Assembly (NCBI GenBank): GCA_963662175.1
Contig: OY759215.1
Location: 7,553,079-7,617,078, forward strand
Source: Aradus depressus
Lineage: Eukaryota; Arthropoda; Insecta; Hemiptera; Aradidae
Direction of reading: 5' to 3'
Length of the DNA: 64,000 bases
A model generated the notes under the pieces. The model made no database searches. It saw only the letters and a program-made list of their open reading frames with translations, and was not told the origin of the DNA. Positions within the stretch are counted from its first letter, which is position 1, and every line of letters begins with the position of its first letter. This document shows, in pieces, positions 1 through 64,000 of the stretch. The position numbers and the translations under genes are program-made.

Positions 1-277
1 GATAGACAGATTCAGATATATCGGGAAAGTCCCATCCGAAGGACGACGTGCTCAAGGTTTAATGAACCTAAGTGAAATTGTAGCTACCCAGGTTTAGTTA
101 CATAACATACGACTCATTATCGAGCACCTGACATACAAAAAGGCCCTCGATCATAGCCTAAAGTCCAATCCGAAAGACGACGTGCTCAAATTTATTTTTG
201 TCTTCTCGATTAAAACATCTGACCTAAGTGCCTTGGCTAGATTTCTAAGTGGCGATCCTGAGCTCGATAGACTCCAT
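1..277 (+). repeat. Tandem 0.8-0.9 kb unit, first copy, left part
   Basis: First part of a tandemly repeated unit that resumes after the LTR insertion at 5412. It opens with gatagacagattcagat, which recurs at 5911 and 6817. Inside are several copies of the block cccatccgaaggacgacgtgctca, which also occurs in the body of the SINE family found across the window, so the unit seems partly built from SINE sequence. It ends with ctcgatagactccat, the point where the LTR element inserted. No gene is recognised. Confidence 0.75.
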
Positions 278-1087
278 TGTGATGCCCAAAATATGGACAT
301 ACATTGTTTGAAATAAATTAGGGACAAAAGAATGAAAACCGGTGGCTTGAACAACAGGAAGTCCAAGAAGAACTACAACAATACGGAGAAACCAAGGTGG
401 GGAACTGAGCCACCAATAGGCACCCAGATCAGTCCCGGAGGGCGGGAAAAGTTGCTGTGAGCGGACCCCAATATGGATCGATATTCTTCAACTGTTGCCA
501 CCTGAGAGGTAGGAACAGGCCTACTTCGTCAGAGACCGCCGCCGAGGGAGGACCTGCCCCAAACTCATCCGTTGCCTCCAAAGAGGGAGGATCACACTAC
601 TTCCATCAACTGGCCTGAGCAACCATTCAACATCAGATCAACAGAGGGAAATCCATTGGAGCTCTTCTGGACCATTAAGACAACAGCAGAGGCTGATCAG
701 CGCAGAACTCCAGGACCCAATAGCCATCACATCCAGCATTAAATCAAGAAGGTACCGTGAATTTTAAACAATTGTAAAGACAAAGCCAGAGAGTATTTTG
801 AGAAAATACATTTTCATTTTTAAAGACTTGTTTAATAAGGATTGTGAGCAATTGTTTTTAAGTTTTCCACACATGTTTTTCATTAAGAATATATGCAATC
901 AAACCAGAATGGCCTAATTTTTATTTCATGTATTTTGCACCTCATGTCATTTTGACTTTTCACAACTGCTAGTCTTGGCGGACCCACGACCAAAGGAAGG
1001 TAAGAAAGAATTAGAATCATTTTTTTAGAACATTTTATTATTTAACAAAAAACAAATAGATAAGAATCATTTTTTATAAAAATTACA
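278..1087 (+). repeat. 5' LTR
   Basis: About 810 bp, TGTGATGCCC to AATTACA. It is nearly identical to the 3' LTR for most of its length, differing by a few substitutions and small indels. The last 65 bp or so (after about 1020) differ much more. This suggests a fairly recent insertion with a variable 3' end. Confidence 0.9.
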
Positions 1088-1110
1088 AATTGGCGTCCCT
1101 TGTTAAGGAT
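1088..1110 (+). promoter_or_regulatory. Putative primer-binding site
   Basis: Just inside the 5' LTR lies aat followed by TGGCGTCCCTTGTTAAGG. The position, the short spacer and the leading TGG fit a tRNA 3' end (CCA) annealing site for minus-strand DNA synthesis. The tRNA species is not identified. Confidence 0.55.
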
Positions 1111-1302
1111 ATTTTACGTCTTAAGTTTTTATAAGTAAATTCGCGACGACCAAGACAGCAGGAAAAATTAAGGTTTCATGGGGAACAATGCAAAATACAA
1201 TATTTAATGGTATTATTTTGATATACAGTTGTGCTTGAGAACTTTTGTTTTAGTATTTAATATTTTATTTTAATACTGTGTCTACATTATATATATTTAA
1301 AA

Positions 1303-2743
1303 ATGCCGAGATTTCCGAAAAAGACAAAGGAGATTTCAGTTCCTGTAGAGAGCAAGCAAGGGCAGGATGTAGAACCGGAAGGCGGGAGTCAGTTAACAGT
1401 AGGGGGACAGGAATTGTGGGAAATAGAAGAGAGGTCTCCTACCGTTGAGCGGACATTAGAGGGGGTAGCCCAGGGCATTCCAGTTGGTATTGACTACAGT
1501 AGAATTTTAGCGGGAAGAGCATCTCCTTTAGTTAGATCAAGGGCCGAAAGTGTTTCTTCAGGGACGAGATCACGAACCGCGAGTCTTTCAAAAGACTGGG
1601 GAAATGTTGGAGACGAGTGTTGGTTCAGGAATTGGGACGAAGAAATACTTCGAATTGCTACTCGGAGAAATAAGGGGGGTTCAAGAAAAATTGACAGAAC
1701 AAAATCGTGAATTGAGAACTGACTTAAAGAAAGATAACGAGGATTTGAAGGGTAGTCAAAGAAATTTAGAGAGACAAATGGGGGACATGGGAGAGACATT
1801 GACTGAACGGATGGAGGAACAGAGTGAGGAAACAAGGGAAAGTCTTAGGAAAGAGACTCAAGAGATTAGGAAAGAAATTCGCGGGATTCAAGGTGGAATG
1901 GCCGAGATGAAGGAACAAATAAATAATAATTCAGTTAGATTGAGTGAGAATATGGGGGAGGTATTAGAAAGATTAAAAGTAGCTGAAGAAAAATGCGAGA
2001 AAAGGTTCCAACAGTTAGAGGAAACTTCGATGTTAGATCGCGAAGAGAATAGAAAAAATGTATTAGAAATAAATAAGAAGTTAGAAAGGGTAGTGAATTT
2101 GCAAATAAAAGGTAGAAAGGAACATTTAGAAGTTATAGAAGAACGTAAAAATCGAAATAAAGAAGTTAGGAAAGAGATCCGAGAAAGTCAAAATAAATTA
2201 AGTTCATTAGATGTGATAATAAATAACGGTTCCGGTGAGTTAAGTGAAGGGTTCGTAAAAATAATAGAAGTTGTAGACGAAATCGGCGAAAGGAAACAAA
2301 GGAGAATAGAAAACCTAGAGTTAAAGTTGAAAGAAACCAAAATAATAGAAACGAGATTAGAAACACCGGATGTTAGTGAAATAGCCGTAGAGTCTGAGGA
2401 GGAGATTAAAAACGCGGAGGAAGTTATGGACAAAATAGAATTAGTTGAAAAAATAGAAATTCCGATGGAAGTAGAAATTGATAGAAAAGAGGAAACTGAG
2501 GTTTTGACTTCGGAAGTAATAGAAATCAAGGAGAAAGTTATTTGCGCGAAAATTAGGAAGAATATTATAAAATTTAAATTAGAAGATTTGCGGAGTAAGA
2601 ATAAATATTTTATAAATTTGATTAAGGATACATTTTCTAGACAGAGACAGACAAATCAGAACAGTAAAAAAAAACAGACGAAAGAAAGTAAAAAGAATAA
2701 ACGAAAACAGACAGACGGGAAAGAATTACAAGAATGTTCATAG
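1303..2743 (+). pseudogene. Gag-like coiled-coil ORF of the LTR element, frameshifted
   Basis: Two overlapping open frames: 1303-1710 (135 aa) and 1550-2743 (397 aa), shifted by one base. The first starts MPRFPKKTKE and is Pro/Ser/Gly-rich. The second is highly charged, with long Glu/Lys/Arg heptad-like runs from about residue 45 to 220 that predict an extended coiled coil, then a Glu-rich part and a Lys-rich tail. No zinc knuckle, protease or RT motif is visible. The position just after the primer-binding site makes a gag-like structural role the best guess. The break at 1600-1690 could be an indel or, less likely, a programmed shift. The sequence after 2743 is closed in all frames. Confidence 0.55.
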
Positions 2744-4587
2744 GCGGACGGACGGCAAAAGGGAAGACCTAATTCGGCGAGGTATTCGCAAGAAAAATAT
2801 ACTTTATTTCAGTCTAGGCCTTGTGAAATTTCACATTGGCCACATTTTAAAGTAATGCACATTTAATCCGAACCTAATCTGGTCAAACAGACAGACAGAC
2901 GGACAAATTAGAGACAATGACAATAAGACTGCGTTATATTTTTTTTATTAGTAGTAGGTAGAAATTTATTTATGTTAATTTTAGTTCAGGTAGAACTATT
3001 TACAATAATTAGTAAATAAGTTAATTAATATAGAATAAGAGGAATGAATGAGAAGATTTAAGAGTAAACGATCGGAAAATAAGTTAGAGATATATATAAA
3101 TAAAATAGATAATTAAGAGGTAGTTTATAGGGTATTTTATTAGGATAGGAATTTTTATATAGAACTTACAGATAGATAGGATAGATTAAGATAGAACATG
3201 CAGATAGGTAGATGGAGAGAGAGAAGATAGAACATACAGATTTAAATAGAAAGCATGAGTTGAAAAAAAAAAAAAAAAAAAGTCTTGAAATTAAAGAATA
3301 TTAAATGCAAAGAAAGAAAGGATAATGGTTTTAAGTAACATATATAAGTAAATATCTATTAGGTCAAGGTTGTAGGAGGAGATTTCACTAAATTACGTTT
3401 TAAATATTTTTTTGTGTTTACAATTTATGATTTTTGGTTTTGAGTATTATGTTGTTAAAGAAGTACGGGTTTGATGAGTTTTCTAAAGAAATAAAAGGAA
3501 GTATTAAATCCCGATGTCAACGATGTAGAAGGGATGCAAGATCGATAAGTATTATAAGTAGACGATTTTAAGGGAAGACCATTAGCGTTTCGACTTAGAT
3601 GAATAGATAGGAGATGTGTAGGGACCATAAAAGACATTAGGAGACTAGAAAGGGAAAATAGAGAGAATATAAGTTTTGAAAGAAAATCGACGACTAAAGG
3701 GGTTGAGGTAGATATCTCGCCAAAGAAGGGGGAATCACCAGCCGCCGTATATTGTTTTGGGTTGGCCTAGCCTTGATGAAAAGGGGGAACCTATATATAT
3801 ATATATGAGAATTTTAAGAAGGCAGTTAGGGAATTAGTTTAGGGAATAAGTAGTTCTCTATTTGTTATCTCTCGTCGGAAATCGCTAAAAAGAAACCCAA
3901 AGAATTAAGGAACAAAACATGCGTAAGATTTAGTATCAGATAATAGGAATATGGGAATCAGTTGAGAAACCGAGGATAATTTTGATAGAAAAAAATTTTT
4001 TGATGTTCATAAAATGCAATAAGAGTTGAAGCATTGGTTTATCATATGTACTCACAAAATATAAGTTTGATTTTGTTAATTTTTTTTTGTTTTATATTAT
4101 TTTATGTGAAATCCGCAACCGAAAGAAATGACCATTAAGAAAAATTGTGAAATGTTAACAATAAGACAGACGAATGTAAATATGTGAAACTAAATGAATA
4201 AAATGTAACCAATAAAGCTTGTAAAATCTTGTAAAGCTTGTAAAATCTGTATGGTCAAATATGTTCGAAGTTAAGTAATTTTAGTTATCGGTAATATTAA
4301 GTTGTAGTAAATCTATTAGGTTAAGGATATAATTAAAAGTAGTTTGTATGTGAAATGGTAACTTCAAGGTATTTAAATAAATGTATAACAAAATCACTCA
4401 GAATCCAAGGTATTTAAATGAATGTATAACAAAATAACTCAGAATCCAAGGTATTTATAAAAAAAAAAAAATGTTAATGGTTTCGCATAACCATGTTAGG
4501 AGTAAATGCTAATTTTAATATGTATAATTTTTTTTTGTTTTGTGGTTTTGTCGAACGAAAAGCGTGACTTCGCACGTTTTCGGTCGC
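2744..4587 (+). other. Non-coding interior of the LTR element
   Basis: Purine-rich, AG-dominated sequence with acagacag and tagatag micro-repeats (2880-3260), an A-tract (3265-3282) and a short duplicated piece near 4390-4460 (tccaaggtatttaaat). A polymerase gene would be expected here and none can be read. The block is most simply a large deleted or replaced pol region. Confidence 0.6.
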
Positions 4588-4605
4588 AAAGAAGGAAAGG
4601 ATAAA
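4588..4605 (+). promoter_or_regulatory. Putative polypurine tract
   Basis: aaagaaggaaaggataaa directly abuts the 3' LTR. It is purine-only apart from one T, as expected for the plus-strand primer of an LTR retrotransposon. Confidence 0.6.
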
Positions 4606-5411
4606 TGTGATGCCCAAAATATGGACATACATTGTTTGAAATAAATTAGGGACAAAAGAATGAAAACCGGTGGCTTGAACAACAGGAAGTCCAAGAAGAA
4701 CTACAACAATACGGAGAAACCAAGGTGGGGAACTGAGCCACCAATAGGCACCCAGATCAGTCCCGGAGGGCGGGAAACGTTGCTGTGAGCGGACCCCAAT
4801 TGGATCGATATTCTTCAACTGTTGCCACCTGAGAGGTAGGAACAGGCCTACTTCGTCAGAGACCGCCGCCGAGGGAGGACCTGCCCCAAACTCATCCGTT
4901 GCCTCCAGAGAGGGAGGATCACACTACTTCATCAACTGGTCTGAGCAACCATTCAACATCAGATCAACAGAGGGAAATCCATTGGAGCTCTTCTGGACCA
5001 TTAAGACAACAGCAGAGGCTGATCAGCGCAGAACTCCAGGACCCAATAGCCATCACATCCAGCATTAAATCAAGAAGGTACCGTGAATTTTAAACAATTG
5101 TAAAGACAAAGCCAGAGAGTATTTTGAGAAAATACATTTTCATTTTTAAAGACTTGTTTAATAAGGATTCTGAGCAATTGTTTTTAAGTTTTCCACACAT
5201 GTTTTTCATTAAGAATATATACAATCAAACCAGAATGGCCTAATTTTTATTTCATGTATTTTGCACCTCATGTCATTTTGATTTTTCACAACTGCTAGTC
5301 TTGGCGGACCCACGACCAAAGGAAGGTAAGAAAGAATTAGAATCATTTTCTCAAGAACATTTTTATTAATTAACGAAAACAAAGATAAGCACATTTATTT
5401 ATTAAATTACA
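4606..5411 (+). repeat. 3' LTR
   Basis: About 806 bp, TGTGATGCCC to AAATTACA, the partner of 278-1087. Short open frames inside it (for example on the minus strand at 4474-4818) occur in LTR sequence and have no recognisable product. Confidence 0.9.
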
Positions 5412-7220
5412 CCATATGTATGATAAAATAAGTTACCGTTTGGTTCCAACTAAAATTATCAAGGAAGAAATGTGGAATATAAGGGCTTTGAGGTACCGTT
5501 TTGACATTTTTTCTGAAAAACAAATTAATACAGCTATGTTGGTAGATAGGCAGCATCCAGAAAGGAAGATGGTCAACCAAAGAAAGATTCAGATGTATCG
5601 GGAAAGTCCCATCCGAAGGACGACGTGCTCAAATTTATTTTTATCTTCCCCATTAAAACATCTGACCTAAGTGACTTGGCTAGTTTTCTAAATGGCGATC
5701 CTGAGCTCGGTAAACTCCATTCTTCAAAATTTCTCGCTTTCAAACGGTTTTTAGATTTAATATTTGTTAAAACTGATACATAACAACCGTGATATGTGAA
5801 TCCTACACAAAAATTGAAATGAAAATGTTTTTCGAAAAAAGTCGGGCTAAAAACCATTCTTCAAATTTCCTGCTTTTTAACGGTTTATAGATTTAATATT
5901 TGTTAAAACTGATAGACAGATTCAGATATGTCGGGAAAGTCCCATCCGAAAGACGACGTGCTCAAGGTTATTTTTAACCTAAGTGAAATTTTAGCTACCG
6001 AGGTTTAGATACGTAACATACGACTCATTATCCAGTACCTGACATACAAAAAGGCCCTCGATCATAGCTTTAAGTCCAATCCGAAGGACGACGTGCTCAA
6101 CTTATTTTTAACGTAAATGAAATTTCATTACCCAGGTTTAGATACATAACATACGACTCATTATCGAGTACCTGACATACGAAAAGGCCCTCGATCATAG
6201 CTTAAAGTCCCATCCGAAGGACGACGTGCTCTAATTTATATTTATCTTCCCGATTAAAACATCTGACCTAAGTGCCTTGGCTAAATTTCTAAGTGGCGAT
6301 CCTGAGCTCGATAGACTCCATATGTATGATAAAATAAGTTACCGTTTGGTTCCAACTAAAATTATCAAGGAAGAAATGTGGAATATTATAAGTGGGCTTT
6401 GGGGTACCGTTTTGGCATATTTTCTGAAAAACAAATTAATACAGCTATGTTGGTAGATAGGCAGCATCCAGAAACGAAGATGGTCAACCAAAGAAAGATT
6501 CAGATGTATCGGGAAAGTCCCATCCGAAGGACGACGTGCTCAAATTTATTTTTATCTTCCCCATTAAAACATCTGACCTAAGTGACTTGGCTAGATTTCG
6601 AAATGGCGATCCTGAGCTCGGTAAACTCCATTCTTCAAATTTCTCGCTTTTAAACGGTTTTAAGTTTTAATATTTGTTAAAACTGATGAACAACCGGGTT
6701 ATCTGAATCCTACACAAAAATCGAAATAAAAATGTTTTTCGAAAAAGTCGGGCTACATCACATTCTTCAAATTTCTCGCTTTTTAACGGTTTATAGGCTT
6801 AATATTAGTTAAACCTGATAGACAGATTCAGATATATCGGGAAAGTCCCATCCGAAGGACGACGTGCTCAAGGTTTTTTTAACCTAAGTGAAATTTCAGC
6901 TACCCAGGTTTAGATACATAACATACGACTCATTATCGAGTACCTGACATACAAAAAGGCCCTTGATCATAGCTTGAAGTACAATCCGAAGGACGACGTG
7001 CTCAAATTTATTTTTATCTTCTCGATTAATACATCTGACCTAAGTGCCTTGGCTAGATATCTAAGTGGCAATCCTGAGCTCGATAGACTTCATATCTATG
7101 ATAAAATAAGTTACCGTTTGGTTCCAACTAAAATTACCAAGGAAGAAATGTGGAATATTATAAGTAGGCTTTGGGGTACCGTTTTGACATATTTTCTGAA
7201 AAACAAATTATTACATGCAT
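5412..7220 (+). repeat. Tandem array of 0.8-0.9 kb units (rest of copy 1, copy 2, part of copy 3)
   Basis: Units start at 1, 5911 and 6817. Copies 2 and 3 are 906 bp apart; copy 1 is about 776 bp once the LTR element is removed. Each carries two or three cccatccgaaggacgacgtgctca blocks and a stretch that can be read in one frame as SDLSALARFLSGDPELDRLH, then YDKISYRLVPTK and EEMWNII. In copy 3 this stays open over 6974-7225 (83 aa). The product is unknown. The third copy stops where the LINE sequence begins, near 7220. Confidence 0.75.
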
Positions 7221-9267
7221 GTTGACACATAAGTAGTGTGTCGTCTGCGTATAGTGCTAGAGTGGTATTACATGGCTCGGGGATGTCGTAGCAGTATAAG
7301 CTGAAGAGGAGGGGACTGAGGATAGCTCCCTGTGGCACTTCCGCCAGAATACTACGCTTGGAGCTGAGGATGTTGTTGACCCGCACTTGAAACGTCCTGT
7401 TCTCCAAAAAGGAATCAACGATCTTTCCCAAGTACTGTGGAGCCCATGTCTTCCTCAGCTTATAGCGGAGACCTTCATGCCACACCGAGTCGAACGCGGA
7501 AGCTACATCTAAAAAGACAGAGGTTGTATATGTCTTCTGTTCGAAACCATTCACAATCTTTTCCGAGACCCTCTGTAGCTGGTGCACAGATGAATGATTA
7601 TGTTTGAAACCAAACTGGTGAGTTGGAACAATTCCTGCGCTTTCCAGGTGAGAACCCAGTCTTCTCAATATTAGTCGTTCGAAGATCTTCGACAACGAGT
7701 TCAGAAGGCTTATAGGCCGATAGCTGTCCGGCTCTTGCTTGGGCTTACCATGTTTATGGAAGACGATTACAACCGAGTTTTTCCAATTTCGAGGAAAATA
7801 GCTGCATCGCAGGCATGCGTTGAACAGACCGGTTAGAAAGGCTATACTCTTGGGTGGCAGCTTCTTCAGCACTATGTTCGGAATGAGATCCTCACTGGGG
7901 GCCTTGTTGTTTGCTAAGTTTGTTATTAATGTTGTGATTTCTGAGGGAGTGGTGAACTTGATGAAATTTTCAACAGTATGTGTCGGTATGGATAGATATG
8001 TGTATACTGTGGTGTTCATGTCTGTGTTAGCAGTGTCGTGTGTGCGGTACTTTTGTTCGAGGTGTGTTGCCAGGATTTCGCATTTGTCTTCGTCGCTCGT
8101 CACTGTGTGATGTCCGTTTGTCAGTGGGTGCAAGGATGTGTTTTGTCACAAAATTCGTAGGGTATCTTTCCAGAGACTACTATCGCCGGGGGTCTTGTCG
8201 GTCAAGTAAGCCCTGTACTTACAAATTCTGTGGTTGTCGAGCTCCCATCTCACCCGTCGGGTCAAGCGATTGAGGTCTCTTTTATCTACATCACTTCTTG
8301 TTCTTTGCCAGCGTTTGCGAGCCGTGTTTTTTTCGTGAATTAGTGCTAGGATTTGAGTGGGAATGGAGTCATGTATATGTGGTCGTCTGTCTTTGAAGTG
8401 GTGATATGTAGCATTGTGAACAGATGTGTAAACAGTTTGTGTGAATGTCTGTATTGCCCAGGCTATGTCGTCTGTGTGATTGTAGTAGATTGGAATTTCA
8501 AGATTTTTATCCATTTCCCATTGAAAAGTTTTCCAATCAATTTTTCCTGTTATAAGTCGTGGAAGCGGTTCGGTGTAGTGTTTGTGTGCTTTGAATGTGT
8601 TAAGGACGGGGACGTGATCTGAATCGAGTTCTGTTAGTGTCTCGTGATATATTGTGAATGTGAAATTTTGTATAAGTGTGATGTCTAGGATGTCTGGATG
8701 ATATCTGTGTTGTGACGGGTAGAAGGTTGGTTCGTCTGGGGCTGAGACCTGAACACCGAGGTTGTTTGTGGCCGACAAAAGTCTGACCCCATTGTTATTG
8801 GTTCTTCTGCAGCCCCAGATTGTGTGCTTGCTATTGAGGTCCCCGAAAAGTGCAGTCGCGTCTCCTGTAAAAATGTGTGCTAGGTCTGTCTGTTTTATTC
8901 TTAAGTTTGGTCGTTGGTATCCCGAGATGATGTTGAGTCGTCTGTTGTTGGTGAGTGTCAGTTGAATCCCGACAGCCTCCAGGTGCTCCAGTTCAGGAAG
9001 AAGTAGATGGGAATGCTTTATTTTTTTCTTCACACAAACAGCTACTCCTCCAGAGGCTATTCGGGTTTGTCTGTCTCGTCTGTATGTCACGTATCCTGTC
9101 AGTCTGAATGTGTCTGTCGCTTTGAAGTGTGTTTCTGTTAGGCAAACTATGTCTATGTTGTATCGTGTTAGGAGATTACTGAAAGACTGTTGCTTTGCTT
9201 TCAACCCATTCGCGTTCCAATTTAGGATTGTTAAATTTTGATCAACTGTGGAATTAGGGCTGACCAT
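7217..9267 (-). pseudogene. LINE ORF2: endonuclease-reverse transcriptase with one in-frame stop
   Basis: The endonuclease part (9267-8149) shows the exonuclease/endonuclease/phosphatase motifs: NWNANGLKAK near the start, LTETHF, GDLNSKH and SDHVPV. The RT part (from 8133) shows SYRPISLL, QFGFKHNHSS, FLDVASAFDSVW (motif A, catalytic Asp), PQGAILSPLLF (motif B) and YADDT (motif C). The two parts share one frame and are separated by a single TGA at 8146-8148, so the original product was one polypeptide. Homology ends a few residues after YADDT. A Jockey-clade protein would normally be a few hundred residues longer. It is non-functional as it stands. Confidence 0.88.
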
Positions 9268-10616
9268 AATTGGAAGAAAGTATGTTATTGAGTATTGTGG
9301 AAATGAAAGGTTTAATTAAATTTAGTAGTATGTCAAATAGGTTTGATGAGGGGTCTTGTTCGTTGAGGTTAGTTTGATGAGGGGTGCTTGCTGGTGTCTG
9401 TGTGTGGTGTCTGCTCCGGGTAAACCAAGGGTTTGATTGAGCTCCTGAGGGGATGTTTTGCTGTGACTGTGGAGGATTTTCTGAGACTGGTTGGGGAGTA
9501 AGTCTAGATGGATTTGCATTTGTTGTGTCATGAATGTGGGTTGGTATGTGTTTTCTGTGTGTGATTCGTGATTGAAGTTTTAAGAAGGTTTCACAGCCTC
9601 TATAATTGGCGGGGTAGCTTCCACCACAGTTAGAGCACTTTGGGGACTCTTGGAGAGTACGTGATGGGCAAGCTGTGAAATGATGATCTCCTGCACACTT
9701 GACACATTTTGGGTCAAGGTGGCAGAAGTTCTTGCTATGTCCCACTTGCTGGCAATTCGTGCACTGCACAATGCGTTGACCTCTTCCGCGGTTCGACAGT
9801 CACTATAGTGTAAAAGAGACGAGATAATTGAAAAATCGCTTTCCCCTCCGGAGTATTCTGGAGCTCGACAGCACACAGTGGAGTGGGGCCTTTGTCCTTG
9901 TTCAGTAGCCTTGTTACACTGAAGACTGGGTATGTCGAGGTTAGTTCGTCTTGGATTTCGGTTTCAGTCAGAGAGTATGGAACCCCTCGGATAACAACGG
10001 AAAGTTTCCTATCCTCGGGGTTCAGGAAAGTATAGTATTTTACGTCATTTGTTTGGTAAAATTTGGTCAGTTTCCTAAAGTCTTCAGATGTCATAAGGGA
10101 TATTTTTATTTTTTTGTGGCATTTTTTTTGTTTCGAAGGGAGATGTTGTGATACTTTTAATGTCTGTCAGTACTTTTTGAAAATCGTCGGCTTCACAAAG
10201 GAAAATTGGGGGGATTTTAAGTTGTTTTTCGGTCTGTGGGGTGGTATCTTAGTGTGTTGGTCGGTGATGAGTGCTGCGAGTGGCGCGAATGTGTTGTGCG
10301 TGGGTATAGTGGAATGAATTGCGTACCTGTTCCGCTTGGGCTGGGTGTGGCTGGCCCCCGGTGAGGGCTCTCCGTCTAGCTGCATGGCTGACTCCGGGAG
10401 TGCTGGGAACTCCATGTCTTCTTCTGGGGGACAGGGTCTCTTCGGCTGGCTCACTAGTCGGGGTGAGATCGACTGATCTGGGTTACCTGTGTTGTTCAGT
10501 CGTGCTTTGAGGTTATCCGTGAGTCCATTTTTCGTGTTGACCGGTTTTTCGGTGGAGTTGATGTTGGTCCTCATTCTCACCCGTAACTTGGGTGAAAAGT
10601 AAGTAATTTTGCTCAC
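9254..10616 (-). pseudogene. LINE ORF1 (gag-like, zinc-knuckle nucleic acid-binding protein), frameshifted
   Basis: Three open pieces: 10616-10167, 10094-9735 and 9769-9254. The first is a Pro/Ser-rich N-terminus. The second contains a PRE_C2HC-type stretch (VVIRGVPYSLTETEIQDEL) typical of insect Jockey gag proteins. The third has three knuckles: CTNCQQVGHSKNFC, CVKCAGDHHFTAC and CSNCGGSYPANYRGC. At least two frameshifts separate them (around 10100-10190 and near 9750). The family role is RNA binding in the element's ribonucleoprotein. Its end overlaps the ORF2 start by about 14 bp. Confidence 0.85.
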
Positions 10617-10738
10617 TTTTATGGGTATAAATAACTTTTCAAATAATAAAAAGGTAAATTTTCTTGAGACAATTTGTTTACGTGTTTAAACAAACAAAAG
10701 TTCACAAAAACGTTAAATAAAACATTGAATTAGCAAAT

Positions 10739-10863
10739 TTCCTAGCATCCTTAAACGTTCTGCTCAAACATTGGAACCGGAGAAAGATTTCATCTTGAAT
10801 CTCTAGCATCCTTAAACGTTCTGCTCAAACATGGGAACCGGAGAAAGATTTCATCTTGGATCT
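10739..10863. repeat. 60-bp tandem duplication
   Basis: The sequence ctagcatccttaaacgttct and the 40 bases after it occur twice in a row with about three differences. It lies between the LINE 5' end and the Harbinger remnant. No coding potential. Confidence 0.9.
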
Positions 10864-10901
10864 CGAATCGCTACCCCTCTTATGGGATAAAACCCATAGG
10901 T

Positions 10902-11751
10902 TTAGTCATTTTTACCTATCTGCAGTTTTCCTTCGTTATTGAAGTAGTTACAAAATGTTTCCCTGACACTTTTTGCATCCTTTGATGAATTTCTATTTCC
11001 ACTGGGCTGCAAATCAGAGAAATCAAGCACTTCATCCGGTGCTGTCATTCTCCAATTCGATGCCATATAAAGCCGCGGCTGAGTTTTAAGCAAATAATTA
11101 TGTAAATAACAGCAAGTTGCCACTATGGTTGCTGCTTTTTTAACTTCAAAACATATAGCTTTTTGGAAGACTCCAAATTTATATATATATATATTTTTTT
11201 TTTTTTTTTGGTTGGGTCTTAATTTATTAGATCCCATATACCAGGGACATTTCTATTTTTTTATTTATTTATATATTTAGATCTTATTATACCAAAAGCG
11301 CCTTCAACAACTGACCTAGCTGTTGACAATCGATAGTTAAATGTAGATTGGTTAGCATTACACGCACTTTGCGGGAATGGTTTCATTAAATGTATGCCTA
11401 GTGCAAAAGCTTCGTCAGATATGAAAACATAAGGAAATGTTTCATTTGTATTTGGCAATGGTGACCAATCTGGTATATTTAATTCGCCTTTTGTAAACGT
11501 TTCCCAGATTTTGGTGTAGAATAATATACCGCCATCAGATATACGTCCATTAGCTCCAACATCTATCATTATAAAAATTGTTTGACCATTTCGAGCAAGC
11601 TATCAAAACAAGCATCTTTCTTAAGATAATAATTTTCACAATCCTCATCTTCAGTGCCTCTTATTTCACTCACTAAGTTTATATGCGTATAAACATCTCT
11701 TTTCAGTAACCATTCTTTAGCCCATCTTTTTTTTTGCAGACAATGCAGCAA
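10902..11751 (-). pseudogene. PIF/Harbinger-type transposase (DDE_Tnp_4) remnant
   Basis: Three minus-strand open pieces align with successive parts of Harbinger-type nucleases. 11751-11569 resembles the N-terminal region before the catalytic core (WAKEWLLKRD, then YYLKKDACFDSLLEM). 11569-11261 has the core: DVGANGRISDGGILF, then FISDEAFALG and the signature FNYRLSTARSVVEGAFGI. 11237-10902 has the closing CCYLHNYLL motif. The region between the first two pieces, including the first catalytic Asp, is deleted. A T/A run at 11181-11270 interrupts the end. The gene is dead, and no clear terminal repeats or duplication were found. Confidence 0.82.
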
Positions 11752-12098
11752 TTATTGCAATACACGCTTTTTTTTTTTATTGTAGTCCATAATAATATTA
11801 GTATTAAAGAAGCAAGAGGTGTTACTTGACCGACTCTTGGAGATAGACTGATGTCAGTCTAACCACACTCCATCAGTATACCATCAGTCAGTTCATGATC
11901 AAGGTCACGGACTGAACTCATGCCAGATTGATCGTGTAACACCCGTCTTAGATTTATTTAGTATTCTTTATTATTATCTGTTAAGTTGTATTATTAAAAT
12001 AACTTTTTCTCTCATTTTAGTTTTTATTTGTTTCAAGATTAGTTGTCTGTTCTGTAGTTCATTTTTTGATAGGTTATTTGTTTTCCTTTGTTCACATA
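11752..12098. other. No gene seen
   Basis: AT-rich spacer with short inverted words (actgatgtcagtct near 11847 and cagttcatgatcaaggtcacggactgaactc near 11890). No coding or element signature recognised. Confidence 0.4.
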
Positions 12099-12297
12099 TA
12101 CAGTCAGTAACAAAAATGTTCGGACGGTTTGATTTTTCAATAAAAAATTATAATAATTAAATGCACAAGTAATAAAAAATAATTTAAAAAAATAATTAAA
12201 GCCATTTTTCAATCAAGAATAAGAATTCAAAAGTGGGTTAGGATAAAGGAAAAACAGCTTTGATTAGAACAAATAAATATTTTAATTTAATAAATTT

Positions 12298-12310
12298 TAT
12301 AACAAGTAAT
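12298..12310. repeat. 13-bp target site duplication, left
   Basis: tataacaagtaat, repeated exactly at 13438-13450. It brackets the palindromic element. Confidence 0.9.
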
Positions 12311-12377
12311 AAAAAATTTAAAATTCTGGGGGTATTGAGGGTCAGTCAATGAAGAAAATACTATTCAAATGCCAACG

Positions 12378-12404
12378 TTTCGATATATTTCATATCATCA
12401 TCAG
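12378..12404 (-). ncRNA. Hammerhead ribozyme-like core (left arm)
   Basis: Mirror image of the 13323-13349 motif on the opposite strand, as required by the exact palindrome. Confidence 0.5.
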
Positions 12405-13322
12405 GGCCTAACAAACATGGGGGTATCAAGATTAGAAAAATATAATGGGTGATCGATTAAAATTATATATAGGTACATAAATATACATTCACTCATACAA
12501 CTCCACATAAATACAAATATACATCCTAATACATTCACATACATATACACATTGATGAACAACAAGGAAACTTACTATGAATATAGATGGTTGAGGAGAA
12601 GGCATGAAGACTGTGAGGTCTTACGTTCAACTAAGGGTACAGAAGGGTCGAGGGTAACAGATAATAAATCCGGGGAAAACCCCAGTTAACGGGACTTAAA
12701 TTTGAAGAGAACTACTTACTGGCTAACAGATATTTTACTATGTTGAGAAAAAATAAAATAAAATAAAAACTCTATAATTATATAAATAGTAACATAATTT
12801 AACTTATTAATTAAATGAAGAATTTTAGACAGAAGTGACACTAACCGAAAATGAAATAATACATGTATTATTTCATTTTCGGTTAGTGTCACTTCTGTCT
12901 AAAATTCTTCATTTAATTAATAAGTTAAATTATGTTACTATTTATATAATTATAGAGTTTTTATTTTATTTTATTTTTTCTCAACATAGTAAAATATCTG
13001 TTAGCCAGTAAGTAGTTCTCTTCAAATTTAAGTCCCGTTAACTGGGGTTTTCCCCGGATTTATTATCTGTTACCCTCGACCCTTCTGTACCCTTAGTTGA
13101 ACGTAAGACCTCACAGTCTTCATGCCTTCTCCTCAACCATCTATATTCATAGTAAGTTTCCTTGTTGTTCATCAATGTGTATATGTATGTGAATGTATTA
13201 GGATGTATATTTGTATTTATGTGGAGTTGTATGAGTGAATGTATATTTATGTACCTATATATAATTTTAATCGATCACCCATTATATTTTTCTAATCTTG
13301 ATACCCCCATGTTTGTTAGGCC

Positions 13323-13349
13323 CTGATGATGATATGAAATATATCGAAA
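13323..13349 (+). ncRNA. Hammerhead ribozyme-like core (right arm)
   Basis: CTGATGA (13323-13329), unpaired T, 5-bp stem GATAT/ATATC closing a GAAAT loop, then GAAA (13346-13349). This matches the hammerhead conserved core CUGANGA...GAAA with stem II between. The T at 13330 is an extra base against the canonical model. The cleavage-site strand was not identified. Confidence 0.5.
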
Positions 13350-13437
13350 CGTTGGCATTTGAATAGTATTTTCTTCATTGACTGACCCTCAATACCCCCA
13401 GAATTTTGAATTCTACAGTCGCTAGCAAACATCTACA

Positions 13438-13450
13438 TATAACAAGTAAT
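13438..13450. repeat. 13-bp target site duplication, right
   Basis: tataacaagtaat, identical to 12298-12310. Confidence 0.9.
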
Positions 13451-13546
13451 GTAGGTAACAAAAATTTTCGGACAAAAATGTAAACAACTATAAATAAATT
13501 CAATGTTTTTTTTACGATTTCACAAATTCAAAAACCATAATGTTAA

Positions 13547-14143
13547 TTAATATTTGGTTGGGTACCCTTTTTGTGTAATAACATCTTTCATTCGATTCGG
13601 CATTGATGATGAAACTAATTTTTTGGTGAAATTTGGAGATATTTTACCCCACTCTTCTAATAACTTTTGTTTCAATTCGTTTTTTGAAGCAATGGTTGTT
13701 AATCGAATTTTCCTGTCGAGCTCACCCCATACGTGTTCAATTGGGTTGAGATCGGGCGATTGGGGGGGTTTCATAACTTTAGGGCAGTTATACAAAAGCC
13801 AAGTACGTACCAATTCACAGGTGTGTTTCGGATCGTTGTCTTGGTAAAAATGAAAAGTCCGTAAAATCCCAAGTTTTTCAGCACTCTTTTTCAAATTGCT
13901 CCTTAGTAATTCGGCATAAACTTTTCCAGTCATGGTGGTTTCAATGAAAACCAGTTCACCAATTCCACTAGACGCCATACACCCCCACACCATCACTGAG
14001 CCACCCCCATGTTTTACTATTGGTTTTAAATTTTTTGGATTCAGCTCCTCATTACGCCTTCTCCAAATTTTGTCGCGACTGTCGGGACTAAATATATTAA
14101 ACTTACATTCAAAAGTATTTGCTTGCAATAGAACAAACCGCAA
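13547..14143 (-). pseudogene. Tc1 transposase, C-terminal catalytic half
   Basis: Open for 198 aa. It carries KHGGGSVMVWGC, the second catalytic Asp in YQDNDPKHT and the catalytic Glu in PDLNPIEHVW, and ends YPTKY. The spacing from Asp to Glu is 33 residues where Tc1 has 34. The region that should hold the first catalytic Asp (usually in FSDES) is replaced by unrelated residues just upstream of KFNIF: the 14144-14726 insertion starts here. Without that Asp the enzyme cannot cut DNA. Confidence 0.88.
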
Positions 14144-14539
14144 TAATAAAATATTCTTGTATCTTGTAACTCTTCACAACATAAAAAGAAATCTCAGGTC
14201 ATGTAATGTCAGAAAACTAGATTTTTGTGATATGACGTTGGAAGAGAGCGACAGCAGCGCTGACCCTCGGCAGAAACCGTCCCTTCCCCCTACTCTATCC
14301 CCTCCACCTTCCCTCTAAAGAAACTAAGTACCCAATTTTTCTAATTTAAACGTTTTTTATCCGATATTTCGACAAATAAATGTTTCCAGATCATGTCCGT
14401 TTACTTCCATGTAATATATGTATACATATACTATTACTTTACTTTTGTTTATTTCCCTATACATATAATATATGTATACATAATAATATGTACTAAAAAT
14501 TTTGTAATCGTGTGAACATCAGAGATCAATTGCATGCGT

Positions 14540-14660
14540 GTGTTTATGTGAGAGCTCAAACGCTTTGATCTGACATCGTACAGGCTCATGACCATCGCTT
14601 AACATCCCATCCGAAGGACGGAGTGCTTAAGTTTATTTTACCTCGCAGATGAATGACATT
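14540..14660 (-). repeat. SINE fragment inside the Tc1 transposase gap
   Basis: tgacatcgtacaggctcatg, then the ccatcgcttaacatcccatccgaaggacg block, match the body of the SINE family on the minus strand. This is part of the foreign DNA that splits the transposase. Confidence 0.75.
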
Positions 14661-14726
14661 ACTCCAAAAAATTTCTGAATGATTCTGGAACTCTTTTGCG
14701 AAGCTCAATCTTTTTTTATATTTTTT

Positions 14727-15089
14727 TCACTCACAAACGGTTTTTGGTACTCTCCCATTATATCCTGCTTCTTTTAGAATTCTTCGAACATTTTGTGGGT
14801 GAACTTTCTTTCCCGTTTCTCTGTATACCTCGGCGACGATCTGAGGTGCACTCCTCGAGGGCTTGTTTTTAATTTTCCGGACAACGCTACACCTTTCTCG
14901 GTCGTTTAATACTCTTGGACGGCCAGAGGAAGATTTCAAATCTATCCGATCCTCGTGCTTATACCTTCGAATTACATCGGCTACGGTGCTTTTACTTCGG
15001 CCTACCATACCACCGATTTTGCGGACACTTAATCCTTTTTCATAATTAAAAATTATTATTTGTTGAACTTCAAAAGATGTTCGACCCAT
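14727..15089 (-). pseudogene. Tc1 transposase, N-terminal DNA-binding half
   Basis: 120 aa starting MGRTSFEVQQ. It has two helix-turn-helix stretches of the paired-like type (LSVRKIGGMVGRSKSTVADV, then PQIVAEVYRETGKKVHPQNV) linked by a GRPR-type basic motif (SSSGRPRVL). These bind the direct repeats in the element ends. The frame ends after NGRVPKTV, where a full protein would enter the catalytic domain. It belongs with 13547-14143. Confidence 0.88.
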
Positions 15090-15455
15090 CTTGACAGCAG
15101 GAAATACAAATAACTACTGAATGCAGTAATAGAAGGATATAAACACATTTTATTTGTTCGGTATTAGCGGTTGGTTGAGAAGGGATTAAAGATCATGATC
15201 AGAGTCGCATTTGTTTACAAAACAAACAACAGGTGTCCAGAAAATTTTGTTACGTGAATTTCTTGTCTTCAATTATTAATGCAAAATTTCCTTTTAGCTG
15301 TAAATGTTTAATTAATTGTTTTACGGCGTTTTGAAATGATTGATGATCTCGAAATTTAAAACTTTGCTTGAATTAAATATTTTGCCATATAACTATGTGT
15401 AACTGCAAAAGAAAAACAAAATTATAAATTGTCCGAAAATTTTTGTTACTGATTG

Positions 15456-16222
15456 TATAACCATTACGAGCGTATTCCTTCTCTACAGTTTATTGTTAGC
15501 AGTAAATGTCATTTATACGGTTCTTATCCATCCATTTTACACACGTAAGTATTCCCTAACTTATTAAATGATAACTAAAATTATTCGAATTGTGAATACA
15601 TATATATTACAGATATGTGTGCTATTCAGTGTTATGTGTTTATTTATATCCAGGAAGGGTAAGAAATCGTTAGGTTACTGTAGGATCAATAAATAAAATA
15701 ATGTAAGTTATTCATTATGTATTTTCTATTTATTTTTTTTTTCAGATAATATTGCGAAGTCATGCATCTGTTGCGCATTGATGAGTTCTATTGATAATGG
15801 TCGCACTAATTCAGATTTAATAAAAAATTGAATGGATCAAACACTGTGTTTATTCTTATAATAATAAAGTACCTTCCGAAGAAACACTACGTTAAGGTTT
15901 TTTTGCCAGTTCTGCAACATAATCTGAGGCGTTACACTGCCTTGTCTCTCTAGGTATGTAACAATTTTTTCGATTCCCACCTGTATAATTCTAATACTAT
16001 ACCAATATTGATTTTCAGCCAAGTTGGTCGTTTGGTTTTAGAGGGAGAGCGAAAACATAGTGTATTCTCGCTGGTGAAGTACATTGCGATTGACGACCAT
16101 TTATGTTGAGTTCTAACAGTAATGTATTCACATGTTTCTGTTATTTTCTGTTCCAATTGCTTCTTTCTCATTTTATTTTAGTTTGTTCAGTATTATTTTA
16201 CTCTGAGGCACCTAATTATTAT
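15456..16222. other. Repeat-derived spacer; left copy of a duplicated segment
   Basis: No gene. 15990-16090 matches a degenerate dispersed repeat (ttgattttcagc..., agagggagagcg). 16110-16222 is duplicated at 19388-19500. Confidence 0.5.
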
Positions 16223-16317
16223 TGGCGATTCTCTGTAAACTCGTAAACGGCTGTCCGGACCAGTTTTAAAAAAATAAATAAAGCATAGAAATATAATTAT
16301 GTCTCTTAATTTAAATA

Positions 16318-17947
16318 CAGTGGCGTTCAAAAGTATTTGCACAAGCAATATTTTACTCATAATCATAGTAAGGGATAACTAAAAAAATCATATAACTAGG
16401 TACACAAAAACGTTATTTATTTAAGCATATATTTACGTAAAACCCGTTAATGCGAAATAAGAATACATATTTTTACAACAATTTTTCTTGAAAAAGCTCC
16501 GTTCAAAAGTATTTGCACATAATATAAAACTTGAAATAAAAATTATTATAAAATCAATAAAACAACCTATAATATTTTTAATACTTGGTATAAAGTCCAT
16601 TGGCGTCTATCACAGCCTGAAGCCTCCTTGGCATGGAATTAACTAAATTTTTTATGAAGGTAATGTCAACTTTATTCCACTCGTCCAATAAAATGTCTTT
16701 TAAATTATTTTTTTCCTTAATTTTATGTTTTCGAATGTTAAGGTCTAAATAGTTCCAAACATGTTCTATAATATTTAAGTCTGGAGATTGTGGAGGGGTT
16801 TGTAGCATCCTGGGCGCATTATAAAGAAGCCATTCTCTGGTTTTATTGGCCTTGTGTTTTGGATCATTGTCCTGTTGGAATATAAAAATATTTTCCATAT
16901 TCAATTTGATGGCACTAGCTCGGAGATTATGGCGCAAAATGTTGACGTAGGTATCAGCAGTCATGACAGATTCAATTGGGACAAGATTGCCTACCCCATT
17001 ATAAGCCACACACCCCCAGACCATCACATGACCTCCACCATGTTTTATCGTAGGTGTGACATTAAGGCGTTTAAGCTCTTTATTTGGTTTTCGCCAGATA
17101 TATTTTTTCCCGTCACTTCCAAAAACGTTAAATTTGCTCTCATCACTAAAGAGGACGCATTGCCGAAATTCCATTGGCTTGCTGAGATGGGTTTTTGCAA
17201 ATTCCAATCTATTTTCCTGTTGACCTCAGAACTGAAGGGGTTTTTCCTTGGAACTCTTCCATGAAAATCAGCTTTATAGAGCGCTCTTTTTACTGTTGAT
17301 TCACTCACACGTTTTTCACAAGTCAATTCGACCTTATTGACTAATTGCCAACCACTTGTGGATGGGTGTGCCTTTACTTCCCCTACGATATCCCTGCACT
17401 CCCGTTGTGTCTGAGCCCTTGGTCGTCCTGTTCGTTGCTTATTTAACGTATTTCCTGTCTCCTCGAACCTTTTTATGACATAACGGACTGTAGAAAAATT
17501 TAAATTTGAAATATTCCCAATTTCACGGTAGGTTTTGCCTTGGTTTCTCAATAAAATAATATTTCCCCTTACTGCCTGGGATAACTCACGTTTCTTCGGT
17601 GCCAAGTTGACTGAGACTGGATTAAAATAGTAGACTATTCTGAAGAATGTTAATCCCTAATTGAGTGAGAAAGGAAATGTAAACAAAAAGAGTAAACACA
17701 CTCAGGTATAGAATTACTGTACTAATTAAAATAACCAGTGTAATTTGTGCAAATACTTTTGAACGGAGCTTTTTCAAGAAAAATTGTTGTAAAAATATGT
17801 ATTCTTATTTCGCATTAACGGTTTTTACGTAAATATATGCATAAATAAATAACGTTTTTGTATATCTAGTTATATGATTTTTTTAGTTATCCCTTACTAT
17901 GATTATGAGTAAAATATTGCTTGTGCAAATACTTTTGAACGCCACAG
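16318..17947 (-). mobile_element. Tc1-like DNA transposon, nearly intact
   Basis: 1630 bp, flanked by TA (16316-16317 and 17948-17949). Ends are about 205-bp inverted repeats. Each has an outer and an inner direct repeat of gttcaaaagtatttgcaca: near 16325 and 16501 on the left, and their complements near 17746 and 17921 on the right. The two ends differ at only a few positions, so the element is young. It contains one transposase gene with a single frameshift. Confidence 0.93.
16578..17605 (-). pseudogene. Tc1 transposase with one frameshift
   Basis: The N-terminal frame 17605-17045 starts MAPKKRELSQ and has paired-like helix-turn-helix segments (KTYREIGNISNLNFSTVRYV) and a GRPRAQ basic motif. 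The C-terminal frame 17207-16578 has all three catalytic residues: Asp in VLFSDESKFNVF, Asp in QQDNDPKHK and Glu in NIIEHVW. There are 34 residues between the last two, the DD34E signature. The frames overlap at 17045-17207; the reading must switch near 17200, around AGGAAAATAGATTGG, so one small indel is the only visible defect. The complete protein would be about 340 residues, normal for Tc1. It cuts and pastes its own element through the IR/DR ends. Confidence 0.92.
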
Positions 17948-18279
17948 TATATAGTGCTATTATATTTATAACGATAACAATTTTGCTTTTTTTTCTAAAA
18001 ATTATTGAAGGCCTAAAAACACAGTCCCCTGGCTGTCCCATTTCACGGATTCCCACTTTAGGATAATATTTTTAAAAAAACTATGAACACTAAATACATT
18101 TTGCAGTTCATATCTAAAAATAGAATAATTAATTTATATTTATTTCATAAAACAAGGTGTAGTTTCTTATTTTTTAAATGTAATAATGTCATGTAAATGT
18201 TGTATGAAGTTTTCTTAGACAGTCCCCTGTCAAAAATTTAAACCTAAAATAGAAAAAATCTGTTATGTTTACAAACGTT

Positions 18280-18420
18280 TTTTAGCGTGAAATGAAACGC
18301 AACCAGTGTGAAGTTAGTAACACTGCCGAGAACGGCGTCAGGCCGCCATTTTGTTTAGTGTCCGAGCGTAATTTGTGGTGTGAGTACGCGTGTTGGTCGT
18401 CCTCTGGTAAGTGATTTTAA
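18280..18420 (+). promoter_or_regulatory. Promoter-like block with YY1/Pho-type site and splice donor
   Basis: GC- and CpG-richer than its surroundings. gccgccattttg (18342-18353) is the reverse complement of the canonical YY1/Pleiohomeotic motif CAAAATGGCGGC, common at insect housekeeping promoters. A good donor, CTCTG|GTAAGTG, follows at 18407. A second gatggcggc lies at 18648. It could be a non-coding first exon feeding the exon at 22045, or promoter sequence carried by the TIR element. This is inference from motifs only. Confidence 0.35.
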
Positions 18421-19082
18421 TAATGTTAATTAGATTAAATATTTATATAAATTGTCTATATGTCTGTGATTTGTGTCCAAATTTGTCGGTAGCTTCGTAT
18501 CGAATCATGTTTCAATAGTTTTGTAAATATTTTGAAATTAAACCAAAATACACAGTCCCCTGCCTGGCATGTGATGTATAAAATACACACATTAAAATAT
18601 TAAGTTAAAAACATTAAAATGGTGTAGTGAAGAAGTCGAGGCCTAGCGATGGCGGCGAGCTGTGTAAAAATTACAGTGGTGATTTTTTAGGCTTAAAGAA
18701 GTGGTGAACTGAATTTAAGTGATTTGTTGCTGCTATTGATCCAAAAAGAAGGTACTTTTACTCGTTTATATGTAATGATTGCTGCCCAGAATTATATAAC
18801 TTAAATTTTTAACAAAATGCCCAAAATATAAAACAAAAAGATTGAATTAGTTTAAGAATTTAGTTTTTAGAATTAGTTCAAGAATTTAGCACCTAACAGT
18901 CCCCTGTCGCGATTTATCAGAAAATCTAAAATAACTTTAAAAATACATATAAATTCAATTGGTCCTCTAAAAGTAACAGTTACTTTCCTAAGCAATACTA
19001 TTATATTTTTACGAAAATTCTAAAAAAATATGCCAGGACAGAGTTTGTATGGGCCATTACGAGTTTACAGAGAATCGCCCTC

Positions 19083-19548
19083 ATATTATTTTATCTACAC
19101 CAGGGTGAAAATTAAAAATGTAAGAGGGCGCCAGTAGCTCAGAGACTGCTTGCTTACTGAGTTCAAGATCGCGGGTTCGAAACCCGGCCGAGGCCCTTAG
19201 GTTTTCTAGTTAGTTAGTTATTGTGACTCATGGCTGGGCTTCTAATTTCGAGGTCATATCGCCTACTACCAGAGCTCTCTTTTGTCGCGCTGGAGGACAT
19301 GAGCCCGACAATACTATGGGAGTCTTAAATTTTTACTAACCTACAGAAGAGGTCTTTAGCGAGTACTTGACATCATACAGGCTCTAAGTTCTAACAGTTA
19401 TGTATTAACATGTTTCTGTTATTCCAATTGTTTCTTTCTCATTTTATTTTAGTTTGTTCAGTATTATTTTACTCTGAGGCACCTAATTATTATATTATTT
19501 TATCCACACCAGGGTGAAAATTAAAAATGGAAGAGAGCGCCGGTAACT
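19083..19548. repeat. Duplicated segment preserving an empty insertion site
   Basis: 16110-16222 plus 19083-19142 equals 19388-19548, apart from small changes. The unit runs from gttctaacag through tttagtttgttcagtattat and the TIR-element target into the head of a SINE. The duplication came before the TIR insertion, which hit only the left copy. Confidence 0.8.
19126..19385. repeat. Chimeric SINE: plus-strand head joined to minus-strand body
   Basis: 19129-19200 is a tRNA-like head on the plus strand (A box tagctcagag, B box gggttcgaaaccc). From about 19205 the sequence is SINE body on the minus strand (tgactcatggctgggcttct, then the ggtcatatcgcctactaccagagc block). Head and body face opposite ways, so this is an inversion or two SINEs joined. 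Confidence 0.75.
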
Positions 19549-19690
19549 CTCACATAAAAAACCTATGGACCTCGGCCGGGTGAATAAAAATGTAGGACTC
19601 GCATAGTAGTTTCGAGCTCTTGTTCACCAGAGCGACGAAAGAGCACTCTGGTAGTAGGCGATGTGACTTCGTAATTAAAGCCGTGGAATT
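19538..19690 (+). repeat. SINE fragment, internally deleted
   Basis: gagcgccggtaactc head remnant, then a jump to gaataaaaatgtaggactcgc and the gtagtaggcgatgtgac body. The middle is missing. Confidence 0.7.
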
Positions 19691-19924
19691 GTTCAACCAC
19701 CTGTTCAATCACTCCAAAATCCAAATAGATATTAAGTTTATGTACTTTTGTGAAGTTTCATAATAAAGGTTTATAAACTTTTTAAGTATAGAGGCAGTTA
19801 TGTAATCGGTCAGAAATTCGATGCGACCTTCCCAACGAAATTTCATGTTTTCCGACTTCCTGATTCCAAAAATTAAAAAAAAAAAACACGGTAACTCCCG
19901 ATAGAATGTTTCTATCAACACGAA

Positions 19925-20270
19925 ATTTTATATGTGCATCCAGAACCCTTTAAGATCGACATCTATTGATTTTCAGCTAAATCGGCCAAAGGGAAGTGAA
20001 GGATTAGGGGAGAGCGCTTAACACAAATACTCTAATAACTACCTTTGAAATGAATGTATTGACTTGGAGTTTCGTATGTAAATTCCAAGCCCTATAAGAA
20101 CAACACCTATTAATTTTCAGCGGAATGAGCCGATGGGGAGGGTGAGGGGGTCAAATCAAAAATCATAATAACGTCAAATGTAATGAATGTATCGACAGGA
20201 AATTTTATATTTAAATTCAAAACCCTAAAATGATGTCACATATTAATTGCCCCTGAAACTGATTGAAGGG
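19925..20270. repeat. Degenerate dispersed repeat
   Basis: Contains repeated variants of gaatgtat(t/c)gac-, aaattttatatttaaattcaaaaccct and attaattttcagc. Similar phrases occur at 15990-16090, 29960-30085, 38195-38420, 40030-40140 and 54075-54510. It is an old interspersed family of unidentified class, non-coding. Confidence 0.5.
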
Positions 20271-20617
20271 AGGGTGGGGGCTTCTAACATCTGTAGATGT
20301 AATGTACTACTTAAAATTGAATAGGGATATGTTCTGAAAATGTGCTCACCGCCGTCGAAATTCAAAATCCTTTTTGTAATTAAATATTTTAATAAAATAC
20401 AACTTAAAAAAAAATACAATACAAAAAAAAGGCTTGTGAACAAAAAAAAATATATTCAAAAACGTTATTAATTTTTTTTTGAGTAATCATTGTTTTTAAT
20501 GCCTAGTGAAGTGTCCTCTATTGGTAATTACCTCTCTGCACCTTTCTGGCATACTGTTAATCATGTTGTCACAGGTCTGCGTTGGTATTTCTTCCCAAAG
20601 AGCTGGTAGAGCATCCC

Positions 20618-21533
20618 TTAGTTCTCGGAGAGAGAGAGATGTTGGAGGTTTCGGTCAGAAAGCTTTCTTTGAAGTGCATCCCACATATGCTCGAATGGGT
20701 TGAGATCTGGAGAAAGTGGAGGCAAGGGGTGATGTCTTATTCCCAAATCAGCCATGTTGTCCAAAACAATTCTTCTTCTATTTGGGCGTGCGTTGTCATC
20801 CAAGAATCGAAAATGTAGACCAATGAAATCCCTGGAAGTTGGATTGTATACGCGGATAATTTATTCCAATTATCGCTGAGCTGAAAGGGTTCCTTCAATA
20901 ACATGGAGGGTTGTATGGCCGTCCAAGTAAATCCCTGCCCACATCATCAAGCCGCCTCCACCGTAGGCTGTGATGAGGGCAATATATCGAGGATTGGTAC
21001 GTTGATTTGCCTCCTTGTACACCTTCTGACGTCGGCTATCATTAGTGAGGCAAAATCTGGATTCATTTGCAAACATTACAGCTGACCAGTTTGTATGCTC
21101 AGAAAGTTCCATGGTGCACCAAGCTAATCTTTGCTGCCGATGACGTTCTGTTATTGACAGACGCCTTAAAGGAGCATATGAAGTTAAACCAACTTCCCAA
21201 AGACGATATCGAATCGTTTGTCAGATATTGGACGCTCAGTTACTCCTGTCAGATATTGGACGCTCAGTTACTCCTGTCAGATATTGGACGCTCAGTTACT
21301 CCCTGAATATGTTGACCAAGTTGCCGAGCTGTCAAGAATGGATTTCTTTTTGCGAAACTAACGAGATTCCGATTTTGTCTAGATGTTGTTATCCATTGGG
21401 ATACACTTCCTGGTCTTGGAGCAACAGTCCCAGTCTCTCTGTGACGACTTAAAGTACGAGAAACCACACCTTGGGAAAGTTCAATCATTCCCCCTACATT
21501 GGTCTGAGAAAACCCACGAGAATATAGCCGCAC
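20618..21533 (-). pseudogene. Tc1 transposase remnant
   Basis: Pieces in order: 21533-21264 (helix-turn-helix region, FSQTNVGGMIELSQGVVSRTL), 21112-20870 (WSAVMFANESRFCL, then AYGGGGLMMWAGIYLDG) and 20803-20618 (DDNARPNRRR, then SPDLNPFEHMWDAL). The first catalytic Asp in the FxDES motif is Asn here (FANES); the second Asp and the Glu remain. Frameshifts separate the pieces, and a 28-bp sequence is triplicated at 21219-21302. Inactive. Confidence 0.87.
21219..21302. repeat. 28-bp triplication inside the transposase remnant
   Basis: tgtcagatattggacgctca plus gttactcc, three exact head-to-tail copies. A local slippage or unequal-exchange product. Confidence 0.92.
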
Positions 21534-22044
21534 GACTAATTCTTTTTTTTTTTTTCAACGAAAGATGTTGCCTTTCCATGGTTTGAAAGCATTCTGATTA
21601 AAAGTGAGACAACAAAAGAGAAAAACAAACAGATAAAGTAAACATACTTAATCCTAACTAGGAGAGAATAATGATTATTGTTTGTAATCTGAGCCAGTAT
21701 TCATTTAAAAATTTCTTCTCTTTATGAAATATTATGTATTTTATTAAAATATTTAATTATAAAAATAATTTTGAATTTCGACAGCGGTGAGCAGATTTTC
21801 AGAACATATCCCTATTCATTTTTCAGTAGTTTATGTAGTATGAGGATTCAGATTGACTTTGGTGGCAAAGCGAGAACATAATTGATTATTTTGTGCTGGT
21901 GATGTTTTTTTGTTAGGTGCTCCAGTATTCTTCTAGTATGTTCCGCACGTTTATTCTAAGATTTTATTATAATTTATTCATGTTTAATATATTTATTTGT
22001 TTATAACATGTAAATAAAGTAACAGTTATTATTGTTGTGTTTAG

Positions 22045-22158
22045 ATGGTGGTAAGTTGTCTGGAAATAATAAGCGAAGCAGTATGCGCAGTCGTGGAAGT
22101 ACATCCAGCCTCATGGACCAAGGCAGCATAACACCCAGGTCCACCCCTGCCACACCAA
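22045..22158 (+). CDS. Candidate internal exon, Ser/Thr-Pro-rich, product unknown
   Basis: Acceptor ...ttgttgtgtttag|AT and donor CCAAG|GTCTGT frame 114 bp. In the open frame it reads [17 protein letters not shown], then [20 protein letters not shown]. It is basic, with repeated S/T-P and low-complexity character as in disordered linkers of cytoskeletal or regulatory proteins. Phase: it enters after one base of a codon and leaves two bases, which would fit the next plus-strand exon found (45912, which starts with one base). That exon belongs to MRPS31 and the match may be chance. Upstream, a promoter-like block with a donor lies at 18280-18420. No homologue recognised. Confidence 0.4.
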
Positions 22159-22762
22159 GGTCTGTATTCAATTATTTGTTATACTATATTTTCAAATGAT
22201 AATAATAATAGTTGCATGTAGAATTTTAGGTGATTTTATGAATTTGTTGGCCTCATAACATGAAACGTTGTTATAACCAAAATAGGTCAGTAATAATTCC
22301 TCTTTATTAAGAAATGAATTAGGGTCAAGTCCCCAATTTTCTAATTGTATTTTATTCCAAAATTATGAGCGCTGCCTATGTGTTTTTTACGCACATGTCG
22401 TTCTCCTTAGGTCCCCTAGATTGCTCTCAATACAAGTAATATGAAGTTGACAATGTGGTGTAGTCACAGGAAAATATTTACTTGCAGACATATTACGTAT
22501 TTTTTTTTAAATATATATTTTTTTAAGTGATACAACATTACTGAATAGTGTTTCTTGATATCTTTTCGTTTTTTACTCCGTATGTTTCTGCTAGACCGTT
22601 TCTTTGAGTATTAGGAACAACATTCCACATTTAATTATATTTTATTGATTGTTTTGCGGTGTACCGGCTGCATATATACATATGAAGACAGATTAGAACT
22701 GTTTTATTGAATCTAATCTTCAACACTAATAATTTAATCCAATATAACACATCAAACTGTTT
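22159..22762. other. No gene seen
   Basis: AT-rich, intron-like sequence after the exon. No element signature recognised. Confidence 0.4.
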
Positions 22763-23015
22763 GAGGGCGCCGGTAACTATGCTATAGCTATACAGCTATA
22801 ACTAAACTTAATGAGCTCTAGATCTTACGGTCCTTCGAATGGGAAGTTAAGCGATGGTCCCGAGTCTGTACGTCAGGTAGTCGTTAAAGGCCCCAATCCT
22901 AGGTGAATAAACCTAGATATGCAATATGTAGGACTTCCACAGTCGGGCTCATGTCCACCTGAGTTACGAAAGAGCATTCTGATAGTTAAAGCCCGGTCAG
23001 TCACAGTAACTAACA
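22763..23015 (+). repeat. SINE copy, damaged head
   Basis: gagggcgccggtaact start, then the ggtccttcgaatgggaagttaagcgatggtc body and the gggctcatgtccacctgag... end with cagtaactaac. The tRNA B box is lost. Confidence 0.75.
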
Positions 23016-23449
23016 TCAATGTCTCTGGAAGGTTTCTACAAATTTGTTTGGTACTTTTAATGTAATAAACTTTTTTTGATATTTATATCAGAGTACACAC
23101 AATATTAAATGAACATTTCTACCATTTTAACTAAGGGATATTGAGTGGAAACGAGGTCCATTGTGTGGCGCCGGTGTACGTTGTGTGCCTCATCAAATTT
23201 GATATTCTATTCAATTTATGACATGCATTAATGTATATTGCGCTTTGTGATTGACGTAACGATTAACTGAAAGAGCCAGCTGCCAAAATAAATTCAAGTT
23301 GGTTATCAAACTATGATAGGGATAACTGTCCTTAAACGTTCAGTAACTGAGGACCTGATCCTATGTTTTAACCTCTCATAAACACGATTGGACATTAGAT
23401 ATACAATGACATTTTGTTTATCCACGTGTAGTTTCCTAGGATAGGGTAG

Positions 23450-23545
23450 AGGTGTTTAACGAGCACCTGACATCGCACACGTTCAGGCCCATCACTTAAC
23501 GTCCCATCCGGAGGAGGGTGTGCTCAAGGTTTTATTTTATTTACA
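23450..23545 (-). repeat. SINE fragment
   Basis: taacgagcacctgacatcgc and cttaacgtcccatccggagg on the minus-strand orientation of the family. Both ends are missing. Confidence 0.7.
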
Positions 23546-23849
23546 AGATGAAAAACATATCTAATATCTATTAAAAAAATTTTCATTATAGATAGTTATT
23601 ATGGAGTAGTTTCATAATTGGAGATGATTATTGGAGTGGTTCCATAGGGGTAGTTGCAGTTTGTTTGGAGTACAAATATATAATGAGGGAGAAATTAATT
23701 TGAGAGGGAGAAGGAGAGGGGACGTAAAAATGTAGTGGGTAGTCACATGCGATAGTTTACCACCATGTTGTACTAATGTGAACATTATTTTTTCAAAATT
23801 CTTCTAAATGTGGGGATATATATATTTGAAAATTACCAAGTCTCGTCTA

Positions 23850-24090
23850 AAGGCAGGTTTTTTTTTTTTTATTTGTTATTATTTATTTTATTTTTATTAG
23901 ACGTAGCAAAATAAATTAACGGATCTCTCCCAAAGGCAGGTTTTTTATTTATTTTATTTATATTATTTTTATTATTTATGTTATTCATATTGTTTATTTT
24001 TCTTTTATTGTTTATTTTTTTTAAATTATTTATTTTATTTTTTTATTGTTTATTTCTTTTTTATTATTTATTTTATTTTCATTTTTTTAT
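23850..24090. repeat. T-rich low-complexity tract
   Basis: Long runs of ttattttattttttatt. The phrase aaaggcaggttttt occurs twice (near 23850 and 23932). Confidence 0.8.
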
Positions 24091-24099
24091 AAATTGGTT

Positions 24100-26010
24100 C
24101 AACTCTAAGCAGACAGTAAGCCTAGGTTTCGGGAGATGTAGCAACACCTAAAGTTTACAACCATCTGCCGACTGTACAAAGAGCAACCATGCGGACAATG
24201 TACAAATGCCAGTACCAACCTGGCCCAGTCTGGACCGTGTCAAGAGTTCTACCTGCCGCTATTCTGAGGACTACTAGGATCTGGACCATGTATTCCAGTT
24301 TTGTCGAGAGGTTGACCAAATACAGCGAAGATAGGTGGAGCTAATCTCCATTGCTACATACACAACAATGGCTTTTTTATGAGGATAGGAAAATATATTT
24401 TAAGAAATTATAAGAATACAAGAGCAGGAAACATGCCAAAAGTTATTTTAGAACAGCGAAGTTACTTGAAGAGTAGAACTGTGGCTACCCTTGCAAAACA
24501 GGTACGACAGAAGGCGTTAGCCATGTACTTCGGTCTCATGTATTTTTAGCTCACTACAAAACGTGATTTCGCTTTTTTTAAATAAAATTTATTATATGAA
24601 TTGACTATTACCAATTATTTAATTTGTTAGTTTTAAATGTTAAATATATATAAGAATAAGATGAATAAGAAATATATATATATTATATTACTAAACTAAT
24701 TTTAGTATGATGGCTTATCCATCTCCGTTTATTTATTCAAACATGGCTGGGATTAAACCTTATACTGTCTACTCAATTCGTCAATTAATGAATGAATCCC
24801 TCCATAATGATATGATAACCATCACAATAAAATGAAATATGCCAGCACCGCGACATTGCACTTTTATGTAATTGGGTGGGCGGGGCCCTATGGGGTCGTT
24901 TTCCGTCTAGCTTTGGTCAACCTCTCAACGAACAGAGCTTAATGAAAGCTCCTAGCACTTGACATAATCTTTCTACTTGCAGCCGTCATCTCGTCAAGCG
25001 AGTACTCTCAACGTTTTTCTATTTTGTTGATCTCTGTGTCTAAGAAGGAATCTCTTCTCTTTTTTTTTTTTAGCGTATCTTCGGCTTGGCGGAGGGCCAT
25101 GTGCTGGTTAGTCGCCTCTCTTGAACACACGAAGATCAGCCTATAATAGTTCTGTAACAAGATGTGTGGACAAATGGTGGTCACTGGCACGGGATTAACT
25201 TCCCTCAAAACTTGAATCGGTGTATGAGTGATGGTCACTGGCAAGGGATTAACTTCCCTCAAAACCTAGATGTTGGATTGTTACAGAACAGATGCAAGAT
25301 GTTTGTGTTTCATGGAATTGTAGGCCGAACAGAAGGTTGTAGGGTCCTGGTGGTTCTAGACCGTCCGTTAGGCCGAAGGCCAATAAATACGAAAAAAGTA
25401 CACGAGAGAAGAACAAAATTGAAAAAGAGTTATTTACAAGTGGCCTCTCTGAGGAAAACTTGCAAACAGATATAGTTAGATAACTGCAAGGAAGAGTATA
25501 CTCTGTTCGTTGTGAGTCCGACCAACGCTAGGACGAAAGTAAACCCTTACTGCGCATAGTGCCTCCGTCACACGATTATTAATTTTTTATTTCATTATTT
25601 TAGGACTGAAGTATACTTTTAAAAAGGGGAGAAAATAAATCATATCATAACCCAAATATATTTTTGCACTCTTGTTCTTATACTTTCTTAAATATATATT
25701 TTCCCATTCTCATATATGGTCCATTGGTGTATTTAGCAATGGAGAGTAGCTCCACCTACCTGCGCTGTGGTCAACCTCTCAACAAACCTGGTATGTATGG
25801 TCCAGCAAATCCCAGTAGCCTCCAGAATGGCGGCAGGTAGACCTCTTGACTAGGGACAGATCGGTTCAGTTAGGCGTGGCATTAATGCATTGTCCGCTTG
25901 GTTGCTTCTTGTACAGTCGACAGACGGTTGTACACTTGAGTTTCGATGTTGCTGTGTCTCCCTAAACGACAAGCTTACTATCTGCTCGGTGTTGAATCTA
26001 TTTAGACAAC
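24100..26010. mobile_element. Foldback element with long divergent terminal inverted repeats
   Basis: About 24108-24437 and 25660-26005 are inverted copies over roughly 330 bp, with scattered differences (matched words include gttgagaggttgacca, ggtggagct and ctctctccattgcta-type blocks). The interior carries another copy of the ggtcaacctctcaac word (24915) and a tandem pair at 25178-25262. No transposase is seen. Either a non-autonomous DNA element or an old inverted duplication. Confidence 0.65.
25178..25262. repeat. Tandem duplication of about 46 bp
   Basis: ggtcactggcacgggattaa, then cttccctcaaaac, occurs twice within 25178-25264 with a short linker. Confidence 0.85.
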
Positions 26011-26231
26011 CTGCCTTTAGAAGAGGACTACTTTCTGTTAGGGTCATCGTATTCTCATTTTACTGACACTTACCGCGAGTTAGAACTATCAATCTATACT
26101 GTGAATCCCAGTACTTGTATCCAATGTGCTGAACTGGAAAAGAGAACGGCTTGGCAAGAGTCAGCATATTATAGATAATATATAGCCAATTGGTAACCAT
26201 ATGTATTTGTTCACTTGTTTTATTATATCGA

Positions 26232-26472
26232 CAGTATACCCGCAAAACCTCGTAAGTCGGAAAATGAAAAGTTTACAGCAGAGATGAAAAACTGTTTAAC
26301 TTCATTTTAACTATATTGGAAGTCTGTATTTTACTAAATACATTTTATGTTATCTGAACAATGCTTGAAAAATATTGTTTTTTGTTCCGTTGCGGAGAAC
26401 ATTGATACTTCTAAAAACACCAAAAGCTAGATAAATAATAAGTTCGGACTTACGAGGTTTTGCGGGTATACT
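26232..26472. mobile_element. MITE, 241 bp
   Basis: Ends agtatacccgcaaaacctcg / cgaggttttgcgggtatact are perfect inverted repeats, extending to about 28 bp (cgtaagtc/gacttacg). atcga on each side (26227-26231 and 26473-26477) may be a 5-bp duplication. No ORF. Confidence 0.82.
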
Positions 26473-26513
26473 ATCGATATGAAAAGAAACTTTATTTTTT
26501 GATCATACAACTA

Positions 26514-27188
26514 CAATATTTATTTGTAGGTCAACTATTTTATTATATAAATTCAATTTAGATTGTACCTAACTATTTGTATTAATCTTATAAATATTTT
26601 TATTAGTACTATTTACCTCAATGGCATTATATAACTGCAATATTTATATGTAGATCAACTATTTTATTATATAAATACAATTTAGATTGTACCTATTTGT
26701 ATTAATCTTATAAATATTTTTATTACTACTATTTACCTCAATGACATTATATAACTGCAATATTTATTTGTAGGTCAACTATTTTATTATATAAATTCAA
26801 TTTAGATTGTACCTAACTATTTGTATTAATCTTATAAATATTTTTATTAGTACTATTTACCTCAATGGCATTATATAACTGCAATATTTATATGTAGATC
26901 AACTATTTTATTATATAAATACAATTTAGATTGTACCTATTTGTATTAATCTTATAAATATTTTTATTACTACTATTTACCTCAATGACATTATATAACT
27001 GCAATATTTATTTGTAGGTCAACTATTTTATTATATAAATTCAATTTAGATTGTACCTAACTATTTGTATTAATCTTATAAATATTTTTATTACTAATAT
27101 TTACCTCATTGGCATTATATAACTGCAATATTTATTTGTAGGTCAACTATTTTATTATATAAATTCAATGTAGATTGTTTGTACGTAA
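26514..27188. repeat. Dimeric satellite-like tandem repeat
   Basis: Units begin at 26514, 26638, 26758, 26882, 27002 and 27126 (caatattta...). Spacings alternate 124, 120, 124, 120, 124. Odd units read tttgtaggtcaac with acctaactatttg; even units read tatgtagatcaac with acctatttg. The 244-bp dimer is the true repeat, and the last unit is partial. Confidence 0.93.
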
Positions 27189-29758
27189 CTATCGTATCTA
27201 CTGGTTCATATTAATTGATTAAAGTTTTCATTTTATCAATAGTGTTTTTCTATATAGTGTATGTATACTGATGGTCACGGTGAGTTTGAACAGCATCAGA
27301 TTCATCACAATAGATACAATGCATAATGCTGCTCAGCCCACGTTTATTTATTTTTTTTCCTAATTAAGCTTCTGAAAATTTATTAATAAGCCGATTTATT
27401 TGTTGATTTATTATTATATCATTTATTTTATTATTTGAATAGAAATTAGGCTTGTTTGTACGTAACTTAACTACTGAATGTAATCTTATAAATATTTGTA
27501 TTACCTTGTACCTTAATTGGTATTCAGAATCTATTTGCGGTGGTAAGTTGTAGAATAAAGTCTGATGATTCATAATTTCTTCATATATTTCATGAAATCA
27601 TTTAAATTTTTTTCATTGATTTAGTTTCATTTACAAAAATATTGTACGCAACGCAATGTTTTCAGTCATTAAATTTATTTGTGTGAAGGACATATCTAAA
27701 TGTTTCTAGTCCAAATTAAATAATTTTAATTTGATAGTACCTTCTCAATCTCGCAGAGATATTAGATTACAAAATCAGAATGAATTGTAAAGAATTGAAG
27801 TTCAACGGTGGACTCCCGCTCAAAGATCTTTTTCATTTGAAAAATCTAGTTTCAGAATTCGTCAAGGAAAATATTTGATCTTACTTGAAATCAAATATAT
27901 ACTTGAATTCGATATCATATATGCCTATACTTGAAAAATAAATGTTGTTGTAAATTTAGAAAACTTGGTATAAATTAATGAGAAAGCCATTACAATTCTT
28001 CTTTTGTGACTCATTTCTTCAGAGGAAAGTCGCTGATCCTATAAGAATGCGGCACCCTGCATACAATAAATAAGAACAACGAACTTTTGGACTTTATGCT
28101 GACGCTGTCGTAAGCCGAAGCCGGTACATTATATGTATAGATGTATTCGTTGTGGAATTGAACAATATAAAAGTTGAACTGGTTCTTTGTTTTTATTTAT
28201 TACTTTATTAGCTTTCCACTATATAGACAAGATGGCAGAAATGTATTCGGACACCCTGTATACGTATGTACCTGTCTGCAGTTTATAATGCCCTGATAAT
28301 AAAAGTAACCGCTCTGAGTTGCATACATTGTCTGTAATACGCTTCAGCGTATAGAAATAATTGGTTAGGTATATATTGGGTGGATAGGACCTCTTAACTC
28401 CTTTTTAGCGCATTTGTATTATAAATCGCAGTGTAGAGTACCAATATGTCTCGGATCTGTTCACATGTTTAATAGGGTGGTTCAACTATAGTTACTGTGA
28501 AAGGGAGATCATCCTGCCTTCTTAGAAAGTAGCCTATTGTCGCACATCATTATATAGTGGACTGTTGTTCCTCCGGTTGACAAACAGTCCTAGTCACAAC
28601 TAGGTCGCGTCTCCAATTAGGGATGCGTCTTGATGCATACTTAATGCATCGAGTATATTTATATTTTGGCGTTTTAACAACCAAATGTAATATAACACCA
28701 TTTAAAACTGTTATCACTCTTCATATCATTCTCATCACTGCCAACTAACATTTTCTCTCACTTCCCAGCAGTCTTAACACAACTTGATCTAAAAGACAGC
28801 CTTTCACAGTTCGATCTGTATCAAAAGGTTGTATTTAGAATATTTCTCATGTTCCCATTAAACAGGCCTAACCGCTTAACAAGTAACGATGACGATTTGT
28901 AGTAATAATAATTTCTCATGATCTTTTTAACCTATTCTGTCAGCAATTTGTAAATTCCGAAGGCTTGACCATTTTCTTACATTATTATTAATTTTACATT
29001 CGTGTATATAAAACATATTCTTAAAATGAATTAAGCATAATTTGTATATCCATATTTGTTTTTAACAGAACACAATGTTTATTTATTTTTTAATGCCAAA
29101 TATTATATTTTCTTTTCAATACGCATCCCTAACTGAATTCCGTAAGGGTATACTTTCCGTTTTGGGGGGTGGTTGGGGGGGGGGGGGGGGGGGGGGGAGG
29201 GGTTCAAAAAGTACTTATAAAAAAAAATGTAAACTTGCCAGTATCTGATCTTGGTCATCTGGAATATAGATTTAACATTGTAGATATTAACATCAACATA
29301 ATTCTGAGAGTGACTGCCCAATAATGTCAGATTGAAATGAGGAAGATATGAATTTGAGAGGGAGGTTGGGAGAAATCTGTAGAAACAGGGTGGCTATGTT
29401 TTGATCGCATTAGGTTTTTTTTTTCAATTTTATTTGTATATTTGGCAAGAGAGCGTTATAGTGAGCGAGTTGACTAGTATAGACCATCCTATATTTGTTT
29501 ACCAAATATGGAACTACTTCATAGTGATAATTAACTAATTCCGATGAATATTTTATAAAGATCTGAGGAAATAATAAATACAAACACTTATTGGTTGCCA
29601 CGCGTTACAATTTACTTGTTAACTATTCCTTAAAGCACCTACCTTATTGTTCTTTGGAGCGCTACATCTTTGTTCGGATCTCTTACGAAAAAAAAGTTAT
29701 TACGTATAAAATATGCTCTTTCAGTTTTCTAAAAAACTTGATGAGATGATTTATTTAA
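27189..29758. other. No gene seen
   Basis: AT-rich intergenic sequence with short open frames lacking homology. Contains the G tract at 29173-29197 and nothing else recognised. Confidence 0.45.
29163..29202 (+). repeat. Poly-G tract
   Basis: gggggg, tggtt, then an almost unbroken run of about 25 G, then aggggttc. A G-quadruplex candidate and a likely spot for assembly error. Confidence 0.85.
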
Positions 29759-30090
29759 TCTATACTAATATACAAAAAGTTTGTCTGTTTCAGGTAATCT
29801 CGAGAACTACTTAACCGATTTGGATACTTCTGTCACTGTTGGGAAACTTATTTCTTCCCGGTGGACATAAGCTATTTTGTTTATTTATTATTATTATTTT
29901 TAGGGTTGAAAGTGTAACAGCGGCCAGAGTAGGCATATTGTGTGCGACATATATACATCCTAAACGCTTTATCAAAACGGAGCTGTGGATTGATGGTAAA
30001 GGTCGACTGGTTTTGGAGGGAGAGGGAAAGCTTAGTTGATTAATTCCTACTGGGGAAGTATGTTATATGATTCACCGACGATTTTTTCCT
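29759..30090 (+). mobile_element. Possible Helitron 5' end / dispersed repeat
   Basis: TCTATACTAATATACAAAAAG resembles the conserved 5' end of many arthropod Helitrons (TC start). No matching 3' hairpin-CTRR end was found. 29960-30085 belongs to the degenerate dispersed family also seen at 38195-38420. Confidence 0.4.
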
Positions 30091-30366
30091 TAGTTTTTGG
30101 TTTTTTCCTTTTTGTTGAAATGTCAAGCAAACTAGAATTTTTTTTCTTCAAATTTAATTTACAATGTCAAAGTTAGGAGGGGGGCCGTCGTTTGTCGACG
30201 GAGAAAGGAGCTCTTGGTGCATAATGCTCACACTACCTTCAAAGCCCGACCAAAGGCAGATATCAGATCGAGAACCGTATCATCCTATGGTAGAACCTAT
30301 GGTTCCTTTTTATAAATCCCCACATTGCTCTGTTCTATCAATCGAGATATTTGTTTGGTTTTTGTT

Positions 30367-30690
30367 CGAGGACGCCGATAGCTCAGAGGCGCTTGCTTAC
30401 TGACATCAAGATCGCGGGTTCAAAACCCGGCCGGGGCCCTTAGTCTGGGGAGTGAAAAAACTTTGAGCTCGCCGTCCTTTGGATGGGACATTAAGCGATG
30501 GTCCCAAGCCTGTATGATGTCAGGTACATCCTACTCTAGATGAATAAAAATTCAGGGTAGGCAACATTTAGGACTCTTATAGTAGAGTTGGGCTCATGCC
30601 CACCAGAGCGACTAAAGAGCGGTCTGGTAGTAGGCGATATGACCTCATAATTGAAGCCCGGGCTTGAGTCGCAGTAACCAACTATCGAAA
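30367..30690 (+). repeat. SINE copy, near full length
   Basis: A box gatagctcagagg, B box gggttcaaaaccc, then the body (ggatgggacattaagcgatg, gactaaagagcggtctggta) and the end ggcttgagtcgcagtaacc. Confidence 0.85.
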
Positions 30691-30762
30691 TTTATCAAGC
30701 AAGTATATTTTTGAAAGACTATTTAAAGTATTTTAATCACATTTTCCGTCTTCGTACTTTAT

Positions 30763-30932
30763 AGGTCTGGTGGTGAGGTGTTATTCACTATGGCACTCTA
30801 GGTCTGGTGAGGTGTTATTCACTATGGCACTCTAGGTCTGGTGAGGTGTTATTCACTATGGCACTCTAGGTCTGGTGAGGTGTTATTCACTATGGCACTC
30901 TAGGTCTGGTGAGGTGTTATTCACTATGGCAC
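30763..30932. repeat. 34-bp minisatellite, five copies
   Basis: aggtctggtgaggtgttatt plus cactatggcactct in exact tandem from 30800. The first unit (30763-30799) has 3 extra bases and the last is cut short. Confidence 0.95.
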
Positions 30933-32480
30933 CCCAAATTCAAATCTTTGTATTTCGGTGACAACTAAGTGTAGAATCTTTTTTTTTTTTTTTTTCATCA
31001 ATCTAATCTAGAAAAATTGAATTAAAAAAATTGCTCTATTTTTAAAGTATTCGCTTCTTTTACCTATCGAAAAAGACTACTAAAAAAGATGGGGGCCTAA
31101 ATGGAAGTAATTCCCTGATTTGTTTCTTCGTTATGGCCCCATTTAAACAACAAAATAGCGTTATCTTTAGACGAGAGCATAAAATTTCTGTTTAAAACTC
31201 TTCTCTCTTTCTCTTTAACACACTTTCTGTGGGTATTATAAGATGAAATTGATAGCTTTGTTCACTTTTGACAAATTAGATAAGATTTAAATATCGGGCC
31301 CAAAAGGAATAACACCCGTCTGCTGTTAACACCAGGCAGAGTTTGGTCAAAAGTATCCTTTTGTTTATTTATATATGTAAATTCAGTTTTAACTTTTTTT
31401 TTTGTTTTGAAAATGTAAATGGAAGAATAATGTGTGTACATTTATTTAGTCCGCCAGATTGACAGCAATGAAGAGAGAAGCCAATCGTGTTTGTAGTCAG
31501 CTGTTCTGAGGTAATGTTATAATATATATATTATATTTGAATTGTGTGCTCGTCCTAAACACATGGGGAGAGCCTTAGTCATTTTATTGTATGTTCCAAG
31601 AACCACTGGTTCTTACGTCTCAACAGTAGAGATGTTGAAATTTCACACTATCGATTGTCTCGATAGTTCATAATTAACATTATAAGTAATTTTTATTTAC
31701 CCATTCCATTACACTCTCTCTAAAAATACATAATTATTCATTATGAAATACATGTAAATGTAAAGTTGCAATTTTCTTAAAAGAAGACCTAGGAAAAACT
31801 TTAGGGAGTGTTAAGAAAATGAATTTTAAAATTACTTACAGGTTTTAAATTGCATAATAAATGCTTTGGGTTACACCAATAAATATTATTAAATAAATAA
31901 ATGAGTATTAGAACAATTATTTAAAAAACGACATCTCGGAGACGTAAGAAACTTAAGTTGTTGGGACGGACAACGAAATGACTGACCACCTCGGGCAGGG
32001 GCTCTACCAGGTTTTTAGAGTCGGTTGGTCATAAATAAAACAGTGGCAAGAGAACCTCTCTTGTTTCTAGGGAAATCTCGTTCCACAACATTTTATTTTC
32101 ACGTATAAAAAATATATATTTCGCAACAAAAAAATTATTCATATCCCAGTCTGTTGTCAATGATAATGAAAATCATTCAGTTAATGGTTAAGAGAGAAAC
32201 ATTAGACTATATGCCCAAGGGTTAAATCCCGGGCATGTCACAATAACTAACGAATGGTTGTTAATCAAAAGAATAGTCTCTTGTATGAAAAATCAAATTG
32301 CTGCCCTATTTCAGTAGTTTTTGAGATAGAGAAAATTGGTGCCTATCTAAAATTGTTGTTCTATGCAACATTATAATCAAACTAAAATCCATGAGAAAAA
32401 GAACGATCGAAGGTGCTTCCTGATTGTATCTTTCGAAAAATTCTTGATTCGGTCTTATAAAATCTGAAAATAAACCCTTG
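30933..32480. other. Intergenic, with a hAT-like MITE piece and a SINE tail
   Basis: 31624-31700 (cagtagagatgttgaaatttc, then tcgattgtctcgatag) resembles hAT terminal repeats and matches 50287-50350. 32216-32250 looks like a SINE 3' end (taaatcccgggcatgtcaca). No gene. Confidence 0.4.
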
Positions 32481-32486
32481 AAAAAT

Positions 32487-32640
32487 CATGCAAGACCTGG
32501 CAATAACTTCTGGCCTACGACTCACACATCAAACATTGCGTAACCACTTGCATGAAGCAGATTTCAAGAGAGGACCAGCATAAAAGAAGCCACTCATAAG
32601 CTAAGTAAACCAAGAATATGTGATTTGGTCATTATAGGAT
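32487..32640 (+). pseudogene. Tc1 transposase fragment
   Basis: With stops and shifts ignored, the plus strand reads TSGLRLTHQTLRNHLHEADF, then KRGPA and KKPL. This is the second helix-turn-helix end and linker of Tc1 transposases. No flanking ends seen. Confidence 0.6.
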
Positions 32641-33593
32641 TTACTTGTACCAACCACGCTTTTACTTTTTAGAACACTCAAACTCAGAGACAATAGAGGA
32701 TAAACTGAAACAAAAAGAGTCACTACTCACAATTTTTTTTCTTCTTCATTGTACAGAATAATTCTGAGAGAAACTTTCATATATCTAGTGATGTCAGTAT
32801 GAAATGATTTTGAGAAAAAGGGGTAGGTGAAGGGAGTGATCTGTAAACATGGTTGGTATAAGAAAGTCCTGCAATGACCACATCCCGTATATATAATATA
32901 TTATCTATATTTTTCATATAAAACTACCACCTAATATTTTATAATTCGTTGCTACTCGGTACAATTTAAACATAGTAGAATATTTTCTATGGAAATTTAT
33001 TTCATATTGAGGCGCCACAACTTATGTCGTATTGTTCCTATCTCAAATTTGAGAACTTATAGCGATTGGAAATTTAATATAGAAAATTTTTGGTAAGAGC
33101 CAAATATGTTCTATATTAAATGGTTTCGATAGGACTAACAGTTTTAAGTTAAATCAAAGAACTTCCAAAAATATGTTTTAAAACTACATTGCTGGACGGT
33201 TTTTGGCATATATCTCAAAAATCTATAGCCATTGATTCTCAAACATTCAGCGAAGAGGAAGGTTTTCGTAATTGCGGTGAATTTGAGATGCCTTCATGAC
33301 CCAAAATAGTGAAATATTTGACCACGGGAACGTAATATTGAAAAACTATTGCTCCAGCTACCAAACTTTGTGTTGACCAGTGATATATGGCATCTATCAA
33401 TAGGCGATCTTACATTAGATACCTACTGTAACTTGTCTAAAGGTTGATAAGTTGATTTCGGTAGTACTATCGATACTTTTACAGTTCTACGAGATACCGC
33501 TTTTGTTTATGACTTTTAAATCTTTTCAAGTTGAGAATACCGAAATACATAATTTATATGAAATAAAATTCTTCACAGTTAGTCCGGAAATCA

Positions 33594-34990
33594 GAATTTG
33601 CCTCGCAATAATTGCACAATTCGCTATTCAAAGTTTGGCCAAAATTCCGTTGCTGGAACGCTCGACATCTGGTTCTATTGCGAATTTTAAAACGCAACTG
33701 GCCTCAAAATGTAGGGTTTTTAATGATTGAATTGGCCTCACTTGAAATAATTTGCCTTCATCCAAATTTTTGCAGATATTTATTTTTTTAACTTATGCCC
33801 CAGAAGAGATTCTTGCTTCTCATTTATTGCGTTCACTGCTTCCACCTTTTGATATTCAATTGTTTTGAAATATGCAACGAGTTCTTTTCTTGTTTAATTT
33901 GGTGACATAAGCAAATGCGTTAATATCATTGACAGTTGATAAGTACTCAATACATTTACAAAAAAAAATTTCAATCTGTATTTATTTTTATAGTTGACTT
34001 TTGTGATGAAGCTTTTCCAATGCCACTGAATGCGTTAGGTGAGCCATCTCATTTCTGATACAATAAATTAATTTGATCACGTACTTTTTGCAATTCATTA
34101 GTATCCTTAAACATTGTCCATTATTATATTTTGAATGTGCATAAATTAAATGATTGGGATATAGAATTTTCTAAAGCCGAACTACGATCACATACGACAA
34201 CCTTTGGAACTTTTCCAAGAACTAAGCCAATAAGTCAGGAAATTGGAATCTTGTTTTTCATTTAACGTTTGGCCTACAAGAATAATTTGATTTTTGACGT
34301 GTGTTACTATACATTAGCTAAAAATTTCAGACTGTCCTTATGTCTGTAAATAGGAAAAGCAACACCTGTGCCATCAACAGAAGTTTGTGAGTTAAAAATT
34401 TTGTTGTATATGCTGATTTGTTTTCGTGACCAGTAAAAGACATAACCTCTTCTATACATTATGTCATTTGCGACACTCAAATATAGTTTTTTCACCGGGT
34501 CCTTTTAAAGGTGGTCTAAGGATTCCCATAATCGTAACAATTGTAGATACATTTAAAAATTTTACATTGACGGTGATCGGCAATTTATTTTTTTTATCAT
34601 AAATTTATTAAACTATTTTTTCATCATAAATTTATTAAATTAACTTTTTCGTTTCTAGCATTAAACAACGTAAAACATAATACTTGGTATTATTCTATAG
34701 AGCAATTTTTTTAAATCACAACTCTTTCTTTTTTGTTTTCTAAATTAAAACTTGGTTCATACATAAGTAGTACCAAGAACTTGACAGAATTTGCAAGAAA
34801 GTTTACCAACGTACATCCTCCTTGACATCCACAAAACGGGAATGATTAACCTATTTAAAATCTCGAAACCCCTGGATTTTAAGACCAGTTGTGTTTTAAA
34901 ATTCGCAATAGAACCACAGATCGAGCGTTCCAGCAACCAGCCAAACTTTGAATAGCGAATTGTGCAAATATTCGTGCGAGGCAAATTTAA
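33594..34990. mobile_element. Inverted repeats flanking a decayed transposase-like stretch
   Basis: 33594-33730 and 34845-34990 are diverged inverted copies (for example gaacgctcgacatctggttctattgcgaattttaaaac against its complement). Between them, minus-strand pieces at 34495-34100 read YNKIFNSQTSVDGTGVAF and PKVVVCDRSSALENSI. These loosely recall transposases of the MULE/NOF type, but the resemblance is weak. Confidence 0.4.
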
Positions 34991-34999
34991 AACTTTCGA

Positions 35000-36220
35000 A
35001 TGGTGCACTGCAGAATATACACATGTCAATGCTTAAAATTCTTGCAGGCTGAGGTTTCAGAGGTGAACTCTCCATAAAGATTATAAAACGGATGCCAAGG
35101 AGGTAATAATCCAAGGTTTTAAGCACAAATGTGAGATATCATGTTCCTGAAACTATATACATATTTTTTTCCTTCCCTTGAACTTTTTCTTCAACAGGTT
35201 TTATTAAGGAACCTTTATTCATAAGCGAAAATTGCATGTCAACATTTCTTTTGTTTCCAAGTCCCGACTCAGAGAAGATCAGTTCCAAAACCAGACTGAA
35301 ATGTTTGCGTCTTTTTGTTCCAAAAGCCGACTGCTTCTTTGCTTGCTTCGAATTATGAACACCAGATTCATTCCAAACTTATATTTTTACATTTTCTCCG
35401 CGTTGAAACACAATTTTATTTTATGCTCTTTTGAATGGGGCTTCCAAATTGTTTTAGTATAATTTTCTTATACGGCGTGAAATGTCTGAACGAATAATTT
35501 TGCAGTGTACGCAATCTTATACTCCCTCTAATAATAATTAAGGATAGTGAAATAAGAAGAAAAAAAACAATAAAAGAATTGTATTACATCAAATAGTAAC
35601 AATTTTCTTTAATAAATAAAGAGTATTTATCTCTATACATAAATCTGTAGTTTCGTCTGCCCGTGGATTTGTAGCAAGTCGGCGCAAAAACTACGGAAGC
35701 CCAACAAATATTTGGGGGATTGAAATATAAAATAGTTCTTCAACGGTTGTCTTTACTTAGATACTAAGTTGCTATAACTTATGTGCTAAGTTACTCATTC
35801 AGCGGATAACGTTACTAACCTGCTTAAGATTATTCATGGAGATACCGCTTAACCTGCGAGTTATAAGATTACACTGTACCAAAAAATTACACTATGACAA
35901 ATTACATTACAAAATTAAACTACACGAGAAAAGTACAGTTTAGATAGGTAACACTAAATGAGGAATTACACTCGTGAAACCTTACACTTGTATATTCATC
36001 CCTCATAACAATTTTACACATTATACAATGAATGAATTAAAATTGGAATCCATTTTTGAAGTTTAGTAAATATTAAATTGATATTATTATATTCGTACAA
36101 CGGTATCAGAATATGGTAAGAATTGAGGACAGATCCATAAAATTCATACCATGGGGATTAAGAGCTCCCAGCATAGAAAATAAATTTAAAATTAATTGAT
36201 CAAGGCGAGGTTTATAATGT
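35000..36220. other. No gene seen
   Basis: AT-rich sequence with short random open frames. 35640-35740 has a phrase (gtagtttcgtctgcccgtgg) that looks repeat-derived. Confidence 0.4.
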
Positions 36221-36239
36221 TCGAAAATGAGGAGGTGAC

Positions 36240-36865
36240 ATTCTTCAATCGTTTACGGATGGCAAATACCACCCCTACGCGGATGACCTGCAGATTTATT
36301 TATCCTTTCACCCCTTGCGCTAACTCCTAAGTATCAGATGAAATCAATTACGTATCATATAGAACTAACCCCTTAATCCTCACAAGATCCAAGCGATCAT
36401 ACCTGACAAGAAACTACTTAATAACTTATTGAACCCCCTCTCTCTTAACGTTGGACAACAGCAACATTAACTACTATGCCAGAGTCAAAAACTATAATCC
36501 TCGATCAATCCCTTTCCTGGAAAGACCACGTATTATACATTTCTCGTAAATTCTTTCAACTGGCACAATTTAAACATTCCCGTCACTCTTTATATCGCCA
36601 AGTTCTCTAGAACTACTTGTATCCTCCCTGGTTTTTCCTCATTTCGACTACTTGGGTGCTTGGTCCATAATGATCCGTGCAAGGGGCTCGATACCAAACT
36701 CCAACATCCTGAATACTCTGGTCAGATTTGTTTTTTTCATGTCCCTAGAGACTCGGTATGCTGCTACTCACGAGTCGAAATGGCTCAAACCCTCCTACCT
36801 CCTAGATTCCATCCTCTTCCAAATACTGAAATCCAAAGAACCTTTAAATAATGTTCCAATTTAAG
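36240..36865 (+). pseudogene. LINE reverse transcriptase fragment
   Basis: Across shifts, the plus strand reads DGKYHPYADDLQIYLSF (RT motif C with YADD), LNPHKIQAI, then at 36652-36864 an open stretch with NSNILNTLVRFVFF and later WLKPSYLLDSILFQIL. The order matches the palm and post-palm of CR1/Jockey-like LINE RTs. The element is not delimited. Confidence 0.75.
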
Positions 36866-37959
36866 TACTCAAATTGAAATAAGATCGGCAGATTAAGCTT
36901 ACAAAAGGACAACATATATTCTTCTCAGCCACACTTTATTATTCAGACTAAACTGTCTAATTAAAAACCTGTTTTTTGCTTATTTTTTAAATAATGTTTT
37001 TGTAAATGGTTGACTTTTTTTATTTTCTATTTATTATTAGCTTAGCAACACTGTAGTTAATGGAATAAAGATGATGACATTTTCTTGACTTAGGCAGCTT
37101 TACAAAAGAAAAAAAATATATTTTGAGACTGACATAATTTTATTCTGAGTTTTATAACATTGTTTCTTATACACTATTTGACTTTCCCTGTACTTACATT
37201 AAATAAAATAGGTATTTTCTACACAAGATGAAATTAGTGAAAACCAACTTTATCTTATTTTCCCGAAAATCCGACAACTTCAACACCATGATGACCAGAG
37301 ACTTATTCACTAGAGCCCGGATGCACGCAATAAAAGTCCATATTGCAAAAAAAAAAGTCTATATTTGGAACTTTTCCCATGAGAGAAGTTGGACCATCAT
37401 ATAGGAGTATAACTTCGATAGAGGACAGGGTGAATATGATAGAAAATTTAGTGTAAATTCAATAAAAAAACACTACCAATTCACTCAGCGGTTTAGGATG
37501 AATGTGATACAGCAGCAGGTTAGGATGGGTTAAGCAAAAACATAAATGAACTATATTTATCAATAGATAAAGAATTGAATTATCCACTGAATGAAGACGG
37601 TACAAACATATCAAAATCGTTGGTGCTAGGAAATTTCTCCCAAAAAAATTATATTTTGTAAACATATTATTAACATGTAATTTCATATAATTATTACAAT
37701 ATAATATGTATATATTTTACGTTTCATCGTTACAGTATAATATAATGCATTGTAAACTGTAAATAATGTGTATGTCGGCATCAAATATTTAAGACGTCAT
37801 TATTCCCCCGCCTCCTTCTCCCAGATATTTTGCAATCTATTTAAATTATATAATTGAAATTTTGTACAAAGTTAAAGAGTGATTGTAGACACGGCCATAA
37901 CATTATGGGACAAAAAAAATAAATACAGTAAACAGAAAGTATTAAGTAAAATAAATACA
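36866..37959. other. No gene seen
   Basis: AT-rich intergenic DNA. No element signature recognised. Confidence 0.4.
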
Positions 37960-38120
37960 GACCAGTTGTCATACCTTTCGGTGGAAACCGGCTGCTGGTC
38001 GAGTAGTGTGGGCGAGCGCTTTCGAAGTACAACATTAACAATGGCTTGAAGATGATGTCTTCAGTATCAGATGTCACAGTACTCGACCTGCAGCCAGTGA
38101 CGACGGTTTCCACTGAACGT
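37960..38120. repeat. Imperfect hairpin element
   Basis: ctttcggtggaaaccg...gctgctggtcgagta (37976-38005) pairs with tactcgacctgcagcc...cggtttccactgaacg (38080-38119). gtgacgacggtttccac (near 38097) and, on the other strand, ggtttccaccgaaagg resemble degraded hammerhead-type cores. Possibly an old member of the palindromic family. Confidence 0.45.
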
Positions 38121-38194
38121 AAACAGTAATATATTTACTGACTAACTAACTAACCCCTTAGATTATATACTAAATACAGACCCGTAAGAAAAAA

Positions 38195-38420
38195 TCGTCG
38201 GAGAATCACCGGCAATATACTTCCCCAGAATTAATCAATTAAATTGTCACTCCTCCAAAACCAGTCGAACGTTTGATCTAATATTTAATAGTTGAGTTAC
38301 ATAGGGGCTCCTAAATGCTCATACTATATTTTGTGTCGATGATTTCATTACCTCGGCAGTTATTGTATTAAGTAACCCCCTTCCCCTAGGTCGATTTGGC
38401 TAAAATATCTATGTGTAAAA
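38195..38420. repeat. Degenerate dispersed repeat
   Basis: atacttccccagaattaatcaa, ctccaaaaccagtcgaacgt and cctaggtcgatttggctaaaa match 54075-54260 and the reverse of 29970-30070. Confidence 0.5.
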
Positions 38421-38801
38421 AAATACTTTCTGATGTGTTTAATAATTTTTTCAATCTCTTTACAAGTACTACTGAAATTCAATGAAAACCGAAGATATTT
38501 CTTGATGGAATTATGCACCAGAATCAGATACTGTTATATATTTTAATAATTGGTGCAAGGCTCCTTTAAATATCCGCATCAGGTTCACCTCCAAGTTTTC
38601 TCCTGTATATTCACCTCGAAGGACTCTTTTTATTCTAATGTCTTTCTAGATCACTAAAAAAAAAAAATGCCAATACATCCGGGCTCAACTTATGTTGGAA
38701 GTCTATAGTTCTCATTGAAAGTTAAGGATTCCCAGAGTACATATAGTATACAACATATTGACATAAGAATACAAATTTGGCTAAGAGAAGAGAGGCCTCC
38801 G

Positions 38802-42860
<4,059 letters not shown>

Positions 42861-42924
42861 GTTTATCCTTAATTTAATAGCATTCTTATATTATTACTTT
42901 CTTTACCCGACATCCCATTAGTCA

Positions 42925-43145
42925 ACCCGATTAGAGATGTATCGTTCCCGAACGAACTCGTTCAATTGTACTGCTCATTAGGACGAACGAGACCGAACTC
43001 AGTGAAGTGGGATTATTACAAATCCACGTTCACTAATAATTAAAATCTGTATTAAGTTATTCTGTGATCTAAGTTTTCACCTATGTGAACGAGCCACAAC
43101 TAGTTCATTCAAGGGGAACGTTTTTCTCAGACATCGAATCCTGAT
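42925..43145. mobile_element. Possible hAT-like MITE upstream of FIH
   Basis: tagagatgtatcgttcccgaacgaactcgttc at the left and its rough inverse (tagttcattcaaggggaacg...) at the right enclose about 200 bp. The left word resembles hAT terminal repeats. It lies within 300 bp of the FIH start codon, so it may sit in the promoter. Confidence 0.35.
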
Positions 43146-44408
43146 GTCATCTCCTTGACATTCAATCGTTTAAATTTCCTATCATGTCGATTATATTTTC
43201 TTTCAGTTAATGCGGACATAAATGACCACATTAGCAAGGTTTCCGTAGAAAATACTGAAATAGAACTGTATGATGAAATATAATTTTTTTAAAAATAGAT
43301 TTTAGAGGCGCGCAGCCTGTTGAAATATAATATATCTATATATTATAAAGATAATGATAAATACATATTATTATGTATTCCATGACGGAACTTCACGCTA
43401 GTTCAACAGTTTCATTAGTATCATTAAGACACTTTCCCGGTGGTCCGTCAAAAATGTTTACAATTAATTTTTTTTTTTCACTGAACATAATATTGTACTA
43501 CATCGCCCAAATTTCTCCGAAACGGTGCAAAATTTGTCCTTCTCCCTATGTTGAATTACTAGAAATTCATATAGACTCCTAACTCCTTCCTGGATTAGTT
43601 TCCCGACCTCCCCAAAACAAATATCCATTTGTCACCACCTTCGTTAGATCTCCTCCGTCTGATTCCCCGCTATAGTATCAGCCTGATCTCCGATGTCTTC
43701 ATCTCCAACCTCCTGCTTTCAGCCTCTCAAAGTACCTCCTAAACCTCTTCATAGTTCCCTACGCTCCAACTCACCACTGGAAATCCACCTGGTCGACTCC
43801 TAACAGACATTCTGCTCCTACGTCCAACAGCCTGTTTCTTTCCTTTCCGTTCATGACCCATCTAAACATCCCCTCGCCTTACTCCTAACACTATACAACC
43901 CCGAAACCTCAAGTCCCTAACCATCGGAATGCTCTAAGAGAAGCTCCTGTGCTGTGTGGCCTTCTGGCGTCCGAGGCTGCTTGCTGTGTGGTGACCTCCT
44001 TGTCCTTAAATCTATGTGGCTGTGAAAAATTTCGTAAATGATCAGCACCTCAGCATAAGGTCATAACTCGAGAGAAAAACAAAAAGAGGAACATAAAGCA
44101 CCGAATTAGCAAGCCATCTTCGATCTGCCTTCAATCGACGAGAAGGTGGCCACCTCCAACAGGATCCTTCTGAAGTTGGTCGTCAAGCACGCTTCACTGG
44201 AGCCCCAAAAAACATTCTCCCAATCTCTCCGTTCTTTGTCCCCCATCCAAACTTTTAGAACGCAAAAGTCACTACCAACTCTCAGATTTCCTTGTTGCCA
44301 ACATACTCCTGGATTCTTTGCAATCAGGTTCCCGACCCGAGTCAGCCTGCCTTACTGAAACTAACGGAAGACTTCCGAGGAGTACAGACAACTGACTTTG
44401 CTAGTATT

Positions 44409-44669
44409 AAATAAATAAAACAAACTTATTTTTGAAATATTGTCTATTCCACTAAAGATATATATACATATATAACTACCGGTTTCGGCTTTATACCATC
44501 GTCAGGTCTAACTTTAGTTCATAACTAGACCTGACGATGGTATAAAGCCGAAACCGGTAGTTATATATGTATATATATCTTTAGTGGAATAGACAATATT
44601 TCAAAAATAAGTTTGTTTTATTTATTTATTACAAGTTTCCACAATATGTCCGCGTTTCTCAACTTAGAA
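44409..44669. mobile_element. Palindromic element with hammerhead-like cores
   Basis: Arms 44408-44510 and 44526-44628 are complementary over about 103 bp with a 15-base loop, followed by a 41-bp asymmetric tail. A 12-bp duplication, tttgctagtatt, flanks it (44397-44408 and 44670-44681). Each arm carries CTGACGA-T-GGT-loop-GCC-GAAA pointing outward. It has the same plan as 12311-13437 but is unrelated in most of its sequence. Confidence 0.85.
44531..44553 (+). ncRNA. Hammerhead ribozyme-like core
   Basis: CTGACGA (44531-44537), unpaired T, GGT/GCC stem (one G-U pair) with ATAAA loop, GAAA (44550-44553). The mirrored copy is on the minus strand in the left arm. Confidence 0.45.
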
Positions 44670-44930
44670 TTTGCTAGTATTGTTCGACTTTTCCCAAGCA
44701 TTCAACTCCATCCTCCTCTCCAAGCTCCAAGCTGGTCAGCATCCCTCTAGCGTCCTCCTTTGACTCCAGTCCCACCTTGCGGGTCGCTCCCAGTCCGCCA
44801 GGGGTCCCATCTCTCCCTCCTTGGCCATTCCTTGTTCAAGCCTTCTCTCATTGAAACTCGCCTTCCGTGGCTCCCTTCAAATCCTCTCTGTTTCAATTTC
44901 TCTTTGCAATAATCCTCTCCCTGTAAATTT

Positions 44931-45911
44931 TAAAACTATTCAACATAAAATAATTTATAAGTAACTAATTATGATTAAAATGTTACATGTTGATCTTACT
45001 TAAAATAATGGCATATCCAATTAGGCATATGAATTTACTAATAATTCTTGGTTAACGCAGGTAAACTTGAAACAGCTATCACGTCAGAAATTTTGAATCT
45101 TATTATATTTATTTTTCAAATTTTTTTTTAACTTTCGAGGATTCTACATAAGATGTAGCATGATTTCCTTTAAAAGAACTCATTAAAATAAAACATTTTT
45201 AAATAATTGTAGCTGCTTAACGTAGGTATGTACACATTTTTATAAATGTCAAGTACATAGTAAAAAACAAAGAATATTTTAGATAATTTTATTTATTTCC
45301 TCGGCATTATTTTCTATGCGACCCTTTTATAGTTAACAACATTTAAAAAATGAATAAGTCTGCTATTATTATCTCAAATTCAAGAATTTATCGACGTATG
45401 CATTTGAAAAACTTCAGTATTACCTTCAGCTTCAATGGGGGGCCCCTTGAAAGTAGATGCCTGGGCGGTGTTTACGCCTTGGATAACTTCTACTACATAT
45501 TCAAAATGTAATTTCAATGATCAATATAATTTTTATTTCGATTGGTGGCCCTCACGTAAAGATCTAGAAATTTCAAAAAATTCTATCCATTCACAACTAT
45601 CGATTCTTTGCCATATGATGCAGTTTCTGTTTATGCGACTGTTATCTGCAAAGCTATTTTTTATTTAAAATGTTGACGTTTCCTTTGAAGCAGTTACTGA
45701 GGTCTCATTTTACTTATTATAATTTTTTGAATTATTCTATAGTGATTATACTTTTCTGAATTTCCTTAGGAAAAATTTCCTTAAATGTATGCCTTTCATA
45801 TATTTACTTATATTGTATCTTGAACTGTACAGTTCTTGATAATTTTTGTATAACTTATGGTTTTAGATAACTTTTACTTGTATGCTGTTTTAAGTAACTA
45901 ATTGTTTACAG
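44931..45911. other. No exon seen (possible MRPS31 first intron)
   Basis: AT-rich. The missing MRPS31 start exon could lie here or further upstream, but I found no ATG-to-donor segment with the right phase and a targeting-peptide composition. Confidence 0.4.
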
Positions 45912-46050
45912 GCGAATTTATGTCGACGAGAAGGTGCGAAAGTTGAGTTTAACATCGAGGTATTTCAAAAGTGATAAGGACGATGATGATTCAAAGCTGA
46001 AAAACTCAGCTGCGGACAAGCTGCATGCTCTTCTCCAGACCATTGTTCAG
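45912..46050 (+). CDS. MRPS31: MRPS31 exon (first one seen)
   Basis: 139 bp. Acceptor tgtttacag|G, donor GTTCAG|GTAATG. Reads RIYVDEKVRKLSLTSRYFKS, then an Asp-rich stretch and AADKLHALLQTIVQ. It needs two bases from the previous exon. Confidence 0.85.
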
Positions 46051-49000
46051 GTAATGTAATTATGTATATCTATATCATTTTGTGTTTTACCAAACAGAAT
46101 TTATAGTGAAAAAAAATTGTCATACCTGAGAAAAATGTGTATTTATGTTATTAAATGTTCAGTCTAAGTATCAGTCAGCAACATCGATTCAACCTCTATA
46201 ATATTTGTCTAACTAATAAACAAACTGAGGACTTATCGGACTGTTTGAGAACATGTTCCTATTGGCACCATGAACTTGTTTATTCAGTTTCAAGTGACCT
46301 GAGAAAGTTCGTTAATTTCAATGTTATATTGAAGGATTTGGGGAAAAAACATTGTTTCCGAATTTCAGATTGATAACTGAGAGTGTCCAGTATAGTGTAT
46401 TAAATTCTGATTTACTCTATAGGAACCTAAGTTTTACAGTAGTTGCATTTTGTTTCTTGTAAATGTTTGCATCTTTCTAAAATAGTTTGTTTGGTTTAAC
46501 ATAGTAGTATACTTTCAAATAGGGCAGAAAGGACGACCTTCCTACATTGTAGGTTGCTGCCTTTCTTTAGCCCTAAAATTGTCTTCAGCATCGACAGTTT
46601 TCCTCAATTCATTCACAATATTTTTTATTGAAGAGTGTAATTGCAGTCATGCTTAAAAACCAAAACCTATTTTTTATGCACCTAAAGAGTTTTTCAGTGT
46701 TGTTTGTAAGATCGTGGGTTGCCACTTTTCAATGTAATAAAAAAACAAACAAGCGGAGGGTCGAGAATTTGACACGATTTATGGAAGGCCGCCGCCAGAC
46801 AGGCTATTCTTTAATTAAATACGAATGAAAGTAAACAATTTGTTTAATATTTATATTTTCTAATTCCACAAAAAAAAAATATAAATATCGGTTTCGGCTT
46901 ACGTGGTATGATACAATTTATAAAACGACTTAATTTTGCAATTATCTCTTTGTATAGTTTTTAATAATAAATAATGCATTTTATTTTGTTATCAGGAAGG
47001 AAATGTGGAAAACGAAGCTGCGGAACATGCCTTGGCTAAGTCGGAAGTAGCACCACGCAAGAGGAAACATAAAATCGTACATGAAAAATCCAAAGAACTT
47101 GGTATCTAATGTTTATTATCATATATATAAAGCTGAAAATGTCTGTGCGTTGTACCGCTATAACTCACGAACGGCTTGATGGATTTGATTAATTTTTTTT
47201 TTAATTTGTCGTCATCGTCTGTGGAAGGTTATAGGCGTATTAGTACCTCAATATCTGGTCCATCCCAGCATCCACCCACGCAATCTTTGTAACTCAAAAA
47301 CCACTGCAATGATTAATGAGGAATCTTTTTGAATAGATAAGTTTTATCTACCGGAAGGTTAAGGTCTATTTTTTAATCAACCCCTGGTCCATCCCAGCAT
47401 CCACTCACGCAATCTTTGTAACTCGAAAACCATTGCAACGATTAATGAGAAATCTTTTTGAATAAATTAGTTTTAGCTCCAGGATGGTTGAAGTCTATGT
47501 TTTAATCAACCTGGTGGTCACAAGCGTTCTCAAGTACGCACTGGCTAGGACGTCCACTGATGCTAAGTATTCACTAGCTGTGGTTTCCGCCGTTGAATGG
47601 CGCGTACTAGCCATGGTGCCCAGGGGTCCTAAAAACTTACTAGCTGGGATGTCTGCCGTTGAAGGACTATAAGCGTTATTCTGTATGAATAATTGAAAAT
47701 TATAACATCATGAATGTACTATTGAAAAATTGAAATGGATTCGAACGAGAGATATTAGGAGAAAAGTCAAAGTTACCCGGGCAACGCCGGGTATTACTGC
47801 TAGTACATTATATATGTATTACCTAAGTTGGGGTAGGTGAGTGGGCTCTCTGATAGTCGAACTCTATCTCGGCTTCCTTCAGTCTGTATCTTGTACAGTT
47901 GTAGGCCACATTGACAGGTAGGAGCGATGACATACTGATCTTAAAACCAGTCTTGTAACAGGTCCTTCCTTTTTTTTTAGTATCTAAATACGAATGAAGA
48001 TATTCCACAAAAATGTGTAACAGTTACATATACTTTATAATTTTAATTAATTAAATAAAGTTACTGTAAAAAATAAATAAACAAAGTCCCGACTGCGAAA
48101 AAAAATTGTGAAAAGTCAATAATAGCATGTGATCTCTTGGTAACAGAACGCCAAATTCGAGAGATATACCATTGGAACAAATCATTACAACAAGCTTCAA
48201 TTATTTTCATAGATTATAAAGAAAATTTGGTAATGCGACCTCACTATATTACAGACGACATACTGGACAAGCGCACGAACATATATTTTACAAGTTTTTT
48301 AAATATTTTTTGGTGAAATCTAAAGTTAAGCTTGTGTTGCAGTGAATTGTTCTATCAGCCTTCTCTCCAATTTGGTGTTTTTTTACCTTTAAACATCATA
48401 CACAACATGCAGTATAGACTTTACACTTTTTGCTGCTTTCTTGATTATATTTGACTTTTTTTTCGTAGTTGGGTTTGTTGTTTATTTTAAATTTATTTAT
48501 TTATTATATAAAAAAAAAATAAACCTATACAATACATATATTTTTGAAATTACCTTAAGACCTTTAATTTGGTACCCCACTCGATGGGTTTTGGTGACTT
48601 TTGATTTTTAAAGTTTTGACAATGAAGCCAGTTACCGTTCCCTTTTGTTTTTGGTGGAATATCATCGTCATTCATAAGATTATGACGAAACAAATGACGT
48701 ATAAATGATTAAAGTCGGTGCAATCGTTTAGGCTCTCCGTGGCAACAAACGCATTTCGCAGTCTGGTTAAAAGTATCTAAATTTTCAGATTCACAGCTCA
48801 GATATTCCTTAATTTCAGAAGCATAATACATAGCACCTATATAAATCTGTGATGAAACTTGTGTGTGTCCCTCCTATCTCATATTCATCAGCAAGTCGGC
48901 ATACATTTTTTCGATGAAATATCAAGGGTAGAACAGAAATCCAGTCTCGTGTATGCGAATGTACTTCCTCGAAAAACTATGTATTTTTATATTTTTTTAT

Positions 49001-52000
49001 TTCTATTCATATATTTATTATTGTCATCTTTGATTTATTTCATATATGCATATATATTTGTATTTAAATCAGCACATACTATTTCAAAAATTTTCTTTTA
49101 TTTTATGAAGATTTCAATTTGAGACGAAATTGTATTTTTAATGTTTTCTATATTTTAAGAATCGTACAGGAGGGACAGGAAAAACCTCGTAGGGGCTGAA
49201 GGAAGGGTACCGTTTGGATGTAAACTGGTTGAACTTCCATTTAGTATTTGTTAAGTCGTGGCTGAAGATGGTAACAATACCGAAAGTACTTTCATATATA
49301 TATTTTGTGAAATAGACAATATTTTTTAAAAAAACGTATGTTTTTTCTTTATTTTTTAAAACAGAAATGTTTCGGTTTGCAAGTTTTTCTAACGTATATT
49401 GTAAGTATTTTTTAAACATTATTGTCTCTGATTGAAAATTGATTTGTAATTAATAATCGAAAAATGTTTAATGTAATTTCGTTGATATCGGAGATATGTG
49501 TTCATTTTCAAAACGTCTTCAGTCCAACGAAGTCATGTTTTCAAATATGTAACAAAAAATACCATACATTACTCGGGGCGCCGGTAGCTCAGTGGTATGC
49601 GTGCTTGTCTTCTGAGCTCAAGAACGTGGATTCGAAACCCGACCGAGGCCCTTAGTTTATTTTATCTGGGAGGTGAAATAAACTTAAGCACGACGTCCTT
49701 CGCATGGGACGTTAAGCGATGGTCCGGAGCCTGTACGATGTCAGGTACTCCTTAAAGACCCCTGCCCTAGATGAATAAAAATTTAGGGTAGGCAAAATTT
49801 AGGACTCCCACAGTAGAGTCGGGCTCATGTCCACCAGAGTGACGAAAGAGCGCTCTGGTAGTAGGCGATATGACCTCTTTGTTAAAGTCCGGGCATGAGT
49901 CACAAAACCTAACCTAACCTAACCTATACATTACTCTATATAGGTTTTCAACTATTTTTTTCTATTTTTCAGCAAATCCATTCTTTCCGCTGTCACAATA
50001 CGCAAACAGTAGAATATGAATATCACTAACAATGGCGAATATCCAAGAATTATTCTGACTGCTGTGCTTCCTTCCCCCACTTTAGCCACCCATGTTCTCC
50101 CTTAGTTCTACTTATCACTGATGTACTTCATATCTGAGAGAGAAGTTATCAATCAGCAGTGTACAGTCGCCGGCATCAAAGTAAAAGTCTTGTACTATAT
50201 ATTCGCCAGAGCGCATGACCTAGGTGGTCATTCATTTTATTGCCCTTCGCAAAAAAAAAAAACAAATACGATTTCTTACGTCTGAGAGCAGTAAAGATGT
50301 TGCCATTTCACTCTACCGATTGTTTCGATGCTTATTAATTAAAAATTCAAGTAATTTCTAGTTGTACTTTGAAAATTCTCGCAAGTTTCAAAAAAAGCTT
50401 GATGAGAAATGTTTTAATATTAATAATAGTCATTTAATAATTTGCAGGTGTTAAAATAGTAGAATCTGCGAAAGATATTGCCAAAAAATTGGGAGATAAA
50501 CCAGAGAAAACGGAAGCAGAGCTGTTACATCGGCTACTGGAGAAGGACACCACTCTGAAGAAGACCGTTCTGAAAGCAACTTCTGGAAACGAACTGTTGA
50601 AGTAAGGCCTATATATTCATTATAATTATTAATAACTCATAGTTATTAACTGTAATTAATTTCTTGTTATTGATTTACAATTTAGACAAAACTTTATTAA
50701 CATTTAAAAAAAAATCATATTTAACGATTTCAGTAATTGTATCTCATGATCGTGTTTTTTTTTTGTGACGCGGTCCTTGAAACGCCTTTCCAAAAATGTA
50801 TTCTTCGTCAAATTTAGGTAAAGAAAACAGGTTTTTCAGTATTCACTCTTTTTTGTCTTCTGATCAATTAATGAAATTTCGGCCTTCTCTCTAATTTGGT
50901 GTTTTGTTACCTTTATACAACATACACCACATGCAGTATAGACTTTACACTTTTTGCTGCTTTCTTGATTATATTTGATTTTTTTTTCGTAGTTGGGTTT
51001 CTTGTTTATTTGTAATTTATTTATTTATTACATAAAAAAAAATAAACCTATACAATACATATATTTTTAAAATTATCTTTCTATGACCTTTAATTTGCTT
51101 TCCCACTCGATGGGTTATACGATATATAATAGCCAGTCTGATAATCGTACTGACTTGTTCCCCTATTTTCAGTGATCTTCTGTCAAGTATGAAGGTGGAA
51201 CAAGAGGAGCCCAAACGAAGAGAACAGAAAGATGTAAAAATGTCGAGAGCTGATCAGGTGCGAGGTGCTCTCGGATCTGAGTTTTATGTGAAACGTCGGC
51301 GGACCTTCAAGGAGTAAGTTTATATCCAATAATTATTATTATTATATTGTATAAAGATTATTTTTATTGTATACTAGATGACTAGAGATATGTGTCCGAT
51401 ATTCCAAATCGGTCAGCCGTGAGAATCGACCTCTTTGATTCTTTCCAAAAATTGTTTTCCGACTCTTATCTCCATGAAAAAAAAGCGAATAATAGCACAC
51501 ATCATTTTAAGATATTTTCTTAGAAGTCTGTATTTATTTTACTCTATAGGTATAGGTTAGGTTTTATGACTCATGCCCGGGCTTTAACTACGAGGTCATA
51601 TCGCCTACTACCAGAGCTCTCTTTCGTCATTCTGCTGGACATTAGCCCGACTCCTACTGTGGGAGGCCTAAATTTTGCCTACCCTAAATTTTTATTCACC
51701 TAGGGCAGGGGTCTTTAACGAGTAACTGACATGGTACAGGCTCGGGACCATCGCTTAATGTCCCATCCGAAGGACGTCGTGATTAATTTTATTTTACCTC
51801 CCAGATAAAATAAACTAAGGGCCTCGGTCGGGTTTCGAACCCACGTTCTTGAGCTCAGAAGACTAGCACACATACCACTGAGCAACCGGCGCCCTCTTTT
51901 ACTCTATATATATATATATTATGTTTATGAAAACTGACATTATTGCAGAGATATTGTTGTGAAATAATTCTAATGAACTTGAAAGAAATAAAACTTGTTT

Positions 52001-55000
52001 ATTTATGGTATTGTCTAATTTCACCAACTATATTTACATGGGAGTACTTTCGGTATTTCTACCATCCTCAGCCAAAAGCATAAGAGATAAGACCAGTCTT
52101 ATCTCTTATGCTTTTGGCTGAGGATGGTAGAAATACCGAAAGTAATCCCATGTAAATATAGTTGGTGAAATTAGACAATACCATAAATAAACAAGTTTTA
52201 TTTCTTTCAAGTTCATTTTATGTTTACCCAAATATTTTTGTCCCGTTAATTTATAGTTGGATCTACGTATTATTCTTTTGTGTTGTGTAATGTCTCAGTT
52301 GTTATTTCAATATATTCCAAGATTTTTGAGGCGGAATCCAGTCAAATAAGGTAATATTTAATCTATTTCAGTATACGCCGGCTTCACGTGAAATATTCAG
52401 GCTTCCCGCCCACGCCATTTGACGCCGACATATTGCCTGATATTTGTATTGTTTATTTCTTATGTTATTATTCTTAGGGGATGTATGGTCGGGTATTTTT
52501 CATTCATTTTACTCTTCGCTCGGTCTGTTAGTTTAATTGCCTTGCTTAGTTTCAGTGCACCTTCTGGTGAAAGAGTGGATCTGTTCAGCGGTGAACCGTT
52601 TGATATCTTCCGTGAAGAGGCTGGACCAGGTAGCGACTCGCCTCAAGTCAATCTGCCCTTCTGGGACAAGTGCAATCAGCGAGAATTGAAGCTGCTCGTT
52701 ACACATCCACCCACCAACATCTACGAACAGTTGATCTTATGGACAGAGAGGGGTATCCTATGGAAATTACCAGTCGACAATGAACAAGGTCAACATTTGC
52801 GTATATTCTATTCACTTTCGCCTAACGTTGCTTAAATGCAACATTATTTATCCGTAGGATACCGGATTGAAGGATGTTTACTGTACAACAATATTTTTCG
52901 CTGGGGTTTGAAAAGTCAAATAATATTGGAAGAAATACCAAAACATAGTACTCCAACATACCTAGTCTATTGTGTATTTTTTTCATTTTTTCCGAGGCAG
53001 GTTTTTGGCTGGATATTTAATGTCGAAATGTTCTAAACTGTTATTTTTGCGTATATAAAGCAGCCCAGTTCTAAAAAAAAATTGTTTTAAATTTGTAAAT
53101 GTCCCTAAATATTTTGCATATATTAGATATTCAAATTATTGTGAAATCACGCTGAGTAATATATTTCTGATCCTTTTTTATATAAATTTTCAAAGTTAGT
53201 CACGTCCCATGTTGCTATATTTCACTCTCATAGGCATCTATGGCTATTGTAAAATAGAGGCCTTTTGTTACAATTGTAAAGTTATCGAAAGGTGGTGGTA
53301 ATATGATTAGAATACCAGTTATATACTGGGAGGCAGGCTTGGAATCTCCAGCGCAAATGTAACATACTCCTTTTTAAACGCTGCCATCCTCGTCTAAACT
53401 TCTTTAGGGAGTCGCCAGAAGTTATCATTTAGTATTTTCTGGTAATATTAATCCTTGAGGAAAACTAACCCAAATTCTAATTTTGACAATATGTACTAAG
53501 TTGCCACTTAGAAATATCCTAACCATTTAGGGTTTATTTTGGCAGCTGACTCTTCTAGTTAACCGTAATAGCATTTCAGAAAGTGAATCACAGGGGTCCA
53601 GGAATGGAATCAGTTTGTACCAGTATACGTAATTAGTCAAAATGTCACATCGGATTTACAATTATGAGTTTGGTATTACTTGTATGGACAGCAATCTAGA
53701 ATATCTGCTTTTCTAACCATTCTAGTTAGTTATTATGACTCATGCCCGGGCTTTAACTACGATGTCATATCGCCTCCTACCAGAGCGCTCTTTCGTCACT
53801 CCAGTGGACATGAGACCGACTCTACTGTGGGTGTCCTAATTTTTGCCTACCCTAAATTTTTATTCACCTATGGTAAGGGTCTTTGACGAGTACCTGACAT
53901 CGTAGGCTCGGGACCATCGCTTAACTTCCTATCGGAAGGACGTCGTGCTTAAGTTTATTTTACCTCTCAGATAAAATAAACTAAGGGCCTCGGGCCGGGT
54001 TTCGAACCCACGACGTTGAGCTCAGAAGGCAAGCACGCATACCACTGAGCTACCGGCGCCCTCTCTATAAAGTCGTCTATGAATCCCGGGCAATGTACTT
54101 CCCCAGCACGAATTAATCAGTTTAGTTTTTGCTTTCTCTCCAAAACCAATCGACCTTGGAATGAAATCTGGAGTCATATCGATACATTCATTGCATCGGC
54201 AGTGAGTTGGGATTTTTGAGTTGAGCCCCTGATCCCTCCCTTCCCTTCCGCCTATTTAGCTAAAAATTTAAAAGGTGTCATCCTTATGGGGTTTTGAATT
54301 TACCTATGAAATTTCGTATGAATACATTCATACAACAGCAGTTACTAGAATTGTTCTATTGAGCCTCTTCCCTTTCGCAGGTTTGGGTAAAAATCTATCT
54401 GTGATCATAATAGGGTTCTCGATGCACATACAAAATTTCATATCGACATATCTTTCTATGGGGAGTTATAGAGTTCACAGACAGACACACAGACGTCCAT
54501 TTTTGGAATCAGGGGATTGGAACACATGAAATTTTGTTGAAAACAGCACGAATTTCTGATCGATAAAATAACTTCCCCTATACTTCGTATAGCCGACTAA
54601 AAAGAGAAAAAAACTAGTGTCAACTGACTGTGTTCGAGTTATCGAGATTTTTAAACTTATTTTCTTTTCAGGATCAAATTCATGTGCTAAATGTTTTGTT
54701 AGTGTATACTAAATCGATTTGTTGTGTTGTTTGTTCAGGTCTGGAGGAAGAGAAGAAGGTCTACTTTGCGGACCACGTGTTTCTTGAACTTCACCTGGAG
54801 GATTGGTGTCCAGACAAGGGGCCTATACGTCATTTCATGGAACTGGTCTGTGTGGGACTGTCGAGGAACCACTGGCTGACAGCTGAAGAGAAGAAACAAC
54901 ACATCCTCTGGTACCGAGACTATTTCTGGGAGAGGCGGGATCTGATTCGGGAGATCGGGGCTGGGGAGGTGCGGCACTCCCCTCAGATAGCGGCCCAGTC

Positions 55001-55046
55001 TTCCCCCTCCCCTCCCCCCTCTAGTCAGCTGCAACAGTTGGACTGA
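45912..55046 (+). CDS. MRPS31: Mitochondrial small ribosomal subunit protein MRPS31 (5' end missing)
   Basis: MRPS31 is a metazoan-specific protein of the mitochondrial 28S ribosomal subunit. Exons with good borders: 45912-46050, 46996-47101, 50448-50601, 51173-51313, 52556-52788 and 54739-55046. All joins keep frame, giving about 359 residues; the human protein is 395. Recognisable parts: KLSLTSRYFKSD near the start, like the end of a targeting peptide; basic PRKRKHK; ELLHRLLEK; DLLSSMKVEQ; VDLFSG...FWDKCNQRELKL; YEQLILWTERGILWKLPVDN; and the most conserved C-terminal block KGPIRHFMELVCVGLSRNHW, LTAEEK, WYRDYFWERRDL. A Pro/Ser/Gln-rich tail ends at TGA (55044-55046). The start exon is not identified. 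Introns carry a Helitron, three SINEs and hairpin elements. Confidence 0.9.
46996..47101 (+). CDS. MRPS31: MRPS31 exon
   Basis: 106 bp. Acceptor gttatcag|GAAGG, donor CTTG|GTATCT. Encodes EGNVENEAAEHALAKSEV, then APRKRKHKIVHEKSKEL. Confidence 0.87.
47119..47803 (+). mobile_element. Non-autonomous Helitron in an MRPS31 intron
   Basis: Starts TC (47119) after A. Ends with a GC hairpin, ACCCGG-GCAACG-CCGGGT (about 47775-47792), then 7 bases and CTAG at 47800-47803, followed by T. A|T insertion, a 5' TC and a 3' hairpin plus CTRR are the Helitron hallmarks. 685 bp with no Rep/helicase. It begins only about 17 bases after the exon donor. Confidence 0.88.
47261..47517. repeat. 128-bp tandem duplication inside the Helitron
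   Basis: ggtccatcccagcatccac through tttttaatcaacc is repeated once with about 12 changes (47261-47388 and 47389-47517). Confidence 0.88.
47804..49194. other. MRPS31 intron, no exon seen
   Basis: Intronic AT-rich sequence. 48350-48595 is a dispersed repeat also found at 50870-51115. Confidence 0.5.
48350..48595 (+). repeat. Intronic direct repeat, copy 1
   Basis: gccttctctccaatttggtg ... atgcagtatagactttacac ... actcgatgggtt matches 50888-51117 at high identity. The two copies lie in different introns of the same gene, so a local duplication or two insertions of one element. Confidence 0.85.
49195..49420 (+). mobile_element. Single-arm copy of the hammerhead-like family
   Basis: CTGAAGA-T-GGTA-ACAA-TACC-GAAA at 49262-49285, followed by a tail (gtgaaatagacaatatttt, then T-rich) like the arm ends of the palindromes at 44408 and 51972. 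No opposing arm, so this is a monomer or half-element. Confidence 0.6.
49262..49285 (+). ncRNA. Hammerhead ribozyme-like core
   Basis: Core CTGAAGA, unpaired T, 4-bp stem GGTA/TACC with ACAA loop, GAAA. Confidence 0.5.
49575..49925 (+). repeat. Full-length tRNA-derived SINE with CCTAA tail
   Basis: 351 bp. The head has A box tagctcagtggt and B box ggattcgaaaccc, RNA polymerase III promoter elements of a tRNA. The body follows (gacgttaagcgatggtc, tagatgaataaaaatttagg, agagcgctctggtagtaggc). The 3' end is aacctaacctaacctaacct. An 11-bp duplication, atacattactc, flanks it (49564-49574 and 49926-49936). This is the youngest and most complete copy here and the reference for the family. Confidence 0.95.
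50280..50370. mobile_element. hAT-like MITE fragment
   Basis: cagtaaagatgttgccatttc, then taccgattgtttcgatgc, resembles hAT termini and matches 31624-31700. Confidence 0.4.
50448..50601 (+). CDS. MRPS31: MRPS31 exon
   Basis: 154 bp. Acceptor tttgcag|GTG, donor TTGAA|GTAAGG. Encodes GVKIVESAKDIAKKLGDK, then EAELLHRLLEKDTTLKKTVL. Confidence 0.9.
50870..51117 (+). repeat. Intronic direct repeat, copy 2
   Basis: Partner of 48350-48595. It ends about 55 bases before the next MRPS31 exon. Confidence 0.85.
51173..51313 (+). CDS. MRPS31: MRPS31 exon
   Basis: 141 bp. Acceptor attttcag|T, donor AAGGA|GTAAGT. Encodes DLLSSMKVEQEEPKRREQ, then VRGALGSEFYVKRRRTF. Confidence 0.9.
51549..51896 (-). repeat. 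Full-length SINE, minus strand
   Basis: Flanked by the 12-bp duplication ttttactctata (51537-51548 and 51897-51908). The tail complement aggttaggtttt at the left again shows the CCTAA motif. B box complement gggtttcgaaccc near 51829. Confidence 0.93.
51972..52217. mobile_element. Palindromic element with hammerhead-like cores
   Basis: Arms 51972-52093 and 52096-52217 are complementary over 122 bp with about one mismatch and a 2-base centre. Each carries CTGAGGA-T-GGTA-GAAA-TACC-GAAA pointing outward. The arm ends (ttgtctaatttcaccaac, aacttgtttatttatgg) parallel the ends at 44408. No clear target duplication was found. It lies in an MRPS31 intron. Confidence 0.85.
52118..52141 (+). ncRNA. Hammerhead ribozyme-like core
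   Basis: CTGAGGA (52118-52124), unpaired T, GGTA/TACC stem with GAAA loop, GAAA (52138-52141). Confidence 0.5.
52556..52788 (+). CDS. MRPS31: MRPS31 exon
   Basis: 233 bp. Acceptor gtttcag|T, donor CAAG|GTCAAC (a weak donor, but it gives the conserved DNEQG-L join). Encodes APSGERVDLFSG, then LPFWDKCNQRELKLLVTHPP and IYEQLILWTERGILWKL. Confidence 0.92.
52789..53700. other. MRPS31 intron, no exon seen
   Basis: AT-rich intron with short chance open frames. No element recognised. Confidence 0.5.
53725..54065 (-). repeat. SINE copy, minus strand, in an MRPS31 intron
   Basis: Starts ttagttattatgactcatgc, carries the ggtttcgaacccacg B box complement and ends gagctaccggcgccctct. No CCTAA tail on this copy; no clear target duplication. 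Confidence 0.88.
54070..54515. repeat. Degenerate dispersed repeat in an MRPS31 intron
   Basis: atgtacttccccagcacgaatt, ccaaaaccaatcgacctt and repeated gaaatttc(g/a)tat...gatacattcat phrases, closing with cacagacagacacacagacg. The same family as 38195-38420. Confidence 0.5.
54739..55046 (+). CDS. MRPS31: MRPS31 terminal exon
   Basis: 308 bp. Acceptor ttgttcag|GT, stop TGA at 55044-55046. Holds the family's most conserved block, HVFLELHLEDW then GPIRHFMELVCVGLSRN and HILWYRDYFWERRDL. The low-complexity Pro/Ser tail is specific to this gene. AATAAA overlaps the bases right after the stop (55047-55052), so polyadenylation probably uses a later signal. Confidence 0.94.
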
Positions 55047-56227
55047 AATAAATGGAACAGAGGAGCAGATGTTAAATTTATAACATAAAACAGGGGGGTA
55101 CAAAGTTGGGACGAGATCATCAAGTAAACGTAAATAATAATGAGACAAAACTGTTGGCCGGTTGCAGGACCTTTGAGGACAACTTATTCACATTATATAA
55201 TATATATGTTTAGTTAATGGCGATAGCATTCAGAAAGCGTCAACGTTATTAATTCATGTAAAAAATTTGCAATATCCAAAAATGCCAATTTTAAGCAACG
55301 AATGAAGGACGCCAGAAATGGAACTCGATTCCATCAGTATACAGAATTATTTAAATGGCATAAATGTTCAGGAATGTTACAATATGCGTTGAAGAAATAT
55401 CGGATTTAGTATTATGAATTTTGTATTACTTAGAGAGCAATCTAGGGACCTAGAGAAAACTATAGGTGGATAAAAAAAAAAAATAATAATAATAAGCTTC
55501 GCTCATTGTTTAATGAAAAAATAAAATATTGGAAAACCGTTAATTGGAACATTTCAAAAAGTAGATGAAGTATTTATCCTACCTTAGGATATGATGGTAG
55601 TATTCACTAATAGAATACCAGTTTAGTGTCCAAACTTTCGGAGTCATCTTAGTTATAGCCGAAACCGAATTTTTTTAAAGATAATTTTGAGTGAGGTTTA
55701 CTCAAGATTTTGTTTGGGGAATGAGTTCTAAAATAAACTCAATGCAATTAGATCCTTATAATTGATAGAAATCATATTTCTTCGGCTTATAATATTATAA
55801 ATCACAATGAAACAAAACAATTAACATGGATTCATTAGTGTCGGAGACTTGAGGAATGACGGACATATGCAATTCAGACATTGTCCCGATTTTTTTTTTT
55901 TTCTGGGTCCCAAAATATAAAAAAACACAATTTCACGCAAACACTTTTCTTAACATGCGTTCAATTTTTTTGTTTTTACAATTTGTTTTTGCCAAGAGGT
56001 TGGCTCCTCCAATCTCCAAGAGGCCATGTAGTAATGTCTTGAATGTCCTTTATTTTTAGTTTTGAAAGAAAAATAAATAACACATGTATATATATATATA
56101 GAGGATATTAGAAGGTTAGTGAATTACATTTTCATTTATAACCTTAGTAAACTTTTAAAATTAACAAAATGGTTTTATTCATGATTCCTTTCAACCTATT
56201 AACTTTAAGTTAACAAAATGTAAATCC
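55047..56227. other. MRPS31 3' UTR and spacer, no gene seen
   Basis: AT-rich. Candidate poly(A) signals AATAAA near 55047 and AATAAAA near 55518. No element recognised. Confidence 0.45.
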
Positions 56228-56500
56228 CTGTTTATCAGTTTATTGTGAAAAAGGACGCGTACAGCGGACCACATGCTCTGCAGTCTCGCTCGACTCCGCC
56301 GCTCGAACAGTTCCGGTTGTTCTTCCTCTTAAAGAAGAATAGCTTGGAGTTGAAATCTCCGTGACCTGTTAGTATCTGTGACATCCAGTAGTCAGGGAGT
56401 ACCCACATAGAGTCCAGACGTACCCGGATTTCCGAAAAAATCGTTCGTCCATCCGACGATCGTGACCACCGCTGTAGCCATTTTTCCACAATCCATTCCT
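56228..56500 (-). pseudogene. LINE ORF2 C-terminal fragment
   Basis: The open frame 56489-56235 reads EKWLQRWSRSSDGRTIFSEI, then PDYWMSQILTGHGDFNSKLF and a Cys-containing stretch (NCSSGGVERDCRACG). It resembles the region of LINE polyproteins with ...QLLTGHG.F... followed by a zinc-finger-like C.CG motif. Confidence 0.75.
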
Positions 56501-56574
56501 GGACAATGTCTTTGCAAAGCTCAAACTAGGTGTTTACTTACATCCAATGCTCTCATCCCTTCCCTGTTAACTCA

Positions 56575-56665
56575 ACTATTGGAGTCCTAAACTTTGCCTA
56601 CCCAGGTTTAGTTACGTGAAGACGTCTTTAACGAGTACCTCACATAGCACAGGCTACGCAGAAAT
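56575..56665 (-). repeat. SINE fragment
   Basis: ggagtcctaaactttgcctaccc, then tctttaacgagtacctcaca: body only. Confidence 0.7.
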
Positions 56666-56849
56666 TAACTTTAAGCTCTTAAGTGTGACGGGTTTCATTG
56701 ACTTTACCTGTAGGCCGGGATCACTCAAGAGTTGGAGTATAATAGCAGATTAGTGAATCATAACACAACCCACTAACCTCAAACCCTTCGATTACTGAAA
56801 ACAATTAACAAAATGTTATTCTCTGATCATCAGTTTATTCTGGAGAAGG

Positions 56850-58250
56850 AAAAAAAAAAAAAGGAATTATTTATAATTTATTTTATTTTATAACTTTTCC
56901 TTATAATGCAATTCAATAGCATTTTCTTTGGTATAAATGCGACTTATAAAGCAAGACCTGCTTAAAAACAAAAGTGCAATGAAAACACAAATGTATCACA
57001 ATTATTATTGTAGTAATTAAACATTTGACATTAGCTATAACAAAATGTTCTCTAAATAATAATAAAATTAAAAAAAAAAAAAAAAACAGCATTCATTATT
57101 TCTTTTAAATTGTTTCCATTAATTTAAAAATTCATCTTCCTTTTTCATATCTAATTAATAAAAATCCCAACAATGGAGTGCAGACAGCACAAGCACAGTA
57201 CAAGAACAATCAAGTGTAGTTTGGCAATATTCGGAAAAATAAAGACAATAACTAAAAATATATATACATATATATTATTTATTGAGTTTTTGCATCCATC
57301 GGAAATTTGGCACTTATAATTTAATTATTGAAATAATTATATATATATATATATTTTTTAAAACAATTATGTACATAAGTTAAAATTAATTGAAACTAAT
57401 AACAAATCTTAAAAATCACAGTTCAAAATCATTAGATATTAAATAAATTAAGTTAGAATATTAAAATGTTTAACATTTATAATAAAAACAAATTAAAAAA
57501 AAAAAAAAGCGACGGCTTCTTTTCTTGTATTTTGTATAAAAATGTGTTGTATTTATATTTCAAAATAATTATAACAAACATATATTTACATTTCTATATA
57601 ATAAACTAATATTCTCATATATTATTATTTATATGAAGTAATAATCACAAAAATACAAAAAAAAAAATCATATTGAATAATTTACATAAGTTTATTTTTT
57701 TTAACATTGAATTATTTTTTTTTTTTAAACAAATTTAGTGGCGAATACTTTTAACACTAGGTAATTTATTTACATAATGTAAAAATAATAAATGCTATTA
57801 TGTCTCAAATGTTGACACAATGAAATGAAGTCAAAAGTCTTAATTTATTTCTTAAAAATTACATTTTATTTTATCTGGTGTCTTTTTTAAATTATTAATA
57901 TTAAATATTATTTTTACACCCTAAAGATTTCAAAATCATTTCACCATATACAATATTTCAATTTGACTAGAAATAGAACTAGAATTAAAGGGACCAAAAA
58001 ATAAATACAATTATTTAGTTAAATATTGTAAATAATTTAACTAATATTAACACTAATATACAACAAAATGTATTTGTAATAAAGACTTACCACTTGCCGT
58101 ATTATTTATTATTAATCTAATTTGAAATTTATTTATTTATAATTAAATTTTAATGTTACTGAATTCTAAAAACTTAACGGTAACTGAATTATATATTACC
58201 ATAGGTAAATCCTTGTAAGTGGCAATATACTTTGGACGATATAAAATGAG
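56850..58250. other. Very AT-rich block, no gene seen
   Basis: Dominated by A and T with homopolymer runs (57068-57086, 57492-57508, 57655-57668) and ta/atat tracts. No coding signal in either strand. Confidence 0.6.
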
Positions 58251-58427
58251 GATTTTTTAGAGGGAGAGCGAGAACCCCCCCCCGTCCCCTTATATAAGTC
58301 CACTGTCAAATAGGCCTTGTGCAATTTGTGTCCAAGAATAGCGTATAACTATAATAATGAAATGGAGAAGCATAATGGTGATTGTTCACTCCAGATGGAA
58401 AAAAAAATATCACATCAGTTACAGACA

Positions 58428-59129
58428 ATATCGATGCGTTCCAGGCAAAAGGCCCTATCCCTCAATTTTTCAGATTTTCATGTTTTGGTCCTATCCCACA
58501 CTATTGACTATCCCGCAAATTTCTGTTAACTCCATTTTGAAATAATTTTAAACAAAATTTATAAAAATAGGAAATTAGAAATTGGAGGTCCTTTGACATT
58601 GCAAAATGTGGTCCAGGGAAAAGGCCCTAACCCACATACTCTCACAAAACTTTAAATCATTTGAGAGACCAAAAGACCTATCCCCTAGTCCAAATGCCAA
58701 ATGATCTATATTTTTGCCAAACATTTGTTCAAAAATATTTCTTGTGTTTTTTTCTTAAATATAATATAATTAAAAAATTTAATAAAAGGTAATTTTTTAT
58801 TTTACCAATGATAGAAGTGGGTTAGGGCTTTCGTTCTAAACATTCGGGACTTTCAAAAACTGCCAAAAGCCCTAACCAATAGGTTAGGACTTTTGGCAGT
58901 TTACATTATGAGACAGGCCCCGTTGCTACAAGGTGACAAAGGCCCTAATCAACAAAGTGGTTCACTTTACTGTTATTTCTTGTAAAGAGATGCAAGTATT
59001 GATGAAAAATAATTGTTCTATGTAACAGAAAAGATTCTTAAAAATTACAATTAAACTAATGTGGAAATTTTTTTTTTCTCAAGTTAACCTTATGTGAGTT
59101 AGCGCCTTTTGCCTGGAACGCATCGATAT
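58428..59129. mobile_element. TIR element with internal GGCCCTAACC repeats
   Basis: Ends atatcgatgcgttccaggca-aaaggc and their complement (59101-59129) are about 26-bp inverted repeats. Inside, variants of aaggccctaaccc recur near 58449, 58622, 58676, 58868 and 58940, and a perfect hairpin (actgccaaaagccctaacc / ggttaggacttttggcagt) lies at 58858-58902. 702 bp, no ORF. A non-autonomous DNA transposon of unknown superfamily. Confidence 0.78.
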
Positions 59130-59284
59130 GATAGATCTATGTGATAAATCCTTCATTCTATGGACCATGTGATAGGTCCAGTTCTAATAGTCACCTGTAA
59201 GTTACCGCAAAGGCTTGGATTTTCGATTGAAACTTCCACTTGTTACGTAATATGAGTTCAAATTTTTTACTCGATCGCAATGTA

Positions 59285-59405
59285 AAAATGACGAAACGTA
59301 TATTTACGAAACTTGAATAGTATTTCAAGGATGGCTATGTGGTTTAATACCACATAGCCAAATGAGACATCCTTGAATACTCTACGAGTTTCGTAAAAAT
59401 AAGTT
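59285..59405. repeat. Imperfect palindrome
   Basis: tatttacgaaacttga...caaggatg...gctatgtgg pairs with ccacatagcc...catccttgaa...gagtttcgtaaa around 59345. No clear hammerhead core. Confidence 0.7.
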
Positions 59406-60252
59406 TAGTTATTTTAACATAGGTTAAAATCGAGTTTTGAATTGGGGGCGCGCTGCTAAATGGTATAGATGAGACAAATTCGAAAATATATACATATTTA
59501 AATGGAATAATATAATTTTTGCTATTTATTTTCTCCACAGGTTTGGGTGTATTAATTTTGTCGAATAATAAATCCATAAGAATTATAATTGCACTATTCA
59601 ATTTTCCGGCTCTCCTGTTATGATCACCATTCAATATTGGAACTTATCCATATTTTTATTCAGCAGAGAATTGCAGTAAAATACGAAACATTTTTGTGAG
59701 ACATTACCGTCTGGGCTCTGTTATAATGTCAGCACAGGGTCATCAAAATGTTCAGTCTTGATAACGACAACACTATACTAATCCAATTTAATTTTCATTA
59801 ACTTGAGGACGACTTATATTAATATTCAATAATATTGTCTAATTTACAACCTCATACAATAATTAATAATTAAAATATATAATATATTGCCTTATTCTTC
59901 AAATCACATTTAGATGTTCTCTCATTATTTTTATTAAAATATATTTTTTTAATGACTTTTTCCTTATGAAAATTACTTTATAAATTTATTGTTCAATGTT
60001 ATAACATTAATTCATAAAAATGAAGAGATTCTAGAAAATTCCCTTAATTTGTGTCATTATTTTTATACCACAATATAATAATAAATATATACATATTTCT
60101 GTTATAAACTTAGAATTCGAAAATAATATAAGACTGATTCTAGAAGCAGAGGTAAATGTTTTTGATAATAGTTATTAAGATGTAGACTTGAAATAAAACG
60201 ATCTTAAATATAAACTCCATTAATTTTGAAATTATTTCCAAATCTAATTATA
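59406..60252. other. No gene seen
   Basis: AT-rich spacer with no recognised element. Confidence 0.45.
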
Positions 60253-60558
60253 GGTGAAGGTGCTGTACCTCGGATCTAATTTGACATTTTGATTTTTATT
60301 TAAGTCATTTTGTTTCAGCGGGTAATGCTGAAGGTGAATTTTAATTCTTTTGTACCTCATGTATCAAATGAAACTTTTTGAAAAACAAAACAAAAATTAC
60401 TTACTGTTTGGGTAGCTTTTGGCTAATACCTCCACAGTTCAGAACCTGGATGGGAAATATAATGAGTAATCCACATTAGGAAAGCAGAAAAACGACTAGG
60501 CAGCGCTAAAATCGCATGGGTCCAAGGTTCAATCGGTCCAAGGTACAGCACCTTCCCC
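60253..60558. mobile_element. MITE, 306 bp, TA-flanked
   Basis: Inverted ends ggtgaaggtgctgtacct / aggtacagcaccttcccc, with TA on both sides (60251-60252 and 60559-60560). Consistent with a Tc1/mariner-type non-autonomous element. No ORF. Confidence 0.8.
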
Positions 60559-60588
60559 TACATATTAAAAAGGGCGTTTAGCTATAAT

Positions 60589-60642
60589 TGGTTGGTTAGG
60601 TCTAACTTTCAGATTCTTCAAATCTTGTATGTTAGACCTAAC
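60589..60642. repeat. Short hairpin
   Basis: ttggttaggtctaac and gttagacctaaccaa are perfect 15-bp arms around a 24-base loop. Confidence 0.85.
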
Positions 60643-61270
60643 CAAATACAATTAAAAATATATAATAATAAAAAAATTTATAATTATTTATATATACCTC
60701 CTTGGAAGCAAATGATTTACCTAAATTTTAATATAAAATATAAAGTTTTACTATTATTTTTCAATTATCTTCATAAGTTCACGACATAAATATGTTGATA
60801 AGTCAATAGTTTCCGCTACCGTTTATTTTTTTTAAATAAAAATGTATTTTTTGTCATAATCTAAATTGTCGGAGTAACTTAAGTTAAATAAATAACTTGA
60901 CAAGAGGTGGCTAAAATATAACCATATAATTTAACTAATTGGGATAACTATCAAACTGTATCTCTAAGTACTCATACATTAGTTGGGGGACACGATATGA
61001 AATAGCTGGTCTCTGTGGAGGGCAGTTAGTGGACAGGCCAATAAAAATTGTTAACAATAAAGAACAATAAATAAATTATAGGTTAGTTGGCATTTTAATA
61101 TTATTAATTGGAATATAACTGTTTAATGGATTTTGACGAACATCTTACGATATATGTTGTTTTTAGTAATTGTATGAAAAACATTTTTAGATCCTAATGA
61201 TGGGACGTCCCATACTGCTAGGTTATAAAAACTAAAAAATAAAGGGGAGTATTGTAGAGCTATAATAAAT
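60643..61270. other. No gene seen
   Basis: AT-rich, no recognised element. Confidence 0.45.
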
Positions 61271-61271
61271 A

Positions 61272-61502
61272 TTATAGTTAGCTATTGAGACTCATGCCCG
61301 GGCTTTAACAACGAGGTCATATCGCCTACTTCATGGCTCTGGTGAACCTGAGCTTGACTACTCTGGGAATCCTAAATTTTGACTACATAGATTTATTAAC
61401 GAGTTTCTGGCATCGTACAAGCTCGGGACCATCGCTTAACGTCCCATCCGAAGGACGGCGTGCTGAAGGTTTTTTTACCTGCCAGATAAACAACCTAAGG
61501 TA
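61272..61502 (-). repeat. SINE copy, minus strand, lacking its head
   Basis: ttagctattgagactcatgc..., ggtcatatcgcctact, cgcttaacgtcccatccgaaggacggcgtgct, up to gataaacaacctaagg. The tRNA-like head is absent. Confidence 0.82.
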
Positions 61503-62967
61503 TATTATAAATCATGGAAATAATTTAATCAACATTTAGAAAAAAAATATGTAATGACACTTTAATAAGTTGTTTCTTGATTGATATATGAAATAATCAA
61601 CTGTTTTACTAAACCTTTTTCGCAATATCTACTTGATAGTATTTATCATTTGTTTTACTTTCATAAATATCAAACCCAACAATTCTACTCGCTACAGATA
61701 CAGATATACAGTCTCGTTTCAAAATCAGTCATTCAGCAACACAATTTCTGATCCTTTTCTTTATCTATTTACCAAAAAGTCTGATATGTTATCAACCCTC
61801 GTGACATATGATCGCTTCCTTCAAGTAGATATTTACTATTAATAATGACAATTTCATCTCTTTTGTAACTTAAATGCTCTACACCAAAGAAATATTATCT
61901 AATCCTGAATATACAATTCTAATAATAAAAGTAAATAAATCTAATGGGTAACTGAACCCACCTCATACTAATTGGATACAATAAAGGTGAAATATTGTAA
62001 GTAAAATAGAATAATATTTGTCATTAACCAAAATGAATAATAATAATTATAATAATGGGCTATTACTATCCATTTGTTGAAATTCAAAGTGAAGATGACC
62101 CTGGAAAAGAATAATGAATGAAGAGAGTCCGAAGCTAGTTCGTGAGATCTATGAGGAGAAGAGTGCCCAGAACTAGAGCCAAATATAATATCCGAGTTGT
62201 TTTCATATGCCCGGGATATAAGTCAAGTGAAGTTAATATGAAGATTATGCAACAATTTTGTGAAACTAAATTAATTGTATTTGCTATTTTTACGACTTTT
62301 CAGTTAATAATAAGGTTTAAATTACATGAGTTAGAGGCAATGACGTTTAGAGAGGAATGCAAAGTTCTAGTTACCACCCATACGTAACGTTCTTCAAGAC
62401 CCTCCCCCCCGTTACGTAATTTATGAACGTCATATTATAAAAAGTATTCCAATAGATGATTTTTTTTTTTGGTTGGCTAACGTAGGTTTATTTGTTTATT
62501 AAATACTAGTGGTTTGGTTTCAATATTATAAATGCACATTTTATACATTTTGGAATTATTAAAATAAATTAATGTGAAAAAAGACAAATTTATCGCACAA
62601 TAATAATAAAGTGAAAACGATGAAGGAACAAACGAAGTTATGATTTTAGTGCATTATAAGAACTGGCTACAGCAGCATTGCACTAAACGTGTTTCATACG
62701 TGGGTTATCTTCCTCCTTGAGGGCTGAGAGGTGAGTTAGAACAATGAAAGTTGTCCTGCCCCTCCTCTTTCTAAATGCCCCGCCTACATTTTCCTTCACT
62801 CTCGCTCGGTAGTCCTATACTTAAATTTCTCTTCTTCTATATTAAATGTCATTTGCTTCCAAAGGAATGAAAACATAGACCTTTAGTAAATATCCTTATC
62901 CTTATTTTTGATACAAAAAATAAAAATAAAAATGATAATTTTTGGCAATAGTTAGAGCAGTCTTGTT
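61503..62967. other. No gene seen
   Basis: AT-rich with short open frames lacking recognisable products. 62390-62420 has ccctccccccccgttacgtaa, possibly repeat-derived. Confidence 0.4.
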
Positions 62968-63174
62968 TTAAAGTCTAAAAGCGGACAAGAGGAGGAGGAG
63001 GAGTAGGATTATAAGGGAGGAGGAATGAAGAGGACGGGAGGCAGTCGAAGGGGCTGGAAGATGTACGATAGTGGCTGCAGTAAGGAAGCTGGCGGTGAGA
63101 GAGCTGACGAGCCGGGGACTGGAACGCTGTATCAGGATGGCAAGCTTCTCAGCCTCCCGAGCACACACGTCCAC
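62968..63174 (-). CDS. Candidate terminal exon, product unknown
   Basis: A strong acceptor on the minus strand (ttgttgtgtgcctcttcag|GTGGAC, exon base 63174) opens a frame reading VDVCAREAEKLAILIQRSSP, then SSLTASFLTAATIVHLPAPS, and ending in a Leu-rich run (LLLLLLLSAFRL) before TAG at 62970-62968. The first part looks like a real protein helix; the Leu run comes from a gaggaggag microsatellite on the opposite strand and may be read-through. The rest of the gene would lie to the right, outside the window. Not recognised. Confidence 0.35.
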   Translation of the reverse strand: MDVCAREAEKLAILIQRSSPRLVSSLTASFLTAATIVHLPAPSTASRPLHSSSLIILLLLLLLSAFRL

Positions 63175-63309
63175 CTGAAGAGGCACACAACAACCTTTAG
63201 TACATCTAAGTTAACAAACATGGACTTGCGCAAACTTGTAATAAAGAAATAAAACACTTTTTTTGTGTGTAAAAGATAAACTACCCGTATTAAAAGAAAA
63301 TGGAGTTTC

Positions 63310-63532
63310 TGTAGTGTAAATAAAAAAACTCAGTATATGGTCAACGTTTCGGAAACTATTATTTCCTTTTTCAGGTTCTTTTAATGACTCGAGTGGATGT
63401 GTGCGAGTGTGGTGAAGGCAGTAAGTGTTTGTGTCTGATAGAGGAACACATCCATTCGAGTCATTTTATAAGGCCTTGAAGAAGGAAATAAATAGTTTTT
63501 GAAACGTTGGCCAAATACTTTTTTTTATTTAC
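63310..63532. mobile_element. Palindromic element, diverged, hammerhead-like
   Basis: gtaaataaaaaaactcagta...ggtcaacgtttcggaaacta (63317-63357) pairs with tagtttttgaaacgttggcc...tttttttatttacac (63496-63535), and agtcattttataagg pairs with the cttttaatgact side. On the minus strand the left arm reads CCTGAAAA-AGGAAA-loop-TTTCC-GAAA, one change from a hammerhead core; the right arm core is more degraded. Confidence 0.65.
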
Positions 63533-63948
63533 ACTACCGAACACCTAGATTTCTTTCAATACTGAAGACTCTATCTATCTTATAAACTATCGGTTTCATC
63601 TTTATATAGTTATAAATAAGACAATTTTGCTGAATGCGAACCGTTCTTATAGGTAAATTAGGTAAGTATATAATATAGATAAGGAAGGGGTTAAAATTTC
63701 AACTAGGAAATCCCCTTGGATTTACTACTCTGAGGAATTTGTTTGTTCTGAAATATTTACTTTCATTTTTTTTTTTCATTAACAGCGGCAAAAGTAAAAT
63801 TGAAGATAAATTGACAAACTAGTAAAAATGTGATTATAATTTTTTTTTTTAATAATTCAATTTCTAATGGGAAGTCATATTGGGTTAGATACAAATACGA
63901 CAAATGCAAATCTCAGCCTCTACTAATTAACAGAAGCTGTTCGTTTAG

Positions 63949-64000
63949 AGTTAGTTATTATGACGCAAGCCCCGGCTTTAACTACAAGGTCATATCGCCT
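63949..64000 (-). repeat. SINE cut by the window end
   Basis: ttagttattatgacgcaagccccggctttaactacaaggtcatatcgcct is the 3' end of a minus-strand family member. Confidence 0.85.

Follow-up and report, generated by a model that had tools for sequence, protein, structure and literature searches.

Does the hairpin motif that recurs in a 64,000-nucleotide stretch of the Aradus depressus genome (contig OY759215.1, positions 7,553,079 to 7,617,078; here called the window) belong to a self-cleaving RNA, and what kind of element carries it? The first-pass annotation had described a layout of CTGANGA, one unpaired T, a stem and GAAA at positions 13323, 44531, 49262 and 52118, and all four coordinates proved exact. 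Scanning both strands of the window for CTGANGA, zero or one extra base, a stem of at least 3 bp, a loop of 3–10 and GAAA returned eight matches, against a mean of 0.2 and a maximum of 2 in 200 dinucleotide shuffles. One extra T is present in seven of the eight (13323(+), 12404(−), 44531(+), 44505(−), 49262(+), 52118(+) and 52071(−)), which are spread over four loci. Arms of one palindrome are not independent of each other. The remaining match, 50555(+), has no extra base and by reading lies within coding sequence; it is most likely a chance occurrence.

All seven arms possess the hammerhead core, CUGANGA and GAA, with a stem II of 3–6 bp between the core strands that follows one extra T and opens with a G–C pair in every arm; at 44531 this stem consists of two G–C pairs and one U–G. 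In six of the seven arms GAA is followed by a perfect palindrome (ACGT, ACCGGT or AGTACT), and 3′ of the palindrome come a non-G base (position 17, which is T, A, T or C) and three to four bases that pair with those 5′ of CTGANGA. The resulting stem I of 3–4 bp reads GCC/GGC, GAC/GUU with one G–U, GUGG/UCAU with two G–U, or UGG/CCA. Stem III (A15.1–U16.1, position 17 not G) is satisfied only between two molecules, in six of the seven arms; arm 52118 fails. The full dimer model of core, stem II, palindrome, position 17 and stem I is found in 6/7 arms and 4/4 loci, and only once in 400 shuffled windows. As a base rate, palindromes follow GAAA in the window at 91 of 1091 sites for 4-mers and 26 of 1091 for 6-mers, the elements themselves counted in. 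The motif had been read as a hammerhead, to be refuted if no dimer arrangement completed the three-way junction; such an arrangement is present at all four loci, where stem I, position 17 and a self-complementary stem III are in place. The sequence thus gives good support to a hammerhead in which stem III would form only between two RNAs.

The largest copy is a near-perfect palindrome at 12315–13412, which we read as a head-to-head retroelement insertion with its 3′ ends outward; its arms (12315–12863 and 12864–13412) are 549 nt each, with one mismatch at offset 544 and no spacer. The right arm carries the hammerhead at 13320–13356 (+), found by both the motif scan and the full dimer model: stem I GCC (13320–13322), core CTGATGA (13323–13329), extra T (13330), stem II hairpin (13331–13345), GAA (13346–13348), stem III palindrome ACGT (13349–13352), position 17 = T (13353) and stem I GGC (13354–13356). 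Its mirror copy lies in the left arm at 12371–12407 (−), with the core starting at 12404. A target-site duplication, TATAACAAGTAAT, is found at 12298–12310 and 13438–13450 (a 13-mer is common to 0.27% of 2979 random segment pairs), and a one-sided tail of ~25 nt (13413–13437, +) extends the right arm. Four more bases (12311–12314) separate the left duplication from its arm.

The second palindromic head-to-head insertion, 44409–44627, has arms 44409–44510 and 44526–44627 around a 15-nt unique centre and lies inside duplications of TTTGCTAGTATT at 44397–44408 and 44670–44681 (a 12-mer is common to 0.47% of 2979 random segment pairs). The underlying inverted repeat, 44401–44510/44526–44635, is identical up to offset 102 with the 15-nt spacer and has its 3′ ends outward; the 42-nt tail (44628–44669, +) is again on the right arm only. 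Scan and dimer model both place the right-arm hammerhead at 44528–44562 (+), with stem I GAC, core 44531–44537, extra T 44538, stem II 44539–44549, GAA 44550–44552, palindrome ACCGGT 44553–44558, position 17 = A at 44559 and stem I GTT 44560–44562. The mirror copy occupies 44474–44508 (−; core start 44505).

A third palindrome, 51972–52217, is likewise read as a head-to-head insertion with 3′ ends outward; its 122-nt arms (51972–52093 and 52096–52217) differ by one mismatch and are separated by a 2-nt spacer. The left arm holds an intact hammerhead by the full dimer model at 52039–52074 (−), with core 52071–52065, extra T 52064, palindrome AGTACT 52048–52043, position 17 = C at 52042 and stem I TGG/CCA. 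The motif of the right arm, 52118–52149 (+), has a broken stem III palindrome, AGTAAT (52141–52146). A possible target-site duplication, TTATGTTTA, lies at 51919–51927 and 52218–52226, the latter beginning exactly at the arm end; it is weak by itself, 9-mers being common to 8% of random segment pairs, and the 44-nt left-arm tail (51928–51971, −) depends on it. The copy at 49258–49295 (+), also found by scan and model, is single and non-palindromic (stem I GTGG, core 49262–49268, extra T 49269, stem II 49270–49281, GAA 49282–49284, palindrome AGTACT 49285–49290, position 17 = T at 49291, stem I TCAT 49292–49295); insertion ends were sought around this locus and not found. A related copy at 46815–46900 (−) is apparently 5′-truncated within stem II; its GCC-GAAACCG end is retained, as is the TGGAATTAGA block downstream of it.

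Stem sequences had also been said to vary with pairing kept, and between families this holds for stems I, II and III. The covariation within the window nevertheless amounts to only about three stem sequences, because palindrome arms are non-independent and the loci 44531, 49262 and 52118 are related by descent (pairwise z 10.6–13.6). When cofolding was left unconstrained, the structure of lowest energy was not the hammerhead dimer: dimer minima were −22.0 to −26.8 kcal/mol versus −10.4 to −13.8 kcal/mol for one planar hammerhead core, values that are not directly comparable. The ribozyme core at 49262 would face competition from a 12-nt palindrome, GAAAGTACTTTC. MicroRNA precursors were considered for 44300–52300 and rejected, as no miRNA match there reaches its gathering score and the better-scoring ones coincide with the long palindromes.

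What carries the motif is indicated by the form of the insertions. As first annotated, three of the four copies lie within palindromes whose arms face outward. These three have duplications of 13, 12 and (weakly) 9 bp, in which 11/13, 9/12 and 8/9 positions are A or T (65% in the window). Similarity between their one-sided tails was not significant (best case: 30 of 500 shuffles). Measured from the ATG of CTGANG-ATG, one arm of each pair ends at ~84–94 nt and the other at 109–138 nt, and the predicted cut site after position 17 lies at 23–25. The ATG-opened frame stops after 2, 2, 15 and 14 codons at the four loci, so the ATG is not a working ORF start in the present copies. The 5′-truncated relative and the non-palindromic copy at 49262 are consistent with a retroelement, and the palindromes resemble what a Penelope-like retroelement (PLE) leaves on insertion. 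We consider it likely that the copies are short pseudo-LTR insertions of an endonuclease-type PLE, each carrying the small hammerhead that PLEs maintain near the beginning of their ORF. No GIY-YIG endonuclease was matched in Pfam among all 51 stop-to-stop ORFs of at least 90 aa in the window, and no PLE gene is present in these 64 kb, the sole reverse transcriptase (RT; 7114–8145) adjoining a LINE-type endonuclease. Solo or truncated copies of a pseudo-LTR would be expected to lack RT and GIY-YIG sequences, but their absence makes the PLE assignment indirect.

Minimal (dimer-type) hammerhead ribozymes of PLEs have reportedly been described by Cervera and de la Pena in 2014 and by Lunse, Weinberg and Breaker in 2017. 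In related accounts they are type I with a short or absent helix III, are dispersed in animal genomes and sit in PLE pseudo-LTRs, and dimer cleavage is proposed (PMC7761336, PMC6155905). Dimer action of PLE hammerheads is thus on record, and the window copies add a further case: they share the type I layout without a monomeric helix III, whereas all seven arms have the extra T after A9. Aedes aegypti hammerheads are likewise described with a palindromic stem/loop III able to pair between two molecules (PMC3088659), with a 10-bp dimeric stem compared to 4 or 6 nt here. Penelope in Adineta vaga is reported to have inverted pLTRs, mostly head-to-head with palindromic junctions, duplications of 8–10 bp in several copies and none in others, and an optional 31-bp tail on one inverted pLTR (PMC3846280). 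Pen2a of this species and the window copies share head-to-head inverted pseudo-LTRs, a palindromic junction and a one-sided tail; Pen2a has a 9 bp duplication and a 31 bp tail, whereas the window copies have 13, 12 and perhaps 9 bp and 25–44 nt. For the anole PLE, PAc of Anolis, it is reported that the ribozyme overlaps the ORF start and cuts 26 bp past the start codon (23–25 past the ATG here), that reverse transcription starts 111–118 bp into the ORF (arms in the window end at +84 to +94 and at +109 to +138), that the tail occupies the interval between two start sites, and that the DNA is cut, and extended, on both strands (PMC11167929). Unlike Pen2a and PAc, the window copies are pseudo-LTR-sized pieces only, with no ORF.

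The PLE reading has to be weighed against the possibility that the PLE retains the motif as an RNA structure that binds protein or positions the RT, self-cleavage being lost or irrelevant here, which we regard as unlikely but the most probable of the rivals. In the anole study, hammerhead mutants inserted normally, cleavage took place only with protein, and no RNA termini were seen at the cleavage site in RNA-seq (PMC11167929); the broken stem III in one of the seven arms points the same way. However, four loci have retained the core, the palindrome, the non-G at position 17 and stem I, and it is not obvious that simple protein binding would require every one of them. It is improbable that the copies belong to a distinct hammerhead-bearing element, a non-autonomous retrozyme or SINE-like one that a PLE or LINE mobilises in trans. 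It would suit a window without PLE coding sequence, and animal retrozymes do have hammerheads of type I and are found alongside PLEs, but they are described as tandem 150–450 bp repeats (PMC7229834, PMC7761336), whereas the inverted pairs and one-sided tail of the window are PLE anatomy, and minimal dimer-type motifs are reported there for PLEs (PMC7761336).

The palindromes could also be accounted for with an incidental hammerhead-like motif, or with no element at all. Palindromes with duplications of similar length are known in some groups of DNA transposons; fold-back elements of MITE or Foldback type were nonetheless rejected, as very improbable, on the arm lengths of 549, 102 and 122 nt, the variable duplication length and the one-sided tail, as well as on the existence of one truncated copy and one with a single arm. 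Assembly or library artefacts are equally improbable and were likewise rejected, even though near-perfect 549-nt palindromes lacking a spacer are known to arise as artefacts: here the inverted sequence reaches no further than the ends of the element, inside the duplicated target and with a one-sided tail, whereas a fold-back chimera would also copy host flank, and the other two palindromes have spacers of 15 and 2 nt.

The constant extra T had been proposed to define a variant class, a claim that did not hold up. The plus-strand hammerhead of CChMVd is reported to have an extra nucleotide, A10, between A9 and G10.1, and replacing it by U raised the trans-cleaving rate 3–4-fold to the fastest observed, C or G being harmful (PMC3705267). 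CChMVd thus shares with the window copies one extra nucleotide in exactly the same place, although it is a viroid ribozyme with a natural A where they have U. Complete hammerheads with the extra T also occur in viral contigs. Fetched public contigs yielded 28 distinct complete three-way hammerheads with the extra T, the extra base overall being T in 28, A in 2, G in 2 and C in 0, counts that come from pattern-biased searches. The two G cases lie in G runs and may pair differently. The excess of U agrees with the CChMVd mutagenesis and the equal frequency of G and A disagrees. The window-type stem III pattern ending in CCGAAACCGGT was found in one stretch of the viral contigs and that ending in CCGAAAGTACT in none; genome contigs gave 13 prokaryote stretches, which were included in the scan for complete hammerhead structures. 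Rfam gave no hammerhead match in the whole window at the gathering threshold, nor at E up to 10 in 44300–52300 (an interval without 13323). This does not exclude the hammerhead fold, because the Rfam hammerhead models miss all 11 complete extra-T hammerheads tested. Whether such U10 hammerheads form a recurrent natural sub-variant of animal PLEs and bacteriophages, overlooked by current covariance models, we hold to be plausible at a little under even chances. A relic of a PLE start codon (CTGANG-ATG) is an attractive reading of the T because the anole PLE ORF starts at stem II; it was rejected for the present copies, whose frames stop after 2–15 codons, and since phage ribozymes in quite different genomes carry the same T. 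For an autonomous ancestor it is possible.

Taken as a PLE, the element would work as follows. Its RNA would hold the motif, a monomer lacking stem III, and a pair of sense RNAs, or of tandem copies within a single RNA, would join through the palindrome 3′ of GAA, each giving the other its cleavage strand; the fold has the support of the sequence, and a cut after position 17 would be its consequence. The DNA palindrome is not itself the ribozyme dimer: whichever strand is transcribed, the RNA contains a single sense ribozyme together with the complement of that ribozyme, and the catalytic dimer requires two sense copies, from two transcripts or one tandem. By analogy with the anole PLE, the protein would cut AT-rich target DNA and reverse transcription would begin at one of two internal RNA sites, corresponding to the two end positions past the ATG that are read directly off the insertions. 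cDNA from both cut ends, joined at the far ends, would then give a head-to-head palindrome that is flanked by a target duplication and tailed on one side only. The head-to-head structure is observed, and from it we infer two-sided priming. The constant T after A9 would be a tolerated core insertion (U10) and not a new fold.

The extra-T hammerheads expose a gap in ribozyme annotation, in that a tolerated one-base insertion in the core hides complete ribozymes from standard models. For the PLE family, insertion can be read from these copies with unusual clarity, in three head-to-head pairs and two clear duplications plus one weak. The ends of each pair (~90 versus 109–138 nt past the ATG) fit better with two RT starts than with self-copying of a single cDNA, and so bear on a choice that the 2013 Adineta paper did not settle, one start per cut DNA end versus self-copying.

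The first-pass annotation had described four copies of a layout made of CTGANGA, an unpaired T, a stem and GAAA, three of them within outward-facing palindromes, and both observations hold: the cores begin at exactly 13323, 44531, 49262 and 52118, and the three palindromes could be located by coordinates. Named by core start, the palindromic pairs are 12404(−)/13323(+), 44505(−)/44531(+) and 52071(−)/52118(+), with 49262(+) as a single copy. A two-strand scan gave eight motif matches in the window, seven with the extra T, while 200 dinucleotide shuffles had a mean of 0.2 matches and a maximum of 2. Copies 44531, 49262 and 52118 are mutually related (z 10.6–13.6 vs. shuffles), 13323 is far more distant from these three (z 2.2–5.3 vs. 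shuffles), and sequence similarity identified a truncated relative on the minus strand at 46815–46900.

The proposal of a hammerhead-like RNA was right in substance, and its missing halves were found as a palindrome, a non-G base and stem I. The stem III palindrome directly 3′ of GAA is ACGT in 13323 and 12404, ACCGGT in 44531 and 44505, and AGTACT in 49262 and 52071. The base 3′ of the palindrome is never G (T, A, T and C at the loci), and the 3–4 bases after it pair with those preceding CTGANGA (GCC/GGC, GAC/GUU, GUGG/UCAU and UGG/CCA). A dimer arrangement that completes the hammerhead is thereby available in six of seven arms and at all four loci; arm 52118 has AGTAAT instead of a perfect palindrome and does not fit the model. 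The complete dimer model matched once in total in 400 shuffled windows. Taken singly, a palindrome follows GAAA at 91 of 1091 sites (4 nt) or 26 of 1091 (6 nt) over the whole window, elements included. Helices I–III vary in sequence among families with pairing kept, which is covariation, though across about three independent sequences. Unconstrained cofolding did not return the hammerhead as the minimum-energy dimer fold in any of the four segments, and the energies were indecisive. A 12-nt palindrome, GAAAGTACTTTC at 49282–49293, partly coincides with the ribozyme core, and dimers could become locked in an inactive pairing through it. The DNA palindromes are distinct from the ribozyme dimer; a transcript through one holds a single sense motif plus its full complement. 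Such a transcript would be expected to form a long hairpin concealing the ribozyme, and active dimers would have to be made from other copies, tandem or single, such as 49262.

The first palindrome (12315–13412) has 549-nt arms with one mismatch and no spacer, the second (44401–44635) has arms identical to offset 102 around a 15-nt centre, and the third (51972–52217) has 122-nt arms with one mismatch and a 2-nt centre. Flanking duplications are clear for the first (TATAACAAGTAAT at 12298 and 13438, with four additional bases separating the left one from the arm) and the second (TTTGCTAGTATT at 44397 and 44670), and weak for the third (TTATGTTTA at 51919 and 52218); among 2979 random segment pairs from the window, 13, 12 and 9 bases were shared in 0.27%, 0.47% and 8%. 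One arm is longer than its partner in every palindromic insertion, by about 25, 42 and 44 nt. Arithmetic on the coordinates, numbering from the A of CTGANG-ATG, puts the arm ends of the three insertions in order at +84/+109, +91/+133 and +94/+138.

Published descriptions of Penelope-like elements (PLEs) agree with this structure. In Adineta vaga, most inverted pseudo-LTRs stand head to head and have a palindromic junction, several copies have 8–10 bp duplications that others lack, one member of an inverted pair may bear an optional 31-bp tail at its 3′ end, and the pseudo-LTR takes in 12 codons from the start of the ORF, or 22 with the tail (PMC3846280). The window insertions share with the A. 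vaga and anole (PAc) elements head-to-head palindromes, short duplications and a one-sided extension. In PAc, hammerhead and ORF start overlap, with the cut 26 bp downstream of the start codon (PMC11167929); in the window copies the predicted cut lies 23–25 nt beyond the ATG of CTGANG-ATG. The elements are assigned to PLEs by anatomy and not by protein, since no PLE protein gene was found in the window: Pfam gave no GIY-YIG match in any of the 51 ORFs of at least 90 aa, and the sole reverse transcriptase among them adjoins a LINE-type endonuclease.

How the palindromes arise has been discussed before, and the 2013 Adineta paper preferred an explanation by self-priming, with an antisense template, and asked for more experiments (PMC3846280). 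Alternatively, two cDNAs would start at two RNA sites, one per cut DNA end, and their joining at the far ends would leave a head-to-head palindrome with unequal arms. An arm copied from its partner predicts a tail on both arms or a random stop, but the shorter arms all end within +84 to +94; the arm ends therefore speak rather for two separate starts than for self-priming, although the cases are few, three in all, of which one has a weak duplication. Two separate starts also agree with PAc, in which each of the two DNA strands is cut and extended, reverse transcription begins 111–118 bp into the ORF, and the tail is the stretch separating two start sites (PMC11167929).

Around the insertions, Pfam identified LINE-type reverse transcriptase and endonuclease, a DDE_Tnp_4 fragment and Tc1/mariner-type transposase pieces (7114–9315, 11264–11599, 13550–15113 and 16581–17656, all on the minus strand). 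On our reading, 49262 and 51972–52217 sit between exons of a gene for mitochondrial ribosomal protein S31, of which two ORFs (52392–52832 and 54618–55043) match Pfam PF15433 and the earlier exons were placed by eye. An inverted pair of a ~340-nt repeat (49576–49916 and 51553–51894, 92–94% identical), with a tRNA-like start and AACCTAACCTAACC at its end, looks like a tRNA-derived SINE. There are also a ~230-nt duplicated stretch (48355–48590 and 50879–51116, 89–96% identity, 2.5 kb apart) and a 129-nt unit in two tandem copies, 83% identical, at 47233–47490.

The suggestion that the extra T, inserted between A9 and G10.1, might define a variant class did not hold up. In the CChMVd viroid ribozyme an extra A occupies this position, and its change to U raised the trans-cleaving rate 3–4-fold, C or G being harmful (PMC3705267). 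Viral contigs were scanned with three patterns (extra T; extra A, C or G; no extra base; at least 120 stretches each), and 362 loci (120 from the T scan, 120 from the A/C/G scan, 108 new from the no-extra scan and 14 others) were filtered for stem II of ≥3 bp, stem III of ≥3 bp starting with A-U, position 17 not G, and stem I of ≥4 bp. At least 148 distinct complete hammerheads resulted. Of these, 116 lack an extra base, and the inserted base is T in 28, A in 2, G in 2 and C in none; the scan patterns were unequal (CCGAAA vs. CCGAAAC) and biased, so that these counts are not frequencies. Before duplicate removal, and among the matches listed, the T scan held 27 with T, 8 without an extra base and 1 with G, the A/C/G scan 31 without, 2 with A, 1 with G and 1 with T, and the no-extra scan 82 without; the other 14 loci held 1 with T. 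Mononucleotide-shuffled sequence (1.1 Mb, 120 of a subset of 134 loci) contained no complete hammerhead. Across the 28 extra-T hammerheads, pair type switches freely in stem I, in inner stem II and over most of stem III; scan pattern and filter fix, or nearly fix, the A-U pair and pairs 1 and 2 of stem II. Given the viroid precedent and these viral examples, the hammerhead core tolerates the extra T, which is a recurring variation and not a class confined to this window.

With Rfam (E up to 5), none of 11 extra-T hammerheads from seven of the viral loci (L020, L031, L032, L052, L063, L067 and L068) was recognised as a hammerhead. All five neighbours without the extra base that were checked were recognised as hammerheads: two on L063 and one on L068 as Hammerhead_1 at 28–32 bits (gathering 34), and those on L031 and L032 weakly (RAGATH-1-hammerhead, E 1.9, and HH9, E 0.53). 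L063 carries both kinds, with the extra U and lacking it, of which Rfam picks up only the latter. Several complete hammerheads occur per contig on L020 (4071, 5101 and 5840), L063 (8180, 8482 and 9873), L048 and L067, and phage terminase genes are present on L020 and L063. A literature search scarcely aimed at the extra nucleotide gave no description of an extra-U hammerhead in its titles and opening lines. The system in the window is of an already known kind, and what is worth keeping is its clear insertion record together with the overlooked extra-U hammerheads.
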